Translations under genes and position numbers: made by a program
Assembly: GCA_964017235.1 (NCBI GenBank)
Contig: OZ024933.1
Coordinates: 60,432,255-60,496,254, forward strand
Reading direction: 5' to 3'
DNA length: 64,000 bases
Source of the DNA: Sabellastarte sp. h YS-2021
Taxonomy: Eukaryota > Annelida > Polychaeta > Sabellida > Sabellidae
Shown: positions 1 through 64,000 of the stretch, one piece after another
How positions within the stretch are numbered: the first letter of the stretch is position 1
Layout of the letters: each line of letters opens with the position of its first letter
The notes under the pieces: generated by a model
Databases searched by the model: none
What the model saw: the letters and a program-made list of their open reading frames with translations, nothing else
What the model was told of the DNA's origin: nothing

Positions 1-152
1 AACCAGTACATATAGTTCGCTAGGGTTCTGTACTGTAAACTGCCGACCAACGGCAAGCAACTACCAGCTTTCCCACTTACGGCCATGACGGGGATCGAAC
101 CCCGGCCGCAGAGGTGGGAGGCTAGAGTGTTACCACTCTGCCACCGTGGCCC
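1..152 (-). mobile_element. tRNA-derived SINE, cut by the window edge
   Basis: On the - strand the unit starts at 152 with a tRNA-like head. Box A is TGGCAGAGTGG, and box B (GGTTCGATCCC) lies near 93-103. After the head comes a body containing GGTCGGCAGTTTACAGTAC. The 3' tail is outside the window. Near-identical copies lie at 2177-2403, 11553-11742 and 14512-14741. Confidence 0.8.
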
Positions 153-164
153 CTTCCTTCAACG

Positions 165-530
165 TCAAACCGGATAGCCAAACTTAAAAGTGCATATAAC
201 TCACTTATTATTGGTCCTGGAGGTTTGAGATGATAAACCTACCTATAGGAAATCATAGGCTGGAAATCTTTTGGTGTGGTTGGTTTTGACTTTGGGCCCC
301 TCCTTCAAGGTCAAATGAGGATAAGCAGATTTAAAAGTGGTTATAACTCACTTATTATTGGTCCTGGACTTTTGGGATGGTAAACCAACCTATAGGAAAT
401 CATGGCTGGCATCTTTTGGTGTGGTTGGATTTGACCTTGGGCCCCTCCTTCAAGATCAAACGAGGATAGACAATTGGTCCTAGAGGTCTGTGATGTGAAA
501 TTAACCTATTGGGAAATCTTTTGGTCTTCC
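165..530 (+). repeat. S1 tandem repeat, ~148-bp monomer
   Basis: About two and a half diverged monomers share TAACTCACTTATTATTGGTC and GACCTTGGGCCCCTCCTTCA. The period, measured between copies of TAACTCACTTATT, is about 150 bp. Related monomers resume at 1311. Confidence 0.75.
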
Positions 531-1310
531 TGAAATGAACACTCCTATTATAAGTATTTACCTACAGATAAGTTGTGTCATAAATTCAGTTCTGACAAGT
601 CATAGCTTATGTGTAAATGACTAAAGACACAATACACATGTTATTGTAACACATCTTACAATCACATGGAAATTGCTTTTTCATTTGTCATTTTGAAATG
701 TTTTGCAGTTAACTCTATTTTATGTAATTTATGTAATTTTATGTGATTACATTTACATGGTGTGGACAAATTCTTTCTGTATACAGATCCATGCAAACTT
801 AATAGTGGATTCAACCTTTTCTTTGCACTCACTCAATGAGAATTTGGAGAAAAGACACTGTTGTATATATACCTCAAGGATGAAAAAACATGTAGCCTTG
901 TTCAGGTGCACAGATTGTTTCAGTTGAAATCACCATTTTAATCACCTTTTTTATATAGGACCAGTTTGTGGCATTGTCTGATGGAATATTGGTGATCAAT
1001 GTGCCCAGGTGAATACAAATAATATTTAACAAGTCCCTATAATAACAGACATTGCATCGTATTCAACTTATTTCCTGTAATATGCCACAGTACATTGTAG
1101 AAATACTATCATGTATTACTGACATTATCTACAGATAACAGTGCTTTCAGATAATTTGTTTTCTTAACACCGGACACATATTTTTGTTAATGAAAATGAT
1201 GACCTATGATATTATAATTGCTTCATTTTAAAGCTGTAGAACTGTTTTTGAAATAAGTAAGGTTAATTGCTGGTGATTTATATTTGCAGTAATCTTGATC
1301 AACCATCCTA
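531..1310. other. AT-rich spacer, no gene seen
   Basis: A 74-codon open frame at 703-927 has no recognisable domain and an AT-driven composition. Nothing else supportable was found between the two S1 blocks. Confidence 0.5.
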
Positions 1311-1738
1311 ACCTGTAATGACAAATTTAAAAGTGTTTATAACTCGTTTATTATTGCTCCTAGAGGTTTGCAATGTGAAACCAGTCTATAGGAAATCATG
1401 GGATGGGAATCTTCTGATGTGATCAGATTTGACCTTGGGCCCTTCTTTCAAGGTCAAACGAGGATAGCCAAAGTTAACAGTGCTTATAATTCACTTATTA
1501 TTGGTCCTAGAGTTTTTGCAATGTTAAACCTACTTGTTAGAAATCATGGGCTGGGAATCTTTTGATGTGTACAGATTTGACTTGGGTTCCTCCTTTAAGG
1601 TCAAACAAGGATAGGCAAAGTTAAAGGTGCTTTTAGCTTGCTTATTATTGGTCCTAGGGTTTGCAATATGAAATCAACCTATGGGAAACCATAAGCTAGG
1701 AACCTTCTGATGTGGTGAGATTTGACATTGGGCCCTGT
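1311..1738 (+). repeat. S1 tandem repeat, second block
   Basis: Three diverged monomers have phase marks near 1339, 1486 and 1633, a period of about 147 bp. Each contains TTATTATTGGTCCTAGAG-like and TTGACCTTGGGCCC-like segments. Confidence 0.75.
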
Positions 1739-2176
1739 TTAGAGGTATACAGTTATAAGTAGAAACTTTGGGAAAGGGTAAGACAGTTGTAAAGTGGAGT
1801 ATAAAATCCAGATGTTAAATGTATCAGTTTATGGGAATGATCTCCCCTTGAACTCTAAGATCCTTTTATAAAGGTAAATAGCAGTAGTTAAATCTTGTGA
1901 ACAAAACCATATACATGTGCCTTTATAAATGTGTGTGTGATTATACAATAAATAAGAAAGATATAACTTTATATATAACTATCTGTAATATATATATTAT
2001 GTAATAATATATACATCGGAACTATAAACATGGTGTCAGGTGTGTGACTATTATGGAGGAATACATCTCATAATAGGATACAAATAGTGACAACAGGATA
2101 TAATACACAGTACAATCAAAATATTCAGTAAGGCTTTTTTCTTAATATCCCTCTTCCAGCTCCAGTGGAGGTGAAT
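1739..2176. other. AT-rich spacer
   Basis: It includes a TATATA-rich tract around 1970-2010. No gene or recognisable repeat was seen. Confidence 0.5.
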
Positions 2177-2403
2177 TTATTTTATTTGGGGTTTTACGTC
2201 GCTTTCAACACTGTACAGGTCATATCACGACGGGTAGTTGGAAGGGCAGAGGAAACCAGTACATAGAGTTCGCTAGGGTTGTGTACTGTAAACTGCCGAC
2301 CAACGGCAAGCAACTACCAGCTTTCCCACTTAAGGCCATCACGGGGATCGAACCCCGGCCTCAGAGGTGGGAGGCGAGAGTGTTACCACTCTGCCACCGT
2401 GGT
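2177..2403 (-). mobile_element. tRNA-derived SINE, near full length
   Basis: It shares the tRNA-like head (box B GGTTCGATCCC) and body with the copy at 1-152. It continues into the conserved 3' part GATATGACCTGTACAGTG and CGTAAAACCCCAAATAAA. The end is A/T-rich without a long poly-A. This is the most complete copy for defining the family. Confidence 0.82.
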
Positions 2404-2767
2404 CAGTGGAGGTGAAAGGGGACTTACTTAGTAATTGGACATTTTTCAAAGATCAATGGGAAAATTACAAAGTTGCCACTGGACTAAGGGAGAAATGAAA
2501 GAATGTAAGGGTTGCAACTTTAAGATCTGTTATGGGTAGACTTACTCCAAGTCTTTGTATTTATATCCATCAGTAACTAGAACAGTTAAATTTAAACTGG
2601 AAACTTACAAGAGTTCATCATAGCACAAGCATTCTGGAGGGGGATAGTCTCTGAAAAAACGGGCTGGTAGTTTCTCCAAAGGTCACACAGTACCCATATA
2701 GTACACAAAAGACAAAAGGACTTGGTGAAAGTCTATGTTATGGGTAGAGATTGTTTTAGAATCTTAA

Positions 2768-3163
2768 AAAATCTGCAAAGATATAGCAAAGTACATAAAG
2801 GCACTAGAAAGTTATTTCAAACCAACACAATATGAGATTTACAAACAGTACATGTTCTACTCATGTGATGAAGGACCCAATGAAAATGTGGATCACTGGG
2901 TTATCAGACTGAGACAACTTTTAAAGTCTTGGAACTTTGAAGCAATGATTGACAGTTTGTTGAGAGACCAAGTGGTTGTGGGGATGAAATACAAGGCCGC
3001 AAGAGCACAGATGTTTAGAGAGAAGGTAGTCAATCTAAATAAAGCAGTTGACATGCTGAGAGCTAGTGAAGTAGCTGCTCAACATATAAAGGAGATTGAC
3101 CAAGGGACATCTGAGGAAGTGGTATCACTCTGCATTGTCCAGTACGCATCCACATCCTTGTGA
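2768..3163 (+). pseudogene. gag-like fragment of an LTR (Gypsy-type) retrotransposon
   Basis: An open stretch of about 130 codons starts right after a TAA at 2765 and ends in TGA. It contains ESYFKPTQYEIYKQYMFYS, then DHWVIRLRQLLKSWNF and a segment with RDQVVVGM and VDMLRASEVAAQHI. That order (F..R.Q...ES.D.F...L..L...C.F / RD.IV.G / L..A....R..E) is characteristic of invertebrate Gypsy gag capsid regions. No zinc knuckle, protease, reverse transcriptase or LTR was found next to it, so it is an isolated broken remnant. Confidence 0.6.
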
Positions 3164-3440
3164 ACAACTTCTCCAAAAGTACACAGCCCAGAGGCATGCT
3201 GTTATATTTAAAACATACCTTGTCTGTCGAGGATGATAAATTGTTCAAGGCATACAGATTGGTCTGTTCATCTGTTCCCCATAGCTGTTAGAAGAGATGT
3301 ACCCCCACCCAAAGTGTGAAAACTTCAACATTTTATTTCTGTTTTTCTCCTTGACTATGGAAGGGATTTATCTCTTAACTTGGATATATGTACTAGGCTG
3401 CAAGTAGATTCCCTTGCATGAGTATCAGGCCCAGATCTTT

Positions 3441-4135
3441 GTTAATTAATTTTAATAAATTTTTAAAATAACTTTTTAATGCATTATAATTCATGAAATC
3501 ATGCACTAACTCACTTATAACTTAAAAAGTATTGCATTTACAGAATTTTGTTAAACTATGTTATTCAGCTACTTTTCCATAGCTACAACATGGTGAGTAA
3601 CTTCGGAACCTTTCCCAATAGCTAAGTGAGTATTAGCTACTTCCTGACTTTTCAGCAACTTCCATAATGAGTAAAAGTGCTTGTAAATTAAAAGCTATTG
3701 CATTTCCAGAATTGTGTTTAAATATGTTATTTGCCTACTTTTGGGTGAGCTATAACAGTAAAATTGTAGACCTGTACCTCATTGCATAGCTGAACAATAG
3801 CTACTTTCAGGTTCTCACTGTTGAGTAAATTGGTTGTAACTTGAAAACTATTACATTTAAAGTTTTTTTAAAATTTGTTATTCATCTACTTCAGGGTATA
3901 GCATAGTGACTCTGCAGAACTGTAGCTCGGTATTTTCGGGTTTTCACTGTGGAGTAAATCACTTGTAACTTGAAAACTATTTCATTTATGGAATTTTCTT
4001 TAAATATGTTATGCACCTACTTTTAGGCAGCTATAAGATAGTTAAATTTGCAGACCTATAGCTCATTGCATAACTGGGCAACCTGTGTGTCCTTTTATAC
4101 TTTCACTTCTACTTTGTAACTCAAAACACAGTAAG
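3441..4135 (+). repeat. S2 repeat, old diverged monomers
   Basis: About five monomers carry the S2 landmarks in order: TTATTCACCTACTTTTGGG, then GCAGACCTGTAGCTC, then TGAGCAATAGCTACTTT, then GAGTAAATCACTTGTAACT. The - strand of the 30.5-35.3 kb array has the same order, so this is an old relic of that family. Confidence 0.7.
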
Positions 4136-4739
4136 CCGATACAGAACCCATTCACAGGCACTGATTGCTTGTTTGGTTTTAAGGTCGCTCTTGTGACCCT
4201 AACATAATCGTTTCAGTAGAATTTCTTTTCAACAATAACATTTAACTCTTCACATTGGTCCTATAGCACTTAATATAAAATTTCTAAGCTGTAGGGATGC
4301 TTTGTTTTTGTGTACAAAAACTTTTGTCTAGTTCACAAGAATATTTTGGACATTTTCAAATTTGGCAAAAAATATTTTGTTGATGTATATTAAAAGAACT
4401 TTCGATATTTGCATGGTGGAAGTGAACTAGAAGCTAAGTAGTATTGCCTTAACCCGAGTTAACCACATTAAAGACAAAAAATGTTATTGGAATTTTATTA
4501 CCCAGGCTTTGGACACTGTGTTTTGGGGGCATTTTCATACATTTGCAATAATAAAAGTACATCAAAACCATAACAAACCATATATCACCAGATTCATGTT
4601 TGCTTAAACAACATAAATAGATGCAAGAAAAATAGCATAAGTTAACTGACAGCCAGATATGTGTCTGAGACACCTTATTTTCATAATTGTCCCATTTAAC
4701 TGAGAATGGGTGTTTTGGTTTTTGTGTCATGGCATATTT
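4136..4739. other. No gene seen
   Basis: Unique-looking AT-rich sequence. A 93-codon frame on the - strand (4449-4730) shows no domain or exon boundary that I trust. Confidence 0.4.
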
Positions 4740-5190
4740 TCAAAGCTGTAGTTCCATAGTTACATGAGTAACAACTACTTTGATAGTTCAGCTTTGAGTG
4801 AGTGACTTGTAACTACAAAATTATTTCGAAATTTCAGCTGCTGTCTTGAATTTTGGCGGACATGGAAAATGTCTCAAAACTGTATGAGATAGAGCAAATT
4901 TTGGATCCCCAGGTACTAAGGACTACTCTTTTGGTACCTCTGAAAATTTTTTTCAGCTTTCCCAACTTTCAACTGCGATCTTGAATTTTGGCAGAAATGG
5001 AAATGTCTTTGATCTTATAAACTGAAAGAGATTTTGGACAAATTTTGGACCCCCAAAGTACTAAGGAGTACTCCTCTAGAAATTTTGTTACTGATTTTTG
5101 GCCGCCATCTTGAATTTAGGCAGAAAAGGAATATGTCATTTTTTTCGTAAATCATAAGAAATAGAGCGACTTTGGGCAGATGCATGATCT
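4740..5190 (+). repeat. S2 monomer followed by S3 repeats, diverged
   Basis: One S2 monomer (to about 4830) is followed by two to three S3 monomers. S3 is marked by GAGATAGAGCAAATTTTGGA, GGTACTAAGGAGTACTC-like and GCCGCCATCTTGAATTT-like segments. The same S2-then-S3 order occurs at 60410-61690. Confidence 0.65.
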
Positions 5191-5879
5191 ACTTTCTTAA
5201 GACAGTATTCTTAATGATTACTCAGATCAATTAACTCCAGGACACTTAATATTATTTTGAACACTTTTATCCACAGTACTTCTGAAAATACTATTGCTTT
5301 AATACATACTGTGTAACAATTATTTTATTAACATAAAGGCTGTGTCATGATTGTATTACCTAAACTAGGTACCAATATTAATCTTCAAAGTTATCAATCA
5401 TAACCCACCCACCCCCAACACCGCAAACACACATTCCAGTATCCCTACGATATGTCCTTCAAATTAATATTTCTGTTCCCATTCTTGTTTCTACCAAGAA
5501 TATTCTATCAACATGTATTTGCTTAGTTTAAAAAGGACAATACAGTGGCAGTTTAGTGATTGAGCTATCACCTCTGTATTCGAGGGTTTGAAAACAGCAC
5601 AGGTCAACATGCGGGATTCATTGATGGTGTGTCCAGATATAACCTGAGCTGTTAAAAAGAGAATGGCAGGAGTTTTCCATGGCTGTATTGCCTTCTAATT
5701 ATTTGTACCCTTTGGGATAAAATGATGTAAAAGTTAGGGCTGAACCTAGGAAAATATAGGGAACTAACTAATTAATAGGGAACTAACTAATTAATAAAAT
5801 GGTTGAAGAATTATTAGACTGCTTCTTGCTAATATGTCGACTGGGGCATATAAATTATTATTGCCTGATATAATTTGGT
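5191..5879. other. No gene seen
   Basis: A short tandem duplication of GGGAACTAACTAATTAATA is present near 5758-5797. Otherwise featureless. Confidence 0.5.
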
Positions 5880-6240
5880 CAGTCTCATCAGAGGCTCTGA
5901 CACCCTTAACCAAGTCAGAATTGTCAAATGTTATCTATATGATCACCTGCTCTAAGTGTAACATGTACTATGTTGGTGAAACAAATAGAGCGCACAAAAA
6001 ATGAATCTATGAACAAAGATCATCAGTTCAAAAAGATGGACAGCCAACGCCAGTGTCACGTCACTTTAAAAGTGATGGACACAGCCACAGAAACATGAAG
6101 TTCTCAGTGTTAGAGTGATGTACACCAAAGTTTGAGTCCTCCAACACAGGCGCAGGTGAACTGAGCTATGCTGGATATTCAAACTAAACTCTCTAGCCCC
6201 CTAAGGCATCAACCAATTTGTGTGATTTTCTCTGAATATT
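5880..6240 (+). pseudogene. Penelope-like element remnant, GIY-YIG endonuclease region
   Basis: In one frame the DNA reads NVIYMITCSKCNMYYVGET followed by NRA. This is the C-x2-C-x3-YYVGET signature of the GIY-YIG endonuclease at the C-terminus of Penelope-like elements. After an in-frame stop it continues with HRSSVQKDGQPTPVSRHFK and DGHSH...MKFSVLE, also typical. Stops and frame breaks show it is dead. No reverse transcriptase was recognised upstream. Confidence 0.7.
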
Positions 6241-8303
6241 ATCCGGATGATCAAGCACTCAATAATTCACCCTTCTATTTTTCTCTCTAATTAATAAATT
6301 AGTTCCACTCTCTAAAGGTGCACTGCTATAATTGCTGTTCTGTGCAACAGATAAATGAGAGTCTAAAGAGTACCTCAGTTTTCAGAGATCATGCACGCCT
6401 AGAAGCTGACCTATTGTAGACAATTGAAAACAATATTACCAATGAGCTTTTATCAAGGACACAAGATACCCAAAAATAATAATTGCACCAGTTAACCTGG
6501 TTGGACCGTCACCAATGATATCCATCTTTTTCCTGCCATTAAACAATTAGTGATTCATAAACAGGGATTAATAGAATTCAGCAGAGGCCTTGATCAGGAC
6601 GGCCTCCTTTCTTGAAAGCACAAAAATACTAAATGCTTATTCACATGCATGCGATCAGAGAAGGATAAAAGCTTGTTAGCAATGCTATTTCTAGACCAAG
6701 CGTGTGACTGATTTCACTTAATAGTAAAAATACTCCTGAAACACAGATGTTTAACAGATATTTAAGGGAGAAAAATAATCGCATATTGCAAATTATGTGG
6801 GTTTTCTGTTTGTCTTAAGACAAAATAAATTGCACTTACTAAACACTTCTGTCCATTAGCGATTTGTGTATTGGATTCGTAATAAGTTTTTTAACTTCAG
6901 CTGGAGACACAAAATATGGTGGACAGCAGAGATGTAAACATAAAATGTATGAGCAATGATATCATTAAATGTAGAAATTACCACACAATTGTGAGCAAAA
7001 GTGAAACAAAGATACATGTTTTGCCATTTTTGCCTTGAAGTAGCTGGGCATTTCCACTTACAAACACTTTAAGATACATTTTAAATTATCAAGATATTTT
7101 ATACTGCGATCTCCTCCCCACCTCCCAATGGTATAAATTGAAATTTTAGCTAAAAGGTATTTTTACCGATTCTTCATTTTTTAAGAATTCAGAATTAATT
7201 TTCACTAATGGCTAGTTTCTACTTTAGATATTAATCCAGATCTAAAATTTTACTAGGAATTTATTTTCACTACCCAAGGTCATTAGATGAAGCAGCCAAA
7301 TTAAGTAAATATTTCATCTTATACAGTATTTTTCAACCATGATTTTATTGTATGGCTCAGACCCATATGGAATAAACTTAGGCAATATACTCAGAGACGA
7401 GCATTCTTTATATAAAACAAAATTGTTAAAAAAAACTTCGGAATCAGGCCCAAACATAAGGAAGTATTGATTATTTTAATTTGGGATCTATGTTTTATGC
7501 TGACAATGTCTTCTTAGAAAATTCAGTTGAGAGAAATATTTCCAACCTTAAAAAATACAGAAGGTCCTTAAATGCCCCTCGACTCTCCCTATGATAATGA
7601 TTTTGTTTAATTATCGCACTGAGTTCCCCTTTGTGGGGAAGATATTGCGCTTGCAAAGCAGTAGATTAGATTAGATTAGATTAGAAGGTGTCTCAGGAGA
7701 ACTGCCATGAATATTTAAAGACATGGTATAATATAATATAATTTTTTGCACTTTCTTGTTTTAAAGCGACAATGCAAGTCCTGTATTGTTCTTCCTTGTC
7801 TATTGTGTGATTGAAGACATTGTCACACAGTTCAAGCATAACACTGACATAGTCCTACCTGATAATGTAGGCTTGGCTTGGGAAAGTGGTATCAATTAAC
7901 ACTCTAACCCCAAAGTAACAGCTTATACCTCTGCTCCACATTTACGACTTACATCTTGCTCCCAACTGCTATGCATTTTAAAGGTCACTTTTAACACTAT
8001 AAGCCTCGACCATTATCATGCATTATTCAGGGGATTTGACCTTCGACCAATCTTCTCTTAGGACAATATAACTCCACTCTATTTTTAGAAGAGTGGACAG
8101 GATTAGTTATAACACTTTGAAGATTAGGCATAGTATCCAAAAATTTAGTTGTAATTGCCTTGTGGTTGAAAAGTTAAGTCATCAATACTCGGAACAGAAA
8201 TAATCACGTGCAAAGGTTTTTAAACATTGTCCAAATTTTGTGATTACAAACTGGACCTTCACAAGTAAAGAGATAACTCGTACAACCAATAAGAATTCAA
8301 TCA
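6241..8303. other. Intergenic; degraded repeat tails only
   Basis: 6345-6600 may be a continuation of the Penelope-like remnant but is too decayed to call. A (GATTA)n tract at 7663-7685, preceded by a GC-richer segment with GATATTGCGC, looks like the tail of a LINE copy. No coding exon was recognised. Confidence 0.45.
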
Positions 8304-8770
8304 AGAATTCTAATTCTAATAGTATTTTTATAGCGCTTAATCTCCATCCAAAGACAGACTTCAAGCAAACGAAACAGAAAAAAGTAGAAAACTAAAATCA
8401 TTAACCTGAGACATAGCAAGGGTTAGCGCCATGGAGAGAAACTGGAAAAAGCAGAAATTAGGGTGGATATGCTTGTGCAAAGAGATAGGTTTTGAGCTTC
8501 TTCCCGAATGAGTGGAGAGAAGTGACGAAGCATACATCATCAGGCAAATCATTCCAAATCTTTGGAGGATCATAAGAAAAGCTGAGGCCAAAATGTTTAG
8601 AAGACTTGTATATTTGAGTGGCAAAGTGTGGGACCTCAAGGAAAGGTACAAAATATTTTGGATAACCACTATAGGAACTTGTACACCAGTAAGGCAGTCT
8701 TAAGAATGTATTATAAGTGCGGTAGGGCGACAAACTCATGACAGTGTAACAGATGTACAAGCTTCTTTTA
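8304..8770 (-). mobile_element. 5'-truncated LINE (CR1/L2-like), 3' end of ORF2 and 3' UTR
   Basis: On the - strand the end of an open frame reads SYDPPKIWNDLPDD followed by SLHSFGKKLKTYLFAQAY. This is the common C-terminus of many animal non-LTR reverse-transcriptase proteins. Downstream comes a short 3' UTR with GGAGATTAAGCGCTATAAAA and a tail of TTAGAATTAGAATT. The same C-terminus and tail recur on the + strand at 57955-58262. Confidence 0.75.
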
Positions 8771-8989
8771 ATGCAGAGAAATAGACCATCAAGAAATCAT
8801 AACAGAATTGCAACAGTATCCGTCAGTCAGAGGGAAATATTGTCAGGAATTTATTCACAAACAAGAGTAACTTAATGACCTTCCATTAGCGCTATAGCAC
8901 CTTGCATGCAAGTCATTCTTAAAGAATTCCTGAGGGGTTTAAAAGTGCATAAAGCTTCAGGCGAGGGTTTGGCATTCCTAGGCAGTACT

Positions 8990-9420
8990 TGTACTTAGGA
9001 TGTAGAACTACCATTACTCTTCTCTTACAATTCTTCACTGGTTACCTGCGGAATACCAAATCATTTTAAGTTAAGCTACATACTTACCTTCCCTGAACAT
9101 TGGTTAATCTACTTACACCTTGTTGAACCCCATTAACTGTGTCATCCTGAATAAATGAACAACCAAGAGCAGTTTCCAAACTGCTACCCCATGTGACCGG
9201 AAAAAGTTGCTAGCTGAGGTTGGAGCCTGAAAAAAGCATTCACAGTACTACACAAAAACCTAGGACCTATCTCTTCAGACTTGCATTTCCATAAGCTAAG
9301 CCATTCTCCACTCCAGGTGCCCCAATGATGATTTATCTCTGATGGTGATCAAAGATGACCCATTTCTGTCTCGCACTTAATTTATTCAGAAACCGAGTGC
9401 CTTAGATGATGTCTGTATAA
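8990..9420 (+). mobile_element. Degenerate LINE 3' fragment
   Basis: One frame reads LTILHWLPAEYQIIL (the LHWLP motif upstream of the LINE C-terminus). After frameshifts, KPRTYLFRLAFP and a stop follow near 9295. It belongs to a related but different and older LINE than the copy at 8304-8770, in the opposite orientation. Confidence 0.6.
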
Positions 9421-10540
9421 ATTGCTCTAGTATAATAACAATATTAATCATATACATAAGCTGTTATAAAATTACTATTATTACAATCTTTATCTGCTAC
9501 TTCATGCATAAGCTACTATAAAAATATCATCAGTTAGATTGATTATAGTCTTTGTTATTCTTAGTTATTTATTATGCTTTGGTAGATGTGTTTACTAATA
9601 GGGAAAATTAAAAATAAAATGACACAATGAACCATATACTTGCTATGACTAAAGAACGCGTGCTATGACTAAAGTTATAAAATTTGCTTTGGCCATCGAA
9701 GTCAAATTTTGGGGTTATATAAGCTGAGATATAACCTAATTTGCTGATGACACTTTTTTCTCAGGGGAATTGTAAACCCTTTTCTACATTCGGACACCAT
9801 ACACAGAAGGCTCAGCTGTGACAGCTTCTGACTCTCTGACTTTTGAGTTGGCACAACCTACATTGCAAAAGTGTGAATCAGTCTCAATAATAACAGTAAT
9901 ACCATTGGTCCTTGTTTATTTATTGGTGATAAGTTGCAGGAAAACAATCCCCTGTACCTCCCTCTAATGAAAGTAGGTGAAAACTGCACTTAGCTGAATG
10001 ATTACTTGATTTGATCATTGATGCAGTGTGTTATCATTTACTCCTAATACATATATATAATGTTAAACGTTGGATTTACTATACCTGATAAGGCTTTCCT
10101 CCTTTTCTCAATGCAATTTTTATTAAATAACTCTGAACATTCAAGCAACAACCTTTAGGCCTTCTTTCAGCAAAAGCCCCTTATAACTATGTATTCTACC
10201 AATATAACCTTGCCCCCATCATTCCTATAGTTAAGGAATCAGGGGACCATGGTTAAGTTAAATGAAACCAAGATTAAGGAACGATACTGGGCTTTATATA
10301 CTTTTGAAAACAAGTAGTGACCAATAAAAACACAAACCCCAAAGGTAATGCTGCAAAAAAACACACCATAACATGAATCTTTCCACAGAGCAGGTTCCTT
10401 GGCTGAGCTGTTTGTATTTAAAAAGATGCTCTCGGTGCGACCATCCATCTTCTCATTTCTCCCCTTTAATTTGTTTGCACTTAATCAATAAACTACATAC
10501 TTTCATTGTAGTTTCAATATAATCTTCTGTGTTGCCACCT
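9421..10540. other. No gene seen
   Basis: AT-rich. A short direct duplication of TGCTATGACTAAAG occurs near 9640-9675. No supportable exon on either strand. Confidence 0.5.
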
Positions 10541-10770
10541 TTTGTGAGCAATAAGTAGAAAATATTTGTGATAAATAAGGAACAAAATTCTGAAGACTTG
10601 ATCTAGATCTGGATCTAGATCATCTTTGAGGAGGACCGTGCCATGGATAGACCCCCACCTTCTGTGAAAATATGACCAAGATCTAAGTATAGTTTTCCAG
10701 TTATGCATACAGACAAACCAACAGACAGACTGATCCGATTACAAAACCCTTATCTTCCCTTTTGAGGGGG
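10541..10770 (-). repeat. Dispersed repeat fragment related to S5
   Basis: It contains GATCTAGATCTGGATCTAGATC and a tract of CAGACAAACCAACAGACAGAC. The GATCC-rich core and the ACAAAC/CAGAC tail recall the S5 units at 23-27 kb and 40-43 kb. A further trace lies near 10970-11010. Confidence 0.45.
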
Positions 10771-11414
10771 TGTTGGTAACAATGAAATACATTTCGTGCT
10801 TTTCAGTTTGACCTGCACGTGAAATAGATCCAGTAAAATTATGGTTTGATATTATTACCGCAGAAAACATAAGTGGCAAATACCTTCCGAAACTGGAATT
10901 TATCATAGAGCACAAATTTCTACAGGGGGCAGGTTATGAATTTTTTTTTGTATTCAGACTATGATCCAGATCATTCCCAAGATGTAATCAGTACTAATCA
11001 CTTCTTCCTTTGGCTAGGGCCTGCAAACACAAATCATAGAGATCTGTTCATTGCTTTTGGAGTAATGTCAACCATAAGGCAAAGGTGTCTGAAAATACAT
11101 TGAAAGTAGGATGTTTCAAAATTCAGGATTTTCTATGTATCCAAAATATGGCAAACAAACCAACACAGTATAAAACAAAATCGCCTTAGACGAAGCAGCA
11201 ATATCATCTTTTCAACTGCACAAATGACTGGCAATGAACTTTGTATAGATGCCACTTTCAATTATAAACAACCTTGTGGTTGTTTTATATATTGACACAG
11301 GCGACAGACTAAATTGGAAAATCTTATTATAAATCAAGTTATTCTCTTGATCTGTCTTGTATTCTCTCGCATCATGCTATCCAAGATTCTAAAGTGTTTA
11401 CGTTTACATGCATA

Positions 11415-11552
11415 TGAAACGAGGTGAGTGAGTGGGTGAGTGAGTACCAATCAGTTCTTTTCAAGAGTAGTACTGTTTAAAGGTCCGTTAAGATCACCAG
11501 TGAGTGAGCGAATGAGTGATGAATGAGTGAGTGATGAGTGAGTGAGTGATCA
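11415..11552 (+). repeat. (GAGT)n microsatellite
   Basis: Interrupted GTGA/GAGT tetranucleotide repeats run in two blocks, ending directly at a SINE tail. Such microsatellites often seed at SINE 3' ends. Confidence 0.7.
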
Positions 11553-11742
11553 TTTTGGTCATATCATGATGGGTGGTTTAATGGGCAGGGGAAACCAGTA
11601 CATACAGTTGGTCAAGGTTCTGTACTGTAAACTGCCGACCATCGGTAAGGAACTACCAACTTTCCCACATAAGGTCTGGGCTTTGAAAAGTAGACCTCAG
11701 ACGTGGGAGGTGAGTGTGTTACCACTGCGCCACCGTGGCCCC
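11553..11742 (-). mobile_element. tRNA-derived SINE, diverged
   Basis: This is the same family as 2177-2403. The head is degraded in the box B region, and the 3' tail is missing where it meets the GAGT microsatellite at 11552. It lies head to head with a second SINE type at 11767. Confidence 0.75.
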
Positions 11743-11766
11743 TAACCATGTCACCCAAAGGTGAAT

Positions 11767-11995
11767 GGGGGGCTCGGTGGTGTAGCGGTTACAGTTCTGG
11801 CCTCCAACCTCTGAGGTCGCCAGTTCGAATCTCGGGCCGGGTGCCTCATGTTGGAAAGTTGGTAGTTACTTGCCGATGCCCGATGGTTTACAGTGCAGTA
11901 TGCACGGGTTTCCTCCACCTATAAAACTACCCGTCGCAATATGACCCTGGCTGTTGAATGTGACGTAAAACAACAAATAAATCCAAATAAAATAA
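11767..11995 (+). mobile_element. tRNA-derived SINE, second type
   Basis: The head reads GGGCTCGGTGGTGTAGCGGT (box A), then CAGTTCGAATCTC (box B). The body ends CAATATGACCCTGGCTGTTG then ACGTAAAACAACAAATAAAT. The GACCCTGGCTGTT...ACGTAAAAC tail is shared in outline with the other SINE type, so a common 3' domain joined to different tRNA heads is likely. Confidence 0.78.
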
Positions 11996-14511
11996 ATCCC
12001 AAAGGTGAATGAAGAGACTGTGAGTTGATAAACTGGTTTTGTTTAGAAGCCAGTTCAAAGTTTTGTTATATAAGGTTCTCTGATACACTATCCATTTCAC
12101 AGTTCTTTTACTTTTAGTTTGACTGATGACCGTTGGACACTTTAAATAGCTCAGAGGCGTCTTACTCCCTCATTAATCTGAGATGGGTAACTGAACATTA
12201 TTTGCCAAGCTATTTGGGAAATTGCTTTTACATTTGCGGTCATGAGATAAGGCACAGAATCATACAGACACAATAAGTTAAACAATGTGAATAGTAATTT
12301 TTCCATTACTTAGATACCCTTTATTTTGGTCCTGGATTAGAACCTCCATTCGCCCTTGACCCCATCACAGTAACTAATCACATAGAAAACTGTTGTAGAC
12401 ATCTGGTGACTCTCATAAACACAGATAAAAATAAATTTGGCACACCCTACTTCTAAATTTGGAAATATATCCATTAAATGTTTATAAAAAAATAAACCAC
12501 AGATTTTTGAGCTCCTGAAAGGCAAACAAATGTAACTTTCGTTCCATCGCCAAAAGCTCATCATCTTTGGATAAAAGGAAGCATTTGCTGTAATTTCGTA
12601 AGGCAATTATCTTGATGCACAACAATTTTGTTAGTTTCTTTGTAACTGTCTGTATTTTTTAACTTATAACCTGTTAATAACACCAAAGGGGTCCAAAAAA
12701 GTTATGATTATATTTTGGTTATTTTATGCCAGTTCTCACTTCATCTTCCACGTTTGTGGTCTGTTCAGATTTCATCTTAGTTATTTTATTTTAATGATTA
12801 ATGAATGTAGCCAAAATGCTCCAACTACCATGCTGAGCTACAGTACTGAAATAATGTACAGTAAATAATTGTACAGCAAATACTTTGATTTTCAAGAGGT
12901 TAGCTATGAATCTGGGTTATTTGTAGTACATGAAAAGACAGCCTTAGGCAATGATGCTGAAAATTTATATTCAAGGATGTATCATGTTTATCAGAAAATT
13001 GTTTATCATAAAAATACATAAAGTTTATATACACTTAATATATACACAAAAACTGAATACTTTCTGCCCTTTGGCTACAAAAATATGCACAACACCAGAC
13101 GGTTTGGTCCATGTATTTCAACACCATATTCCACTCCAAAATATGTCAGGGTGTTATTTATTTCCAAATACTAACAACATAGGCTCATGGCGTAGGCATA
13201 AATTTGCAGTAGATATTTATTAGACGTATTTTAAAAGTGACAATGGCACAAGACGTTTAGGACCACTTCATGCCGTGGAACACAACCCTTTTAGGGTCTT
13301 TAGAGCATTAAGACATGTGGATTATATACCCTGACGATGTACTTAAGCCCTAAGAAGATGTCCATTTCATTAAAACCTCATAGTCACAAAGGTATCTTTA
13401 AGGCTACCATTTCAATGGCTTATGTTTCAAAACTGCTTGATGGATTTCATAAATATGGATAATAAATACCTGGAGGGAAATAACTAGCATAGCAGTGGTT
13501 TTTTGTTACTTAATAAGACCTAGATCACTACCCGAAGAAGTAAGGTTTGAACCAGATAGAGATATGAAAACATCGGATAATTGATAAATTTGCTGTCTGT
13601 GCCTGACATTAATTTCAACCAGGCAATCCTTTATCAATTTATAATACCTAGCCGAGTACCTAAGGTGACTTAGAAGGAGTGTGATTTTTTTTAAAATCTT
13701 CTTACTTCAAGATGGTAAGTTGTTACTGAGGTAACAATGTTGGAACATACAAATAACTTGAGCAGACTATTAAATTTTTTAGGTGATAGGCCAGAATCTT
13801 AAAACAGAACCAAACTATCTAGGGGTAGTGAGGCACCATCTTGAGGGAACTAGGAAAAAATAAGGCACTTCTTATAATGCAATTTTAGGGGCTCAATACT
13901 TGGCTGCCTACAGATATAATTTTCGCCAGACCTCTGGAGATTTTAGACTATTTTCAGCATCATAGAAATCAGTGATATATACACAACACATACAAATGAA
14001 CCCAGGCCAATGATACCAATCTGTCTTCAGTAAACCTTAACTGCTACTTAAAAGTAACTGCAAATAATTTTAGAAATGTAGCTTCAGTATTTTTATTACA
14101 AAAGATAAGGGAAAACAAAATAGGCATAATTTTATCATTATACATAGTTCATATATAGACAATAATTTGTCATGCAAATATATACTTTTTATTAAGTTTT
14201 TGAAGACAGTTATTTTAGTGACTAAGTCAGGAGTGTCAAGCCTTTGAGGATGAAAAGCAAATTTAGTATTCTGGGACATTAGTTTCAATTTCTTGTGTTA
14301 TTCAGAGCTTACAACTGCATGAATAATTGATGCTGATATTTCCCATTAAGATGAACAAAATTGCATAAAAAGAGTCATTTACTCCAAAAGGAGTGACAGC
14401 AAAACCAAACCAAAAAAAGAGCGAGAAGTGTATGTGAAAAAAAATGTTTAAAAATTGAAGTGTATTACATGGAAGTTCACTGGCAACACATTTTACAGGC
14501 GTGATGTTCAA
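11996..14511. other. Long stretch without a supportable feature
   Basis: AT-rich DNA with several 60-90 codon frames of biased composition (for example 12337-12606 - and 12951-13223 +) and no domain, splice context or repeat that I recognise. Confidence 0.5.
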
Positions 14512-14741
14512 TTTATTCATTTATTTGGGGTTTTACATCAATTTCAACACTGTACAGGTTATATCATAGCGGGTAGGTTTGTGGGCAGAGGAAACCAGTA
14601 CATACAATTGGTCATGGTTCTGTCCTGTAAACTGCGACCATCGGTAAGCAACTACTTACTTTCCCACAAAAGGTCCAGGGTTTGAACCACCGACCTCAGA
14701 GGTGGGAGGCGAGTGTGTTAGCACTGTGCCACCGTGGCCCG
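14512..14741 (-). mobile_element. tRNA-derived SINE, diverged copy
   Basis: It starts (at 14741 on the - strand) GGCCACGGTGGCACAGTGCT and runs to TTTATT at 14512. The box B region reads GGTTCAAACCC. It is the same family as 2177-2403 with more substitutions. Confidence 0.78.
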
Positions 14742-15839
14742 TAGTGGTGTTCAATTGAAGTAGTAATTGTAACGTATTGTCTTTTATTACAAAAAAACTA
14801 CGATATGCTCACTGATATGGTGAGAATGTACAGATCAGTGTACATGCCATCAGTGAAAATGAGCAATGGTACTGAAAAATAAAATAAAATGCTTTTAAAT
14901 GCAAATTTTACTCAAAATTAATAAATTTTGGTAGACAATTGATCAAATTTATAGGCCATTTATTGTTTTTGATACAGATGAAAAGTGAAGAGATTTTCAA
15001 CTTCGGAGAGTGCAGACCTTTGCCAAGCAAATCATTTCCATCAAACATTTTCCACAAAGAATTCCTTGATCCAGACACCAAAATCAAATAATCTGTTCCT
15101 TGTGTCATTTTCAACATTTCCTGAAAATATCACCAAAATCAATGACATAAAAGCATAGTTCTTTATACAAGTGCCTCATATACAGGACCTACTACTGGTA
15201 GATACAAGTTATCCAATGGCATATACAAATATACAATGTGTCCCCCTATTACTTGAAAATTTGACTTAACAACTTGAACATACATGTTATAGCTTGCATA
15301 TCCCACCTACTTGCATAAGCATCTTAAATGTTTTACCTATGAAGTCACACTTTTATGTACAGGTTATTAACATTCAAAAAATAGCATCAGAGATGCCCGT
15401 ACCCCACAGCTTGGGGAAATATTTTTCAACACCATGAGATATAGAAGTAGTATAACAGTACAAAGTTCAAGATACTTTCAGAGCAGTGTCAGTTATATTA
15501 AGGTCCAAATAATGCTTAAGTAGAGAAAATAATATCTAAGGAAAAGAAATGTATGTAAAGATGAAGTATTAAAACAAAACAATACTAAAATGACAGCACT
15601 TATCAGTAAACCAAAAATGGCTGAATTATGGTTTGGATGTTTTGAATATTACCCATGCATACAGAAGTGGCAATACATTCAATGAATGCTTATATGTGGT
15701 GTTGGAGAAAAGCCTGTGGCTCACTTGATGAAATTCCATCTGTTACAATGGGAACTTCCAAAAGGAAATTCCTAATGAATTCTAATATGACTTTAACAGT
15801 GCTTAATCTGCATCAACAGACAGACCCAATGGTGCAGCA
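14742..15839. other. No gene seen
   Basis: A segment near 15395-15470 (CCACAGCTTGGGGAAATA then CAACACCATGAGATAT) recurs in similar form near 62940-62985, so it is probably a dispersed-element end. Confidence 0.4.
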
Positions 15840-17066
15840 AGATTTTAAAGGTCAATACAGCAAGGTCAAAGGTCAATCAGTGTCACACCATGACGTGGCA
15901 CACCTAAAACCCTGAACCAATGTTCCTACCAAGTATAAACTTCCTACACCTTACAGTCTCTGAGATATAGCCTGGACAACATTTTATAGGTCAAGGTCAC
16001 TACAGCAAGGTCAAAGGTTAAATCAAGGTCACACTATGGTGTAGCACACCTACACCCCCTAACCAATGTTCCTACCAAGTATCAACTTCATACACCTTAC
16101 AGTTTCCAAGATATAGCCCGACCAGGTTTCATAGGTCATGTTCACTACAGCAAGGTCAAAGGTCAAATCAAGGTCACACCATGATGTTGCACACCTACTA
16201 CCCCCAACCAATGTCCTCACCAAGTATCAGCTTCCTACACCTTACAGTTTCCGAAATATAGCCCGGACAAAATTTTATAGGTCAAGGTCACTATGGCAAA
16301 GGTCAAATCAAGGTCACACTATGACGTTGCACATCTACACCCCCTAACCAATGTTCCTACCAAGTATCAACTTCATACACCTTACAGTTTCCAAGATATA
16401 GCCCGACCAGGTTTCATAGGTCATGTTCACTACAGCAAGGTCAAAGGTCAAATCAAGGTCACACCATGATGTTGCACACCTACTACCCCCAACCAATGTC
16501 CTCACCAAGTATCAGCTTCCTACACCTTACAGTTTCCGAAATATAGCCCGGACAAAATTTTATAGGTCAAGGTCACTATGGCAAAGGTCAAATCAAGGTC
16601 ACACTATGACGTTGCACATCTACACCCCCTAACCAATGTCCCTACCAAGTATCAACTTCCTACACCTTACAGTTGCTGAGACATAGCCCGGACAAGGTTT
16701 TGTAGGTCAAGGTCTCTACGGCAAAGTCAAAGGTCAAATCAAGGTCAGGCCATGATGTTGCACACCTACAACTCCTAACTAATGTTCCTAGCAAGTATCA
16801 ACTTCCTACACCTCACGGTTTCCTAGATATAGCCCGGACAAGATTTTATAGGTCAAGGTCACTACGGCAAGGTCAAAGGTGAAATCAAGGTCAGACCATG
16901 ATGTTGCACACCTACACCCCCTAGCCAATGTCCCTACCAAGTATCAACTTCCTACACCTTACGGTTTCTGAGATATAGCCCAGACAAGATTTTATACGTC
17001 AAGGTCACTACGGCAAGGTATGGGTGAAAACAATACCCTGACAGCCTTTAAGGGCTGTGGGGTAAA
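15840..17066 (+). repeat. S4 tandem array, ~142-bp monomer, rich in AGGTCA motifs
   Basis: About eight to nine monomers each carry GGTCAAGGTCACTACAGCAA, AAAGGTCAAATCAAGGTCA, CACCTACACCCCCTAACCAA and CTTCCTACACCTTACAGTTT. A 305-bp stretch is identical at an offset of 285 bp (16050-16354 against 16335-16639), showing a recent two-monomer duplication. Identical short open frames inside it are artefacts of this. The right end is ACAGCCTTTAAGGGCTGT, a near-palindrome also seen at 61945-61965. Confidence 0.9.
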
Positions 17067-17969
17067 AATGACAGTTCAGAGATTCTGTTGTTACGGGCTT
17101 CTTTGCTTCTTTTCTTTGATTTGCACAACGGAAACTCACACATACTAATTGAAATTGAACATTAGACAGCCAACACAATCTGAATAAAATGATAAAGGAA
17201 TTGCTGTTATGGGATTCCCTCCTTTCCTAATGTCCATCAAAGGAAGCTAATGTACCTTTTCCATATAAGAGAAACCAATTACACTTAAATATAATATTCT
17301 AGCTATTTAAGCTGTTGTTTCGTAGTAAGAAAACAGGAATAACTCATAGTTTAAGATTAAATTAGGCTGCATATATGACTTGATTTACATTCAATTATGA
17401 GTTCATGCATAACAGAAACCAACTGTAATTCTGAATAATTTGCTCGCATCAATGACTCCTTATGATACAATATGACTCCACATAAAGAGTCAGCGTACAC
17501 TGATATTTAAATGAGATTATTTTGTAATTATCAAAACTTCATGCATATCATCAAATTTCCTGAATTTTATACATGGCTTTAAACCAAAAAAGTTTCATGA
17601 AAAGTCTTGGATTGTTAAACATTTTGCAAAGTGCCCAGGTTAATCAGGGATTCGATGTATATAAGTTTGTTTGGTAAAAGCTTTTATACTTATATTTCTT
17701 AGGGGCGGATCCAGCTTTTAAGTAAGGTGGTGGTTCACATCAGACATACCATAACTAGGGTGGTCGTGGGGCATGCTCCCCCGGGAAAAAAAAATATTTT
17801 TTGGTAAAAATATAGTGCATTTCCTGTAAATTTAACACCACTCTCAAGAAATAATTTTGTACTTTGGGTTGAACCCCTTTACATTATTTTTCAAGGGGTG
17901 GGTTCGAACCCCCTGAACCCCCCCTGGATACGCTAGTGTTTCTCATGTATTGTATTTATATATTTTCAG
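17067..17969. other. Presumed receptor intron, with a MITE-like segment
   Basis: 17700-17938 begins TTAGGGGCGGATCCAG and ends CTGGATACGCTAG, which looks like an imperfect inverted repeat of a decayed MITE. The remainder is AT-rich. A pyrimidine-rich tract and TTTTCAG at 17963-17969 form the splice acceptor. Confidence 0.5.
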
Positions 17970-18416
17970 ATCACAAAGACATGTGAGCACATGGTTCCCG
18001 CCAGTGCGAAGGAGCAGGCGCAGGCACAGTGCACTCGCGCACAGGTCAAGGCGGCCAAAATCTTAGCTGTTATTATACTGTTATTTTGTGTCTCATGGAT
18101 TCCTCTCTACACATTTAACACAGTCAAATGCTTCTGTCCACAGTGCACTGTACCCCCTGCATTTCTGAAGTTTCTTATAATCTTGACACATTGCAACAGT
18201 GCTTGGAACCCAGCACTCTATGCATGGGGGATGAAGGACTTTAAGCGTGCATTATGGGTAATGTGTTCTAAACGAGGCTCTTGTGAACCAATGAAATTGG
18301 TTGTTGTGCACGAGAAAACATTTTCAACTAAATATGACAGTACCGTGAATGGAACATACCACAGAGGTACAGAAGCTACTATTCCATCAGACAATATAAG
18401 AGACAAAATGTTGTGA
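17970..18416 (+). CDS. Adenosine-receptor-like GPCR, terminal exon (TM6 to C-terminus)
   Basis: This encodes the C-terminal 148 aa of a plasma-membrane class A GPCR. The exon starts after a TTTTCAG acceptor in phase 0 (I-T-K-T-C-E-H) and ends at TGA. Residues 1-35 are the end of intracellular loop 3. TM6 is AAKILAVIILLFCVSWIP, where the usual C-W-x-P is S-W-I-P. Extracellular loop 3 contains CFCPQC, resembling the FCPxC of adenosine A1 receptors. TM7 is LIILTHCNSAWNPALYAW with NPxxY as NPALY, and helix 8 is MKDFKRAL. The THxNSAxNP pattern is what points to adenosine receptors rather than other amine-like GPCRs. TM1-TM5 are not recognisable in 1-17969, so the upstream exon(s) lie outside or are too short to see. 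An S4 repeat array ends about 0.9 kb upstream, inside the presumed intron. Confidence 0.82.
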   Translation: MTKTCEHMVPASAKEQAQAQCTRAQVKAAKILAVIILLFCVSWIPLYTFNTVKCFCPQCTVPPAFLKFLIILTHCNSAWNPALYAWGMKDFKRALWVMCSKRGSCEPMKLVVVHEKTFSTKYDSTVNGTYHRGTEATIPSDNIRDKML

Positions 18417-18479
18417 CAACTAATATATGTTATTTGTACACTGGACGTTTTTGAGATATACAGTTGTTATTGCCTTCAT

Positions 18480-18730
18480 CAGGTTATGTTTTTAGGTGTG
18501 TTGATTTGTCTGTTTCCCTTTTTTTTGTCTGTGTGCTAACTCCGAAAGTAATGAACGGATCTTTCTTATTTTTTATGTGGGTAGGGCCATTTTGGGATGA
18601 AGGGATTAAGTTTGGTAAAAGATCTGGATCATATACAAAAACAAATGCAAAGAAAATCCAGATTTTTCCAAAAATGTGCCCTGGCGGAGGTTTGCACTCT
18701 ACGAGTTCTTTCTACTTTTGAATGGGTTTG
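18480..18730 (+). repeat. Dispersed transposon-like fragment in the receptor 3' flank
   Basis: It contains TCTGTTTCCCTTTTTTTTGT, an AAGTAATGAACGGATCTTTC segment and CCTGGCGGAGGTTTGCACTC. This order recurs widely in marine invertebrate repeats as I remember them, so it is not treated as gene sequence. Confidence 0.4.
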
Positions 18731-19714
18731 TATGCCTGTACAGATCAAACTATTAAATATCTTATATACTAGAAGAGGGATATATCTCTTGAATTGACAA
18801 TATATATAGTGGTGTCAAGTAATGCAATGTAGTACTACCTCTTAATTACAAGATAGCATTTAAGCTACTGCCACTTACAAAAGAACAGTCTCACAACTGC
18901 ATAATTAAGTTTATTTTTTAAGTTGATAGATAACATTATATTGTACCTATCAGTTAGTGAGCTAGCAATTACAAGTTTGAACACACGTTTGACCTTTTTT
19001 TCTGCTTCAGCAAACTGGCAGTATTTTGAAGGTCAACACTGCACCAAAAGTTTAAATATATTCAACTTTCATTGAGCTAATCTGATACTTACCAACATCA
19101 GTAATATATCAACAATAATGTATTTAACCATACTTTATACCTCATAATACTTAATCTCCATTTAATTATACTTTATACCTCATAATACTTAATCTCCATT
19201 AATAGACAAAAGGTAGACTTAAGGCATAAAAAATTTAAGTCTGGAATTAAAAAATCCAGTGACAACAAAAGGTGTCCTCACATATAGAGAAAAACCTGTG
19301 GTGGATATGCTTTTTCAAGGTGATTGGAATTCAGACAAATTTTTCAGCATCTTTGAAAATTGTGTGAAATGTTAGGAACTGCGATTAAGTTATTAACAGG
19401 AGCTACTCCATTTGTTTAACTCAATAGAGATTATAAATGGGAATAGTTCAAGGGATTAATGCAGATCTTCCTCAGGACAGTCTGTATAATAAAACACAGA
19501 CGATGTATGTTTTCTGGAATCGTGTTCGTGTGAATAATATTAATATCTCACAAATCTTACCAAGGAGGCTCCTGGTCAGGGATGTAGTATTCATTTTCAA
19601 CTTTTACTGGACTTCAGTATCTCCTGCTGGCCGTAGGTGAGAGATTTGAAAATGCCTGGTGTGTGTGCCTGTGCTAAAGTGAAGGACTGTGGGGTCTTTT
19701 TCTGCTTAGTTTCT
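18731..19714. other. No gene seen
   Basis: A 45-bp block is directly duplicated at 19123-19200 (ACTTTATACCTCATAATACT then TAATCTCCATT). No supportable exon. Confidence 0.5.
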
Positions 19715-22260
19715 TATGTCCCCCATGGTTTTGCTGCTTTAGTAGCTCATTTAAGTAAATTGCTCACAACTGTAAAATCACTGCATTTAGAGCATTTAAC
19801 TAGTGTATGTTGTTCAGCTACTTTCTCTGTACCTACAAAATGGTAATTTTAAGTTCTTTATGTGTGTGTTCCACCACACGACTAAGGCTCCCGATTAAGG
19901 GTTTTTGGGAGTCGGTTTCAAAAATTTGCTTAGTCCCAGGCGTTCTGTAAGGGTCGGTAGTTGTCGGTTGGGGCCGTGAGAAAAATCAAACATGTTTGAT
20001 ATTTTTCCCGACCCAAACTGACTCTTTTTTCCCGCCATAAACAAAATGTCCAGTCCCAGGCTTCCTCAGACCAAATTTACACAGTCCTATGCTGTCTCAG
20101 GCCGCCTGCGACCCTTAGTCCCAGACCCTTAGTGCCTTAATCCCAGGCCTCCTGCGACCCTTAGTCCCATTGCAAAACAAGAATCGGCCACATTGGTCTG
20201 GGGAAGACTGAGGAGGCCTCAGGACGCCTGAGGAGGCCGGGACTTAATCGGGGGTTAGTCCGGGCTTAGTCCCAGGAGGCCTGAGGCGTCCTGGGACCCA
20301 GTCGGTATGTGTATGACAAGATCGTGCTTCAAATCGACCATAAAACTGGCTTAGTCGGGTCTTAGTCCCAGAATTAGTCCTTTAATCCCAGGCTTCAATA
20401 CGGATTCAGTATTCCCGCCCATTTTACCTTTTTTTCAGCGACTGTCCACGATTAAGGGTCCCAGACAGGATCGGGGCTTAGTCCTTTGGTGGAACAGGGG
20501 CATTACGTAAATCACTTGTACCTTCAAAGCTATTAAATTGAGAACATTTTTGTGAAAGACTTTGTTCGATTAATTTTTTGTATTATGTGTCATAAATTTT
20601 CAGTGCTGTAGCTCCACAGATAACTGAGTAATACCTACTTTGCCATTTTACAATTGGGTAAATCATTTTTAACTTCAACACTATTGAACTTAGAGGTTTC
20701 TTATCAAATCTGTTCTTCACCTACTTTGTGATTATCTGTGTCGGGGCATATTTCCAGAGCTATAGCTCCATAGCTGAGTAAAAGCTGACAGCAAAACTGC
20801 TGAATTTAGAGCACTGTGTGAAATATGTTGTTCACCTAGTTTATGATGCACTAGATTATGGACAATTGTTAGTGCTGTAGCTCCATAGCTAAGTGCTACT
20901 TTGATAGCTCACCATTGAACATGTCACTTATAACTACAAAATTAATGAATTAACAGCATTTTGGTCTAATACATTACTCAACTACTTTTTGCTGTCCTGT
21001 GTCATGGCAAATTTTCAGAACTGTAGCTAAACAGGTAACAGCTACTTTGCCATTTTGCTGTTTAGTAAACCACTTTTAACTTTAACATTACAGGGTTTAT
21101 AGGATTTTAAGCAAATATTGTGTTCACCTATTTCTTGATGGTCTGCATCGTAGCATTTTGTTTAGAGCTATAGTTCATAGCCCAATGAACAATAGCTACT
21201 TTGCCACTTCAGCTCTGAGAAAACCACTTGTAACTACAAAGGTACTGAATTTAAAACATTTTTGTGAAACATGGTTTACCTAATGTTTGATGCACTGACC
21301 AGTTATAACCAGGTGTCAACAGTTGTAGACACAACTACCTGATTAATAGCTACATTGACATTTTACAATTGAGTAAATCACAATTAACTTGAATAGTATT
21401 GAATTTGGAGACTTTTTCATCAACTATGTTGTTCACCAACTTCTTAATGATCTGTGTCATGGCATATTGTCAGAGCCTTAGCTCCATAGCTGAGTAATAG
21501 CTACTTTAACAGTTCACCATTAAGTCAACTACCTATAACTAAAAAAGTGTTGAATTAAGAGTTTGAATAAAATAGATTACTCAACCACTTTTGATTTTCT
21601 GTGTTGTGGCAATTTTTAGAGCTGTAGCTCCATAGCTAACTGTGTAAGAACTATTCTGACATTTTGTCAATGAGTAAATCACTTTTCACTTCAATACTCC
21701 TGAATTTGGGACCATTGAATTTAGAGGGTTTTTTTGTGAAATATGTTGTTCACCTACTTTGTCATGTTCTGTGTCATGGCGAATTTTCAGAGCTCTAGCT
21801 CCATAGCTAACTGAGTAATAGCTACTTTGACATTTTGCTAACAAGCGAGTCATTTGTAATTTCAGTACTATTGAAGTAAGGAGGTTTTTAGTGAAATATG
21901 TTGTTCACCAACTTTTTGATGTTCTGTGTCATGGCGAATTTTCAGAGCTGAAGTTGCATAGCTAACCATATAATATATAGCTCCATAGCTAACTGAGTAT
22001 TAAGCTATAGGATAGTTCAGCTTAGAGTAAATCACTTGTTTTTATATTATTTAGTATTTCTTCCCACGAGATCATACTGCCACGGTGGTCTTGTTTTCGG
22101 AGCTAACTACATAGTTAACTGAGTAATGAGTATAGTAACTAATTTGATAAATCAGCTTTGGGTAAATCACATTTCTATATTGTTATCTATATTTATTCTC
22201 CACTGTGAAAAAGTGATACCACAGTCGTCTTGTTTTTTATAGTTGACTCATACTGTACCA
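19715..22260 (+). repeat. S2 array with an embedded MITE
   Basis: About twelve diverged S2 monomers are marked by TTCACCTACTTT, TTCAGAGCTGTAGCTCCATA, CTGAGTAATAGCTACTTTGA and GTAAATCACTTGTAACT. The right flank near 22065-22110 carries CTGCCACGGTGGTCTTGTTT, similar to CTGCGGCAGTGGTCTTGTTT at 61737-61760, so this is probably another copy of the S2-bearing unit. 19866-20495 is a separate insertion. Confidence 0.8.
19866..20495. mobile_element. GC-rich MITE with inverted ends, inserted in S2
   Basis: The ends GTTCCACCACACGACTAAG and (reverse complement of the right end) GTTCCACCAAAGGACTAAG form an inverted repeat. Inside are many direct and inverted copies of TTAGTCCCAGGC and GAGGCCTGAGG. The composition differs sharply from the AT-rich array around it. 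No clear target duplication was found, so the superfamily is unknown. Confidence 0.65.
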
Positions 22261-23182
22261 AATTCATTAATATGGATTCTTTCATTGGTGTAAATCAACA
22301 GGAGGGTTCATCTTGCACTGAATACAGATAAACAAACCGTAAAACATGTATGTGTGATAATTCCGTTTATTGGTATTTGTCGCTTTGTAGCCTCACAGTA
22401 AATGTGTCTTACATCCAACTCCAGTACATATACATTCAAGTTTAAACACTTGCAAGGCTATTAGCTCTGAAAATGTGACTTTTATTGCTTTCTCCAGTAC
22501 AAAGTAGTTTTCCTGGTAAATTTTGTATCAAAACAACTAAAAAACTAAAATGTGCAGGTTTTGGATGAATAATTTGCTGTAATATGAATGAAAAATGTTA
22601 AAAATACAGCATAAATAAAATGACAGATTCACCCGACTATACCGATATGCTGCAGTATGAATCAGCCATTAAATTTTCAAGGTAATCTAAGGGTTTCATC
22701 AATCTTTGTATACAGGGTTACAAAGCGATTTCTAACTGGATGCTTCAAGGTAATGATGTTGTGTTTAATTTATCTTCAGGGAGGTTCCAGTCAAATACTC
22801 ACTCTTATATACTTTTTACATAATCCAAGTTCGAACTGATCTCGTATACAAAATCAGGTTAACATGATGCGGTGAAAATTTTGCATAGAATCCCAGTATA
22901 ATTGATGGTAAATAAACCTTACTTGTTATAAATTATAATACATTTTTAATCAGTGTTTAACAAAGTGTCTAGTGGCTTGTCACCTTATGACATTGGAGGC
23001 ATTGTTTTCTACCCTTTGCAGTAGATCAAGAACACCAATTATACCTTACACTGGGTCCCGTCCTGTCCTGGTTCTGTGACACCATATTTTGTTGATTAAC
23101 AACACATTTGTTACAATATTTCTTCTGTCTTCACCTAAGCTATGCACATTTTTGTTATACTGTTCACACTGAAAAATGATAA
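22261..23182. other. No gene seen
   Basis: AT-rich sequence between the S2 array and composite element copy A. Confidence 0.5.
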
Positions 23183-23339
23183 AACTAGAGATTGCGTCTC
23201 GATGCAGTGTATCCCCGGACGGGACATAGTTAAGGCGTGAATATGTCGGTCTTGAGCCTGTTTCCTGGAGCACCAGGTCAGGATTCTCCATAGTACCACA
23301 TTACTCCCAAAAGCTAATCACTAGTTTTTTCACTTATAT

Positions 23340-25185
23340 CTGTCTTTAAAAATTACATTTCATGGATCCAGAAGATCCATATAGTGATCCATATAGAAGA
23401 CCCAAATTCAATCATTTCATCCTTTTACCTTTTCAGACATTCTAAAAATTTCATCAAAATCTGTCCATAAGTTTTTTAGTTATCTTTTACACAAACACAT
23501 CTGGCAGCCTGGATCCACATGATCCAGACAGTGATCTAGATTACCCCCCAAAACTAATCACTTGTTCTTTGTCCCATTTAAGACATTTCCTGAAAATTTC
23601 ATAAAAATCCATCCATGACTTTTTGAGCTATTTGTATTTAAAAATTACATTTCTTGGATCCAGAAGATCCAGATAGTGGTCCAGATCACTCGCAAAATTG
23701 AATCATTTCTTCCCTTTACCACTTCTTCCTTTGACCATTTGTAACATGTCCTAAAAATATCAAAGTCCATCCCAAGATTATGTGGCAGCCTGGATCCAGA
23801 TGATCCAGACAGTGATCCAGATCACTCCCAAAATTTAATCACTTTTCCCTTGTACCATTTAGGCCATTTGCTGAAACGATCCATCCATAACTTTTTGCGA
23901 TATCTATCTTTAAAAATTACATTTCATGGATCCAGAAGATCCATATGGTGATCTGGATTACTTCCAAAATTCAATCATTTCATCCTTTTACCTTTTCAGA
24001 CATATCCTGAAAATTTCATCAAAATCCGTCCATAAGTTTTTGATTTATCTTGTACATAAACACATCTGGCAACCTGGATCCAGATGATCCAGATCACTCC
24101 CAAAATCTAATCACTTGTTTTTTGTCCCATTTAGGACATTTCCTGAAAATTTCATCAAAATCCACCCATGACTTTTTGAGCTATTTGTCTTTAAAATTAT
24201 ATTTCATGGATCCAGAAGATCCAGATAGTGGTCCAGGTCACTCGCAAAATTGAATCATTTCTTCCTTTTACCACTTCTTCCTTTTACCATTTCTAACATA
24301 TCCTAAAAATATCATCAAAATTCATCCTAAAATTCTGTTGCAGCCTGGATCCAGATGATCCAGATCACTCCAAAAATGTAATCACTTGTCCCTGGTACCA
24401 TTTAGGTAATTTGTTGAAAATGTCATCACAATCCATCCATAACTTTTTGAGGTATTTGTCTTTAAAAATTACATTTCATGGATCCAGAAGACCCATATAG
24501 TGATCTGGATCACTTCCAAAATCCAGCCATTTCATCCTTTTACCTTTTCAGACATATCCCGAAAATTTCATCAAAATCCATCCATAAGTTTTTCAGCTAC
24601 ATTGTACACAAACACATCTGAAAGCCTGGATCCAGATGATCCAGACAGTGATCCAGATCACTCCCAAAATCTAATCACTTGTTCCTTGCACCATTTAGGT
24701 CATTTGCTGAAAATGTTATCACAATCCATCCATAACTTTTTGAGGTATCTGTCTTTAAAAATTACATTTCATGGATCCACAAGATTCATATAGTGATCCG
24801 GATCACTTCCAAAATTCAATCATTTCATCCTTTTACCTTTTCAGACATATCCTGAAAATTTCATCAAAATCCGTCCATAAGTTTTTGATTTATCTTGTAC
24901 ACAAACACATCTGGCAGCCTGGATCCAGATGATCCAGATCACTCCCAAAATCTAATCACTTGTTCCTTGTCCCATTTAGGACATTTCCTGAAAATTTCAT
25001 CAAAATCCACCAGTGACTTTTTGAGCTATTTGTCTTTAAAAATTATATTTCATGGATCCAGAAGATCCAGATAGTGGTCCAGATCACTCGCAAAATTGAA
25101 CCATTTCTTCCTTTTACCACTTCTTCCTTTTACCATTTGTAACATATCCTAAAAATATCATCAAAACTCATCCTAAAACTTGAGG
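23340..25185 (+). repeat. S5 tandem array, ~150-bp monomers alternating in ~300-bp dimers
   Basis: Two monomer types alternate: one starts CATGGATCCAGAAGATCC, the other GCCTGGATCCAGATGATCC. Both continue with GTGATCCGGATCACTCCCAA and CTGAAAATTTCATCAAAATC. BamHI/Sau3A-type GGATCC/GATC sites are very dense. A short continuation lies at 26350-26870. Confidence 0.88.
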
Positions 25186-25190
25186 AATGC

Positions 25191-26345
25191 TTTTGCTAAC
25201 AAAAGCGAAGCGTCCCTTAAAGTTTAAAATGCTTTGTGGTTTTAATAAGCATGCTGTAAAGCTAAGAATGCACAAAGCTGCACTGTATGCTGTCCCAATA
25301 CCTCTTAATACATTCTGAAGCTATAAAAGCAACGATAAAGGAGATATAAGGCAAAAACTCCAAAGCAGCTATTTATGACCCCAGTTGGCCCATAAGGGAG
25401 GGTCGGGGGATAAAACTGACCAGCTATTTAGACTCTCCACATATGCTTTCCCAATACCTCTTAATACACTCTGAAGGTCTAAAAGCAACAATAAAGGATA
25501 TATATGGGGGTCGGGGGATAAAACTGACTGCCTATTTAGATTCTCGACATATGCTTTCCCAATACCTCTTAATACATTCTGAAGCTATAAAAGCAACGAT
25601 AAAGGAGATATAAGGCAAAAATTCCAAAGCAGCTATTTATGACCCCAGTTCCCAGTTTGGCCGATAAGGGGGGGGGATCGGGGGGTAAAACTGACCGGCT
25701 ATTTAGATTCTCCACATATGCTTTCCCAATACCTCTTAATGCATTCTGAAGCTATAAAAGCAACAATAAAGGAGATACAAGGCAAAAACTCAAAATCAGC
25801 TATTTTATTACCCCAGTTTGACCCATAAGGGGGGCCAGGGGTAAAACTGACCAGCTATTTAGACTCTCCATATATGCTTTCCCAATACCTCGTAATATAT
25901 TCTGAAGCTCTAAATGCAATACTTAAGAAGATAATAGGGGGGGTTGGCCTAAATTTAAGGCTTTCAGATTGGAAGGTGTAAGAAAATCACTCATAAATGA
26001 GACATTTTTCAAGGGATTGCTCCCAAAATCTAATCAGCTCGTGTTTTCGATAGTATGAACAGGTGCGTCAAATTATATTTCCTGAACTGCGATGACGGGG
26101 GGGTGGGGGTGTGTGTGTGTGTGTGTACTTCAAAAAATTGTTTTTGATCATGTGACCTTCATAAAGGTCAAAGGTCAAATTTAAGCATGCAGAAAAATTT
26201 TCCCACGCCTAAGGTATATAACTGCCAAATATGGTTTGAAACCTTCTAATAATAAGGGAGATATTCAAGGGAGACCATAATGCGGCGGCAGCGGTGGCGG
26301 CGAGGAAACTGAGGCAAAAACAAATAAGCGCCCTTTCAGGGATGC
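25191..26345 (+). mobile_element. S6-bearing element inserted in copy A, with terminal hairpins
   Basis: The uninterrupted repeat (for example near 42437) reads CATCCTAAAATTATGTTGCA; here 1.15 kb lies between CCTAAAA and TTATGTTG with no target duplication longer than 2 bp. The 5' end has GCTTTTG-CTAA-CAAAAGC, a perfect 7-bp stem. The 3' end has CCCTTTCAGGG and GATGCTTAA. Inside are five S6 monomers (about 156-167 bp, one shorter) marked CCCAATACCTCTTAATACAT, then CCCCAGTTTGGCCCATAAGG. Insertion between A and T without duplication plus end hairpins suggests a Helitron/Helentron-like non-autonomous element. Confidence 0.6.
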
Positions 26346-26889
26346 TTAATTATGTTGCAGCCTGGATCCAGATGATCCAGACAGTGATCCAGATCACTCC
26401 AAAAATGTAATCACTTGTTCCTTGTACCATTTAGGTCATTTGCTGAAAATGTCATCACAATCCATCCATAACATTTTGAGGTATCTGTCTTTAAAAATTA
26501 CATTTCATGGATCCAGAAGATCCATATAGTTTTGAGTTTTTGAGCTATATTGTACACAAACACATCTGGCAGCCTGGATCCGGATGATCCAGACAGTGAT
26601 CCAGATCACTCCCAAAATCTAATCTCTTGTTCCTCGTCCCATTAAGGACATTTCCTGAAAATTTCATCAAAATGCACCCATAAGTTTTTGAGTTATCTGT
26701 CTTTAAAAATTAAATTTCATGGATCCAGAAGATCCAGACAGTGATCCGGATCACTCCCAAAATTTAATCATATCTTCCTTTTACCATTTTGGACATATCC
26801 CTGAAAATTTTATCAAAATCCATCTGTCAGTTTTTGAGTTATCTTGTTCACAAACAAACAAACAAATAGAGGGCCAAAATTGACCCTCG

Positions 26890-27260
26890 GTCAGGTACTT
26901 TGGCGGTCAGTGGATGACCTTAAATGAAGATCTGTAACCGGTAAGCCTGGATGCTGGTACTCCATCATGTACTCAACCTCCAAAGCCATTTTCAATAGTT
27001 TCCATGCAATGTAGTCAGCATTAAGTGTGAAAATATCTCCAAATTTGCCAAAAATGACCCTTGGTCAGGTACTTTGGCGGTCAGTGGATGACCTCAAATG
27101 AAGATCTGTAACCAGTAAGCCTGGATGGTAGAAGTCCATCATGTACTCAACCTCCAAAGCCATTTTTAATAGTTTCCATGCAATATAGTCAGCATTAAGT
27201 GTGAAAATATCTCCAAAAAGGACCCTCGGTCAGGTACTTTGGCGGTCAGTGGATGACCTT
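26890..27260 (+). repeat. S7 repeat, ~170-bp monomers
   Basis: Two full monomers and part of a third are marked by TCGGTCAGGTACTTTGGCGG and CAACCTCCAAAGCCATTTTC. They lie immediately right of the S5 units in both composite copies. Open frames on the - strand through these units are repeat artefacts. Confidence 0.85.
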
Positions 27261-27613
27261 CAATGAAGAGCTTCAAGGTCAAATTTCTGCATGCTTACAG
27301 AGGACATACATATGTATTATATATACCAGCCATAGGATGATCTGACTTTCTGTATAGGAGAACTGGGCCAAAAAGTGAAAAAATGGCCATAATCTGACCT
27401 TTAAGAGGCCATCAGTGACCTTGAGATTTAAGGTCAAGGTCACAAAACAATAGCCTTCGTGGCATTGCCCATATATACCCACATACCACATTTGAAAGTT
27501 CTAACTAAAATATTTTTTAAGTTATCGCGTCCAAAAGGAAATCTCTGCGGCGGCGGCGGCGGCGTGACCGTACTGAATCCTAAGTATCCCCAACTTTCGT
27601 CCGGGGATACAAT

Positions 27614-29566
27614 AAAAAGCAAATCATGGTTTGACAAAAAGTATCAAACAATATAAAAGTTAAACTATGTCCAAGTAATTGTAATACATTGTGACCAGTT
27701 TTGACCTTTGTATGTAGTTGGGGCAATGAAATTTAATTAATAATTCAACTTCGGGCCCATAATGAGAACATGCAGGAGTGAACACTTGCCAACTGATGTG
27801 TACGGAAATTTAAAGCATATTAAAGAATACCAGTTTTTGATGTAATAAGCAACCAAATGCCATTAACTGTACTGAATACAGCAGTTTATCAGTCCCTTTA
27901 TATTTAAAATCGTTACATATGATGGTTACTGGACAAACAGGCATTCACATGAACTTTTGTAGGATGGGCATGAATTAAATTTCCTATGATTTATGACAAT
28001 ATAAGTGCAAGAGTGTTCTGAATACACTGGGGTGTATGTAGCTTGAAAATTAACAAGTTTATGGACAGTAAATTACAGTAGTTTAGGTGACTACTAACCC
28101 AGGCATTTACCACAAGGACCACCATTTCATGGCTAAGTTGCTGTAAAATATGACTAATTACTAATTCAAAAATATGAAACATTTTTGTGCCATACAAAGA
28201 GTTTATTTAAAAACCATTAAAAATACAAAGCAAAAACCAGCTTTGAGGTTAGTTTATCGAGTATTTTACATGTAAATGCAGTTGTACATAAATGCAGTCA
28301 GAAAGCACCGTGATTGAATAAAAAAAAAAAAAAAAAGAAATAATAGTATAAAGAGTTATTCTTTTTCCAGAGAATTCTTTAATTTACGCTTAATCTCTAC
28401 CTGCATTTGACCTTTTTGAAATCTTGCTCGAGTCTGAGACCCTGCATTGTTGCTTATATATTAAGAGTATATTCCTGCTCTTACAATGAACACAATTACT
28501 AAACACATAGGGGTATCTTCAGATATCTATTGCCTGTAAAGAACAAGAGTTCTAATGCAACTCGAACTACTGATCTTCTGAATACCAGATATACACTATA
28601 GACGGACCTGGCTGCCAAAGATATTGAACCACTGACATACAAGAAAACATTCTCTTCACATGTTTGTCAAGTTTCAATCATCTGTTGTCTCTTTTTTTCA
28701 TTTTTTTTGTTTAACTAGTTGAATGCCTTATGTGCATGTGTTGTTCAGAAATACAGGCATCACATTCAATATATGGAAATACCATTACTTTACTATGGAC
28801 TAGTCATGCATTTTTGTCTTGTGGTGTGATGCTCAGAAAAAATATTGGACAATACACTCTTAAATGAAAAATTTATGCAAGCATGACCATATTGACACAC
28901 AAAACATATGCAATTTAATGGTTAACAGTGTATTGTCAACATTGTCTCATGCAAACTGTTCCACTGCTTGTTCTTGTCTCTCACTGAGGTAATTTTCTTT
29001 TGACATTCACTCTAGTTTTCAGAGTGGTTGAAATTTGAGTTTAATGTCAGTTGAGACTTTAGCCCAGTTTTAGCTGACATATCAGTTACATTTTTGTTGA
29101 CATTCCAGTCAAGTTTCATTAACATTTTAGTCTATTTTTAGTAGAAATTTCAGTTTAGTTTCAATTAATTTCAGTTGACATTTTAATACTCTTCCGGTTC
29201 ATATGTTGGCTTCATTTTACAGGCTAGTTTCTGCAGATATTTTAATTTGATCAGTTTACTGTCTCTTTATGGGGCCTTTAAGCAGTACTTACGCTCTGGT
29301 TCAAGTATAGAGGTCTAATCAGAGGCCAGAATTAGGGTTTCCTTCCAATGCTCAACATCAGAAGCTTCACAAATTAAACTGACTACAAAGAGTCCTGTGT
29401 CAATTTTTCTGGAAAAACCAGGTAATATCTGGCTATTTTACACATCAGAGAGTACTTGTTCAAGAGTAATGGTACAGGAGTACTCAAGTACAATGGTGAG
29501 TACTTATCCCAGTCTCGCTCTTTACTCTTGTTTACTACTACTGATTCTGAATTGTTTCCCTAGTGG
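27614..29566. other. Downstream flank of EXO5, no gene seen
   Basis: It includes a 19-bp A run near 28318-28336. Two 20-30 bp units of the form TTTTAGTTGACATTTCAGT recur around 29020-29180 as short degenerate repeats. No EXO5 poly-A signal is obvious. Confidence 0.45.
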
Positions 29567-29683
29567 TCAATGTTTACGGTTTCTCTGTGCATATTCTTCT
29601 GCTTTTTGCTCTCTCCACGCACAAATGTCGGCATACACACATTTCTGGCATTTCCACGCCTCCTCTATGTCCACCCCACACTC
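29567..29683 (-). CDS. EXO5: EXO5 exon 5, Fe-S cysteine cluster and stop (residues 360-397)
   Basis: The acceptor ATTACAG|GAG joins in phase 0 to exon 4. The exon encodes [12 protein letters not shown] and [12 protein letters not shown], giving the C-x2-C-x5-C set (Cys371, 374, 380) that completes the Fe-S cluster. It then runs through a charged tail to TGA at 29569-29567. It is only 38 codons long and sits beyond a 5.2-kb satellite-bearing element, so automatic annotation could easily miss it. Confidence 0.92.
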
Positions 29684-32600
29684 CTGTAATACGAATAGAA
29701 AATATCAGCTAGTTTCAACAGCAGTGTTCAAAGCTTCCACTGGCCTGGTGGTCTACATCTTTGAGGACTCCTTGGCCCAGTTGGCCAGTAAAATAACATG
29801 ATTAACAACAAGTAGAATTCTTCAATTTTAAAGAAATGAAAATAAAAACTTGCAATTTTTGTCCAGATTTCACCTCATGTTGCTAGCTTTTATTATGATC
29901 GCTCTTCATGACAAGCATTCAAAATGTTTCCGCTAACCCAAATGAAACAATATTCTGTACGAGGCTGTCTTACCAATCTTTATGATATGTTGTTTTGATC
30001 CATTTTGGTGTATTTTACGCTGATTGAGTGCATTTTCTATGCCATTAGTATAAATTTTATTAGCTTTTCTGATAGCTTTCTGGTGAAAATTCTTGGATAA
30101 ACCACTGGATGAAGCAACAGAGCAATTTGGTTGGTTAATGTACAAAAATAATAAAGGGAAAATGTTTCGATCGACAAGGCAATTCATTTTGATGATGATA
30201 AAAAATCATGCATTAACCAATGACCTTTGTTACTCTGATTATGAGTTGGAAGGCGAGTCTGATTATGGCTCTTTTAACTCTGAGACAGACATTGAAGATT
30301 TCGCATATGATGATATTACCTAAACATTGCATGTAAAATTATGTTGAAACAAGCATTCTGACGCATGCATTTATCTCCCGCCGTATAAATTAGATGTACT
30401 AAAGATAGTGGAATATAAATTTTCTTGTGAGATGGAGGCACATGTAGAAGTGACAACAAGTTTAATGTTTCATTGCAATATTTTTAAAGACAAAAGGCAT
30501 TTACTCACTTTAGTAGCTATTACTCTGCCATCCAAAGAGCTACAGTTCTGCAACTTCACTATGTGGTAGATCACCCAAAAGTAGGTGAATGACTTATTTA
30601 GAAGAAATTGCCTACCTGTAATACTTTTAGAGATAAAAGACATTTACTCATTTTAGTAGCTATTACTCAGCTATCCAAAGAGCTACAGTTCTGCAACTTC
30701 ACTATGTGGTAGATCACCCAAAAGTGCGTGAATGACTTATTTAGAAGAAATTGCCTACTTGTGATACTTTTAGAGATAAAAGACATTTACTCACTTTAGT
30801 AGCTATTACTCAGTTATATATCAGATCACCCAAAAGTAGATGAATGACTTATTTAGAAGAAATTGCCTACGTGTAATACTTTTAGAGATAAAAGACATTT
30901 ACTCATTTTAGTAGCTATTACTCAGCTATCCAAAGAGCTACAGTTCTGTAACTTCACTATGTGGTAGATCACCCAAAAGTAGGTGAATGACTTATTTAGA
31001 AGAAGTTGCCTATGTGTAACATTTTTAGAGATAAAAGGCAATTACTCATTTTGGTAGCTATTACTCAGCTATCCAAAGAGCTACAGTTCTGCAACTTCAC
31101 TATGTGGTAGATCACCCAAAAGTAGGTGAATGATTTATTTAGAAGAAATTGCCTACCTGTAATACTTTTAGAGATAAAAGACATTTACTCATTTTAGTAG
31201 CTATTACTCAGCTATCCAAAGAGCTACAGTTCTGCAACTTCACTAGGTGGTAGATCACACAAAAGTAGGTGAATGACTTATATAGAAGAAATTGCCTATG
31301 TGTAATATTTTTAGAGATAAAAGACATTTACTCATTTTGGTAGCTATTACTCAGCTATCCAAAGAGCTACAGTTCTGCAACTTCACTATGTTGTAGATCA
31401 CACAAAAGTAGGTGAATGATTTATTTAGAAGAAATTGCCTACCTGTAATACTTTTAGAGATAAAAGACATTTACTCATTTTAGTAGCTATTACTCAGCTA
31501 TCCAAAGAGCTACAGTTCTGCAACTTCACTATGTGGTAGATCACCCAAAAGTAGGTGAATGACTTATTTAGAAGAAATTGCCTACCTGTAATACTTTTAG
31601 AGATAAAAGACATTTACTCATTTTAGTAGCTATTACTCAGTTATCCAAAGAGCTACAGTTCTGCAACTTCACTATGTGGTAGATCACCCAAAAGTAGGTG
31701 AATGACTTATTTAGAAGAAATTGCCTACCTGTAATACTTTTAGAGATAAAAGACAATTACTCATTTTAGTAGCTATTACTCAGCTATCCAAAGAGCTACA
31801 GTTCTGCAACTTCACTATGTGGTAGATCACACAAAAGTAGGTGAATGACTTATTTAGAAGAAATTGCCTATGTGTAATATTTTTAGAGATAAAAGACAAT
31901 TACTCATTTTGGTAGCTATTACTCAGCTATCCAAAGAGCTACAGTTCTGCAACTTCACTATGTTGTAGATCACACAAAAGTAGGTGAATGATTTATTTAG
32001 AAGAAATTGCCTACCTGTAATGCTTTTAGAGATAAAAGATATTTACTCATTTTAGTAGCTATTACTCAGCTATCCAAAGAGCTACAGTTCTGCAACTTCA
32101 CTATGTGGTAGATCACCCAAAAGTAGGTGAATGACTTATTTAGAAGAAATTGCCTACCTGTAATACTTTTAGAGCTAAAAGACATTTACTCATTATTAAT
32201 AGGTATTACTCAGCTATCCAAAGAGCTACAGTTTTGCTACTTCTCTATGTGGTAGATGACCCAAAAGTAGGTGAATGAGTTATTTAGAAGAAATTGCCTA
32301 TCTGTAAAACTTTTAGAGATAAAAGACATTTACTCATTTTAGTAGCTATTACTCACCTATCCAAAGAGCTACAGTTCTGCAACTTCACTATGTGGTAGAT
32401 CACACAAAAGTAGGTGAATGACATATTTAGAAGAAATTGCCTATGTGTAATATTTTTAGAGATAAAAGACATATACTCATTTTGGTAGCTATTACTCAGC
32501 TATCCAAAGAGCTACAGTTCTGCAACTTCACTATGTTGTAGATCACACAAAAGTAGGTGAATGATTTATTTAGAAGAAATTGCCTACCTGTAATACTTTT

Positions 32601-35600
32601 AGAGATAAAAGATATTTACTCATTTTAGTAGCTATTACTCAGCTATCCAAAGAGCTACAGTTCTGCAACTTCACTATGTGGTAGATCACCCAAAAGTAGG
32701 TGAATGACTTATTTAGAAGAAATTGCCTACCAGTAATACTTTTAGAGATAAAAGACATTTACTCATTTTAGTAGCTATTACTCAGTTATCCAAAGAGCTA
32801 CAGTTCTGCAACTTCACTATGTGGTAGATCACCCAAAAGTAGGTGAATGACTTATTTAGAAGAAATTGCCTACCTGTAATACTTTTAGAGATAAAAGACA
32901 TTTACTCATTTTAATAGCTATTACTCAGCTATCCAAAGAGCTACAGTTCTGCAACTTCACTATGTGGTAGATCACACAAAAGTAGGTGAATGACTTATTT
33001 AGAAGAAATTGCCTACCTGTAATACTTTTAGAGCTAAAAGACATTTACTCATTATTAATAGGTATTACTCAGCTATCCAAAGAGCTACAGTTCTGCAACT
33101 TCTCTATGTGGTAGATGACCCAAAAGTAGGTGAATGAGTTATTTAGAAGAAATTGCCTATCTGTAAAACTTTTAGAGATAAAAGACATTTACTCATTTTA
33201 GTAGCTATTACTCACCTATCCAAAGAGCTACAGTTCTGCAGCTTCACTATGTGGTAGATCACACAAAAGTAGGTGAATGACATATTTAGAAGAAATTGCC
33301 TATGTGTAATATTTTTAGAGATAAAAGACATTTAGTCATTTTGGTAGCTATTACTCAGCTATCCAAAGAGTTACAGTTCTGCAACTTCACTATGTTGTAG
33401 ATCACACAAAAGTAGGTGAATGATTTATTTAGAAGAAATTGCCTACCTGTAATACTTTTAGAGATAAAAGATATTTACTCATTTTAGTAGCTATTACTCA
33501 GCTATCCAAAGAGCTACAGTTCTGCAACTTCTCTATGTGGTAGATGACCCAAAAGTAGGTGAATGAGTTATTTAGAAGAAATTGCCTATCTGTAAAACTT
33601 TTAGAGATAAAAGACATTTACTCATTTTAGTAGCTATTACTCACCTATCCAAAGAGCTACAGTTCTGCAACTTCACTATGTGGTAGATCACACAAAAGTG
33701 CGTGAATGACTTATTTAGAAGAAATTGCCTATGTGTAATATTTTTACAGATAAAAGACATCTACTCATTTTGGTAGCTATTACTCAGCTATCCAAAGAGC
33801 TACAGTTCTGCAACTTCACTATGTGGTAGATCACCCAAAAGTAGGTGAATGACTTATTTAGAAGAAATTGCCTACCTATAATACTTTTAGAGATAAAAGA
33901 CATTTACTCATTTTAGTAGCTCTTGCTCAGCTATCTACTCACTTAGCTATTGACCTACATCTGCAAAAGCAACAAAATATAAAGGACACAGGAAAGTAAG
34001 CTTTTGAAAAACTAGATGAATAACAAATGAAAAGATTTGCCTAACTTTGGTACTTGTGAAGGTATTTGACATTTATTTCCATCATAATTTTGTTAGAAAT
34101 AAGAAAATAGCTATTGCTCACTTATGACATGCAATGGAACCCCAAACGATATGCCATCTTATAGTCAAGGAAAAAGTAGCTGAACAAATTATTTTAGGAA
34201 AATCCTGTAACTGCAGTAGTTTTTGAGTTACAATGGATTTACTCAACAGTCACAATTTCAAAGTAGCTATTACTCAGCTATCCAACGACTCGGAACATGT
34301 CTAATGTCTTATGACTTATGCCTTATGAATTGGATGGTGTGCCTTAGAATCCGTTGATACGGAGATTAAGCACGTGGACAACTGATTGATTGATTGATGT
34401 GCAACAGGTTTGCAGCTTTACTATCTGATAGCTCATCAAAAACTAGATGAATAACATATTTGAAAATATTTCCCTAACTTGAATACTTTTGAAGATATTT
34501 GAAATTTACTTACGTTGTTATTTTGCTACAAATAAGAAAATAGCTATTACTCACTTATGGCATGCAACAGAACCCCAAACTATATGCCATCTTATAGTTT
34601 AGGAAAAAGTAGCTGAATAACATATTTTAGGAAAAGACTCTAACTGCAATAGTTCTGGAGTTACAATGGATTTACTCAACAGTCACAATTTCAAAGTAGC
34701 TATTACTCAGCTATCCAATGTGCAACAGGTCTGAAACTTTACTATGTGATAGCTTATCAAAAACTAGATGAATAACATATTTGAAAAGAATTCCCTAACT
34801 TTAATACTTTTGAAGATATTTGACATTTACTGATGTCATTATTTTGCTACAAATAAGAAAAAAGCTATTACTCACTTATGGCATGCAATAGAACCCCAAA
34901 CTATATGCCATCTTATAGTTAAGGACAAAGTAGCTGAACAACATATTTTAGGAAAATACTCTAACTGCACTAGTTTTGGAGTTAGAATGGATTTACTCAA
35001 CTGTAGAATTTCAAAGTAGCTATTACTCAGCTATCCAATGTGCAACAGATCTGAAACTTTACTATGTCACAGCTTATCAAAAAGTAGATGAACAACATAT
35101 TTGAAAAGAATTCCCTAACTTTAATACTTTTGAAGATATTTGACATTTACTGATGTCATTATTTTGCTACAAATAAGAAAATAGCTATTACTCACTTATG
35201 GCATGCAATGGGACCCCAAACTATGTACCATCTTATAGCTAAGGACAAAGTAGCTGAACAACATATTTGAAGAAAAAGTTGTAACAGACATACTGCAATA
35301 GTTTTGGAGTTATGAGCCCTTTACTCCAAGTAGCTGAGATTGCTATTACTCACTTATCTTTAGGCTAAAGTCCATAAAACCAAAAAAATTTTCGAGGGCG
35401 TGAAAATTCATTGGGACAATTAATTTACTAAAAATCTGTAGCTGTAGTAGTTTTGGAGAAATCTGCGTGACTAACTAACGCACGCACGCACACACGCACG
35501 CACGTACAGACCCCCGCACACACAGGCATCATTTCATAATCTCCCTCCCGGGCTAAAGCCCGGCGGGAGATAAAAAGGCATTTTCAATTGTTTCACACCT

Positions 35601-38600
35601 CTCATTTGCTACAAGTAATGATATCTTTAAAGCTGTGAAGTATGTTGAATAAAAAATAATTTGATTTTCATTTGTAAATGTCTTCATTTTTAAGTCTTAA
35701 AATTTGGCCAGCAACTTTTCAATTGGGCGATTAACTTTTTCAGGTTGCTGGCCTTGTTGGCTGGACTGACATCTGAGCTTATCATATCTTGTCTATTAGG
35801 AATCCTTATTACCTCTGCCACAGAGGTAATATTTTGGGTGGCGTACAATGTCTGTTTATTAGTCTGTTAGTTTGCAAAATAATTTCAACAGTTATGGGTG
35901 GATTTTGATAAAACTTTCTGGATATGTCGACAATTGCACAACAAACAGATGGTTCAATTTGGTAGTGATCCGGGTCTGGATCATTACTATCCGATGCTAA
36001 AAATCACACCAGATTTTTGGTGTGAAAAATTCAGTAATATTGTATCCTGAATTTCTGATGATTTCTCCAATCATGGTATGGAAATTCAACTGAGATTTGA
36101 ATACTGATATCAAATTCTACTTTTATTTTGCTTATCAAATGATATCAAAAGTTTGTTACATGTCATAAAATGCAAGTTTTGCAGCTAATGAACCCTCAGT
36201 TACCAAAAAAAGTTCTGTCAACAAATAAAATACACAAAAGTAACTATGAATGTGACACAAGTTGGCTATAAAAGTAATCAAAATTTTTCAAAATATATAT
36301 TGTGTAAGAATACCGATGATTGAATTAAAGAAAACTGATAAACTGTAGCAATATACTTTTTTAAATTCTACCTGACAGGTACTGGAAACGCTATTATTAA
36401 AAATGACACCTATAGTATCAATATTGAAATTCACAGAGCTAGATTGATATCTATACTGAGCTATTGATTAATGATTCCTTCCCTAGCCAACTATTATAAA
36501 TTTCTAACTGGAAAAGGTGAGAAAATCAAGATAACACGGTACGACTACTTGTTGACTGCTTTATCACTATTTCTGCTGTTGTTTCTGCATACTTACCTTT
36601 CTATTACCTTTCCAGTATTCTACATAATGTAGGAACTTCTCCTTCAACATCTCCTCATTAAAAGGCACACTTTTAACTGCGATGGTTGACTTGTCCTCTT
36701 GATAGCAGTACTCAATCAGCATCTGAGAGATACAGGGGATGCTCTGCATTCTACTAAATAACCTGTCCAATAACAATCTCAAGTTAACACTGTCAAGCCC
36801 TTGCTTCTCTGAGTGAGATTTCACCCCTTCACCAAGCTCTTTGTCTAATTTGAGATGTAAATGTTTCACGATGTCCTCCTGTGAGATTTGCCCAGTAATG
36901 AGGTCATCAAACAGCTTCTTGTAAATCATGACTTGCAGGTGATGTGTAAGTTCCTGAGGTTTCGATGGCAAGCTGTTGAAATTCCTGGTTTTAAACTCTA
37001 GGAGGTCAAGGTCAAATGTATCTGGGTCGCAGCGGATTTCATCAATCATTCCTGAAATCAAAAACATATGTTCTTATGAATGTTAAAGATGACAGCAAAC
37101 TAGATAATACTTACTTGATTATATACCAAATATTAATAGTGATCGCAAAATTTCTCAGCCAATTTTCCAAAAAAGGCATATTTTTACACTGAAATATTAG
37201 AATATTGTGCTTACACATTAAACACTGTTTTTTATTATATTTTGTCAAAATTTTCACTTATAGTAAGACTGCATTTTACACTCAGAGTTAGAGAAAACTA
37301 GGGCAGGGTCGGTAACACCGGTATCTCAGTATCGAGACCAATTCACTTCAACAACATGGTGACACTTTACAGCCGGTATTTCGAATGTCAGTATATAATA
37401 TTGTGAGAAAACGTAAAGTATAAGAAACTAACCTCAAATCTGAAGAAATTATTAACTTTTATCCAATATTTTTACATATTTTATCACTTTTATAGTGATT
37501 TCCTTAAGAACTTCAATGTTTTCTTTTCGCAAAACTTACTTCCGTTTGGTGGGCCTATTTGATTGGGAATATGCTAGCATGCAATTTCTTCTTTCGGTAT
37601 CCCGGAATCAGTACACTGGCGGGATACCGAAATGAAAAATCTGCTACCGACCCTGCCCTAGACAAAACTGAAGGAAAATTATTTTTACAGTTTTTCTTTC
37701 AATTAGTATTTTATATTTTATTTATTTATTTACTTATGAAACAATGCGATAAAGATCAAAGAAGTTAGGCGTTCTTGTGGACGGTATGTTTTATAAAGCA
37801 CTACAATTAATGGTTTCTGAGAATGTGTAAAACTGTGTAATATTACCCACGCTAGACATGCATTATATGTACAGAGTGCCAGTAGGGAGACAAGATTTCA
37901 GTTCTGTTTATCCGGAGATTCAGATTATAGAGGGCTGGATAATTGAAGTTCTACTGTACTTATAAATGATGCTAAAATACATGCATCTGATAGTATTTTC
38001 TTTGGTTCTTTTTAGTCAAACTGAAAACACCCATTTTTCTTTTGTTAAGTATATATAAAATGGTTAACTGATCTGAATAATATATTTCTCTGCTCTTGAA
38101 TAAGCATGGGTCTGTGATGCTTGCATATCAGGGCTATTTTACTGAAAACTGACAATGAAAAATAATTACTCGCATGTCAGTTGTCAGCACATAAAATGCT
38201 GCAGTATCTTAAACTGTGAGAAATAGACATTAATATATTAAATAAATTGTCTCATTTCTTTGAGGTTTCATCTTCCATTTTATGAGTATGCTATGTTTTC
38301 TCAAACTCCAAGTCCTGTTATTGGACAATCTCAATTCGGCCAAACCATAACTCATCTTTTGGATCACATACATCTATGGTTGTGGGTGGTGTACAAAATT
38401 TACTGGAAAACTTTCCAGATCCACTGGACATGCAACACAAAAATGTTACTGGTGAGTCTGTGGCAAACTTTGCTAGTCTATATGTCAGTGTAGGTTAAAT
38501 TAATATCTAGTTTTAACAATGACCAAGTGGCAAGTGTTAAAGAAAAAAATGGTTCTCTGTTATTTTCCATATTGGCAACTTTTGTCATTCACGGGTGAAA

Positions 38601-41600
38601 AGTACTTGTACTTGTACTTAAGTACTTTGATGAAAAAAGGACTTGTATTTGTGCTTGTAATCGAAAATTAACAAAGTACTTGTACTTGTACTTTTAAGTA
38701 CATTTCAATGTACTTGACCCCAACCCTGTTGGCAAGAATGTCTCTAATGGTGACCCTTGTCCAAAAATAATTTTTGGTGCTTAACAAGAAAAAAAAATCT
38801 ATGAACTATTCTCTTAAATTGCATAATATCTGGACCTTTAACTCAAGAAAGCTCCATGTCCGTGAGACTATTTACCAGTCTTGGACGGGGTGGGTGGGGG
38901 GGGATAGGTGTTAATTTCGTACACTGATTCACTGGGTGTGAATCCCTCACAATACAATGTGTAGCAACTAGCAAGTACTGGATGCCTGTCTCATTCATGA
39001 TCCTAGCTCTGATAACTTGGGCATAAGACCCCAACTTTGACTTTTAACATACCGATTATAAAGACATCTTGCCCAAATGGGGCCCCAAAGATGGGTATTT
39101 CCCGACGTACGGGAATTCCCTGCAAAAAACTCTCTACTGCACCCAGTAGGTTGAGAACTTTCACAGCAAAAATGTCTTCATCAGAAGTGACCTTCACCTG
39201 AACAATGTCTTGAACCTCAAGCTCTACAAACAGAATGATATATAAAGTATACTTTAATTTTTTTTTAAATGTTATTATATTGTACTTTTAATTTTTGAAA
39301 GAAAGATATAGTTCAGTTATATTACTGTCACGTCTTACACTTTTATTTAAATGTGACATTATTGTCACTATTCAAGAAAGCACTTTGTTTTTTTTCAATG
39401 AAGGGATTAAATGCTCAAAAACTATCCAGTACAACATTCATAAATAATAAATTATTTGTTGCTTACTTTGAAATGTTGGTAATATATTTATTGTGCAACT
39501 GATATTTGGCCTTCTTAACAATAACAACTTTAGTTTTACATGCCTATTAAATCACAAAAAAATACTTCACTGTCCTTGGCATAAGTAGTTTACATATCAG
39601 TGATTGTTTAACTATGATCAGGATATCCGTAATATATGCAGTTTCATGTTTACCTTTCTTCATTAATCATTCATGTCAAATATTGTGGTCATCAAGTGCA
39701 CACTTAAAGGTGCTTTGATTTCCTGGGATATGCATCCATGTAAGATTAACACACCATATACATTGCATACATTATGATTATATAAACATCAATAAGCTTT
39801 TATTTGACAAATGAGTCAACCATGGTTCCAAAAACTAATTATAATTTTAGAAAGGCTCTCTGTTGTTAACTTGCTGGGAGAAGGAAATTTTGAAAACAGA
39901 ATGTCCACAGAATAGAAGATGTATCTTACTGTAAAACACTTACACATATTATCACTTTAGGAGTGGGGAACCCACAGCAAAACTGTAGTTTTAGTCAAAT
40001 AGTTAAGTAATAGATATTAAGACATCAGATGTTCTCATGTTTTGCTGCTGTAAATAGCTCTTAAGCTTAGGTATAAATGTCTTACAATCACCTTTTAAAA
40101 ATAATCACTATTATTTGGTACCTTCCTTTTCATCATTTTCACTGAGATTTTATGCATGAGCAATTATGAAAAAAACACTAATATTAATCTTGTCAATACA
40201 ATCATTACAACTAGAGATTGCGTCTTGACGCAGTGTATCCCCGGACGGGACATAGTTAAGGCGTGAATATGTCGGTCTTGAGCCTGTTTCCTGGAGCACC
40301 AGGTCAGGATTCTCCATAGTACCAGATTACTCCCAAAAGCTAATCACTAGTTCTTTCACTTATATCTGTCTTTAAAAATTACATTTCATGGATCCAGAAG
40401 ATCCATATAGTGATCCGGATCACTTGCAAAATTCAATCATTTCATCCTTTTACCTTTCAGACATATTCTAAAAATTTCATCAAAATCTGTCCGTAAGTTT
40501 TTTAGTTATCTTGTACACAAACACATCTGGCAGCCTGGATCCACATCATCCAGACAGTGATCCAGATTACTCCCAAAAACTAATCACTTGTTCGTTGTCC
40601 CATTTAAGACATTTCCTGAAAATTTCATAAAAATCCATCCATGACTTTTTGAGCTATTTGTCTTTAAAAATTACATTTCTTGGATCCAGAAGATCCAGAG
40701 AGTGGTCCAGATCACTCGCAAAATTGAATCATTTCTTCCTTTTACCACTTCTTCCTTTTACCATTTGTAACATATCCTAAAAATATCAAAGTCCATCCCA
40801 AGATTATGTGGCAGCCTGGATCCAGATGATCCAGACAGTGATCCAGATCACTCCAAAAATTTAATCACTTGTTCCTTGTACCATTTAGGCCATTTGCTGA
40901 AACAATCCATCCATAACTTTTTGCGGTATCTGTCTTTAAAAATTACATTTCATGGATCCAGAAGATCCATATAGTGATCCGGATCACTTCCAAAATTCAA
41001 TCATTTCATACTTTTACCTTTTCAGACATATCCTGAAAATTTCATCAAAATCCGTCCATAAGTTGATTTATCTTGTACATAAACACATCTGGCAGCCTGG
41101 ATCCAGATGATCCAGATCACTCCCAAAATCTAATCACTTGTTCCTCGCACCATTTAGGTCATTTGCTGAAAATGTCATCACAATCCATCCATAACTTTTT
41201 GAGGTACAGTAGAACCTCACTTATCCGAACCCCATGGGAGACATACAATCCGGCCGGATAATCGAGGGGTTCGGATAGATGAAGGAAACCGGAATTCACG
41301 GTCTATGGGTTACCCAGTGGGCGATAATTGAAGAATTGTCGTTTTTATGCAATAAACATAGACGTTGGTGGTCCTTAATAAAATAATTTAATATTTTTGT
41401 GTCATATAATATAAGTGACCCTTCAGTTGTCGTTTATTTGCTCCATATCCATGGATATTATATTATTTTTATTTAAAATATTACGCGGACTTGAGCTGGT
41501 TGTGTTCGGTTGGTACTTGCATTGTTAACGTTTTAATTTTAGATTAACATCATCCCGCATATTGTCAATTAAAAAACTCCGGGAGATTATTTATTGTAAA

Positions 41601-44600
41601 ACCCCAAGCGAACACGCCTTCAGTGATACGCGTTTGATTGGTAATGCATTGTTGACGTCTTTTCTTTTCTACACGTTGTCATTCTGTGGACCTACTCCGG
41701 AAGATTATAAATTGCGAAACCCAATCGAACACACTTTCATTGATTGGCGCATTATCAAAGAAGTTGTGTAGCGGGGTCGTGTTATTGAATTAATCCCTCC
41801 CCTATTGTAACAATGGTGATAAAGATGAAAGAAGTTAGGCGTCTCTGTGAATGGTACGTTTTATAAGCACTGGAATTCATCGTTTCCGAGACTGTGTAAA
41901 ATCTTGTATTATCGCTCACGCTTGACCGTGTTTTATATGTAGGAAGACATGATTTCGGTTCGGTTAATCCGGAGATTCGGATAATAGAAGGCCGGATAAC
42001 CGAGGTTCTACTGTATCTGTCTTTAAAAATTACATTTCATGGATCCACAAGATCCATATAGTGATCCGGATCACTTCCAAAATTCAATCATTTCATCCTT
42101 TTACCTTTTCAGACATATCCTGAAAATTTCAAAAAATCCGTCCATAAGTTTTTGATTTATCTTGTACATAAACACATCTGGCAGCCTGGATCCACATGAT
42201 CCAGATCACTCCCAAAATCTAATCACTTGTTCCTTGTCCCATTTAGGACATTTCCTGAAAATTTCATCAAAATCTACCCATGACATTTTGAGCTATTTGT
42301 CTTTAAAAATTATATTTCATGGATCCAGAAGATCCAGATAGTGGTCCAGATCACTCGCAAAATTGAACCATTTCTTCCTTTTACCACTTCTTCCTTTTAT
42401 CATTTGTGACATATCCTAAAAATATCATCAAAATTCATCCTAAAATTATGTTGCAGCCTGGATCCAGATGATCCAGACAGTGACCCAGATCACTCCAAAA
42501 ATGTAATCACTTGTTCCTTGTACCATTTAGGTCATTTGCTGAAAATGTCATCACAATCCATCCATAACTTTTTGAGGTATCTGTCTTTAAAAATTACATT
42601 TCATGGATCCAGAAGATCCATATAGTGATCCGGATCACTTCCAAAATTCAACCATTTCATCCTTTTACCTTTTCAGACATAACCTGAAAATTTCATCAAA
42701 ATCCATCCATAAGTTTTTGATTTATCTTGTACATAAACACATCTGGCAGCCTGGATCCAGATGATCCAGATCACTCCCAAAATCTAATCACTTGTTCCTC
42801 ATCCCATTAAGGACATTTCCCAAAAATTTCATCAAAATGCACCCATAAGTTTTTGAGTTATCTGTCTTTAAAAATTAAATTTCATGGATCCAGAAGATCC
42901 AGACAGTGATCCGGATCACTCACAAAATTTAATCATATCTTCCTTTTACCATTTTGGACATATCCTGAAAATTTTATCAAAATCCATCTGTCAGTTTTTG
43001 AGTTATCTTGTTCACAAACAAACAAACAGAGGGCCAAAAATGACCCTCGGTCAGGTACTTTGGCGGTCAGTGGATGACCTTAAATGAAGATCTGTAACCG
43101 GTAAGCCTGGATGCTGGTACTCCATCATGTACTCAACCTCCAAAGCCATTTTCAATAGTTTCCATGCAATGTAGTCAGCATTAAGTGTGAAAATATCTCC
43201 AAATTTGCCAAAAATGACCCTTGGTCCGGTACTTTGACGGTCAGTGGATGACCTTAAATGAAGATTTGTAACCAGTAAGCCTGGATGGTAGAAGTCCATC
43301 ATGTACTCAACCTCCAAAGCCATTTTCAATAGTTTCCATGTAATATAGTCAGCATTAAGTGTGAAAATATCTCCAAAAAGGCCAAAAATGACCCTCGGTC
43401 AGGTACTTTGGCGGTCAGTGGATGACCTTCACTGAAGAGCTTCAAGGTCAAATTTCTGCATGCTTACAGAGGACATATATATGTATTATATATACCAGCC
43501 ATAGGATGATCTGACTTTCTGTATAGGAGAACTGGGCCAAAAAGTGAAAAAATGGCCAAAATCTGACCTTTAAGAGGCCACCAGTGACCTTGAGATTGAA
43601 GGTCAAGGTCACAAAACAATAGCGTTCGTGGCATTGCCCATACATACCCACATACCAAATTTGAAAGTTCTAACTAAAATATTTTTTAAGTTATCGCGTC
43701 CAAAAGGAAATCTCTGCGGCGGCGGCGGCGTGACCGTACTGAATCCTAAGTATCCCCGACTTTCGTCCGGGCATACAATTCTAACAAAAAGGCTTGTTAC
43801 TAGACTTCAAGTCCTTTTGTCTAAGGTATTATATGAGGACTCTATGAATTTTTTACCAGAATGTGGGGCTGACAAAAGTTGTATTTTATCTCTGACAGTA
43901 ATATCCCCACCCATTTGTGGATTCAAAATGATTCCATGTATGTCAGATTTGGTGGAATAAGAAATACAAAGACTTGGAGCAAGTCTAGCTTGTTACAGGT
44001 TATACAGAAATACAAATGCGTAAATTTTAGTGTTATTTTCAGAAAAGAAAAAAAACTCAGGGGAAAAACTGTAAACCTTCTGGTTACAAGTCATCTGCTT
44101 TTAAACCAAGAGGAGAAATCCCTGGCAAATAAATGTAATTACATGTAACTGTGCTGATATATATTACAACATACAAAAAATTTTACCTCTGGCCAGATGA
44201 AGTTCAGACCCTGCAGTAATTTCTGGTTTTTCCACTACTTCTACTGGTACAGTGAAGTTGTAAACCATCTGCTGTTCACACCAGCTCTGTGACAGCAAAT
44301 CAGACACCCACAGATAGCGACGGCGAAATGTTTGCATTGGAGGACTACAAATGCCATTAGCTTGATTAATATCGAACCCTGTCATTTTGTATTCATGTTT
44401 TGCATTAGTTTTATATCTGTTTATACATACGTGGCATTTTCCTTTCAAAACTGTTTTTTTTCCATCAAATTTTAAACGGTTAACTTCTGGGTATTCATAA
44501 GCAACTTTCATGTTTCTAAACAAAGGTTGGATATGGGATGATATGGCATTAATGCAGGAAAGACCTGAATGTTACAACAATATGACCAAGCTCCCGACAT

Positions 44601-47600
44601 AGTAGTTGGAATCCAGTTCAGGTGTGGCGAATAGTTAATGCCCAGTTAATTTTTCTTTGCATAGAAATACATGTACTGCAATACACATGACGAATTGAGA
44701 TTTATCTATACTTTCTGTTTGATAATAGAGCTTTTCTGTGTGAATAGTAACTGTATATTATTGTGCAATTATTCCACGGATGGCAATAAACTGGTTTGGA
44801 GCTTGTCATGGCATTGCTGCCTTTTCAGACATAATAACTTGATTTGACTCCGAGCTTCCACATTTGGTGTTTTGGTATATAAAGGCACGGGTGAAAAGTC
44901 AATAAATGAGGCTTTACTGATAGCTGCACAAAACATAAAAACAAAAATTAAACATACAAAGCACACAAAATTGGCTGAAGACTTGAACACATATAAAATT
45001 GTGGCAAAATTTTGTTCAATTTACACAATCTTTAGTCTACACCATTTCTCAAAATAAGCTCAAAAATAACTTTGAATGACAGGTCACTTACCATGAAACA
45101 TCACTGGAAGATTTTTCATTTTTGTTCAAAACCAATGAGCTATTGGTTACACAATCACCCTCTACAAGTACAAACAATAAATACCATGAAACAGATCATA
45201 AATTCTAATTATAACCAAAAAGTGATTGGTTTCACTGATTTCAAAAATCTATGTGGACTAATAACAAGTACTTTCATTTTATTTGTTAAATTTGATGACA
45301 TCAAATTCAACATCTTGGTATCCTAAATTAGATATGGACAAAGAGGCCAAAGTTGCCAAGCAATTATCAAGTTTGTCAAACAAACTTTTGCCCTCACCTC
45401 TATGGTTCTAGGTTCCAACCAGCTCATGAGAACATACAATACAGATATTTACCTCTCTTAAGTCGTAACACAGCAACTTGAAAACCCTAGTCACACAACA
45501 GGCCATATGTCCCGCGGTTATGGGTTTTGGGCGAAACGCCCCTGCCCTTCAACTACCATTTGAGGTCTGTATGCGACCTTGTGGCACAATGGTGAAACAC
45601 CCATTAACTGAATGAGAGCATGCGCAGACGATTTTCTTGCTACGTTATCTGAAGGTGTTGTGCTTGGTGTAAATAAGGTTGTGACGCAGTTGTCTTTTGG
45701 TGTAACACAGCAACATAAGGTGAGTGGAGGTAATGGACATTTTGCCACTATATCACAATGTCACATACAAACCTTGGATGGTAGTTGAAGGCAAGGGGTG
45801 TTTTGCCCAATCCCTATAACCGTGAATTATACCGCCTTTAGTGTGATGGATACAGCAAATCTCTGAAGATATGAGCATCCTTGGAGGTGGTTTCACCGCT
45901 GAGTAAAACCTCTAACCACAGGGCATACCACCTGTAGTGTGATTGGGGCACTACTGAAAACACTGTCATACAATACAAAATAAGATGATTTTAATCATTT
46001 ATCTAATCGGCAACACAGACAACATTCTTAACCATCTATAATATATCAAAATATTACATTACTTCTCCTTGGCTTATTACTTCATTGCTACTTGAAATAC
46101 TGTACAAATGTAACAGTACCCGGTATTAAAAGTTATCTTGGAATAAATTAAATATTTGTATCTTTATATTTCACTCTTTATTCGATGCAGATCACTTTCA
46201 AAAAGTTTCAATGAGAAGAAATTAAAGTTCATTCCCATTTGTTAATATGAGGTGATGCATTCTGTGGGACTACACATTTTAATGGGCTGTCAATTATATA
46301 ACAAACGAAACTGAGTATAGTCCCAAACTCAGGGAATATACGGTACATCAAAAGTGGAAGCTAGCAGCTCTGCATGCCCAATAATCAGGACTCTGGTGCT
46401 GCCTTTTAAGCCCTTGTACTTTGAGGATTATACTTCTCTTTTGGCTACAGTGGTTTCCTACCAATAAATGCCTGCCTACCAGTAAATGCCCATCTTATAT
46501 TTCTTTGTTAGAGGTCAAGAACAAATGCTTCTTTAAGTCTAAAAACAAATGGGCGTTCACTGCTATTTCCAGTTTGCGGGACATGGTCGATAATAGAAAC
46601 ATTTTCTCAAAACATATAACTTTGAAACAATATTACAAAATGTACTCCATTTATTAATTGTAGTGAATATCATTTAATAATCTGGTTGTTGCAGAGGAAT
46701 AAGATATAAAGCTGTTAATATACTTTAAATTTAAAATATTACCAAAAGCATGGGCATTTATGGGTACAAAGTCACTACTAACTGCCTTGTTACCAATTAA
46801 TTATCACCAGGTACCAATTATCGCCAAAGAGAATTCAAATAGATATAACTTGACCAAAAGTCCCAAGTTTAACAAATAAGGTAAAACTATTTCCAAAGTG
46901 AATAAAACAAATACACAACAAAAAGCTTTCAAATATGTGGCCATTACTGAAATATGAGCGTTTCATTTATTGCTGGCAATAATTGGTATCCGGCACTAAT
47001 TTGTAGCAAGGCAGTAGCTAGAGGACAGCTAATCAAAGAACTGGGGCCGGTTTCTCCAAGGGTCTCAGACTAAGCCTGGACCTAGGCTATAAGTCAAGGA
47101 CTGAAATCTGAGCCTTTTCGTCTTATTAAGTCCAGGGGCCGATTTCACTAAAGGACTTAAACTAAGTCACTTTATTGGCTAAGTCAGGGTCTTAAATCTA
47201 AGACTTTAGTCTTAGCTAGGTCTTGGACTTAAAATGGATTTCACAAAGGTGACTTAGCTAAGTCCAAGCTTATCAAATAACCAGTGGTTTTCTGTGTCGT
47301 GTGACCTTTTATATCTATTCAAAATATAATATTGGTGCCATATATCCTTCATTTAATGCATTTTATCTAAGGAAAAGTGCTGTTTTGAAATGGAAAACCT
47401 TGTTACCACATATAAACTTCAAAAGGCTACTTTAGTGAGGTGTTCTGTGTAATTATTAGTATAGGGACCGAGAGCCATGTTGAGGATCGATATCGAATGA
47501 AAATTTAGGGTTGTGGTTCGATCGATATTTCAATATCGGGACCGTTAACGTAAGCCGTGGGCGATAATACAGGTTCTTTGAAAACGTGCACATATAAATT

Positions 47601-49549
47601 CACGAAATTATCAAAAGATACTACTTATGCACCAAAAATATATTTCTGCAATATAAAATTAAATAAAATGAACAAAACATACATTTAACACGAGTTTTCA
47701 TTAGGGCTGCAAGCGAGCCCGAAAATGCGCCTCGATTCTTCGTTTTGGAAAAGTCGACTCGGACTCGGTTAATCGCTTGAGTATCGCCCACGAAATAAAC
47801 TGCTTCATATTTTGACATATCACGCCTTATAAAATGGTTACAAGGCACACAACAGGAAAGAATTTTGACAATTTATTGAATTTTGGGAAAAAGACGCATT
47901 TATAATGCAAAATATAGGAAACTTTAACCACTTTATATTGCGAGATTTGAGGCGTCTTCGAAATACGCTATAATAAAATGCCGTCTTATAAAACATTGTT
48001 ACACAAAGGATTAAAGTTTGCAAGTACTTAAAATATAAAATACTGAAACGGAAACGCCTTATATTAGTAAAATATATAAATATACTCTTATATTTAAAGA
48101 AAAAAATTGAATTTTGTAGTAGATTTTACGTCTATGTTTAGTTGTTTTCGAAGACCCGGTTCACTTTTCTTGCCTCGAATACTGAACTGAATCGTTTCGT
48201 TTCCGAGTAACCGAAGAATCGTTGCAGCCCTAGTTTTCATGCTTTCCTGTCTACTAGCTGTCAGGTTTTGAATCTCTTCCGTGAGACAGGAAGTAGGTCA
48301 CTGGCAATGTAAACAAAGATGGCGCCAGACTTGACCCCATTTAGTTTCAGTTGTAAATGTGCCTTTTAAAGATTTTATACAATAAATATGCGTTTAAGCA
48401 GTAAAATTACCATTTTTTAAATTTTTGTCTGTTTGGTGTATGTTATTTCGATATTGAAATGCTGGTAGTATGTGTCGATATCGGCAGTTCTGTGGGATGA
48501 TCGATCGATATTGAAATATCGAGCATCAATCCCTATACTAGTAATTATACTTTATTTACAGCCATTTCAAATTTTGAAGTGGAGAAAAGTTTATGGCGGC
48601 CATATTTAAGTCCTCTTTACAAAATTTAAGCCCACTACCACCCAGACTTAAAGTTAAGTCCACTGACTTAGCAATTTCATGGACTTAGCTGCTTTGTGAA
48701 ATCCGCTAAGTCTAAGACCACAGACTTAACATTCTTTTGACAAAATTTAAGACCAAAGTCTTAAATTTAAGTCTAAATCTGGACTTAAGTCCCTTTGTGA
48801 AATCGGCCCCTGGACTTAAATGGATTTCACAAAGGGTGACTACAGGTAATTAAGTCCAAGCTTATCATATAACCACAGTGGGTTTTCTATGTCAGGTGAC
48901 CCTATAAATCTAGTCAAAATATTCTAGTGGTGCTCGAGGTATATCCTGTTTAAATAATTTAATTGTGTTTAATTTGTGAAACCGGCCCCAGAATAATAAA
49001 TCTCTCACGTACTGTAAATATTCCGAAATGCAAAATGGCATGTGCCTCATATGCATCAAATAAGTATAAGTATTATGAGAGTAAAGTAAATATAAACCTT
49101 CATAAACTGTGACACGTGAAATACGAAATTGAGTAGCACTATAGTCAAGTATCCTTGATTCGAGGGTCTTGTTAATTCGAGTATGGCCGTTTTTCTTGGA
49201 TATAAGAGCATCTATTTTCACTTTTTATAACATAAAATGGTGCTTTGGTATTTATATTTTTCTAAAACACATCCCAAATTGCTGCAAAATAAAATATTTA
49301 GACGTGAAATAAGCTCGTAACTGAAACGTTAAAACTCGCGAATCATCAATTAAGACGTAAGGCTACTGTAGTGCCCAGATGCAGAACCCGCACTCATCAC
49401 CTACGATCCCGTATTATCGCCCATTAAATAGCAGATGTTAAAAACATCCGAGATGACAAAGACATATGGACTTTACTTTCTAGATCTTCTGCCGCTAACA
49501 ATAATTCGTCATCAATATCACACCATAACTCGTCAGCATCCTCTGTCAT
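29567..49549 (-). CDS. EXO5: Exonuclease V (EXO5/DEM1), complete five-exon gene; span includes introns
   Basis: EXO5 is a single-strand DNA exonuclease of the RecB/PD-(D/E)XK fold that carries a 4Fe-4S cluster and acts in nuclear DNA repair. Five exons join in phase: 49549-49477, 44564-44187, 39223-39053, 37051-36597 and 29683-29567. They total 1194 nt, or 397 aa plus stop, slightly longer than the roughly 370 aa I recall for vertebrate EXO5. Fe-S ligands are Cys120 (SQSWCEQQ) and Cys371, Cys374 and Cys380 ([11 protein letters not shown]). Nuclease motifs are Asp211 (GMIDEI), Glu226 and Lys228 (EFKTR), and Gln247 with Tyr251 ([10 protein letters not shown]). All introns use GT-AG. Exons 2-5 are secure by motif; exon 1 rests on a Met start, an acidic N-terminus and splice phase only. 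The introns hold satellite arrays and nested transposons. Confidence 0.93.
29684..30369. other. Start of EXO5 intron 4, unidentified open frames
   Basis: A + strand frame at 30093-30323 (76 codons) ends in an acidic segment with [18 protein letters not shown]. It overlaps a - strand frame at 29933-30187. The acidic tail looks protein-like and might be a transposase or host-gene relic, but I recognise no family. Confidence 0.3.
30480..33950 (-). repeat. S2 satellite array, 143-bp monomer with higher-order structure
   Basis: About 24 monomers have an exact 143-bp spacing for most (for example TACAGTTCTG at 30541, 30684, 31082 and 31225; one monomer near 30800 is short by 31 bp). Diagnostic variants such as CATTATTAATAGG recur at 32191 and 33050, about six monomers apart, showing a higher-order repeat of roughly 858 bp. 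Monomers are highly similar, so the array is young or homogenised. Confidence 0.93.
33951..35350 (-). repeat. Diverged S2-related units with longer period
   Basis: Repeated landmarks are CTATTACTCACTTATGGCAT, CCCCAAACTATATGCCATCT and AAAGTAGCTATTACTCAGCT, with spacing near 300 bp. These are about twice the S2 monomer and share its CTATTACTCAGCTATCCAA core. Confidence 0.7.
34286..34397 (+). mobile_element. 112-bp LINE 3' end inserted in the satellite array
   Basis: Neighbouring monomers read CTATCCAATGTGCAAC. Here 112 bp separate CCAA from TGTGCAAC. The insert ends ACGGAGATTAAGCACG... and (TGAT)n, resembling the GGAGATTAAGCGC end of the LINE family elsewhere but with a different tail repeat. 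Confidence 0.6.
35539..35571. repeat. GC-rich terminal hairpin
   Basis: Two ~15-nt arms (ATCTCCC.CCGGGCT type, one small bulge) are separated by a 2-nt loop. It is conspicuous in AT-rich surroundings and marks the right end of the 5.2-kb element. Confidence 0.8.
35575..36596. other. EXO5 intron 4, right part
   Basis: 35706-35752 is bounded by GGCCAGCAAC and GTTGCTGGCC, a 10-bp inverted repeat. 35800-36010 resembles one S5-type unit in reverse (GGTAGTGATCCGGGTCTGGA). No exon was seen. Confidence 0.45.
36597..37051 (-). CDS. EXO5: EXO5 exon 4, nuclease core (residues 208-359)
   Basis: This is the largest exon (455 nt), with acceptor GATTTCAG|GA and a consensus donor AAG|GTAAGT. It carries catalytic Asp211 (GMIDEI), the E-x-K motif Glu226/Lys228 (LLEFKTR) and the [10 protein letters not shown] helix typical of RecB-family nucleases. 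It ends at [11 protein letters not shown], just before the Cys-rich C-terminal segment encoded 6.9 kb away. Confidence 0.95.
37299..37660. mobile_element. hAT-type MITE, 362 bp, in EXO5 intron 3
   Basis: It begins TAGGGCAGGGTCGGTA and ends TACCGACCCTGCCCTA, a perfect 16-bp inverted repeat. It is flanked by GAGAAAAC and GACAAAAC, an 8-bp target duplication with one mismatch. The TAGGG terminus and 8-bp duplication are hAT hallmarks. Confidence 0.82.
37733..37956 (+). mobile_element. Tigger/pogo-type MITE, 5'-truncated
   Basis: It matches the right part of the complete copy at 41207-42014 (GATAAAGATCAAAGAAGTTA, GTAGGGAGACAAGATTTC) and ends GAAGTTCTACTG followed by TA. Confidence 0.78.
38580..38730. 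mobile_element. Decayed hAT-like MITE rich in ACTTGTAC
   Basis: Inverted and direct runs of AAGTACTTGTACTTGTACTT end in TTGACCCCAACCCTG. This resembles hAT MITEs ending CAGGGTTGGGGTCAA, but the left end is lost. Confidence 0.45.
39053..39223 (-). CDS. EXO5: EXO5 exon 3 (residues 151-208)
   Basis: The 171-nt exon runs from the acceptor TTTGTAG|AG to the donor ATCG|GTATGT. It encodes [12 protein letters not shown], then [13 protein letters not shown] and the REIPIFG...DVFIIG segment that leads into the catalytic Asp. Split codons on both sides restore Glu (G|AG) and Gly (G|GA), a strong check on the gene model. Confidence 0.93.
39224..40208. other. EXO5 intron 2, left part
   Basis: AT-rich. 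No repeat or exon was recognised before composite copy B starts. Confidence 0.5.
41207..42014 (+). mobile_element. Complete Tigger/pogo-type MITE, 808 bp, with TA target duplication
   Basis: The ends CAGTAGAACCTCACTTATCC and (reverse complement of the right end) CAGTAGAACCTCGGTTATCC form the inverted repeat. TA flanks both sides (41205-41206, 42015-42016). Removing it restores the S5 text GAGGTATCTGTCTTTAAAAA found in sister monomers. It has no transposase; the 69-codon frame inside is not recognisable. Confidence 0.9.
43030..43420 (+). repeat. S7 repeat, ~170-bp monomers (copy B)
   Basis: The same units as 26890-27260, with about three repeats of GGTCAGGTACTTTGGCGGTC or one-base variants of it. 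The 92-codon frame on the - strand is two copies of one repeat translation and is not a gene. Confidence 0.85.
43780..44186. other. EXO5 intron 2, right part
   Basis: Two overlapping + strand frames (43628-43960, 43879-44148) have no domain. The first begins in repeat sequence. Nothing else was recognised. Confidence 0.5.
44187..44564 (-). CDS. EXO5: EXO5 exon 2 (residues 25-151)
   Basis: This 378-nt exon encodes a lineage-variable N-terminal region followed by the first conserved block, [17 protein letters not shown], with the Fe-S ligand Cys120, and ends in SELHLAR. The donor is AGAG|GTAAAA at 44187/44186. An extra pair of cysteines (KGKCHVC, Cys68 and Cys71) lies in the variable part. The 5' boundary is inferred from phase; a closer acceptor (TTTAG at 44517-44516) would not keep frame with exon 1. 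Confidence 0.88.
44565..45489. other. EXO5 intron 1, left part
   Basis: AT-rich; short frames on both strands overlap each other and have no domain. Confidence 0.5.
45490..45960. mobile_element. MITE with ~75-bp imperfect terminal inverted repeats plus a duplicated arm
   Basis: The left arm CACACAACAGGCCATATGTC... and CGGTTATGGGTTTTGGGCGA pairs with the reverse of 45775-45846 (CGGTTATAGGGATTGGGCAA). Both contain CTTCAACTACCAT. A second, more diverged right-type arm follows at 45847-45960 (CACTACAGGTGGTATGCCCT on the - strand), suggesting a nested or tandem copy. Confidence 0.65.
45961..47040. other. EXO5 intron 1, middle part
   Basis: 46450-47010 contains repeated words such as ACCAATAAATGCC, ACCAGTAAATGCC and ATTATCACCAGGTACCAATT that look like a decayed element. 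Its ends are not clear. Confidence 0.4.
47457..48540. mobile_element. Nest level 3: hAT-type element with 8-bp target duplication
   Basis: It begins TAGTATAGGGA and ends TCCCTATACTA. It is flanked by GTAATTAT on both sides (47449-47456 and 48541-48548), an exact 8-bp duplication. Subterminal CGATCGATATT...AATATCGATCG-like words are present. No transposase frame. Confidence 0.85.
47702..48232. mobile_element. Nest level 4: hAT MITE, 531 bp, exact 8-bp target duplication
   Basis: It begins TAGGGCTGCAA and ends TTGCAGCCCTA, flanked by GTTTTCAT on both sides (47694-47701 and 48233-48240). The TAGGGCTGCAA terminus with an 8-bp duplication is a classic hAT signature. It is the youngest insertion in the nest by position. 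Confidence 0.9.
48992..49476. other. EXO5 intron 1, right part next to exon 1
   Basis: The 103-codon - strand frame at 48910-49221 overlaps the transposon end and has no domain. The donor GTAAAG of exon 1 lies at 49476-49471. Confidence 0.5.
49477..49549 (-). CDS. EXO5: EXO5 exon 1 (start codon exon, residues 1-24 plus one base)
   Basis: The start codon is at 49549-49547. The peptide begins [16 protein letters not shown], an acidic leader like the poorly conserved EXO5 N-terminus. The donor reads GAAA|GTAAAG at 49477/49476 and leaves phase 1. That matches the acceptor ATTCAG|GT of exon 2 at 44564, so codon 25 becomes AGT (Ser). No homology proves this exon; it is chosen for position, phase and open frame. 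Confidence 0.65.
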
Positions 49550-49801
49550 TTTGTGGTTAAATACAAAATTCAATCCAGGAAACTATAAAGTTTCTGTTTG
49601 TTTACCTTTGGCTAGCCTTCACCTTATTGTATCTATACGCACAGAATAAAAGCTGTTAACGTTTTGAAAAACTTAAAATTAAACTAAATGTAAAATTTTT
49701 AAATAATATTTTGTATATCCATGCAAAGTGATTCATTTTTATAACCGTTAAAGGAAACATATATTGTGCCATATGCATATATAGTTGAGACTTAAGTAAC
49801 C
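49550..49801. promoter_or_regulatory. Probable bidirectional promoter between EXO5 and the LIAT1-like gene
   Basis: The EXO5 start codon (-, 49549) and the first candidate + strand ATG (49802) are 252 bp apart and point away from each other. The interval holds no recognisable repeat, unlike most of the window. No clear TATA box at a convincing distance was identified. This is inference from gene geometry. Confidence 0.5.
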
Positions 49802-49892
49802 ATGGCGCAGGGACCCGTTATTTACATTGTGTGTGAAGTGGCCCATAGACACGCTCTGTCAAAGTATCTGTACTGCAGTGAAGTGATTTCTG
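49802..49892 (+). other. Possible 5' exon of the LIAT1-like gene: uORF or alternative N-terminus
   Basis: An ATG in a strong context (AACCATGG) opens a 30-codon frame (MAQGPVIYIVCEV...) that ends at a plausible donor, TTCTG|GTTAGT. Spliced to the acceptor at 50251-50252 (GTGTCAG|CA) it would stop at TGA 50264, making a 34-aa uORF ending 18 nt before the main ATG. Spliced instead to TCAG at 50293-50294 it would read in frame into the main protein. Neither is proved. Confidence 0.4.
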
Positions 49893-50284
49893 GTTAGTAT
49901 GTGTGAGTTTATACGTTTTTCCTCTCAAGGGACGGTTGACAGAAGGGTTCAAATTAAAATGGACTGCATTTCTTATCACATTTTCTGAAATGGTGTAGTT
50001 AAATGACGTTCAAGGACCCTGTCATGGACACATACAGCAAATATGGATAGATAAGTCTAAAGAAAACAAAAGTATGCACAAATATACTTTTTTGTGACAC
50101 TACAGTATATTTTTAAAATGTGACTAGGCGATAACATATTTTCAGATAAGAGGGTACACATGTGAGAACTATTCTGCATGTTATTGTATTTGTTATTGTG
50201 CCATTACCTCTGGAGTGTTTATATTTAACTTTCTTGGATAATTTTGTGTCAGCAATCATATATTGACTACATAAACTTAACACA

Positions 50285-50471
50285 ATGGAGTCAGGCAAGA
50301 AATCATCCAACTCTTCAAAGAAAGGAAGCTCTGGCCAAAGTGGGGATAGGAGTTCAAAGAAACAAAAAAGCAGCAAAAAGAGAAAAATGAAGAGAAAGCA
50401 GGACAAAGAAACTGGAAAGATAAGTTCAAGTCCTGAATGTGAAGTTACAGATCTACCCTCAGACAATCCAG
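50285..50471 (+). CDS. LIAT1-like gene, exon 1
   Basis: It encodes 62 codons plus one base. The context ACACAATGG has the favourable A at -3 and G at +4. The Ser/Lys-biased composition makes the antisense strand appear open as well, which is a shadow. The donor is CCAG|GTAGAG. The following intron is 3.35 kb and contains an S4 repeat array. Confidence 0.72.
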
Positions 50472-53400
50472 GTAGAGTACTCACACATGATATGAATTAT
50501 TAATCTGAACCAGGAACCAAATTAAACTATATATTTTCTTAGGGTCCAACTGTCCATATATGTCTACTATAGACAGACTTTCGGCTACTATAACAGCCCT
50601 TTTTGCGCCAATGTATGGCCAAGACTATATTACAGATAGTGACGAGAACCTATTTTATATCTGACCATATCTGTCATCCCTGTAATATTTGAGAATTACA
50701 GAGTATGTATAGGAATCCACATCCAGGGGAAATAAAGATATCTAACACTTTGTTACCATGGACTTTTAGAGCTAGAAATCTAGATAGTTTTATTCCAAAA
50801 AAGTAATGTAAAATCAGACACATACTATATATGTAATGATAAATACTGAAAAAAAGGGGAAAAAACATGCAAAGTTTGCACATTAATTGTTAATTATGGA
50901 CCCTGTTAATAACATGTGACAAGCCTACAGGCAGTAATCTTTTGAACCATATTAGTTTACTGTAACATGGTCTAATGATTAACTGTTTACAACTGTAAAT
51001 CTAATGTTAAAAATTTACCATTCATTAATTTGAAACACTTAAACAACTTTTAAATAGACCACTAAACATTTTGTTAGATCTCATGTATGATACATAAATT
51101 TCAGTTGATCTGACACTGTGGAATGGACCACAGAGACAGTGTTATTTTATGATGACAATATATTTAATCTATTAAAATATGATGAAAAAATGAGTATTTG
51201 GCTTTTTTTTTTTACAAAAAAAATGGTTGTTTAATTTTACTCAAGTGTAAGGATCAAGATATTCTATTCTCATTTTTATGAAAGTTACAGCATTCCTACA
51301 TATTGTCCAGGTTTACTTTAATTCCAAGAGGTCAGATTTTGTTGGAAAATATATAAATGTATGTACTCTCTTAATATACATGAAGTAACACTTGACTACT
51401 GTTTTGTGAGTTTTTGTGAATATGCCTTAAGTGAATTCATATAAGGTGTACCTGTGCCATATTTGGGAAATACAGGAGCTAAATAAGTTTCTCACAGTTG
51501 CTATATTTTAAAAATAGCAAAACGATTGTTCATACAGTGAAGGTGTCAATTTTCTATGTCAATATCTATCTTAATAAAGGTTCTTAGAAGCTTTCTTGTT
51601 TACAGTGTGTGACCTTTTATTTGTGTCTGATATTAAGCAGTCGCCACCAATTGATACATGCTATAATGTTTCAGTTTTCTATGTTTACCAAATAGATATA
51701 TGTATACTGAATTAAAGGGTCTATTAAGTACCAATGAGTGAGTTTAAATCTGCATGTAATATGTGCACAACTATTCTTTTCTTTGTGTTTCCTCTTTTAT
51801 TGTCTGTGGATGACAATATAGACTATGCACAAATATCACTTCAGTCACATCATATTTGGTCTCCACTTCTTGTGCTTAACATTAAATCTGATATTATAAA
51901 TTAGGTAAATTAGATTGACACAGAAGTCTTAGCTATAAGTGTTTATTGAAAGGTTATTGCACTCTTGACAAAAATTGAGATAAAGGCGAAAAAAAATATA
52001 CATGTAATTATAATACAAAATAAGACATTTTGTGAAACCAAAATCACCACTTAGCAAAACATGTTTGAGCTGCTAACTTTTTTTCACAGCCTCTTTTGGC
52101 TCTGCAGTATTGCTTTCCCCCCAACATCCAGCTGGGCAGGCGGGCAGTGAGAAAAATCTTACCTGAGTTGTATCTTGGAAACCATAAGGTGTAGGAAATG
52201 ATACTTGGGAGAGACATTGGTTTGCAAGTTGTAGTATGCAGTGTTATGGTGTGACATTGATTTAACATTTAACCTTACTGTAGTGATCTTGACCTTTAAA
52301 ATCATGTCCAGGCTATATCTTACAATCTATAAGGTGTTGGGAAGTTGATACAGACCTTGATTTAACCTTTGATCTTTCCATAGTGACCCTGACTTTTAAA
52401 ATCTTGTCCAGACTATATCTTGGAAACCCTTAGGTAGAAAAAGTTGATACTTTGCATAGATATTGGTTTGGGGTGTTTATTGTCACAGCATGACCTTGAT
52501 TTGACCTTTGCCCTACCATAGTGACCCTAATCATTCAAATTTTGTCTGGATTAAATCTTGTAAACTTGCAGGAAGTTAATAATAATGGCAGGAATATTGG
52601 TTGGGGATTTCAATGTGCAGTGTCGTGGAATGACCTTGACTTGACCTTTGGCCTTGCCATAGCAACCATAACCTTTAAAATCTTGCCCAGGCTGTATCTC
52701 AGAAATCATAATGTGTAGGAAATTGTTACTGGTTGTAGGTGTGTAACATCTATAGTGTGACCTTTGATCTTTGGCCAGAATATTTTTAGTGCCATATTTG
52801 AGACAGATTTCTGATATCACAAAGATTTATTGATTGACATAACTGATTATTATAAGTACTTTTATCTAATTGTGCCATCTCCATTCACAGCTACACTTTA
52901 GTAAATTGAAAATATAATAGCTTCTTAAATTTTAATTTACAAATTGATGCTGTCATCTTGCTATTAAATTGTCTTATTTTTATACTTTGGTCTTTAAATA
53001 CATTTTCTCTTTCTTGAGAGTTATTTCCCCTGCACCTTTGCATAACTATTGATCTGAAACTTTAAGACTCCTTATCTTTGCACTTTCTCACCTCTTCTAT
53101 ATCCCATAGTTTCCAATAATATTTCCCAGGAAGTGTGGTACCAGCATTTATGATGCTATTTTTAAGATTAAAATAAGCTCTTGGCCACATTTGGAAAATA
53201 TGGTAAAATATTGCTCAGATCACATTTTTCCCATTTCAACATACCTATGTAAGTTAAGCTAGACATACAAGTCAATAATTTGAAAGCAGCGGGTGTACTA
53301 TTGTATAGTTACCCTCCCCTGGCAGGCGCTTGCTGAGTTACAACTTTGTTATGGTTAATGACTTTCTCTTTTTGGATTCCAGTGCATTAGAGGATCTTTA

Positions 53401-54558
53401 TCTTTATTAGAGGAACATTGTACCATTTCTCCACAGCTACAATAAAGATTGTGTCTCAAAAGAACCAGTAAAATTCAATTCAGTTAAATTTAACTGAAAG
53501 TGATAATACAGTTATTCATCCTGTGCATCAAAAAATGAACTCAGAAAATATAATAATGTTAACAGACCACAGTTAAAGACTTTAATTTGCTGTTACATTC
53601 CACAAAATGCCACCTGGTTTAACTTCACATCTGTCACCATGCATCAGAATCTTCCTCTTTGAAACTTTTGTCAAGTTCTAGTGGTCTGTCTCTGGATATC
53701 ATTTGCTGCTGAAAATGCTTAAAAATAGCTCTCTGGAGTCAAATGTAAAAGCATTGCAATTACTAATTGGAATAATTTATGCTTACACTTGATGTCTACT
53801 TTTCTTCTTTGTTCTTTACTTTAGATCTTGAGTCAGATGCAGTGTCTCTCAAAGATTTTGTAGAAGACAGAAGTCCTGGGGACACAGGAAAGCGACCAAT
53901 CCTTCAAACCACTGCACACCCCAAAGAAACTAGTCACAGCAAATCTGCCAATGAAGTAATGACCAAGGCCTCAAAGAACCCATTTGGCAAAGCCGTGAGT
54001 ACCCTCAAAAGTCAGAGTGTCACCAAAGTCAAAGGGCAAAGTTCACAGTCCATGAGAATCAAGGAATCTTCATCCAATATGTCATTGTCATCCAAAACTA
54101 GCAAGTCCACGTCTAGTTTAGGTATAAATATCTCCAGCACAGCCATCAGTCAATCTGACTCCAGATTAGCCTTAGAAACTATGGCTTCTTCAAAAAAGGA
54201 ACTCCCAAGGAATGAAAGCTTACGCTGGGAAAATGTCTGCTCAGATTCTGATGAGGAACAGGAGAGATTAAAGTTGTATAAATTAAACAGAAGAAAACGG
54301 TACCTCGCAGCAGCAAATAAAAAGTACTCAGACTGGATCGCCACTTTGAGTGGAAGTACCCATAGTCTTTCAACAATTTCGAACCATCATATGGAAGGGG
54401 ATTATAGTACTAGCACAGATAGTATTAAACATAGTAACTCAGGAACCACTAATAGTTACATGAAAACGATCAATACTATACAAGAAGGTTTTGTACCTGG
54501 GGTGAGACAAGATATATCCCTCAGAAGTAGTGGTAGTCAAATGATGTTGAATTGTTAA
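50285..54558 (+). CDS. LIAT1-like (ligand of ATE1) Lys/Ser-rich protein, two exons; span includes intron
   Basis: Exon 1 (50285-50471) ends AATCCAG|GTAGAG in phase 1. Exon 2 (53825-54558) begins after TTTACTTTAG and restores Asp63. The product is 306 aa. Residues 1-55 are Ser/Lys-rich with basic runs such as KKQKSSKKRKMKRKQDK, a likely nuclear/nucleolar signal. Residues 64-190 are Ser/Thr-rich and low complexity. Residues 191-235 hold the one folded-looking block: SLRWENV, an acidic stretch, then RLKLYKLNRRKRYLAA and YSDW. A basic N-terminus followed by an xLRWxx...YKxNRRKRY block is what I recall of LIAT1, the partner of arginyltransferase ATE1. The identification is from memory of that pattern, so it is moderate. 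The start is chosen because an in-frame TGA lies at 50264; an alternative upstream start exists at 49802. Confidence 0.68.
50472..52079. other. LIAT1-like gene intron, left part
   Basis: AT-rich with no recognised repeat or additional exon. Small coding exons cannot be excluded. Confidence 0.45.
52080..52770 (-). repeat. S4 array, reverse orientation, diverged, in the intron
   Basis: About four monomers, written on the + strand as TGACCTTGATTTGACCTTTG, AAATCTTGTCCAGGCTATAT and GTAGGAAATTGATAC-like words: the reverse complement of the 15.8-17.1 kb array. They are more diverged than that array. The right flank (52790-52830, CATATTTGAGACAGATTTCT) recurs near 62845. Confidence 0.8.
52771..53824. 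other. LIAT1-like gene intron, right part
   Basis: No feature apart from the pyrimidine-rich acceptor TTCTTTGTTCTTTACTTTAG at 53805-53824. Confidence 0.5.
53825..54558 (+). CDS. LIAT1-like gene, exon 2 with conserved block and stop
   Basis: The exon begins ATCTTGAG after a pyrimidine-rich acceptor and stays open for 734 nt to TAA. The opening D-LESDAVSLKDFVED is acidic, and the conserved NRRKRYL motif is at residues 217-223. The frame and phase agree with exon 1. The reverse strand carries two shorter open frames that have no independent support. Confidence 0.78.
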
Positions 54559-57120
54559 TGATATAACAATTTTAATTCTTAATTATGTAGTATTATATGA
54601 TCATATATGAAAGTTTATCTTTCTATTCAACTATATATGTAGATTTGCTAAAAAGAATGGAACATTCTGTGAAACAGAAGTATAAAAGGCTTATCCAACA
54701 AATTTCACTTGAGCAATTATGATGTTTTTCTTTGTTTTAACTTTTAAATAATATTTCTGGTGACACCTTTATATAGTATCAACATTTATGGCTATCATTT
54801 ACATGACTTAGGTATGGTTCTTTTCATATTGAATGTAAAACTTAAACTACTCACTGCCACAGGCAAACATTGTTTAGTCTAAGAATAAGGTTTCAGTAGA
54901 ACTATATTTGTAATGGTAAAGTACTTGAGAATATAATAAATGTGCCATTTTAATATTACACCACTTATGTTTACTCTGTCATTCATAAATCATGGAAAAT
55001 AAACAACTAGATTGTGTGTATCTCTAAAATAAGTTAAATAACGGTGAATCATTGTCACTTATTTAATTATTATTTGTGTTGCTATTTTCATGTGTATGTT
55101 ACTAGAATAAATAACATAAAATTAGTTAATTTTACAAGTTGTTTATTGTAGCTTTTCATGGGCCAGATGTCAATAACAATATTGTTTTCAAATATCAGTG
55201 GAACTAGAAGTTTATATGACAGTTATAGATCTTTATATCAGAAGGTATGCACAAAGCATTTAATATAAAGTGTTAAACCAAATTAATTGATCAGAAATAT
55301 AAATTGCTTACAGTGGCTGAAAATAAATAGTAAAAGACACTTTGAATATTTGATTAGGATAATTGGTGATTGTTTAAATATTTGATATCTGTTTTGAATT
55401 CTAAGCAACTTAGCTGGTTTCTTAAAATTCATTGTAAAATTTGAGATACCTTAAGACTCTGAATAGTAGATAGATAGAAGTCTTACAATGTTAGGAAAAG
55501 CTGACACCGAAGTAATATTACATATTATTCTGTGAAGTGTGCATTTCCATACTAAATCTTACTTCAGATGCATGAGTTTTACAAGAAATTAAAATGTACT
55601 AAATATTTTCTGTTATAATTATAATAAGTGATGTTGTAACAGTAAAAATTACAATCTAATATTTGTCTTTGAGCTTTAAACTTTGTGTGGAGAATTTTAA
55701 GTTATTGTTATGTGAATGTATAATTATTAATTATTATTTTATTTATTTCTTCAAGTCAGAGTTTTGAATGTTGGGGTTATCGGTTTAACTCGTTGATTGT
55801 GTGTTTTTATGTATGGTTTGATTGGGGCCTAAAAACATATGAAAGATGAACAAAATAGTGGCTCAGGATGTGCGAAAAAGTTTGATGAGTTTGGTAATTT
55901 AAAAATAAAGTTAAACTGCTTATTAGACTAAGTAGATCAGTGTTTAGGAATAGATACTGTGGCATCAGTAACCATGGATAGCCTGTAAAACAGCCCTTGG
56001 AAATGGCTCAAAACTCAGAATTGCCAAAAATTGGTGCATTTTTGTCATATTTTGTATCATATTGCCTGCACAGGTGTCCAACTTGAGTTGCATTTATGTT
56101 AGGAGTTTGATGAAAGACTTTTTGATGTTGTTTTCAATATTTGCAAATGATAATTTATTAATTTTTTTTCTTGTGCTTTTTTGTACTTGCAGTTTAGATT
56201 AGTATGAAATTTAGTATATTGCTAACTAATGTTATCCTAATTATAGTATTTAACCTTTAAACCTTGTAAAGAACATGTGAAAAAAAAAACATACACTTTA
56301 GCTAAATATATACTATGACACTCTATAGCAATAGAAAGCAAAATGGCTTAACTGATCTGCCGTACTGTTCATGCGAAATAGTTATGAATCTTAAAATACT
56401 GACTTTTTGTAATTATCTTATAATCTCAGTAGATAACTGTATTATATATTATAATATACATGAAGATGTTAGATTCAGAATTTCAGATAACTTAATTTTA
56501 TTTCATTTACATATATTTATCAATTAGATCTGTGCTCTGGTATGTAGTATTTCTATAATTGCAAATATGTGATAATCTGATAGTATTGGCAAATTACAGT
56601 ATTAAAATTTGCAGCCATCTTGGTGCTAAAGTAATAGGATGTAAGCTCTTGCATTCATTGAACAAATACATCAATAGGGTTTCTAATTTTTGATTTATTA
56701 TATCTGTAACGTTCAGCTGTTATGTAAACACAACCGTTAATAAAAGACTTTATTTTCAAGTCTTATAAGGTCGTCTAAATATGTGACAGAAGATTTCTAG
56801 AAGCATTGTTTTTTCATGGTGTATGGAAAAGTTCCCACCTGGAAAAATTCCCACCCCCAAAGTTGCAGAGATGGAAAAGTTCGCACATTTTTTTAAAGAA
56901 CATTTTATTTTCATTTCAAATATTTTATGTACATTTGGAATAGTAAACGTATTAGAAATAAAAGCAAAGGGGGTAGCAAGGGCATTAGAATATACAATTG
57001 CTATTTACCTCCCATACAGGACTAATTGCAGTTAGTCTTGTAAAAGACTGCTCAGGACTGAACAAAGTTTAGTGTTATTATAGAGTGTAAAACTAACTGA
57101 ACTGACAAGATAAGTATATA
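54559..57120. other. 3' UTR and intergenic DNA after the LIAT1-like gene
   Basis: Very AT-rich. It holds two AATAAA signals near 54935 and 54999 and no second gene. Open frames at 56315-56527 and 56823-57035 have no domain. Confidence 0.5.
54935..54940 (+). terminator. Candidate polyadenylation signal for the LIAT1-like gene
   Basis: AATAAA lies about 380 bp after the stop codon in AT-rich sequence. A second AATAAA follows near 54999. Position alone supports the call. Confidence 0.4.
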
Positions 57121-57256
57121 TTGCTGTATCACTGTTGTTTGAAGTCATTATTATATTCTAAGTAGAGATATAAAAGTATATAATATAATCAAATTATATA
57201 CTTCTATATATCTACGTAGAATGTAATGATGGCTTCAAACAACAGTGATACAGCAA
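57121..57256. repeat. Long near-perfect hairpin, 64-bp arms and 8-nt loop
   Basis: The left arm 57121-57184 (TTGCTGTATCACTGTTGTTT...) and right arm 57193-57256 (...AAACAACAGTGATACAGCAA) are reverse complements with about six mismatches, separated by 8 nt. It could be a palindromic MITE or the template of a long hairpin RNA. No clear target duplication was identified. Confidence 0.85.
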
Positions 57257-57336
57257 GATGTAGTAACAGAAATATTTCTCCAGTTTCTCTCAAAATGGCT
57301 GTGCTGATGTCATCATCCCAACTGAAAGTGAGGTTA

Positions 57337-57520
57337 AGGTATTTTAACCCTTTGTAAAGGTTTAAAAATGTTTATAAATGTTTATAAACCAAACTAATGT
57401 TGCTGAAACGTTTATAAACCATTAATATTGAATAATTGTCAATATTTAGGTTTATATTTGGTTTAAAAAACGTTTATAGGTTTACTAAACGTTTATAAAC
57501 ATTTGTAATGTTTACTGGGC
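57337..57520. repeat. Palindrome-rich segment with GTTTATAAAC words
   Basis: Multiple copies of CGTTTATAAAC and GTTTATAAATG occur in both orientations, ending at a Tigger fragment. Probably a decayed MITE. Confidence 0.5.
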
Positions 57521-57833
57521 TCCGGGAGATTATAAATTACAAAATCCAATCGAACACAAAATCAGTGATAGGCGTTGTGTAGTGGGGTCATGTAAATGAA
57601 TTAATCCCTCCCTATTGAAACAATGGTGATAAAGATCAAAGAAGTTAGGTGTTTTTGTGGACGGTATGTTTTACAAAGGACTAGAATTAATGGTTTCCGA
57701 GAATGTGTAAAATCCTGTAATATCACTCACGCTAGACCGTGCATTATATGTACCGCCAGTAGGGAGACAAGATTTCGGTTCGGTTTATCCGGAAATTCGG
57801 ATTATAGAGGGCCGGATAACTGAGGTTCTACTG
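57521..57833 (+). mobile_element. Tigger/pogo-type MITE, 5'-truncated
   Basis: It matches the right portion of the 41207-42014 copy (TCCGGGAGATTATAAATTAC, ATCAAAGAAGTTAGGTG) and ends GAGGTTCTACTG followed by TA. This is the third copy in the window. Confidence 0.8.
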
Positions 57834-57954
57834 TACTTGGTCTTAGCTCTGGTGTAGTGGGTTTGAATGCAACTGATCATGACAAAAATGTAGCTATCAA
57901 AGAATCTGCAGTATGCAGTCATACTATGCAGAGATTTAAGCACTAAAAGACCCA

Positions 57955-58262
57955 TCCCCAAAGGCCTGTCTTATCATGGCTTTAACTTTGCATATGATAC
58001 TCCTGAGATTTGGAATGATTTGCCTGGTGATGTAAATTCAGCTACTTGTCTCTACTCATTCAGAAAGAAGTTGAAAACCTATCTCTTTGCAAAAGCATAC
58101 CCGCCCTAGTTTCTGGCTTTGTCCTGGTCTTTTCTCCATGGCATTAACCCCTGCTCTGTCTCCTTATATATGATTATGGATTTTTGTTTTTCTTTATTAT
58201 GTGCCTAGAGTCTGTCTTTAGATGGAGATTAAGTGCCATAAAAGGTACTATTAGAATTAGAA
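57955..58262 (+). mobile_element. 5'-truncated LINE, same family as 8304-8770
   Basis: The frame YDTPEIWNDLPGDV then LYSFRKKLKTYLFAKAYPP ends at TAG near 58110. The 3' UTR contains GTCTGTCTTTAGATGGAGAT and ends in ATTAGAATTAGAAATT. The 5' limit is uncertain. A Tigger-type fragment abuts about 120 bp upstream. Confidence 0.72.
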
Positions 58263-60396
58263 ATTGACACAATCTTAACTATTGAAACAGATGTAAAACC
58301 CTATCTTTAACTGTTGCACTTGTGATAAACATGTCTATAAGTTTCTTCATACTGGTAATCCAAAACATTTTGATGCAGATATTTGTCCTTACAATATTCA
58401 GTCTGTGCAATATATACTAGATAGTTTCAAGAAGTCAAGATGACAGTAAACTTCTTGTGATTCCAGAGTTTTGATCATCGCTTCATAAATCAATATAAAC
58501 ATTTAGCTTATAGCTGTGCTTCTGATGAACCTACAGTGTGGAGTCAGTTTCCTTGAGATTTGTTCCTCCTTTTATTGCCTCCTTTAAGACGAAAATGCAG
58601 TCTTCTTTCTAAAAGCCTTTTCCCTGCCGTGTCTTTTCCAATCCTGCATCACAAAAGTGACTGACCTTTTTTCTTCATCCCTGTTTCTTGAAATTGGTAT
58701 TTGTTCTTGTTCATCACAACTTGGTCTTTTTATTAGTGTAGATTGAGTGCTATGAAAGCTGTTTAGAGTTAGAACACAGGACAGATAGAAAATTTGAGAC
58801 AGAACACGAGCAATGTTTCAGCGGCATATTTACTGATACAGTTACTTAATACATCCCCCTTTTCAGCCTTATTTTCAAGTTAAACAGCAAACCCTTTCAA
58901 TTCAAATATTAAAGGACCTGAATAATATGTCTCTCTATTATTATTTCAAGAATACACCAATATATGCATTAAATGTTAAATGTAATCTGCTCTCATATAC
59001 TTGTTATGAATAGATAGGTATTCTAATTGGACCAGCTGTCCTTAAATTTGACTAAGTCTTATTTATATAGATGTTATCCATTTATCATTATGCCTGGCTT
59101 ATATGCTGTCTATTTTGCCCGATTTCACATATTGGTAAATCAATTTGTGTGTCTTTTCCTATGGTAATTTGTCTAATCTACCATATCTACTCTTTTTAGT
59201 TTGTGGAAATTAACCAAATATAAACCCATATCGGAGTCCCATTCAATGTACTGCACTAGCACAGGTAGTCACTTAATAATACACATGCAGTCAATTTCAT
59301 TGAACACTGACAGGTTAATTTTTCAAGGGTTATCCACTCGATTTAGAAGTGGCTTGTCCCATAAATCAGGATCGCTAATAGTATTACTTTGATGGCTGTG
59401 GTTAATCTGGCAAGCCAAATGATCTATAATGATATTAGTTATATTTTTTCTTGCTGATAAGAAGAATTATTGCTACTGGGACTGTCGAGTTCAGTAACAT
59501 AATATATTGGGGTTTAACTCTTATAGCTTGTTATATAAATTTGTTTATTGGTTTTGTTAGTAGACTTTTTTTCCTTTACATAACATTTTGGTGCCTTAGA
59601 TATTGAGATTTGATTGTACAATGTCTGTGTGAAGAAATGACCTGATTACATAACTTGTCTTTCAAATATTTATCTTCTTATAAATGACAGCTAAACTTCA
59701 ATTATCCAAATATAAAAATGTGTACCTTGAAAAAAAAAAACAGTATTAAACTTAAATTTGTTGGGTCTTATTGTTTCTTGGTATTTTTATTTACAAATGC
59801 TACCTTCTCAAAAAATTTGGATAGTTGAAGTTTTAGTAGAATGTTATTAATTTTGTGTGTAAAAGTGGAGTCCAGTTGAAAAATTTCACATAATTGCGAA
59901 ATAAAATTTTAAAAAAAGAAAGTCATTTTTTTCAGTTGACTGCAGGGTCAACTTAGAATGACATAGGTTTCATGATCATGGGTAAATTCTACTAAGTAAT
60001 TTTTCAGTTCTAAATCTTTTAGGAAGAAATCTAGAATGTCATTCAACTATGGAATATAGCCTTGTATCACCCTTCACTTAAACCCAAGAGATTTAATCCT
60101 ACAGTTCTGGAACAAAGTAAAACATAGTTGTCAACTGCTATCAGACATTGATAATAGTGAATGCTCTTTGCAATCAAAGTTTATTTAAATTAGTTTGTAT
60201 TCACCTTTGTTGTCACATGATCAAATTCAGTGTATGACAGCATGTGGGATTTACAGGGAGCCTATTCCAATGTGGCCTTCACTCTTAAAAAGGACATTAA
60301 ACCCTAACTGTGACCTTGTACTAACCACAAAATAACAGATAGGACTGAGGCATTAAATATCTTGTAACAATCTAACCCATCAGGTATATATTATCT
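58263..60396. other. Intergenic, no gene seen
   Basis: A weak LINE-tail trace (GATTGAGTGCTATGAAAGCT then GTTAGAAC) is present near 58740-58775. The rest is AT-rich. Confidence 0.45.
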
Positions 60397-60619
60397 CCCG
60401 CCCGGCTCGCCACAATTTCTCTCAAATACGTTGGTCATCTACTTTTTTGTGAACTGTAACATATTTAAGTTTTACAACTGTTGCTCAGTGTACAAGTGAG
60501 TAATGGCTACTTTATTGCTACTTTAAGTGAAAATGTGTAAAATCACAAATATCTCGCAAACCGTAAGAGATAGAGCAATTTCGAGCAAATTTTTGACCCA
60601 TAGGGTAGTACAAGAGTAT

Positions 60620-60671
60620 TCTAATTCTAATTGGACTTTTATAGCGCTTAATCTCTGTCATAAAGACAGAC
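60620..60671 (-). mobile_element. 52-bp LINE tail insertion with 5-bp target duplication
   Basis: The S3 repeat should read ...AAGAGTATCC.... Here a 52-bp insert splits it: - strand TGTCTGTCTTTATGACAGAG, then ATTAAGCGCTATAAAAG and TTAGAATTAGA. It is flanked by AGTAT on both sides (60615-60619 and 60672-60676). This is an extremely 5'-truncated copy of the LINE family seen at 8304 and 57955. Confidence 0.75.
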
Positions 60672-61070
60672 AGTATCCTATGCTAAGGGGCAAAATTTCA
60701 ATTTTCGCTACTTTTGGCGGCTACTTTTGAGTGTAATAGCACTTTTACCTAATATGACTTAAATAACTCTCAGACTATTGCATTTAGAGTATTTTGTTCC
60801 AATATGTTGTTGAGCTACTTTCTCCACAGCTACAACATGGTCAGTAGTTTGGTGTATCTCCATAGCTAAGTAAGTAATAGCTACTTTGTCAATTTTTAAT
60901 GATAACCATAATGAGTAAATGGCATATATCTTCAAAAGTATTGCAGCTACACAATTTCTCTCAAATATGTTGTTCATCTACTTTTTTGTGAAGTGTAACA
61001 TATTTAAGTTTCACAACTGTTGCTCAATGTACAAGTGAGTAATGGCTACTTTATTGCTACTTTAAGTGAA

Positions 61071-61690
61071 AATGTGAAAAATCACAAATATCTCTAAACC
61101 GAAAGAGATAGATCAATTTCGAGCGAATTTTTAACCCAAAAGGTAGTACAAGATTATCCTATGCCGAGGGGAAAAATTTCAATTTTTGCCACATTTGGCG
61201 GCCATCTTGGATTTTAGCGGAAAATGAAAAAGTGGGAATATCTCGAAAACCTTAAGAGATAGAGCGATTTCGAGCGAATTTTTGACCCACAGGGTAGTAC
61301 AAGAGTATCCTATACAAAGGGAAACATTTCAATTTCGCCACTTTTGGCGGCCATCTTGGATTTTGCAGAAAATGAAAAAGTGTGAATATCTCGAAAACTG
61401 TAAGAGATAGAAAGATTTCGACCGAATTTTTGACCCACAGGGTAGTACAAGAGTATCCTGTGCAAAGGGGAAAAATTTCAGTTTTTGCCACTTTTGGCGG
61501 CCATCTTGGATTTTAGTGGAAAATAAAACATTGAAAATATCTTCGAAATGGTAAGAGATAGAGCGATTTTGAGCGAATTTTTGACCCGCAGGGTAGTACA
61601 ACAGTATTCTGTGCCTAGGGGAAAAATTTCAGTTTTCGCCACTTTTGGCGGCCTTCTTGGATTTTAGCAAAAAATGAAAAATTGTGAATA
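61071..61690 (+). repeat. S3 tandem repeat, ~145-155-bp monomer
   Basis: Four monomers are marked by AAGAGATAGAGCGATTTCGA, CCCACAGGGTAGTACAAGAG and TTTTGGCGGCCATCTTGGAT. The overlapping - strand frames here are repeat translations. Confidence 0.85.
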
Positions 61691-61940
61691 TCTCGGAAAA
61701 GGTATTTATTCCCCTTTGATGCTCAGCGGGAGATACACACTGCGGCAGTGGTCTTGTTTTAGCAGAATATTTTTTTTTAAGGTGAAATAACAAGGGTTTA
61801 CTTTTCATAAATTCTTGGATTCCTGATAAAGCTTTTGTGTCAAAGTCCATATGGATAAGAACAAAAGCACTTAAAGAGAGCACACCTCTGCCAAGACAGG
61901 TAATAATAACTAAACAGGAAAAATCTGGAATATTTTTTTT

Positions 61941-62790
61941 CATCCCACAGCCCTTAAGGGCTGCCGGCTATTGTTTTCACCCATGGCGTCCGGATGGGCA
62001 GGCAGCAGGAAAACTTTGTCTGGGTCGTATCTCAGAAACCGTAAGATGTAGGAAGTTGATACATGGCAGAAACATTGGTTGGGGGTTGTAGGTGTGTAAC
62101 ATCATAGTATAACTTTGATGTGACCTTTGACCTTGCCGTAATGACCTTCAGTTTGAAAATCATGTCTGGGCTATATTCCAAAAACAGTAAGGCATAGGAA
62201 GTTTATACTTTGTAGGGGTATTGGTTATGGGGTGTAGGAATGCAATGGCATGGTGTTCACGGGAATCATGATGTATAGAAGCTTGCTACTTGGTAGAGAC
62301 ATTGGTTGGGGGTGTAGGTGTGCAATATCATGGTGTGACCTTGATTTTTGATTTGACCTTTGACCTAGTAGTGACCTTGAACTTTAAAATTTTGTCCGGC
62401 CTATATCTCGGAAACCGCAAGCTGTAGGAAGTTGATACTGGCTAGGGACATTAGTTTGGGGGGGGGGGGTGGGGGTGGGGGGGGGGGGGGGGGGGGGGGT
62501 GGGGGGAGTGTAGGTATGAAACGACATGGTGTGACCTTGATATGAACATTGACCTTGTTGTGAGCTTGACCTTTAAAATCTTGTCGTGACTATATCTTGG
62601 GAACTGTAAGGTGAAGGAAGTTGATACTTGGTATGGACATTGGATAGGGAGAGTAAGTGTGCAACATAATGATGTGACCTTAATTTGACCTTACTGTACT
62701 GACCTTGACCCTTAAAATCTTATCTGGCCTATAAACTATAAAGCATAGAATGTTGATACCTGGTAGGAACATTGGTTAGGTGGTGTAGGT
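61941..62790 (-). repeat. S4 array, reverse orientation, with its palindromic end
   Basis: The left end has CCCACAGCCCTTAAGGGCTG, the same near-palindrome that ends the 15.8-17.1 kb array. About five to six monomers follow (TCTCGGAAACCGCAAGCTGT, GAAGTTGATACTTGGTA, GTGTGACCTTGAT, TTGACCTTTGACC). A G-rich run interrupts it at about 62458-62506. Confidence 0.85.
62458..62506 (+). repeat. Long poly-G tract
   Basis: About 49 bp, almost entirely G with a few T, inside an S4 monomer where sister units have GGGGGTGTAGG. Either an expansion of that G run or a sequencing/assembly artefact. Confidence 0.8.
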
Positions 62791-63169
62791 ATGCATCATC
62801 ATGATGTTACCTTCAACTTTGGCTCTGCCAAAGTGTGTTCATCTGTCATATTTGAGACCTATTTTGCTTATCACAAAGATACTTGGGTTGCTAAAGCTGA
62901 TTTTAAATGTACTTTTACTTGTTTATGCCCATACCCTGCAGCCTGGGGAAATAGCATTCGACACCATCAGAATGATATAAAACAGGAAAAAAAATACCCA
63001 AATCTATAGTCCTTTGAAATTATGGATGTTATGTGCAGGTGCAGGAGAGAAAGGAATGAGAAAATATATGTATCAAAAACAATTTAATAGCAAGATTGCA
63101 GCATTAATTTGTTGACTTAAAGTTATGAAATACTGTTGTAAAATGTATTAACTTGAAAAGTTTAATTAC
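62791..63169. other. No gene seen
   Basis: The flank of the S4 unit (62840-62985) recurs in part at 52790 and 15410. The 72-codon frame here is within it. Confidence 0.45.
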
Positions 63170-63403
63170 TACAAGCTTACCATGTGGACCTGAATGCTAA
63201 TTCAGGAGGCCGCAGGCATCCGGCCAGCGTCCAAGAAAAATAGACATTTAGTGTTGGCCATAGCCTCAGGTTGTACTCTCGTGGAACTCTTCTCAAATCT
63301 TCCTCCTTTTCTTGTTGCAATTTTTAAACCATACCCCTCACCTGTAATACAGCGGGGAGGCAGGATGGGACTCTCTTCAGTTCCACATGGTAAGCTTGTA
63401 GCT
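63170..63403. mobile_element. MITE with ~26-bp inverted ends
   Basis: The left end CTACAAGCTTACCATGTGGA and right end TCCACATGGTAAGCTTGTAG are exact inverted 20-mers that extend a few bases with mismatches. A third, similar arm (GCTTATCATGTGGAACTGAA) begins near 63459, so this may be part of a larger inverted-repeat element extending toward 63750. Confidence 0.7.
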
Positions 63404-64000
63404 TATAAAAGCTACATTTAAGTAATTAAAATTTTCAATTTTATTACACTACAATAGCTTATCATGTGGAACTGAATGCTGAATCTAGCCGCTCGGTGGA
63501 GGGATTAAAGCTGAGACTGGAAGAAGTTAGTCAATTTTTCTTGGATTTTGAAGTATTAGAATAGAATGAATGCTTAGAAATACCAGTGTGAGTCCCATTT
63601 ACAGTGCCCAAGTCCCGAAGACTGGGTCTGTAGAGAGCCAAAAACCTAAAATGAATGAATGACAGTGCTAAAAAACTGTCTGGATCTTTTGATTGGAGGA
63701 GAGAAGTGCAGCCTATGTTCGCTTGAAGAGTAAAGCCCCTAAGGCTAAGCCACAATGAAAACAGGCCCTAGGCTTGGGAATCTCATAATTTTGTCACCCT
63801 AAAATGAGATTAATGACAACCTTAATAAGTCCTTAATACATAATACAATTTTTACTGAAAATTAAAAAAAAGAATAAAAAATAAAAAGACCTTACTCAAA
63901 CATCCTGAAGAGGTAAACTCATACCCTGGGATTTAGACTCCTAAAGACTTGGTTGTAGTGGATGTGCCCCCCCCCCCCCCCCTTCTTTTTTTCCGAGGAT
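63404..64000. other. Window end; possible continuation of the preceding element, poly-C
   Basis: After the third arm at 63459 there is transcript-like non-repetitive DNA, an A-rich stretch at 63860-63890 and a run of about 17 C at 63966-63982. No gene was recognised. Confidence 0.4.

Follow-up and report, generated by a model that had tools for sequence, protein, structure and literature searches.

The element in the last EXO5 intron

The window, the whole stretch of 64,000 nucleotides analysed here, carries the gene EXO5 on its minus strand, and the last intron of this gene holds a repeat-rich element (Table 1). The Pfam profile PF09810 matches above its cut-off in minus-strand frames at 44164-44571 and 36567-37070, and a further minus-strand match at 39003-39287 stays below it (20.5 of 25 bits). 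A candidate last exon lies at about 29567-29683, where a 22-residue stretch can be read; we take it to be the last exon by analogy with EXO5 C-termini, and splice sites were assigned by eye. Together, the PF09810 frames and the exon ends place the unit in the last intron, in agreement with a first-pass annotation that had described a mobile-looking unit inside EXO5.

Table 1. Positions of the features in the window
Feature	Position	Strand	Basis
Last EXO5 intron, holds the element	about 29684..36596	-	Pfam PF09810; exon ends read from sequence
Whole element, 5,225 bp, very probably a non-autonomous Helentron (HINE)	30350..35574	-	copies at other loci and empty sites
5' subTIR, TTTATCTCCCGCCG	35561..35574	-	window search; other copies; 5' end recurs genome-wide
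3' subTIR, CGGCGGGAGATAAA	30370..30383	-	window search; other copies
5' hairpin, subTIR and its inverted repeat	35539..35571	-	DNA fold
GTGC-type microsatellite, 5' module	35478..35524	-	TRF; same place in other copies
3' (RF) module	30350..30476	-	recurrence at other loci
Short 3' palindrome GCAT..ATGC, 4-5 bp stem	30353..30368	-	read from sequence
S2 array, 143-bp unit, about 24 copies	30477..33935	-	TRF
Array of 321-bp units, 2.7 copies	34397..35276	-	TRF, blastn
Diverged 321-bp-type unit	33999..34283	-	TRF, blastn
Paralogous empty site of the L010 copy (174-bp repeat region)	43267..43521	-	joined-flank match
Second HINE-like element, same subTIR core, 151-bp array, another 3' palindrome	60391..61756	+	sequence comparison, TRF

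The unit had been bounded at 30370 and 35574. The right edge stands, and the left edge is 20 bp short, as 30370 marks the internal 3' subTIR and the 20 bp beyond it are still part of the element in copies at other loci. The element reads along the minus strand, with its 5' end at 35574 and its 3' end at 30350. From the 5' end, the order is subTIR, inverted repeat, GTGC microsatellite, 321-bp array, S2 array and 3' module, the last of which terminates in ..GCTTG with TT directly after it. The ends of the element are TTTATC..CTTG, such that the 3' subTIR is followed by a 20-bp tail ending in CTTG, and the two ends show no likeness outside the subTIR. The GTGC run lies behind the 5' subTIR in the window copy and in most of the copies compared.

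The perfect 14-bp inverted repeat reported earlier is present, with TTTATCTCCCGCCG found once in the window (30370) and its reverse complement once (35561). As evidence by itself the repeat was dropped, given that about 4 such 14-bp pairs are expected by chance within 5.3 kb in this window; what goes beyond chance is the recurrence of the 14-mer genome-wide, not the inverted repeat as such. The end hairpin was also borne out, with a DNA fold of -13.9 kcal/mol (z -4.7) that none of 200 shuffles equals. The 3' palindrome GCAT..ATGC folds with a z of -0.18, and 75 of 200 shuffles are as good.

The S2 array contains about 24 copies of a 143-bp monomer, as originally described (TRF, 2.4 + 21.8 copies over 30477-33935), and one of the units is shortened to 112 bp. 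The 321-bp array is related to S2 and sits between S2 and the 5' end. A 40-mer of the S2 unit matches 13,576 places in the genome, with a control of 0. The higher-order units of ~858 bp that had been proposed as homogenised are weak. Among 18 aligned monomers, mean identity is 0.963 for those 6 apart, 0.9625 for those 10 apart and 0.9425 for neighbours (permutation p = 0.043), which reads as a partial 859-bp duplication pattern more than as a homogenised higher-order repeat.

Recurring ends, insertion sites and the satellite as probable cargo

Both ends recur throughout the 1.79-Gb genome, the 3' end at 3,737 places and a 48-mer of the 5' end at 3,000 (3 mismatches allowed at most; the reversed words give 0). 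The exact 14-mer subTIR occurs 2,932 times, versus 10 for the reversed word. For the 3' module there are 978 candidate places, and the 40 that were scored, the window copy included, have 96-100% identity. In 12 copies of 3.1-13.7 kb the same arrays are bounded by both end types, and S2 keeps a single orientation with respect to the ends, among the matches listed for 20 fetched stretches.

Linkage between S2 and the ends was assessed on contig C1, using exact places among the matches listed: 94 of the 100 for the S2 word, which reach to 57.2 Mb, and all 100 for the end word. A correctly oriented exact end lies within 10 kb in 19 of 28 sampled S2 clusters, where shifted clusters give a mean of 0.42 and a maximum of 10 in 2,000 shifts; a wrong-orientation end lies within 2 kb of S2 in none of the 28. 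The expectation that the ends recur at other S2 loci is thus borne out for 19 clusters and not for the remaining 9, which have no exact end within 10 kb.

Unique 3' flanks start with TT in all 26 cases, and unique 5' flanks end with TT in 19 of 22, the other 3 being ends of a second family. The first-pass annotation had proposed that flanks be compared for empty sites and target duplications. Empty sites are present for the window copy, whose junction is spanned by 7 loci at 73-81% (5 of these aligned), and for the copy L010, whose joined flanks match an empty site within this window at 229 of 258 positions. Target duplication was found neither at the L010 empty site nor at the 5 sites aligned for the window copy, as expected for the Helentron/HINE class.

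The recurring ends, the linkage of S2 to them, the empty sites and an ordinal similarity between copies all support the earlier suggestion that the satellite is cargo spread by transposition. When S2 monomers are counted from the 3' module, similarity between copies is 0.940 for the same ordinal versus 0.908 for different ordinals, which fits an array that travels as cargo. This test covered 14 of 20 copies with S2 adjoining the 3' module, and left out L22_23, L24_25, L12_13, L020, L021 and L009 (mixed, nested or very long arrays); the matrix of all 20 copies agrees for the terminal monomer (0.951 versus 0.80-0.84).

Alternatively, S2 could be a common satellite that was seeded by the element and has since expanded locally, with a minor role for spread by transposition. 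In L022/L023, which has 73.8 copies of a 133-bp unit, the nearest relative is in the same copy for 54 of 69 monomers, and within-copy mean identity exceeds between-copy identity in 20 of 24 copies, as such expansion predicts. However, the same holds for only 11 of 24 monomers in the window copy, and 9 of 24 copies have no same-copy nearest relative, a test that is weak because the other copies form a far larger pool. These comparisons used monomers of at least 130 letters, which dropped 95 of 443. Given also the ordinal-specific similarity between copies and the ends tied to 19 of 28 clusters, in-place expansion is unlikely as the main explanation, and it can be partly true, as it is compatible in part with the array being cargo.

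Assignment to a transposon class

The superfamily, left unassigned at first pass, can be assigned to Helentron/HINE. The unit is very probably a non-autonomous Helentron that carries satellite-like arrays as cargo, and it belongs to the same class as Pearl and Cg_HINE of bivalves, a kind already known and best described there. The HINE traits found here are subTIRs in the range of about 11-15 bp (14 bp and perfect), an inverted repeat and a microsatellite behind the 5' subTIR, central tandem repeats in one orientation (among the matches listed) and insertion at TT without target duplication. The assignment is further supported by the asymmetric ends, the orientation of the arrays, the TT flanks, the empty sites, and Helentrons with Rep, PIF1 and endonuclease in the genome. 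Points that weigh against it are the unremarkable fold of the short 3' palindrome, a 3' subTIR closer to the end than in mite HINEs, an endonuclease match slightly under its cut-off, the 9 S2 clusters with no exact end within 10 kb, and a search for a partner with these ends that found none in the loci covered.

A cut-and-paste transposon (MITE) with a satellite core, for which the 14-bp repeat would be the TIR, is suggested by a perfect inverted repeat close to both ends, by high copy number without coding capacity, and by the original description of Pearl elements as MITEs. It is nevertheless very improbable, given that the element runs on for 20 bp past the inverted repeat on its 3' side, that the L010 site and the 5 aligned window-copy sites have no target duplication, that the ends are alike in the subTIR only, and that composite copies pair the 5' end of the outer element with the 3' end of the inner one. 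Canonical Helitrons, in turn, have a CTRR end and insert between A and T. The present ends are TTTATC..CTTG rather than 5'-TC..CTRR-3', and insertion is between TT rather than A-T, such that a canonical Helitron is very improbable even though the genome has Helitron-type Rep domains and the element shares asymmetric ends and a lack of target duplication. Helraiser, for comparison, has 5'-TC and CTAG-3' ends (PMC4778049), and the layout of subTIR, inverted repeat and microsatellite is that of HINEs as outlined in PMC7492417.

If the element is a Helentron, a Helentron protein supplied in trans would nick its 5' end, and one strand would be copied through the arrays by rolling-circle replication, with the 3' palindrome/CTTG as the stop point, before the new copy inserts at a TT. 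The array would travel with the element, and its length could later be altered by unequal exchange or slippage. Because they hold T-runs, the 133-bp units may double as landing sites and give rise to nested elements. A head-to-tail joint of the ends, sought as a trace of the rolling circle, has 1 candidate place in the genome (C7:62972531).

A profile search of the genome with PF14214 gave 24 places, 6 of which have an RGSPH-type Rep motif. One long frame joins Helitron_like_N and PIF1 with an Exo_endo_phos match just below the curated cut-off (24.0 of 24.5 bits). The same genome appears to contain endonuclease-encoding Helentrons of like layout with different subTIRs. An autonomous partner that shares the ends, sought as proposed at first pass, was not found at the 24 Rep loci with 1.5-kb flanks, where TATCTCCCGCC ends are absent at 1 mismatch, nor in the one Helentron family (3 near-identical loci) that was traced to its ends, which has another subTIR. 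A blastn match between L24_25 and L032 (98%, 813 bp) looked at first like a link, but it falls next to the Rep domain and outside it, and was therefore set aside as a presumed third-party repeat that the two share. The stretch L012/L013, with 12 kb between ends, was rejected as a Helentron; its frames, read by eye, presumably encode a DIRS-like reverse transcriptase and tyrosine recombinase. An exact 20-mer of the 5' end had 0 matches to viral contigs.

Known relatives, composite copies and implications

In the account given in PMC7492417, Cg_HINE elements of Crassostrea gigas have a 5' subTIR, inverted repeat and microsatellite, a central satellite-like array in one orientation, and a 3' subTIR with palindrome; they target TT without duplication, insert into introns and are linked to no autonomous partner there. 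By description, the present element is alike in module layout (with a candidate 3' palindrome), TT target, lack of duplication, intron site and unlinked partner. Two consecutive arrays are noted in two Cg_HINE elements (PMC7492417), whereas this family has three related arrays (321, 133 and 143 bp), copies of up to 13.7 kb, a composite subfamily, and in one copy about 74 repeats of a single unit, versus 29.3 for the longest array in that survey. Pearl elements of Crassostrea virginica and Anadara, as summarised in PMC7492417 and PMC5139131, are non-coding with a core of about 160-bp satellite-related tandem repeats, and were later re-classed as non-autonomous Helentrons. They resemble this element by description, and their arrays are given as up to six repeats, fewer than here. 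DINE-1/HINE elements of Drosophila, mites and Culex, in the description of PMC4067079, have subTIRs of 12-15 bp, a 3' palindrome and a T-rich target without duplication; the subTIRs and target are shared, a candidate 3' palindrome can be read here too, and the partner class, autonomous Helentrons, appears to be present in this genome, though a partner with these ends was not found in the loci covered. The distance from the 3' subTIR to the end is 20 bp here versus 38-60 bp in mite HINEs.

Certain nested copies seem to have travelled as joined units; they form a composite subfamily whose 3' end comes from a HINE lodged in the satellite. L010, L011, L017 and L019 have a common junction between unit and inner element but different host flanks, and the L010 empty site shows that everything from the outer 5' end through to the inner 3' end moved as one piece. 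Allowing up to 2 mismatches, the composite junction word matches 192 places (control 0), of which at least 100 are exact; some of the matches with two mismatches may be simple nesting as in L014. The first 114.6 Mb of C1 hold 15 exact junction places, and in 11 of these an exact 3' end follows after 249-266 bp, which is the spacing of the inner mini-element. For the second HINE-like element of the window (60391-61756), the 3' 33-mer occurs at 6,584 places (control 0).

To explain the composites, HINEs would land in the T-run within their own 133-bp unit (CCAATT^TTTCTCAAAT), copying would run from the outer 5' end to the 3' end of the nested copy, with loss of the outer 3' module, and the composite would then transpose as one unit. 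We suggest, tentatively and as somewhat less than an even prospect, that the satellite serves as a landing pad as well as cargo and thereby makes new transposons. The composites resemble the use of another terminator by Helraiser, a reconstructed bat Helitron for which PMC4778049 describes an essential 5' end and a 3' hairpin that is a bypassable or replaceable terminator. Helraiser gains its new ends downstream of the previous one, whereas the composites take their 3' end from a copy that sits inside the element's own satellite. If true, repeated composite rounds could ratchet up the satellite and explain clusters such as C1:16972100-16998000, in which four 5' ends are followed by four 3' ends.

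In short, this one genome offers, with empty sites, a case of satellite-like DNA scattered by Helentron-type elements. The composite of outer 5' and inner 3' end is a natural experiment on where copying starts and stops. A satellite enclosed by a short inverted repeat should be checked for HINE structure, since the repeat that is seen does not mark the 3' limit of the element.

Element ends and insertion sites

The window copy lies in the last intron of EXO5 and is a HINE, a non-autonomous Helentron, a kind of element already known from Cg_HINE (PMC7492417), Pearl and DINE-1 (PMC4067079). The first-pass annotation had described a unit bounded by a 14-bp inverted repeat, and the word and its reverse complement are present at the positions claimed. 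Comparison of eight other matches of this word and 20 fetched stretches distinguishes two end types. In the 5' type (window 35574, minus strand), the word runs on as TTTATCTCCCGCCGGGCTTTAGCCCGGGAGGGAGATTA, after which comes a GTGC microsatellite; the 3' type ends in ..CGGCGGGAGATAAATGCATGCGTCAGAATGCTTG, followed by host TT (window 30350). The window occupies G000:C7:60432255-60496254 in the 1.786-Gb assembly (647 contigs). A search of this assembly with the 3' region gave 978 candidate places, of which 40 were scored; the 39 besides the window copy match at 96-100% and break off at query 128-146, where query 127 is the element end. With the 5' region (1,998 candidates), 41 rows besides the window copy begin at query 56-68, where query 67 is the element start. 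Because matches stop and start near these two points, the element is assigned 5,225 bp on the minus strand, and the left edge, previously set at 30370, is corrected to 30350 by the 3' ends of copies at other loci.

Both ends recur through the genome, the 3' end as a 36-mer with up to three mismatches (3,737 places) and the 5' end as a 48-mer (3,000 places), counts that are not directly comparable since the words differ in length; reversed controls gave 0.

Features of the window
Feature	Position	Strand	Remarks
EXO5 frames	44164-44571, 36567-37070	minus	Pfam PF09810, above cut-off
EXO5 frame	39003-39287	minus	Pfam PF09810, below cut-off
EXO5 last exon	about 29567-29683	minus
HINE, window copy	30350-35574	minus
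Repeat receiving the window copy	30087-30323 (+), 35575-35694		relatives across genome
Second HINE-like element	60391-61756	+	5' TTATCTCCCGCC; 3' end AGCGGGAGATACACACTGCGGCAGTGGTCTTG, then TT
Its 151-bp array	61087-61704	+	4.1 copies
174-bp tandem repeat	26873-27269, 43032-43438		its surroundings form the L010 paralogous empty site
136-145 bp repeat arrays with GATCCAGATCACT	23336-25119, 40363-41203, 42014-43020		different-looking; 272-285 bp dimer periods

TT begins all 26 unique 3' flanks and ends 19 of 22 unique 5' flanks, the other three being ends of the second family. When the flanks of the window copy are joined, seven loci match well across the junction (73-81% identity); in the five that were fetched and aligned, the junction falls in or beside a T-run. 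Window 43267-43521 agrees with the joined flanks of the copy at L010 in 229 of 258 positions; the site reads GGCCTTTTTGGAG when empty and GGCCTT-element-TTGGAG when filled. The repeat at this site has three more copies in the window that cross the junction at 86-88%. Empty sites were thus found for both copies, and of the target duplications sought beside them none was seen, either at the L010 empty site or in the aligned empty sites of the window copy. As is described for HINEs (PMC4067079), the exact cut position within the T-run cannot be fixed. The DNA that received the window copy is itself a repeat, and a 78-aa frame adjoining it had no match in a Pfam search.

Related Helentron families

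The 3' 33-mer of the second family occurs at 6,584 places (control 0). Similar 3' ends are found in L027 and L023, with AC instead of TT after that of L023.

The profile PF14214 matches 24 places in the genome. Three of these loci are near-identical (98.6-99.4% over long shared stretches), with an open frame of 2,245 aa at the locus on contig C3. Their long frame has Helitron_like_N and PIF1 matches, Exo_endo_phos just below cut-off and the motif RGSPH, which is Helentron-type (PMC4067079) and is found at six of the 24 loci. The 5' side carries a GGGTTG-type subterminal inverted repeat, a GTCC microsatellite and tandem repeats of about 167 bp; the 3' end is ..CCCTCTTG, followed by TT in two copies and TA in one. 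Layout and terminal CTTG are common to this family, the window copy and the second family (..GGTCTTG), but the subterminal repeats of this family are not shared with the other two. An autonomous partner sharing the ends of the window copy was not found, this being the one Helentron family traced to its ends.

Satellite arrays within the element

End-to-end length is 3.1-13.7 kb across 12 copies, counting that of the window and 11 others. Read from the 5' end, a copy usually has its 5' module first, next an array of 321-bp units, then one of 133-bp and/or 143-bp units, and last the 3' module. Rearrangements or inserts mark L24_25 and L12_13, and in L22_23 a 169-bp array replaces the 321-bp array, beside 73.8 copies of the 133-bp unit and 15.1 of the 143-bp unit. 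The 133-bp and 143-bp units are 83% identical over 103 bp and about 70-77% similar, in parts, to the 321-bp unit; judged by this similarity, the three are probably related through one ancestral unit within the element lineage. The nested insert inside the L012/L013 HINE has long frames that resemble, by eye, DIRS-type reverse transcriptase and tyrosine recombinase.

A 40-mer of S2, the 143-bp satellite, occurs at 13,576 places with up to three mismatches (control 0). Among 28 S2 clusters built from listed places on contig C1, 19 lie within 10 kb of a correctly oriented, exact 14-mer end, and for 15 of the 19 a 3'-type end is 271-722 bp away. When the clusters are shifted, an average of 0.42 have such an end (maximum 10 over 2,000 shifts), and no end in the wrong orientation lies within 2 kb of the 28. 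The nine clusters that lack an exact end could have mutated ends or be free arrays.

If monomers are numbered from the 3' module, those that share an ordinal have an identity of 0.940 between 14 copies, versus 0.908 for those at different ordinals. The effect is strongest for the terminal monomer (0.960 versus 0.848) and shrinks to 0.918 versus 0.912 by the seventh, which is consistent with arrays that move as part of the element, at least in the stretch close to the 3' module. Arrays also expand locally, as in L22_23, where 54 of 69 monomers have their nearest relative in the same copy. The earlier proposal that the satellite is cargo spread by transposition is supported by ends near 19 clusters and by ordinal similarity; the 858-bp higher-order arrangement is weak.

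A composite subfamily

In L010, L011, L017 and L019, a further HINE stands behind the 133-bp array, a mini-element of 266-281 bp made of a 5' module fused to a 3' module, with an identical junction of CAGATAGCCAATT to TTTATCTCCC. All four elements terminate at the inner 3' end, in four different host flanks, and the L010 empty site shows that the stretch moved spans outer 5' end to inner 3' end. The junction word occurs at 192 places with up to two mismatches (control 0; the first 100 listed are exact), some of which may be plain nesting, given that the L014-type junction differs from the word by 2. An exact 3' end lies 249-266 bp beyond 11 of 15 exact places (C1 up to 114.6 Mb).

The 133-bp unit has HINE insertions at one shared T-run in L012/L013 (both flanks) and in L014-L016 (all three of the 5' flanks printed, and three of the four 3' flanks), and a matching 3' flank is found at L062. 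The simplest reading is nested insertion and then early termination: a HINE would insert into the element's own 133-bp satellite, and later transposition would halt at the first 3' terminator met, leaving a composite with outer 5' and inner 3' ends. In Helraiser, 3' terminators are replaceable (PMC4778049). Possibly, the outer 3' part was instead deleted before mobilisation. All composites may have a single founder.

The L014-L016 cluster (C1:16972100-16998000) has four HINE 5' ends and then four 3' ends in one orientation, with a 3,049-bp period of the 3' units, the first two 99.9% identical over 3 kb; it may reflect serial self-nesting or amplification of half-elements. The sole exact head-to-tail joint found is at G000:C7:62972531-62972557, with three bases separating the HINE 3' and 5' ends.

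A review (PMC12628747) describes shuffled and nested loci of Helitrons and satellites in oyster and plant arrays that have several 5' ends but a single 3' end, so nesting itself is not new. No publication on this very element was found among the literature matches listed, and no description of such a composite in the parts of the literature examined; what is possibly new is thus the composite of outer 5' and inner 3' ends, with its empty site.
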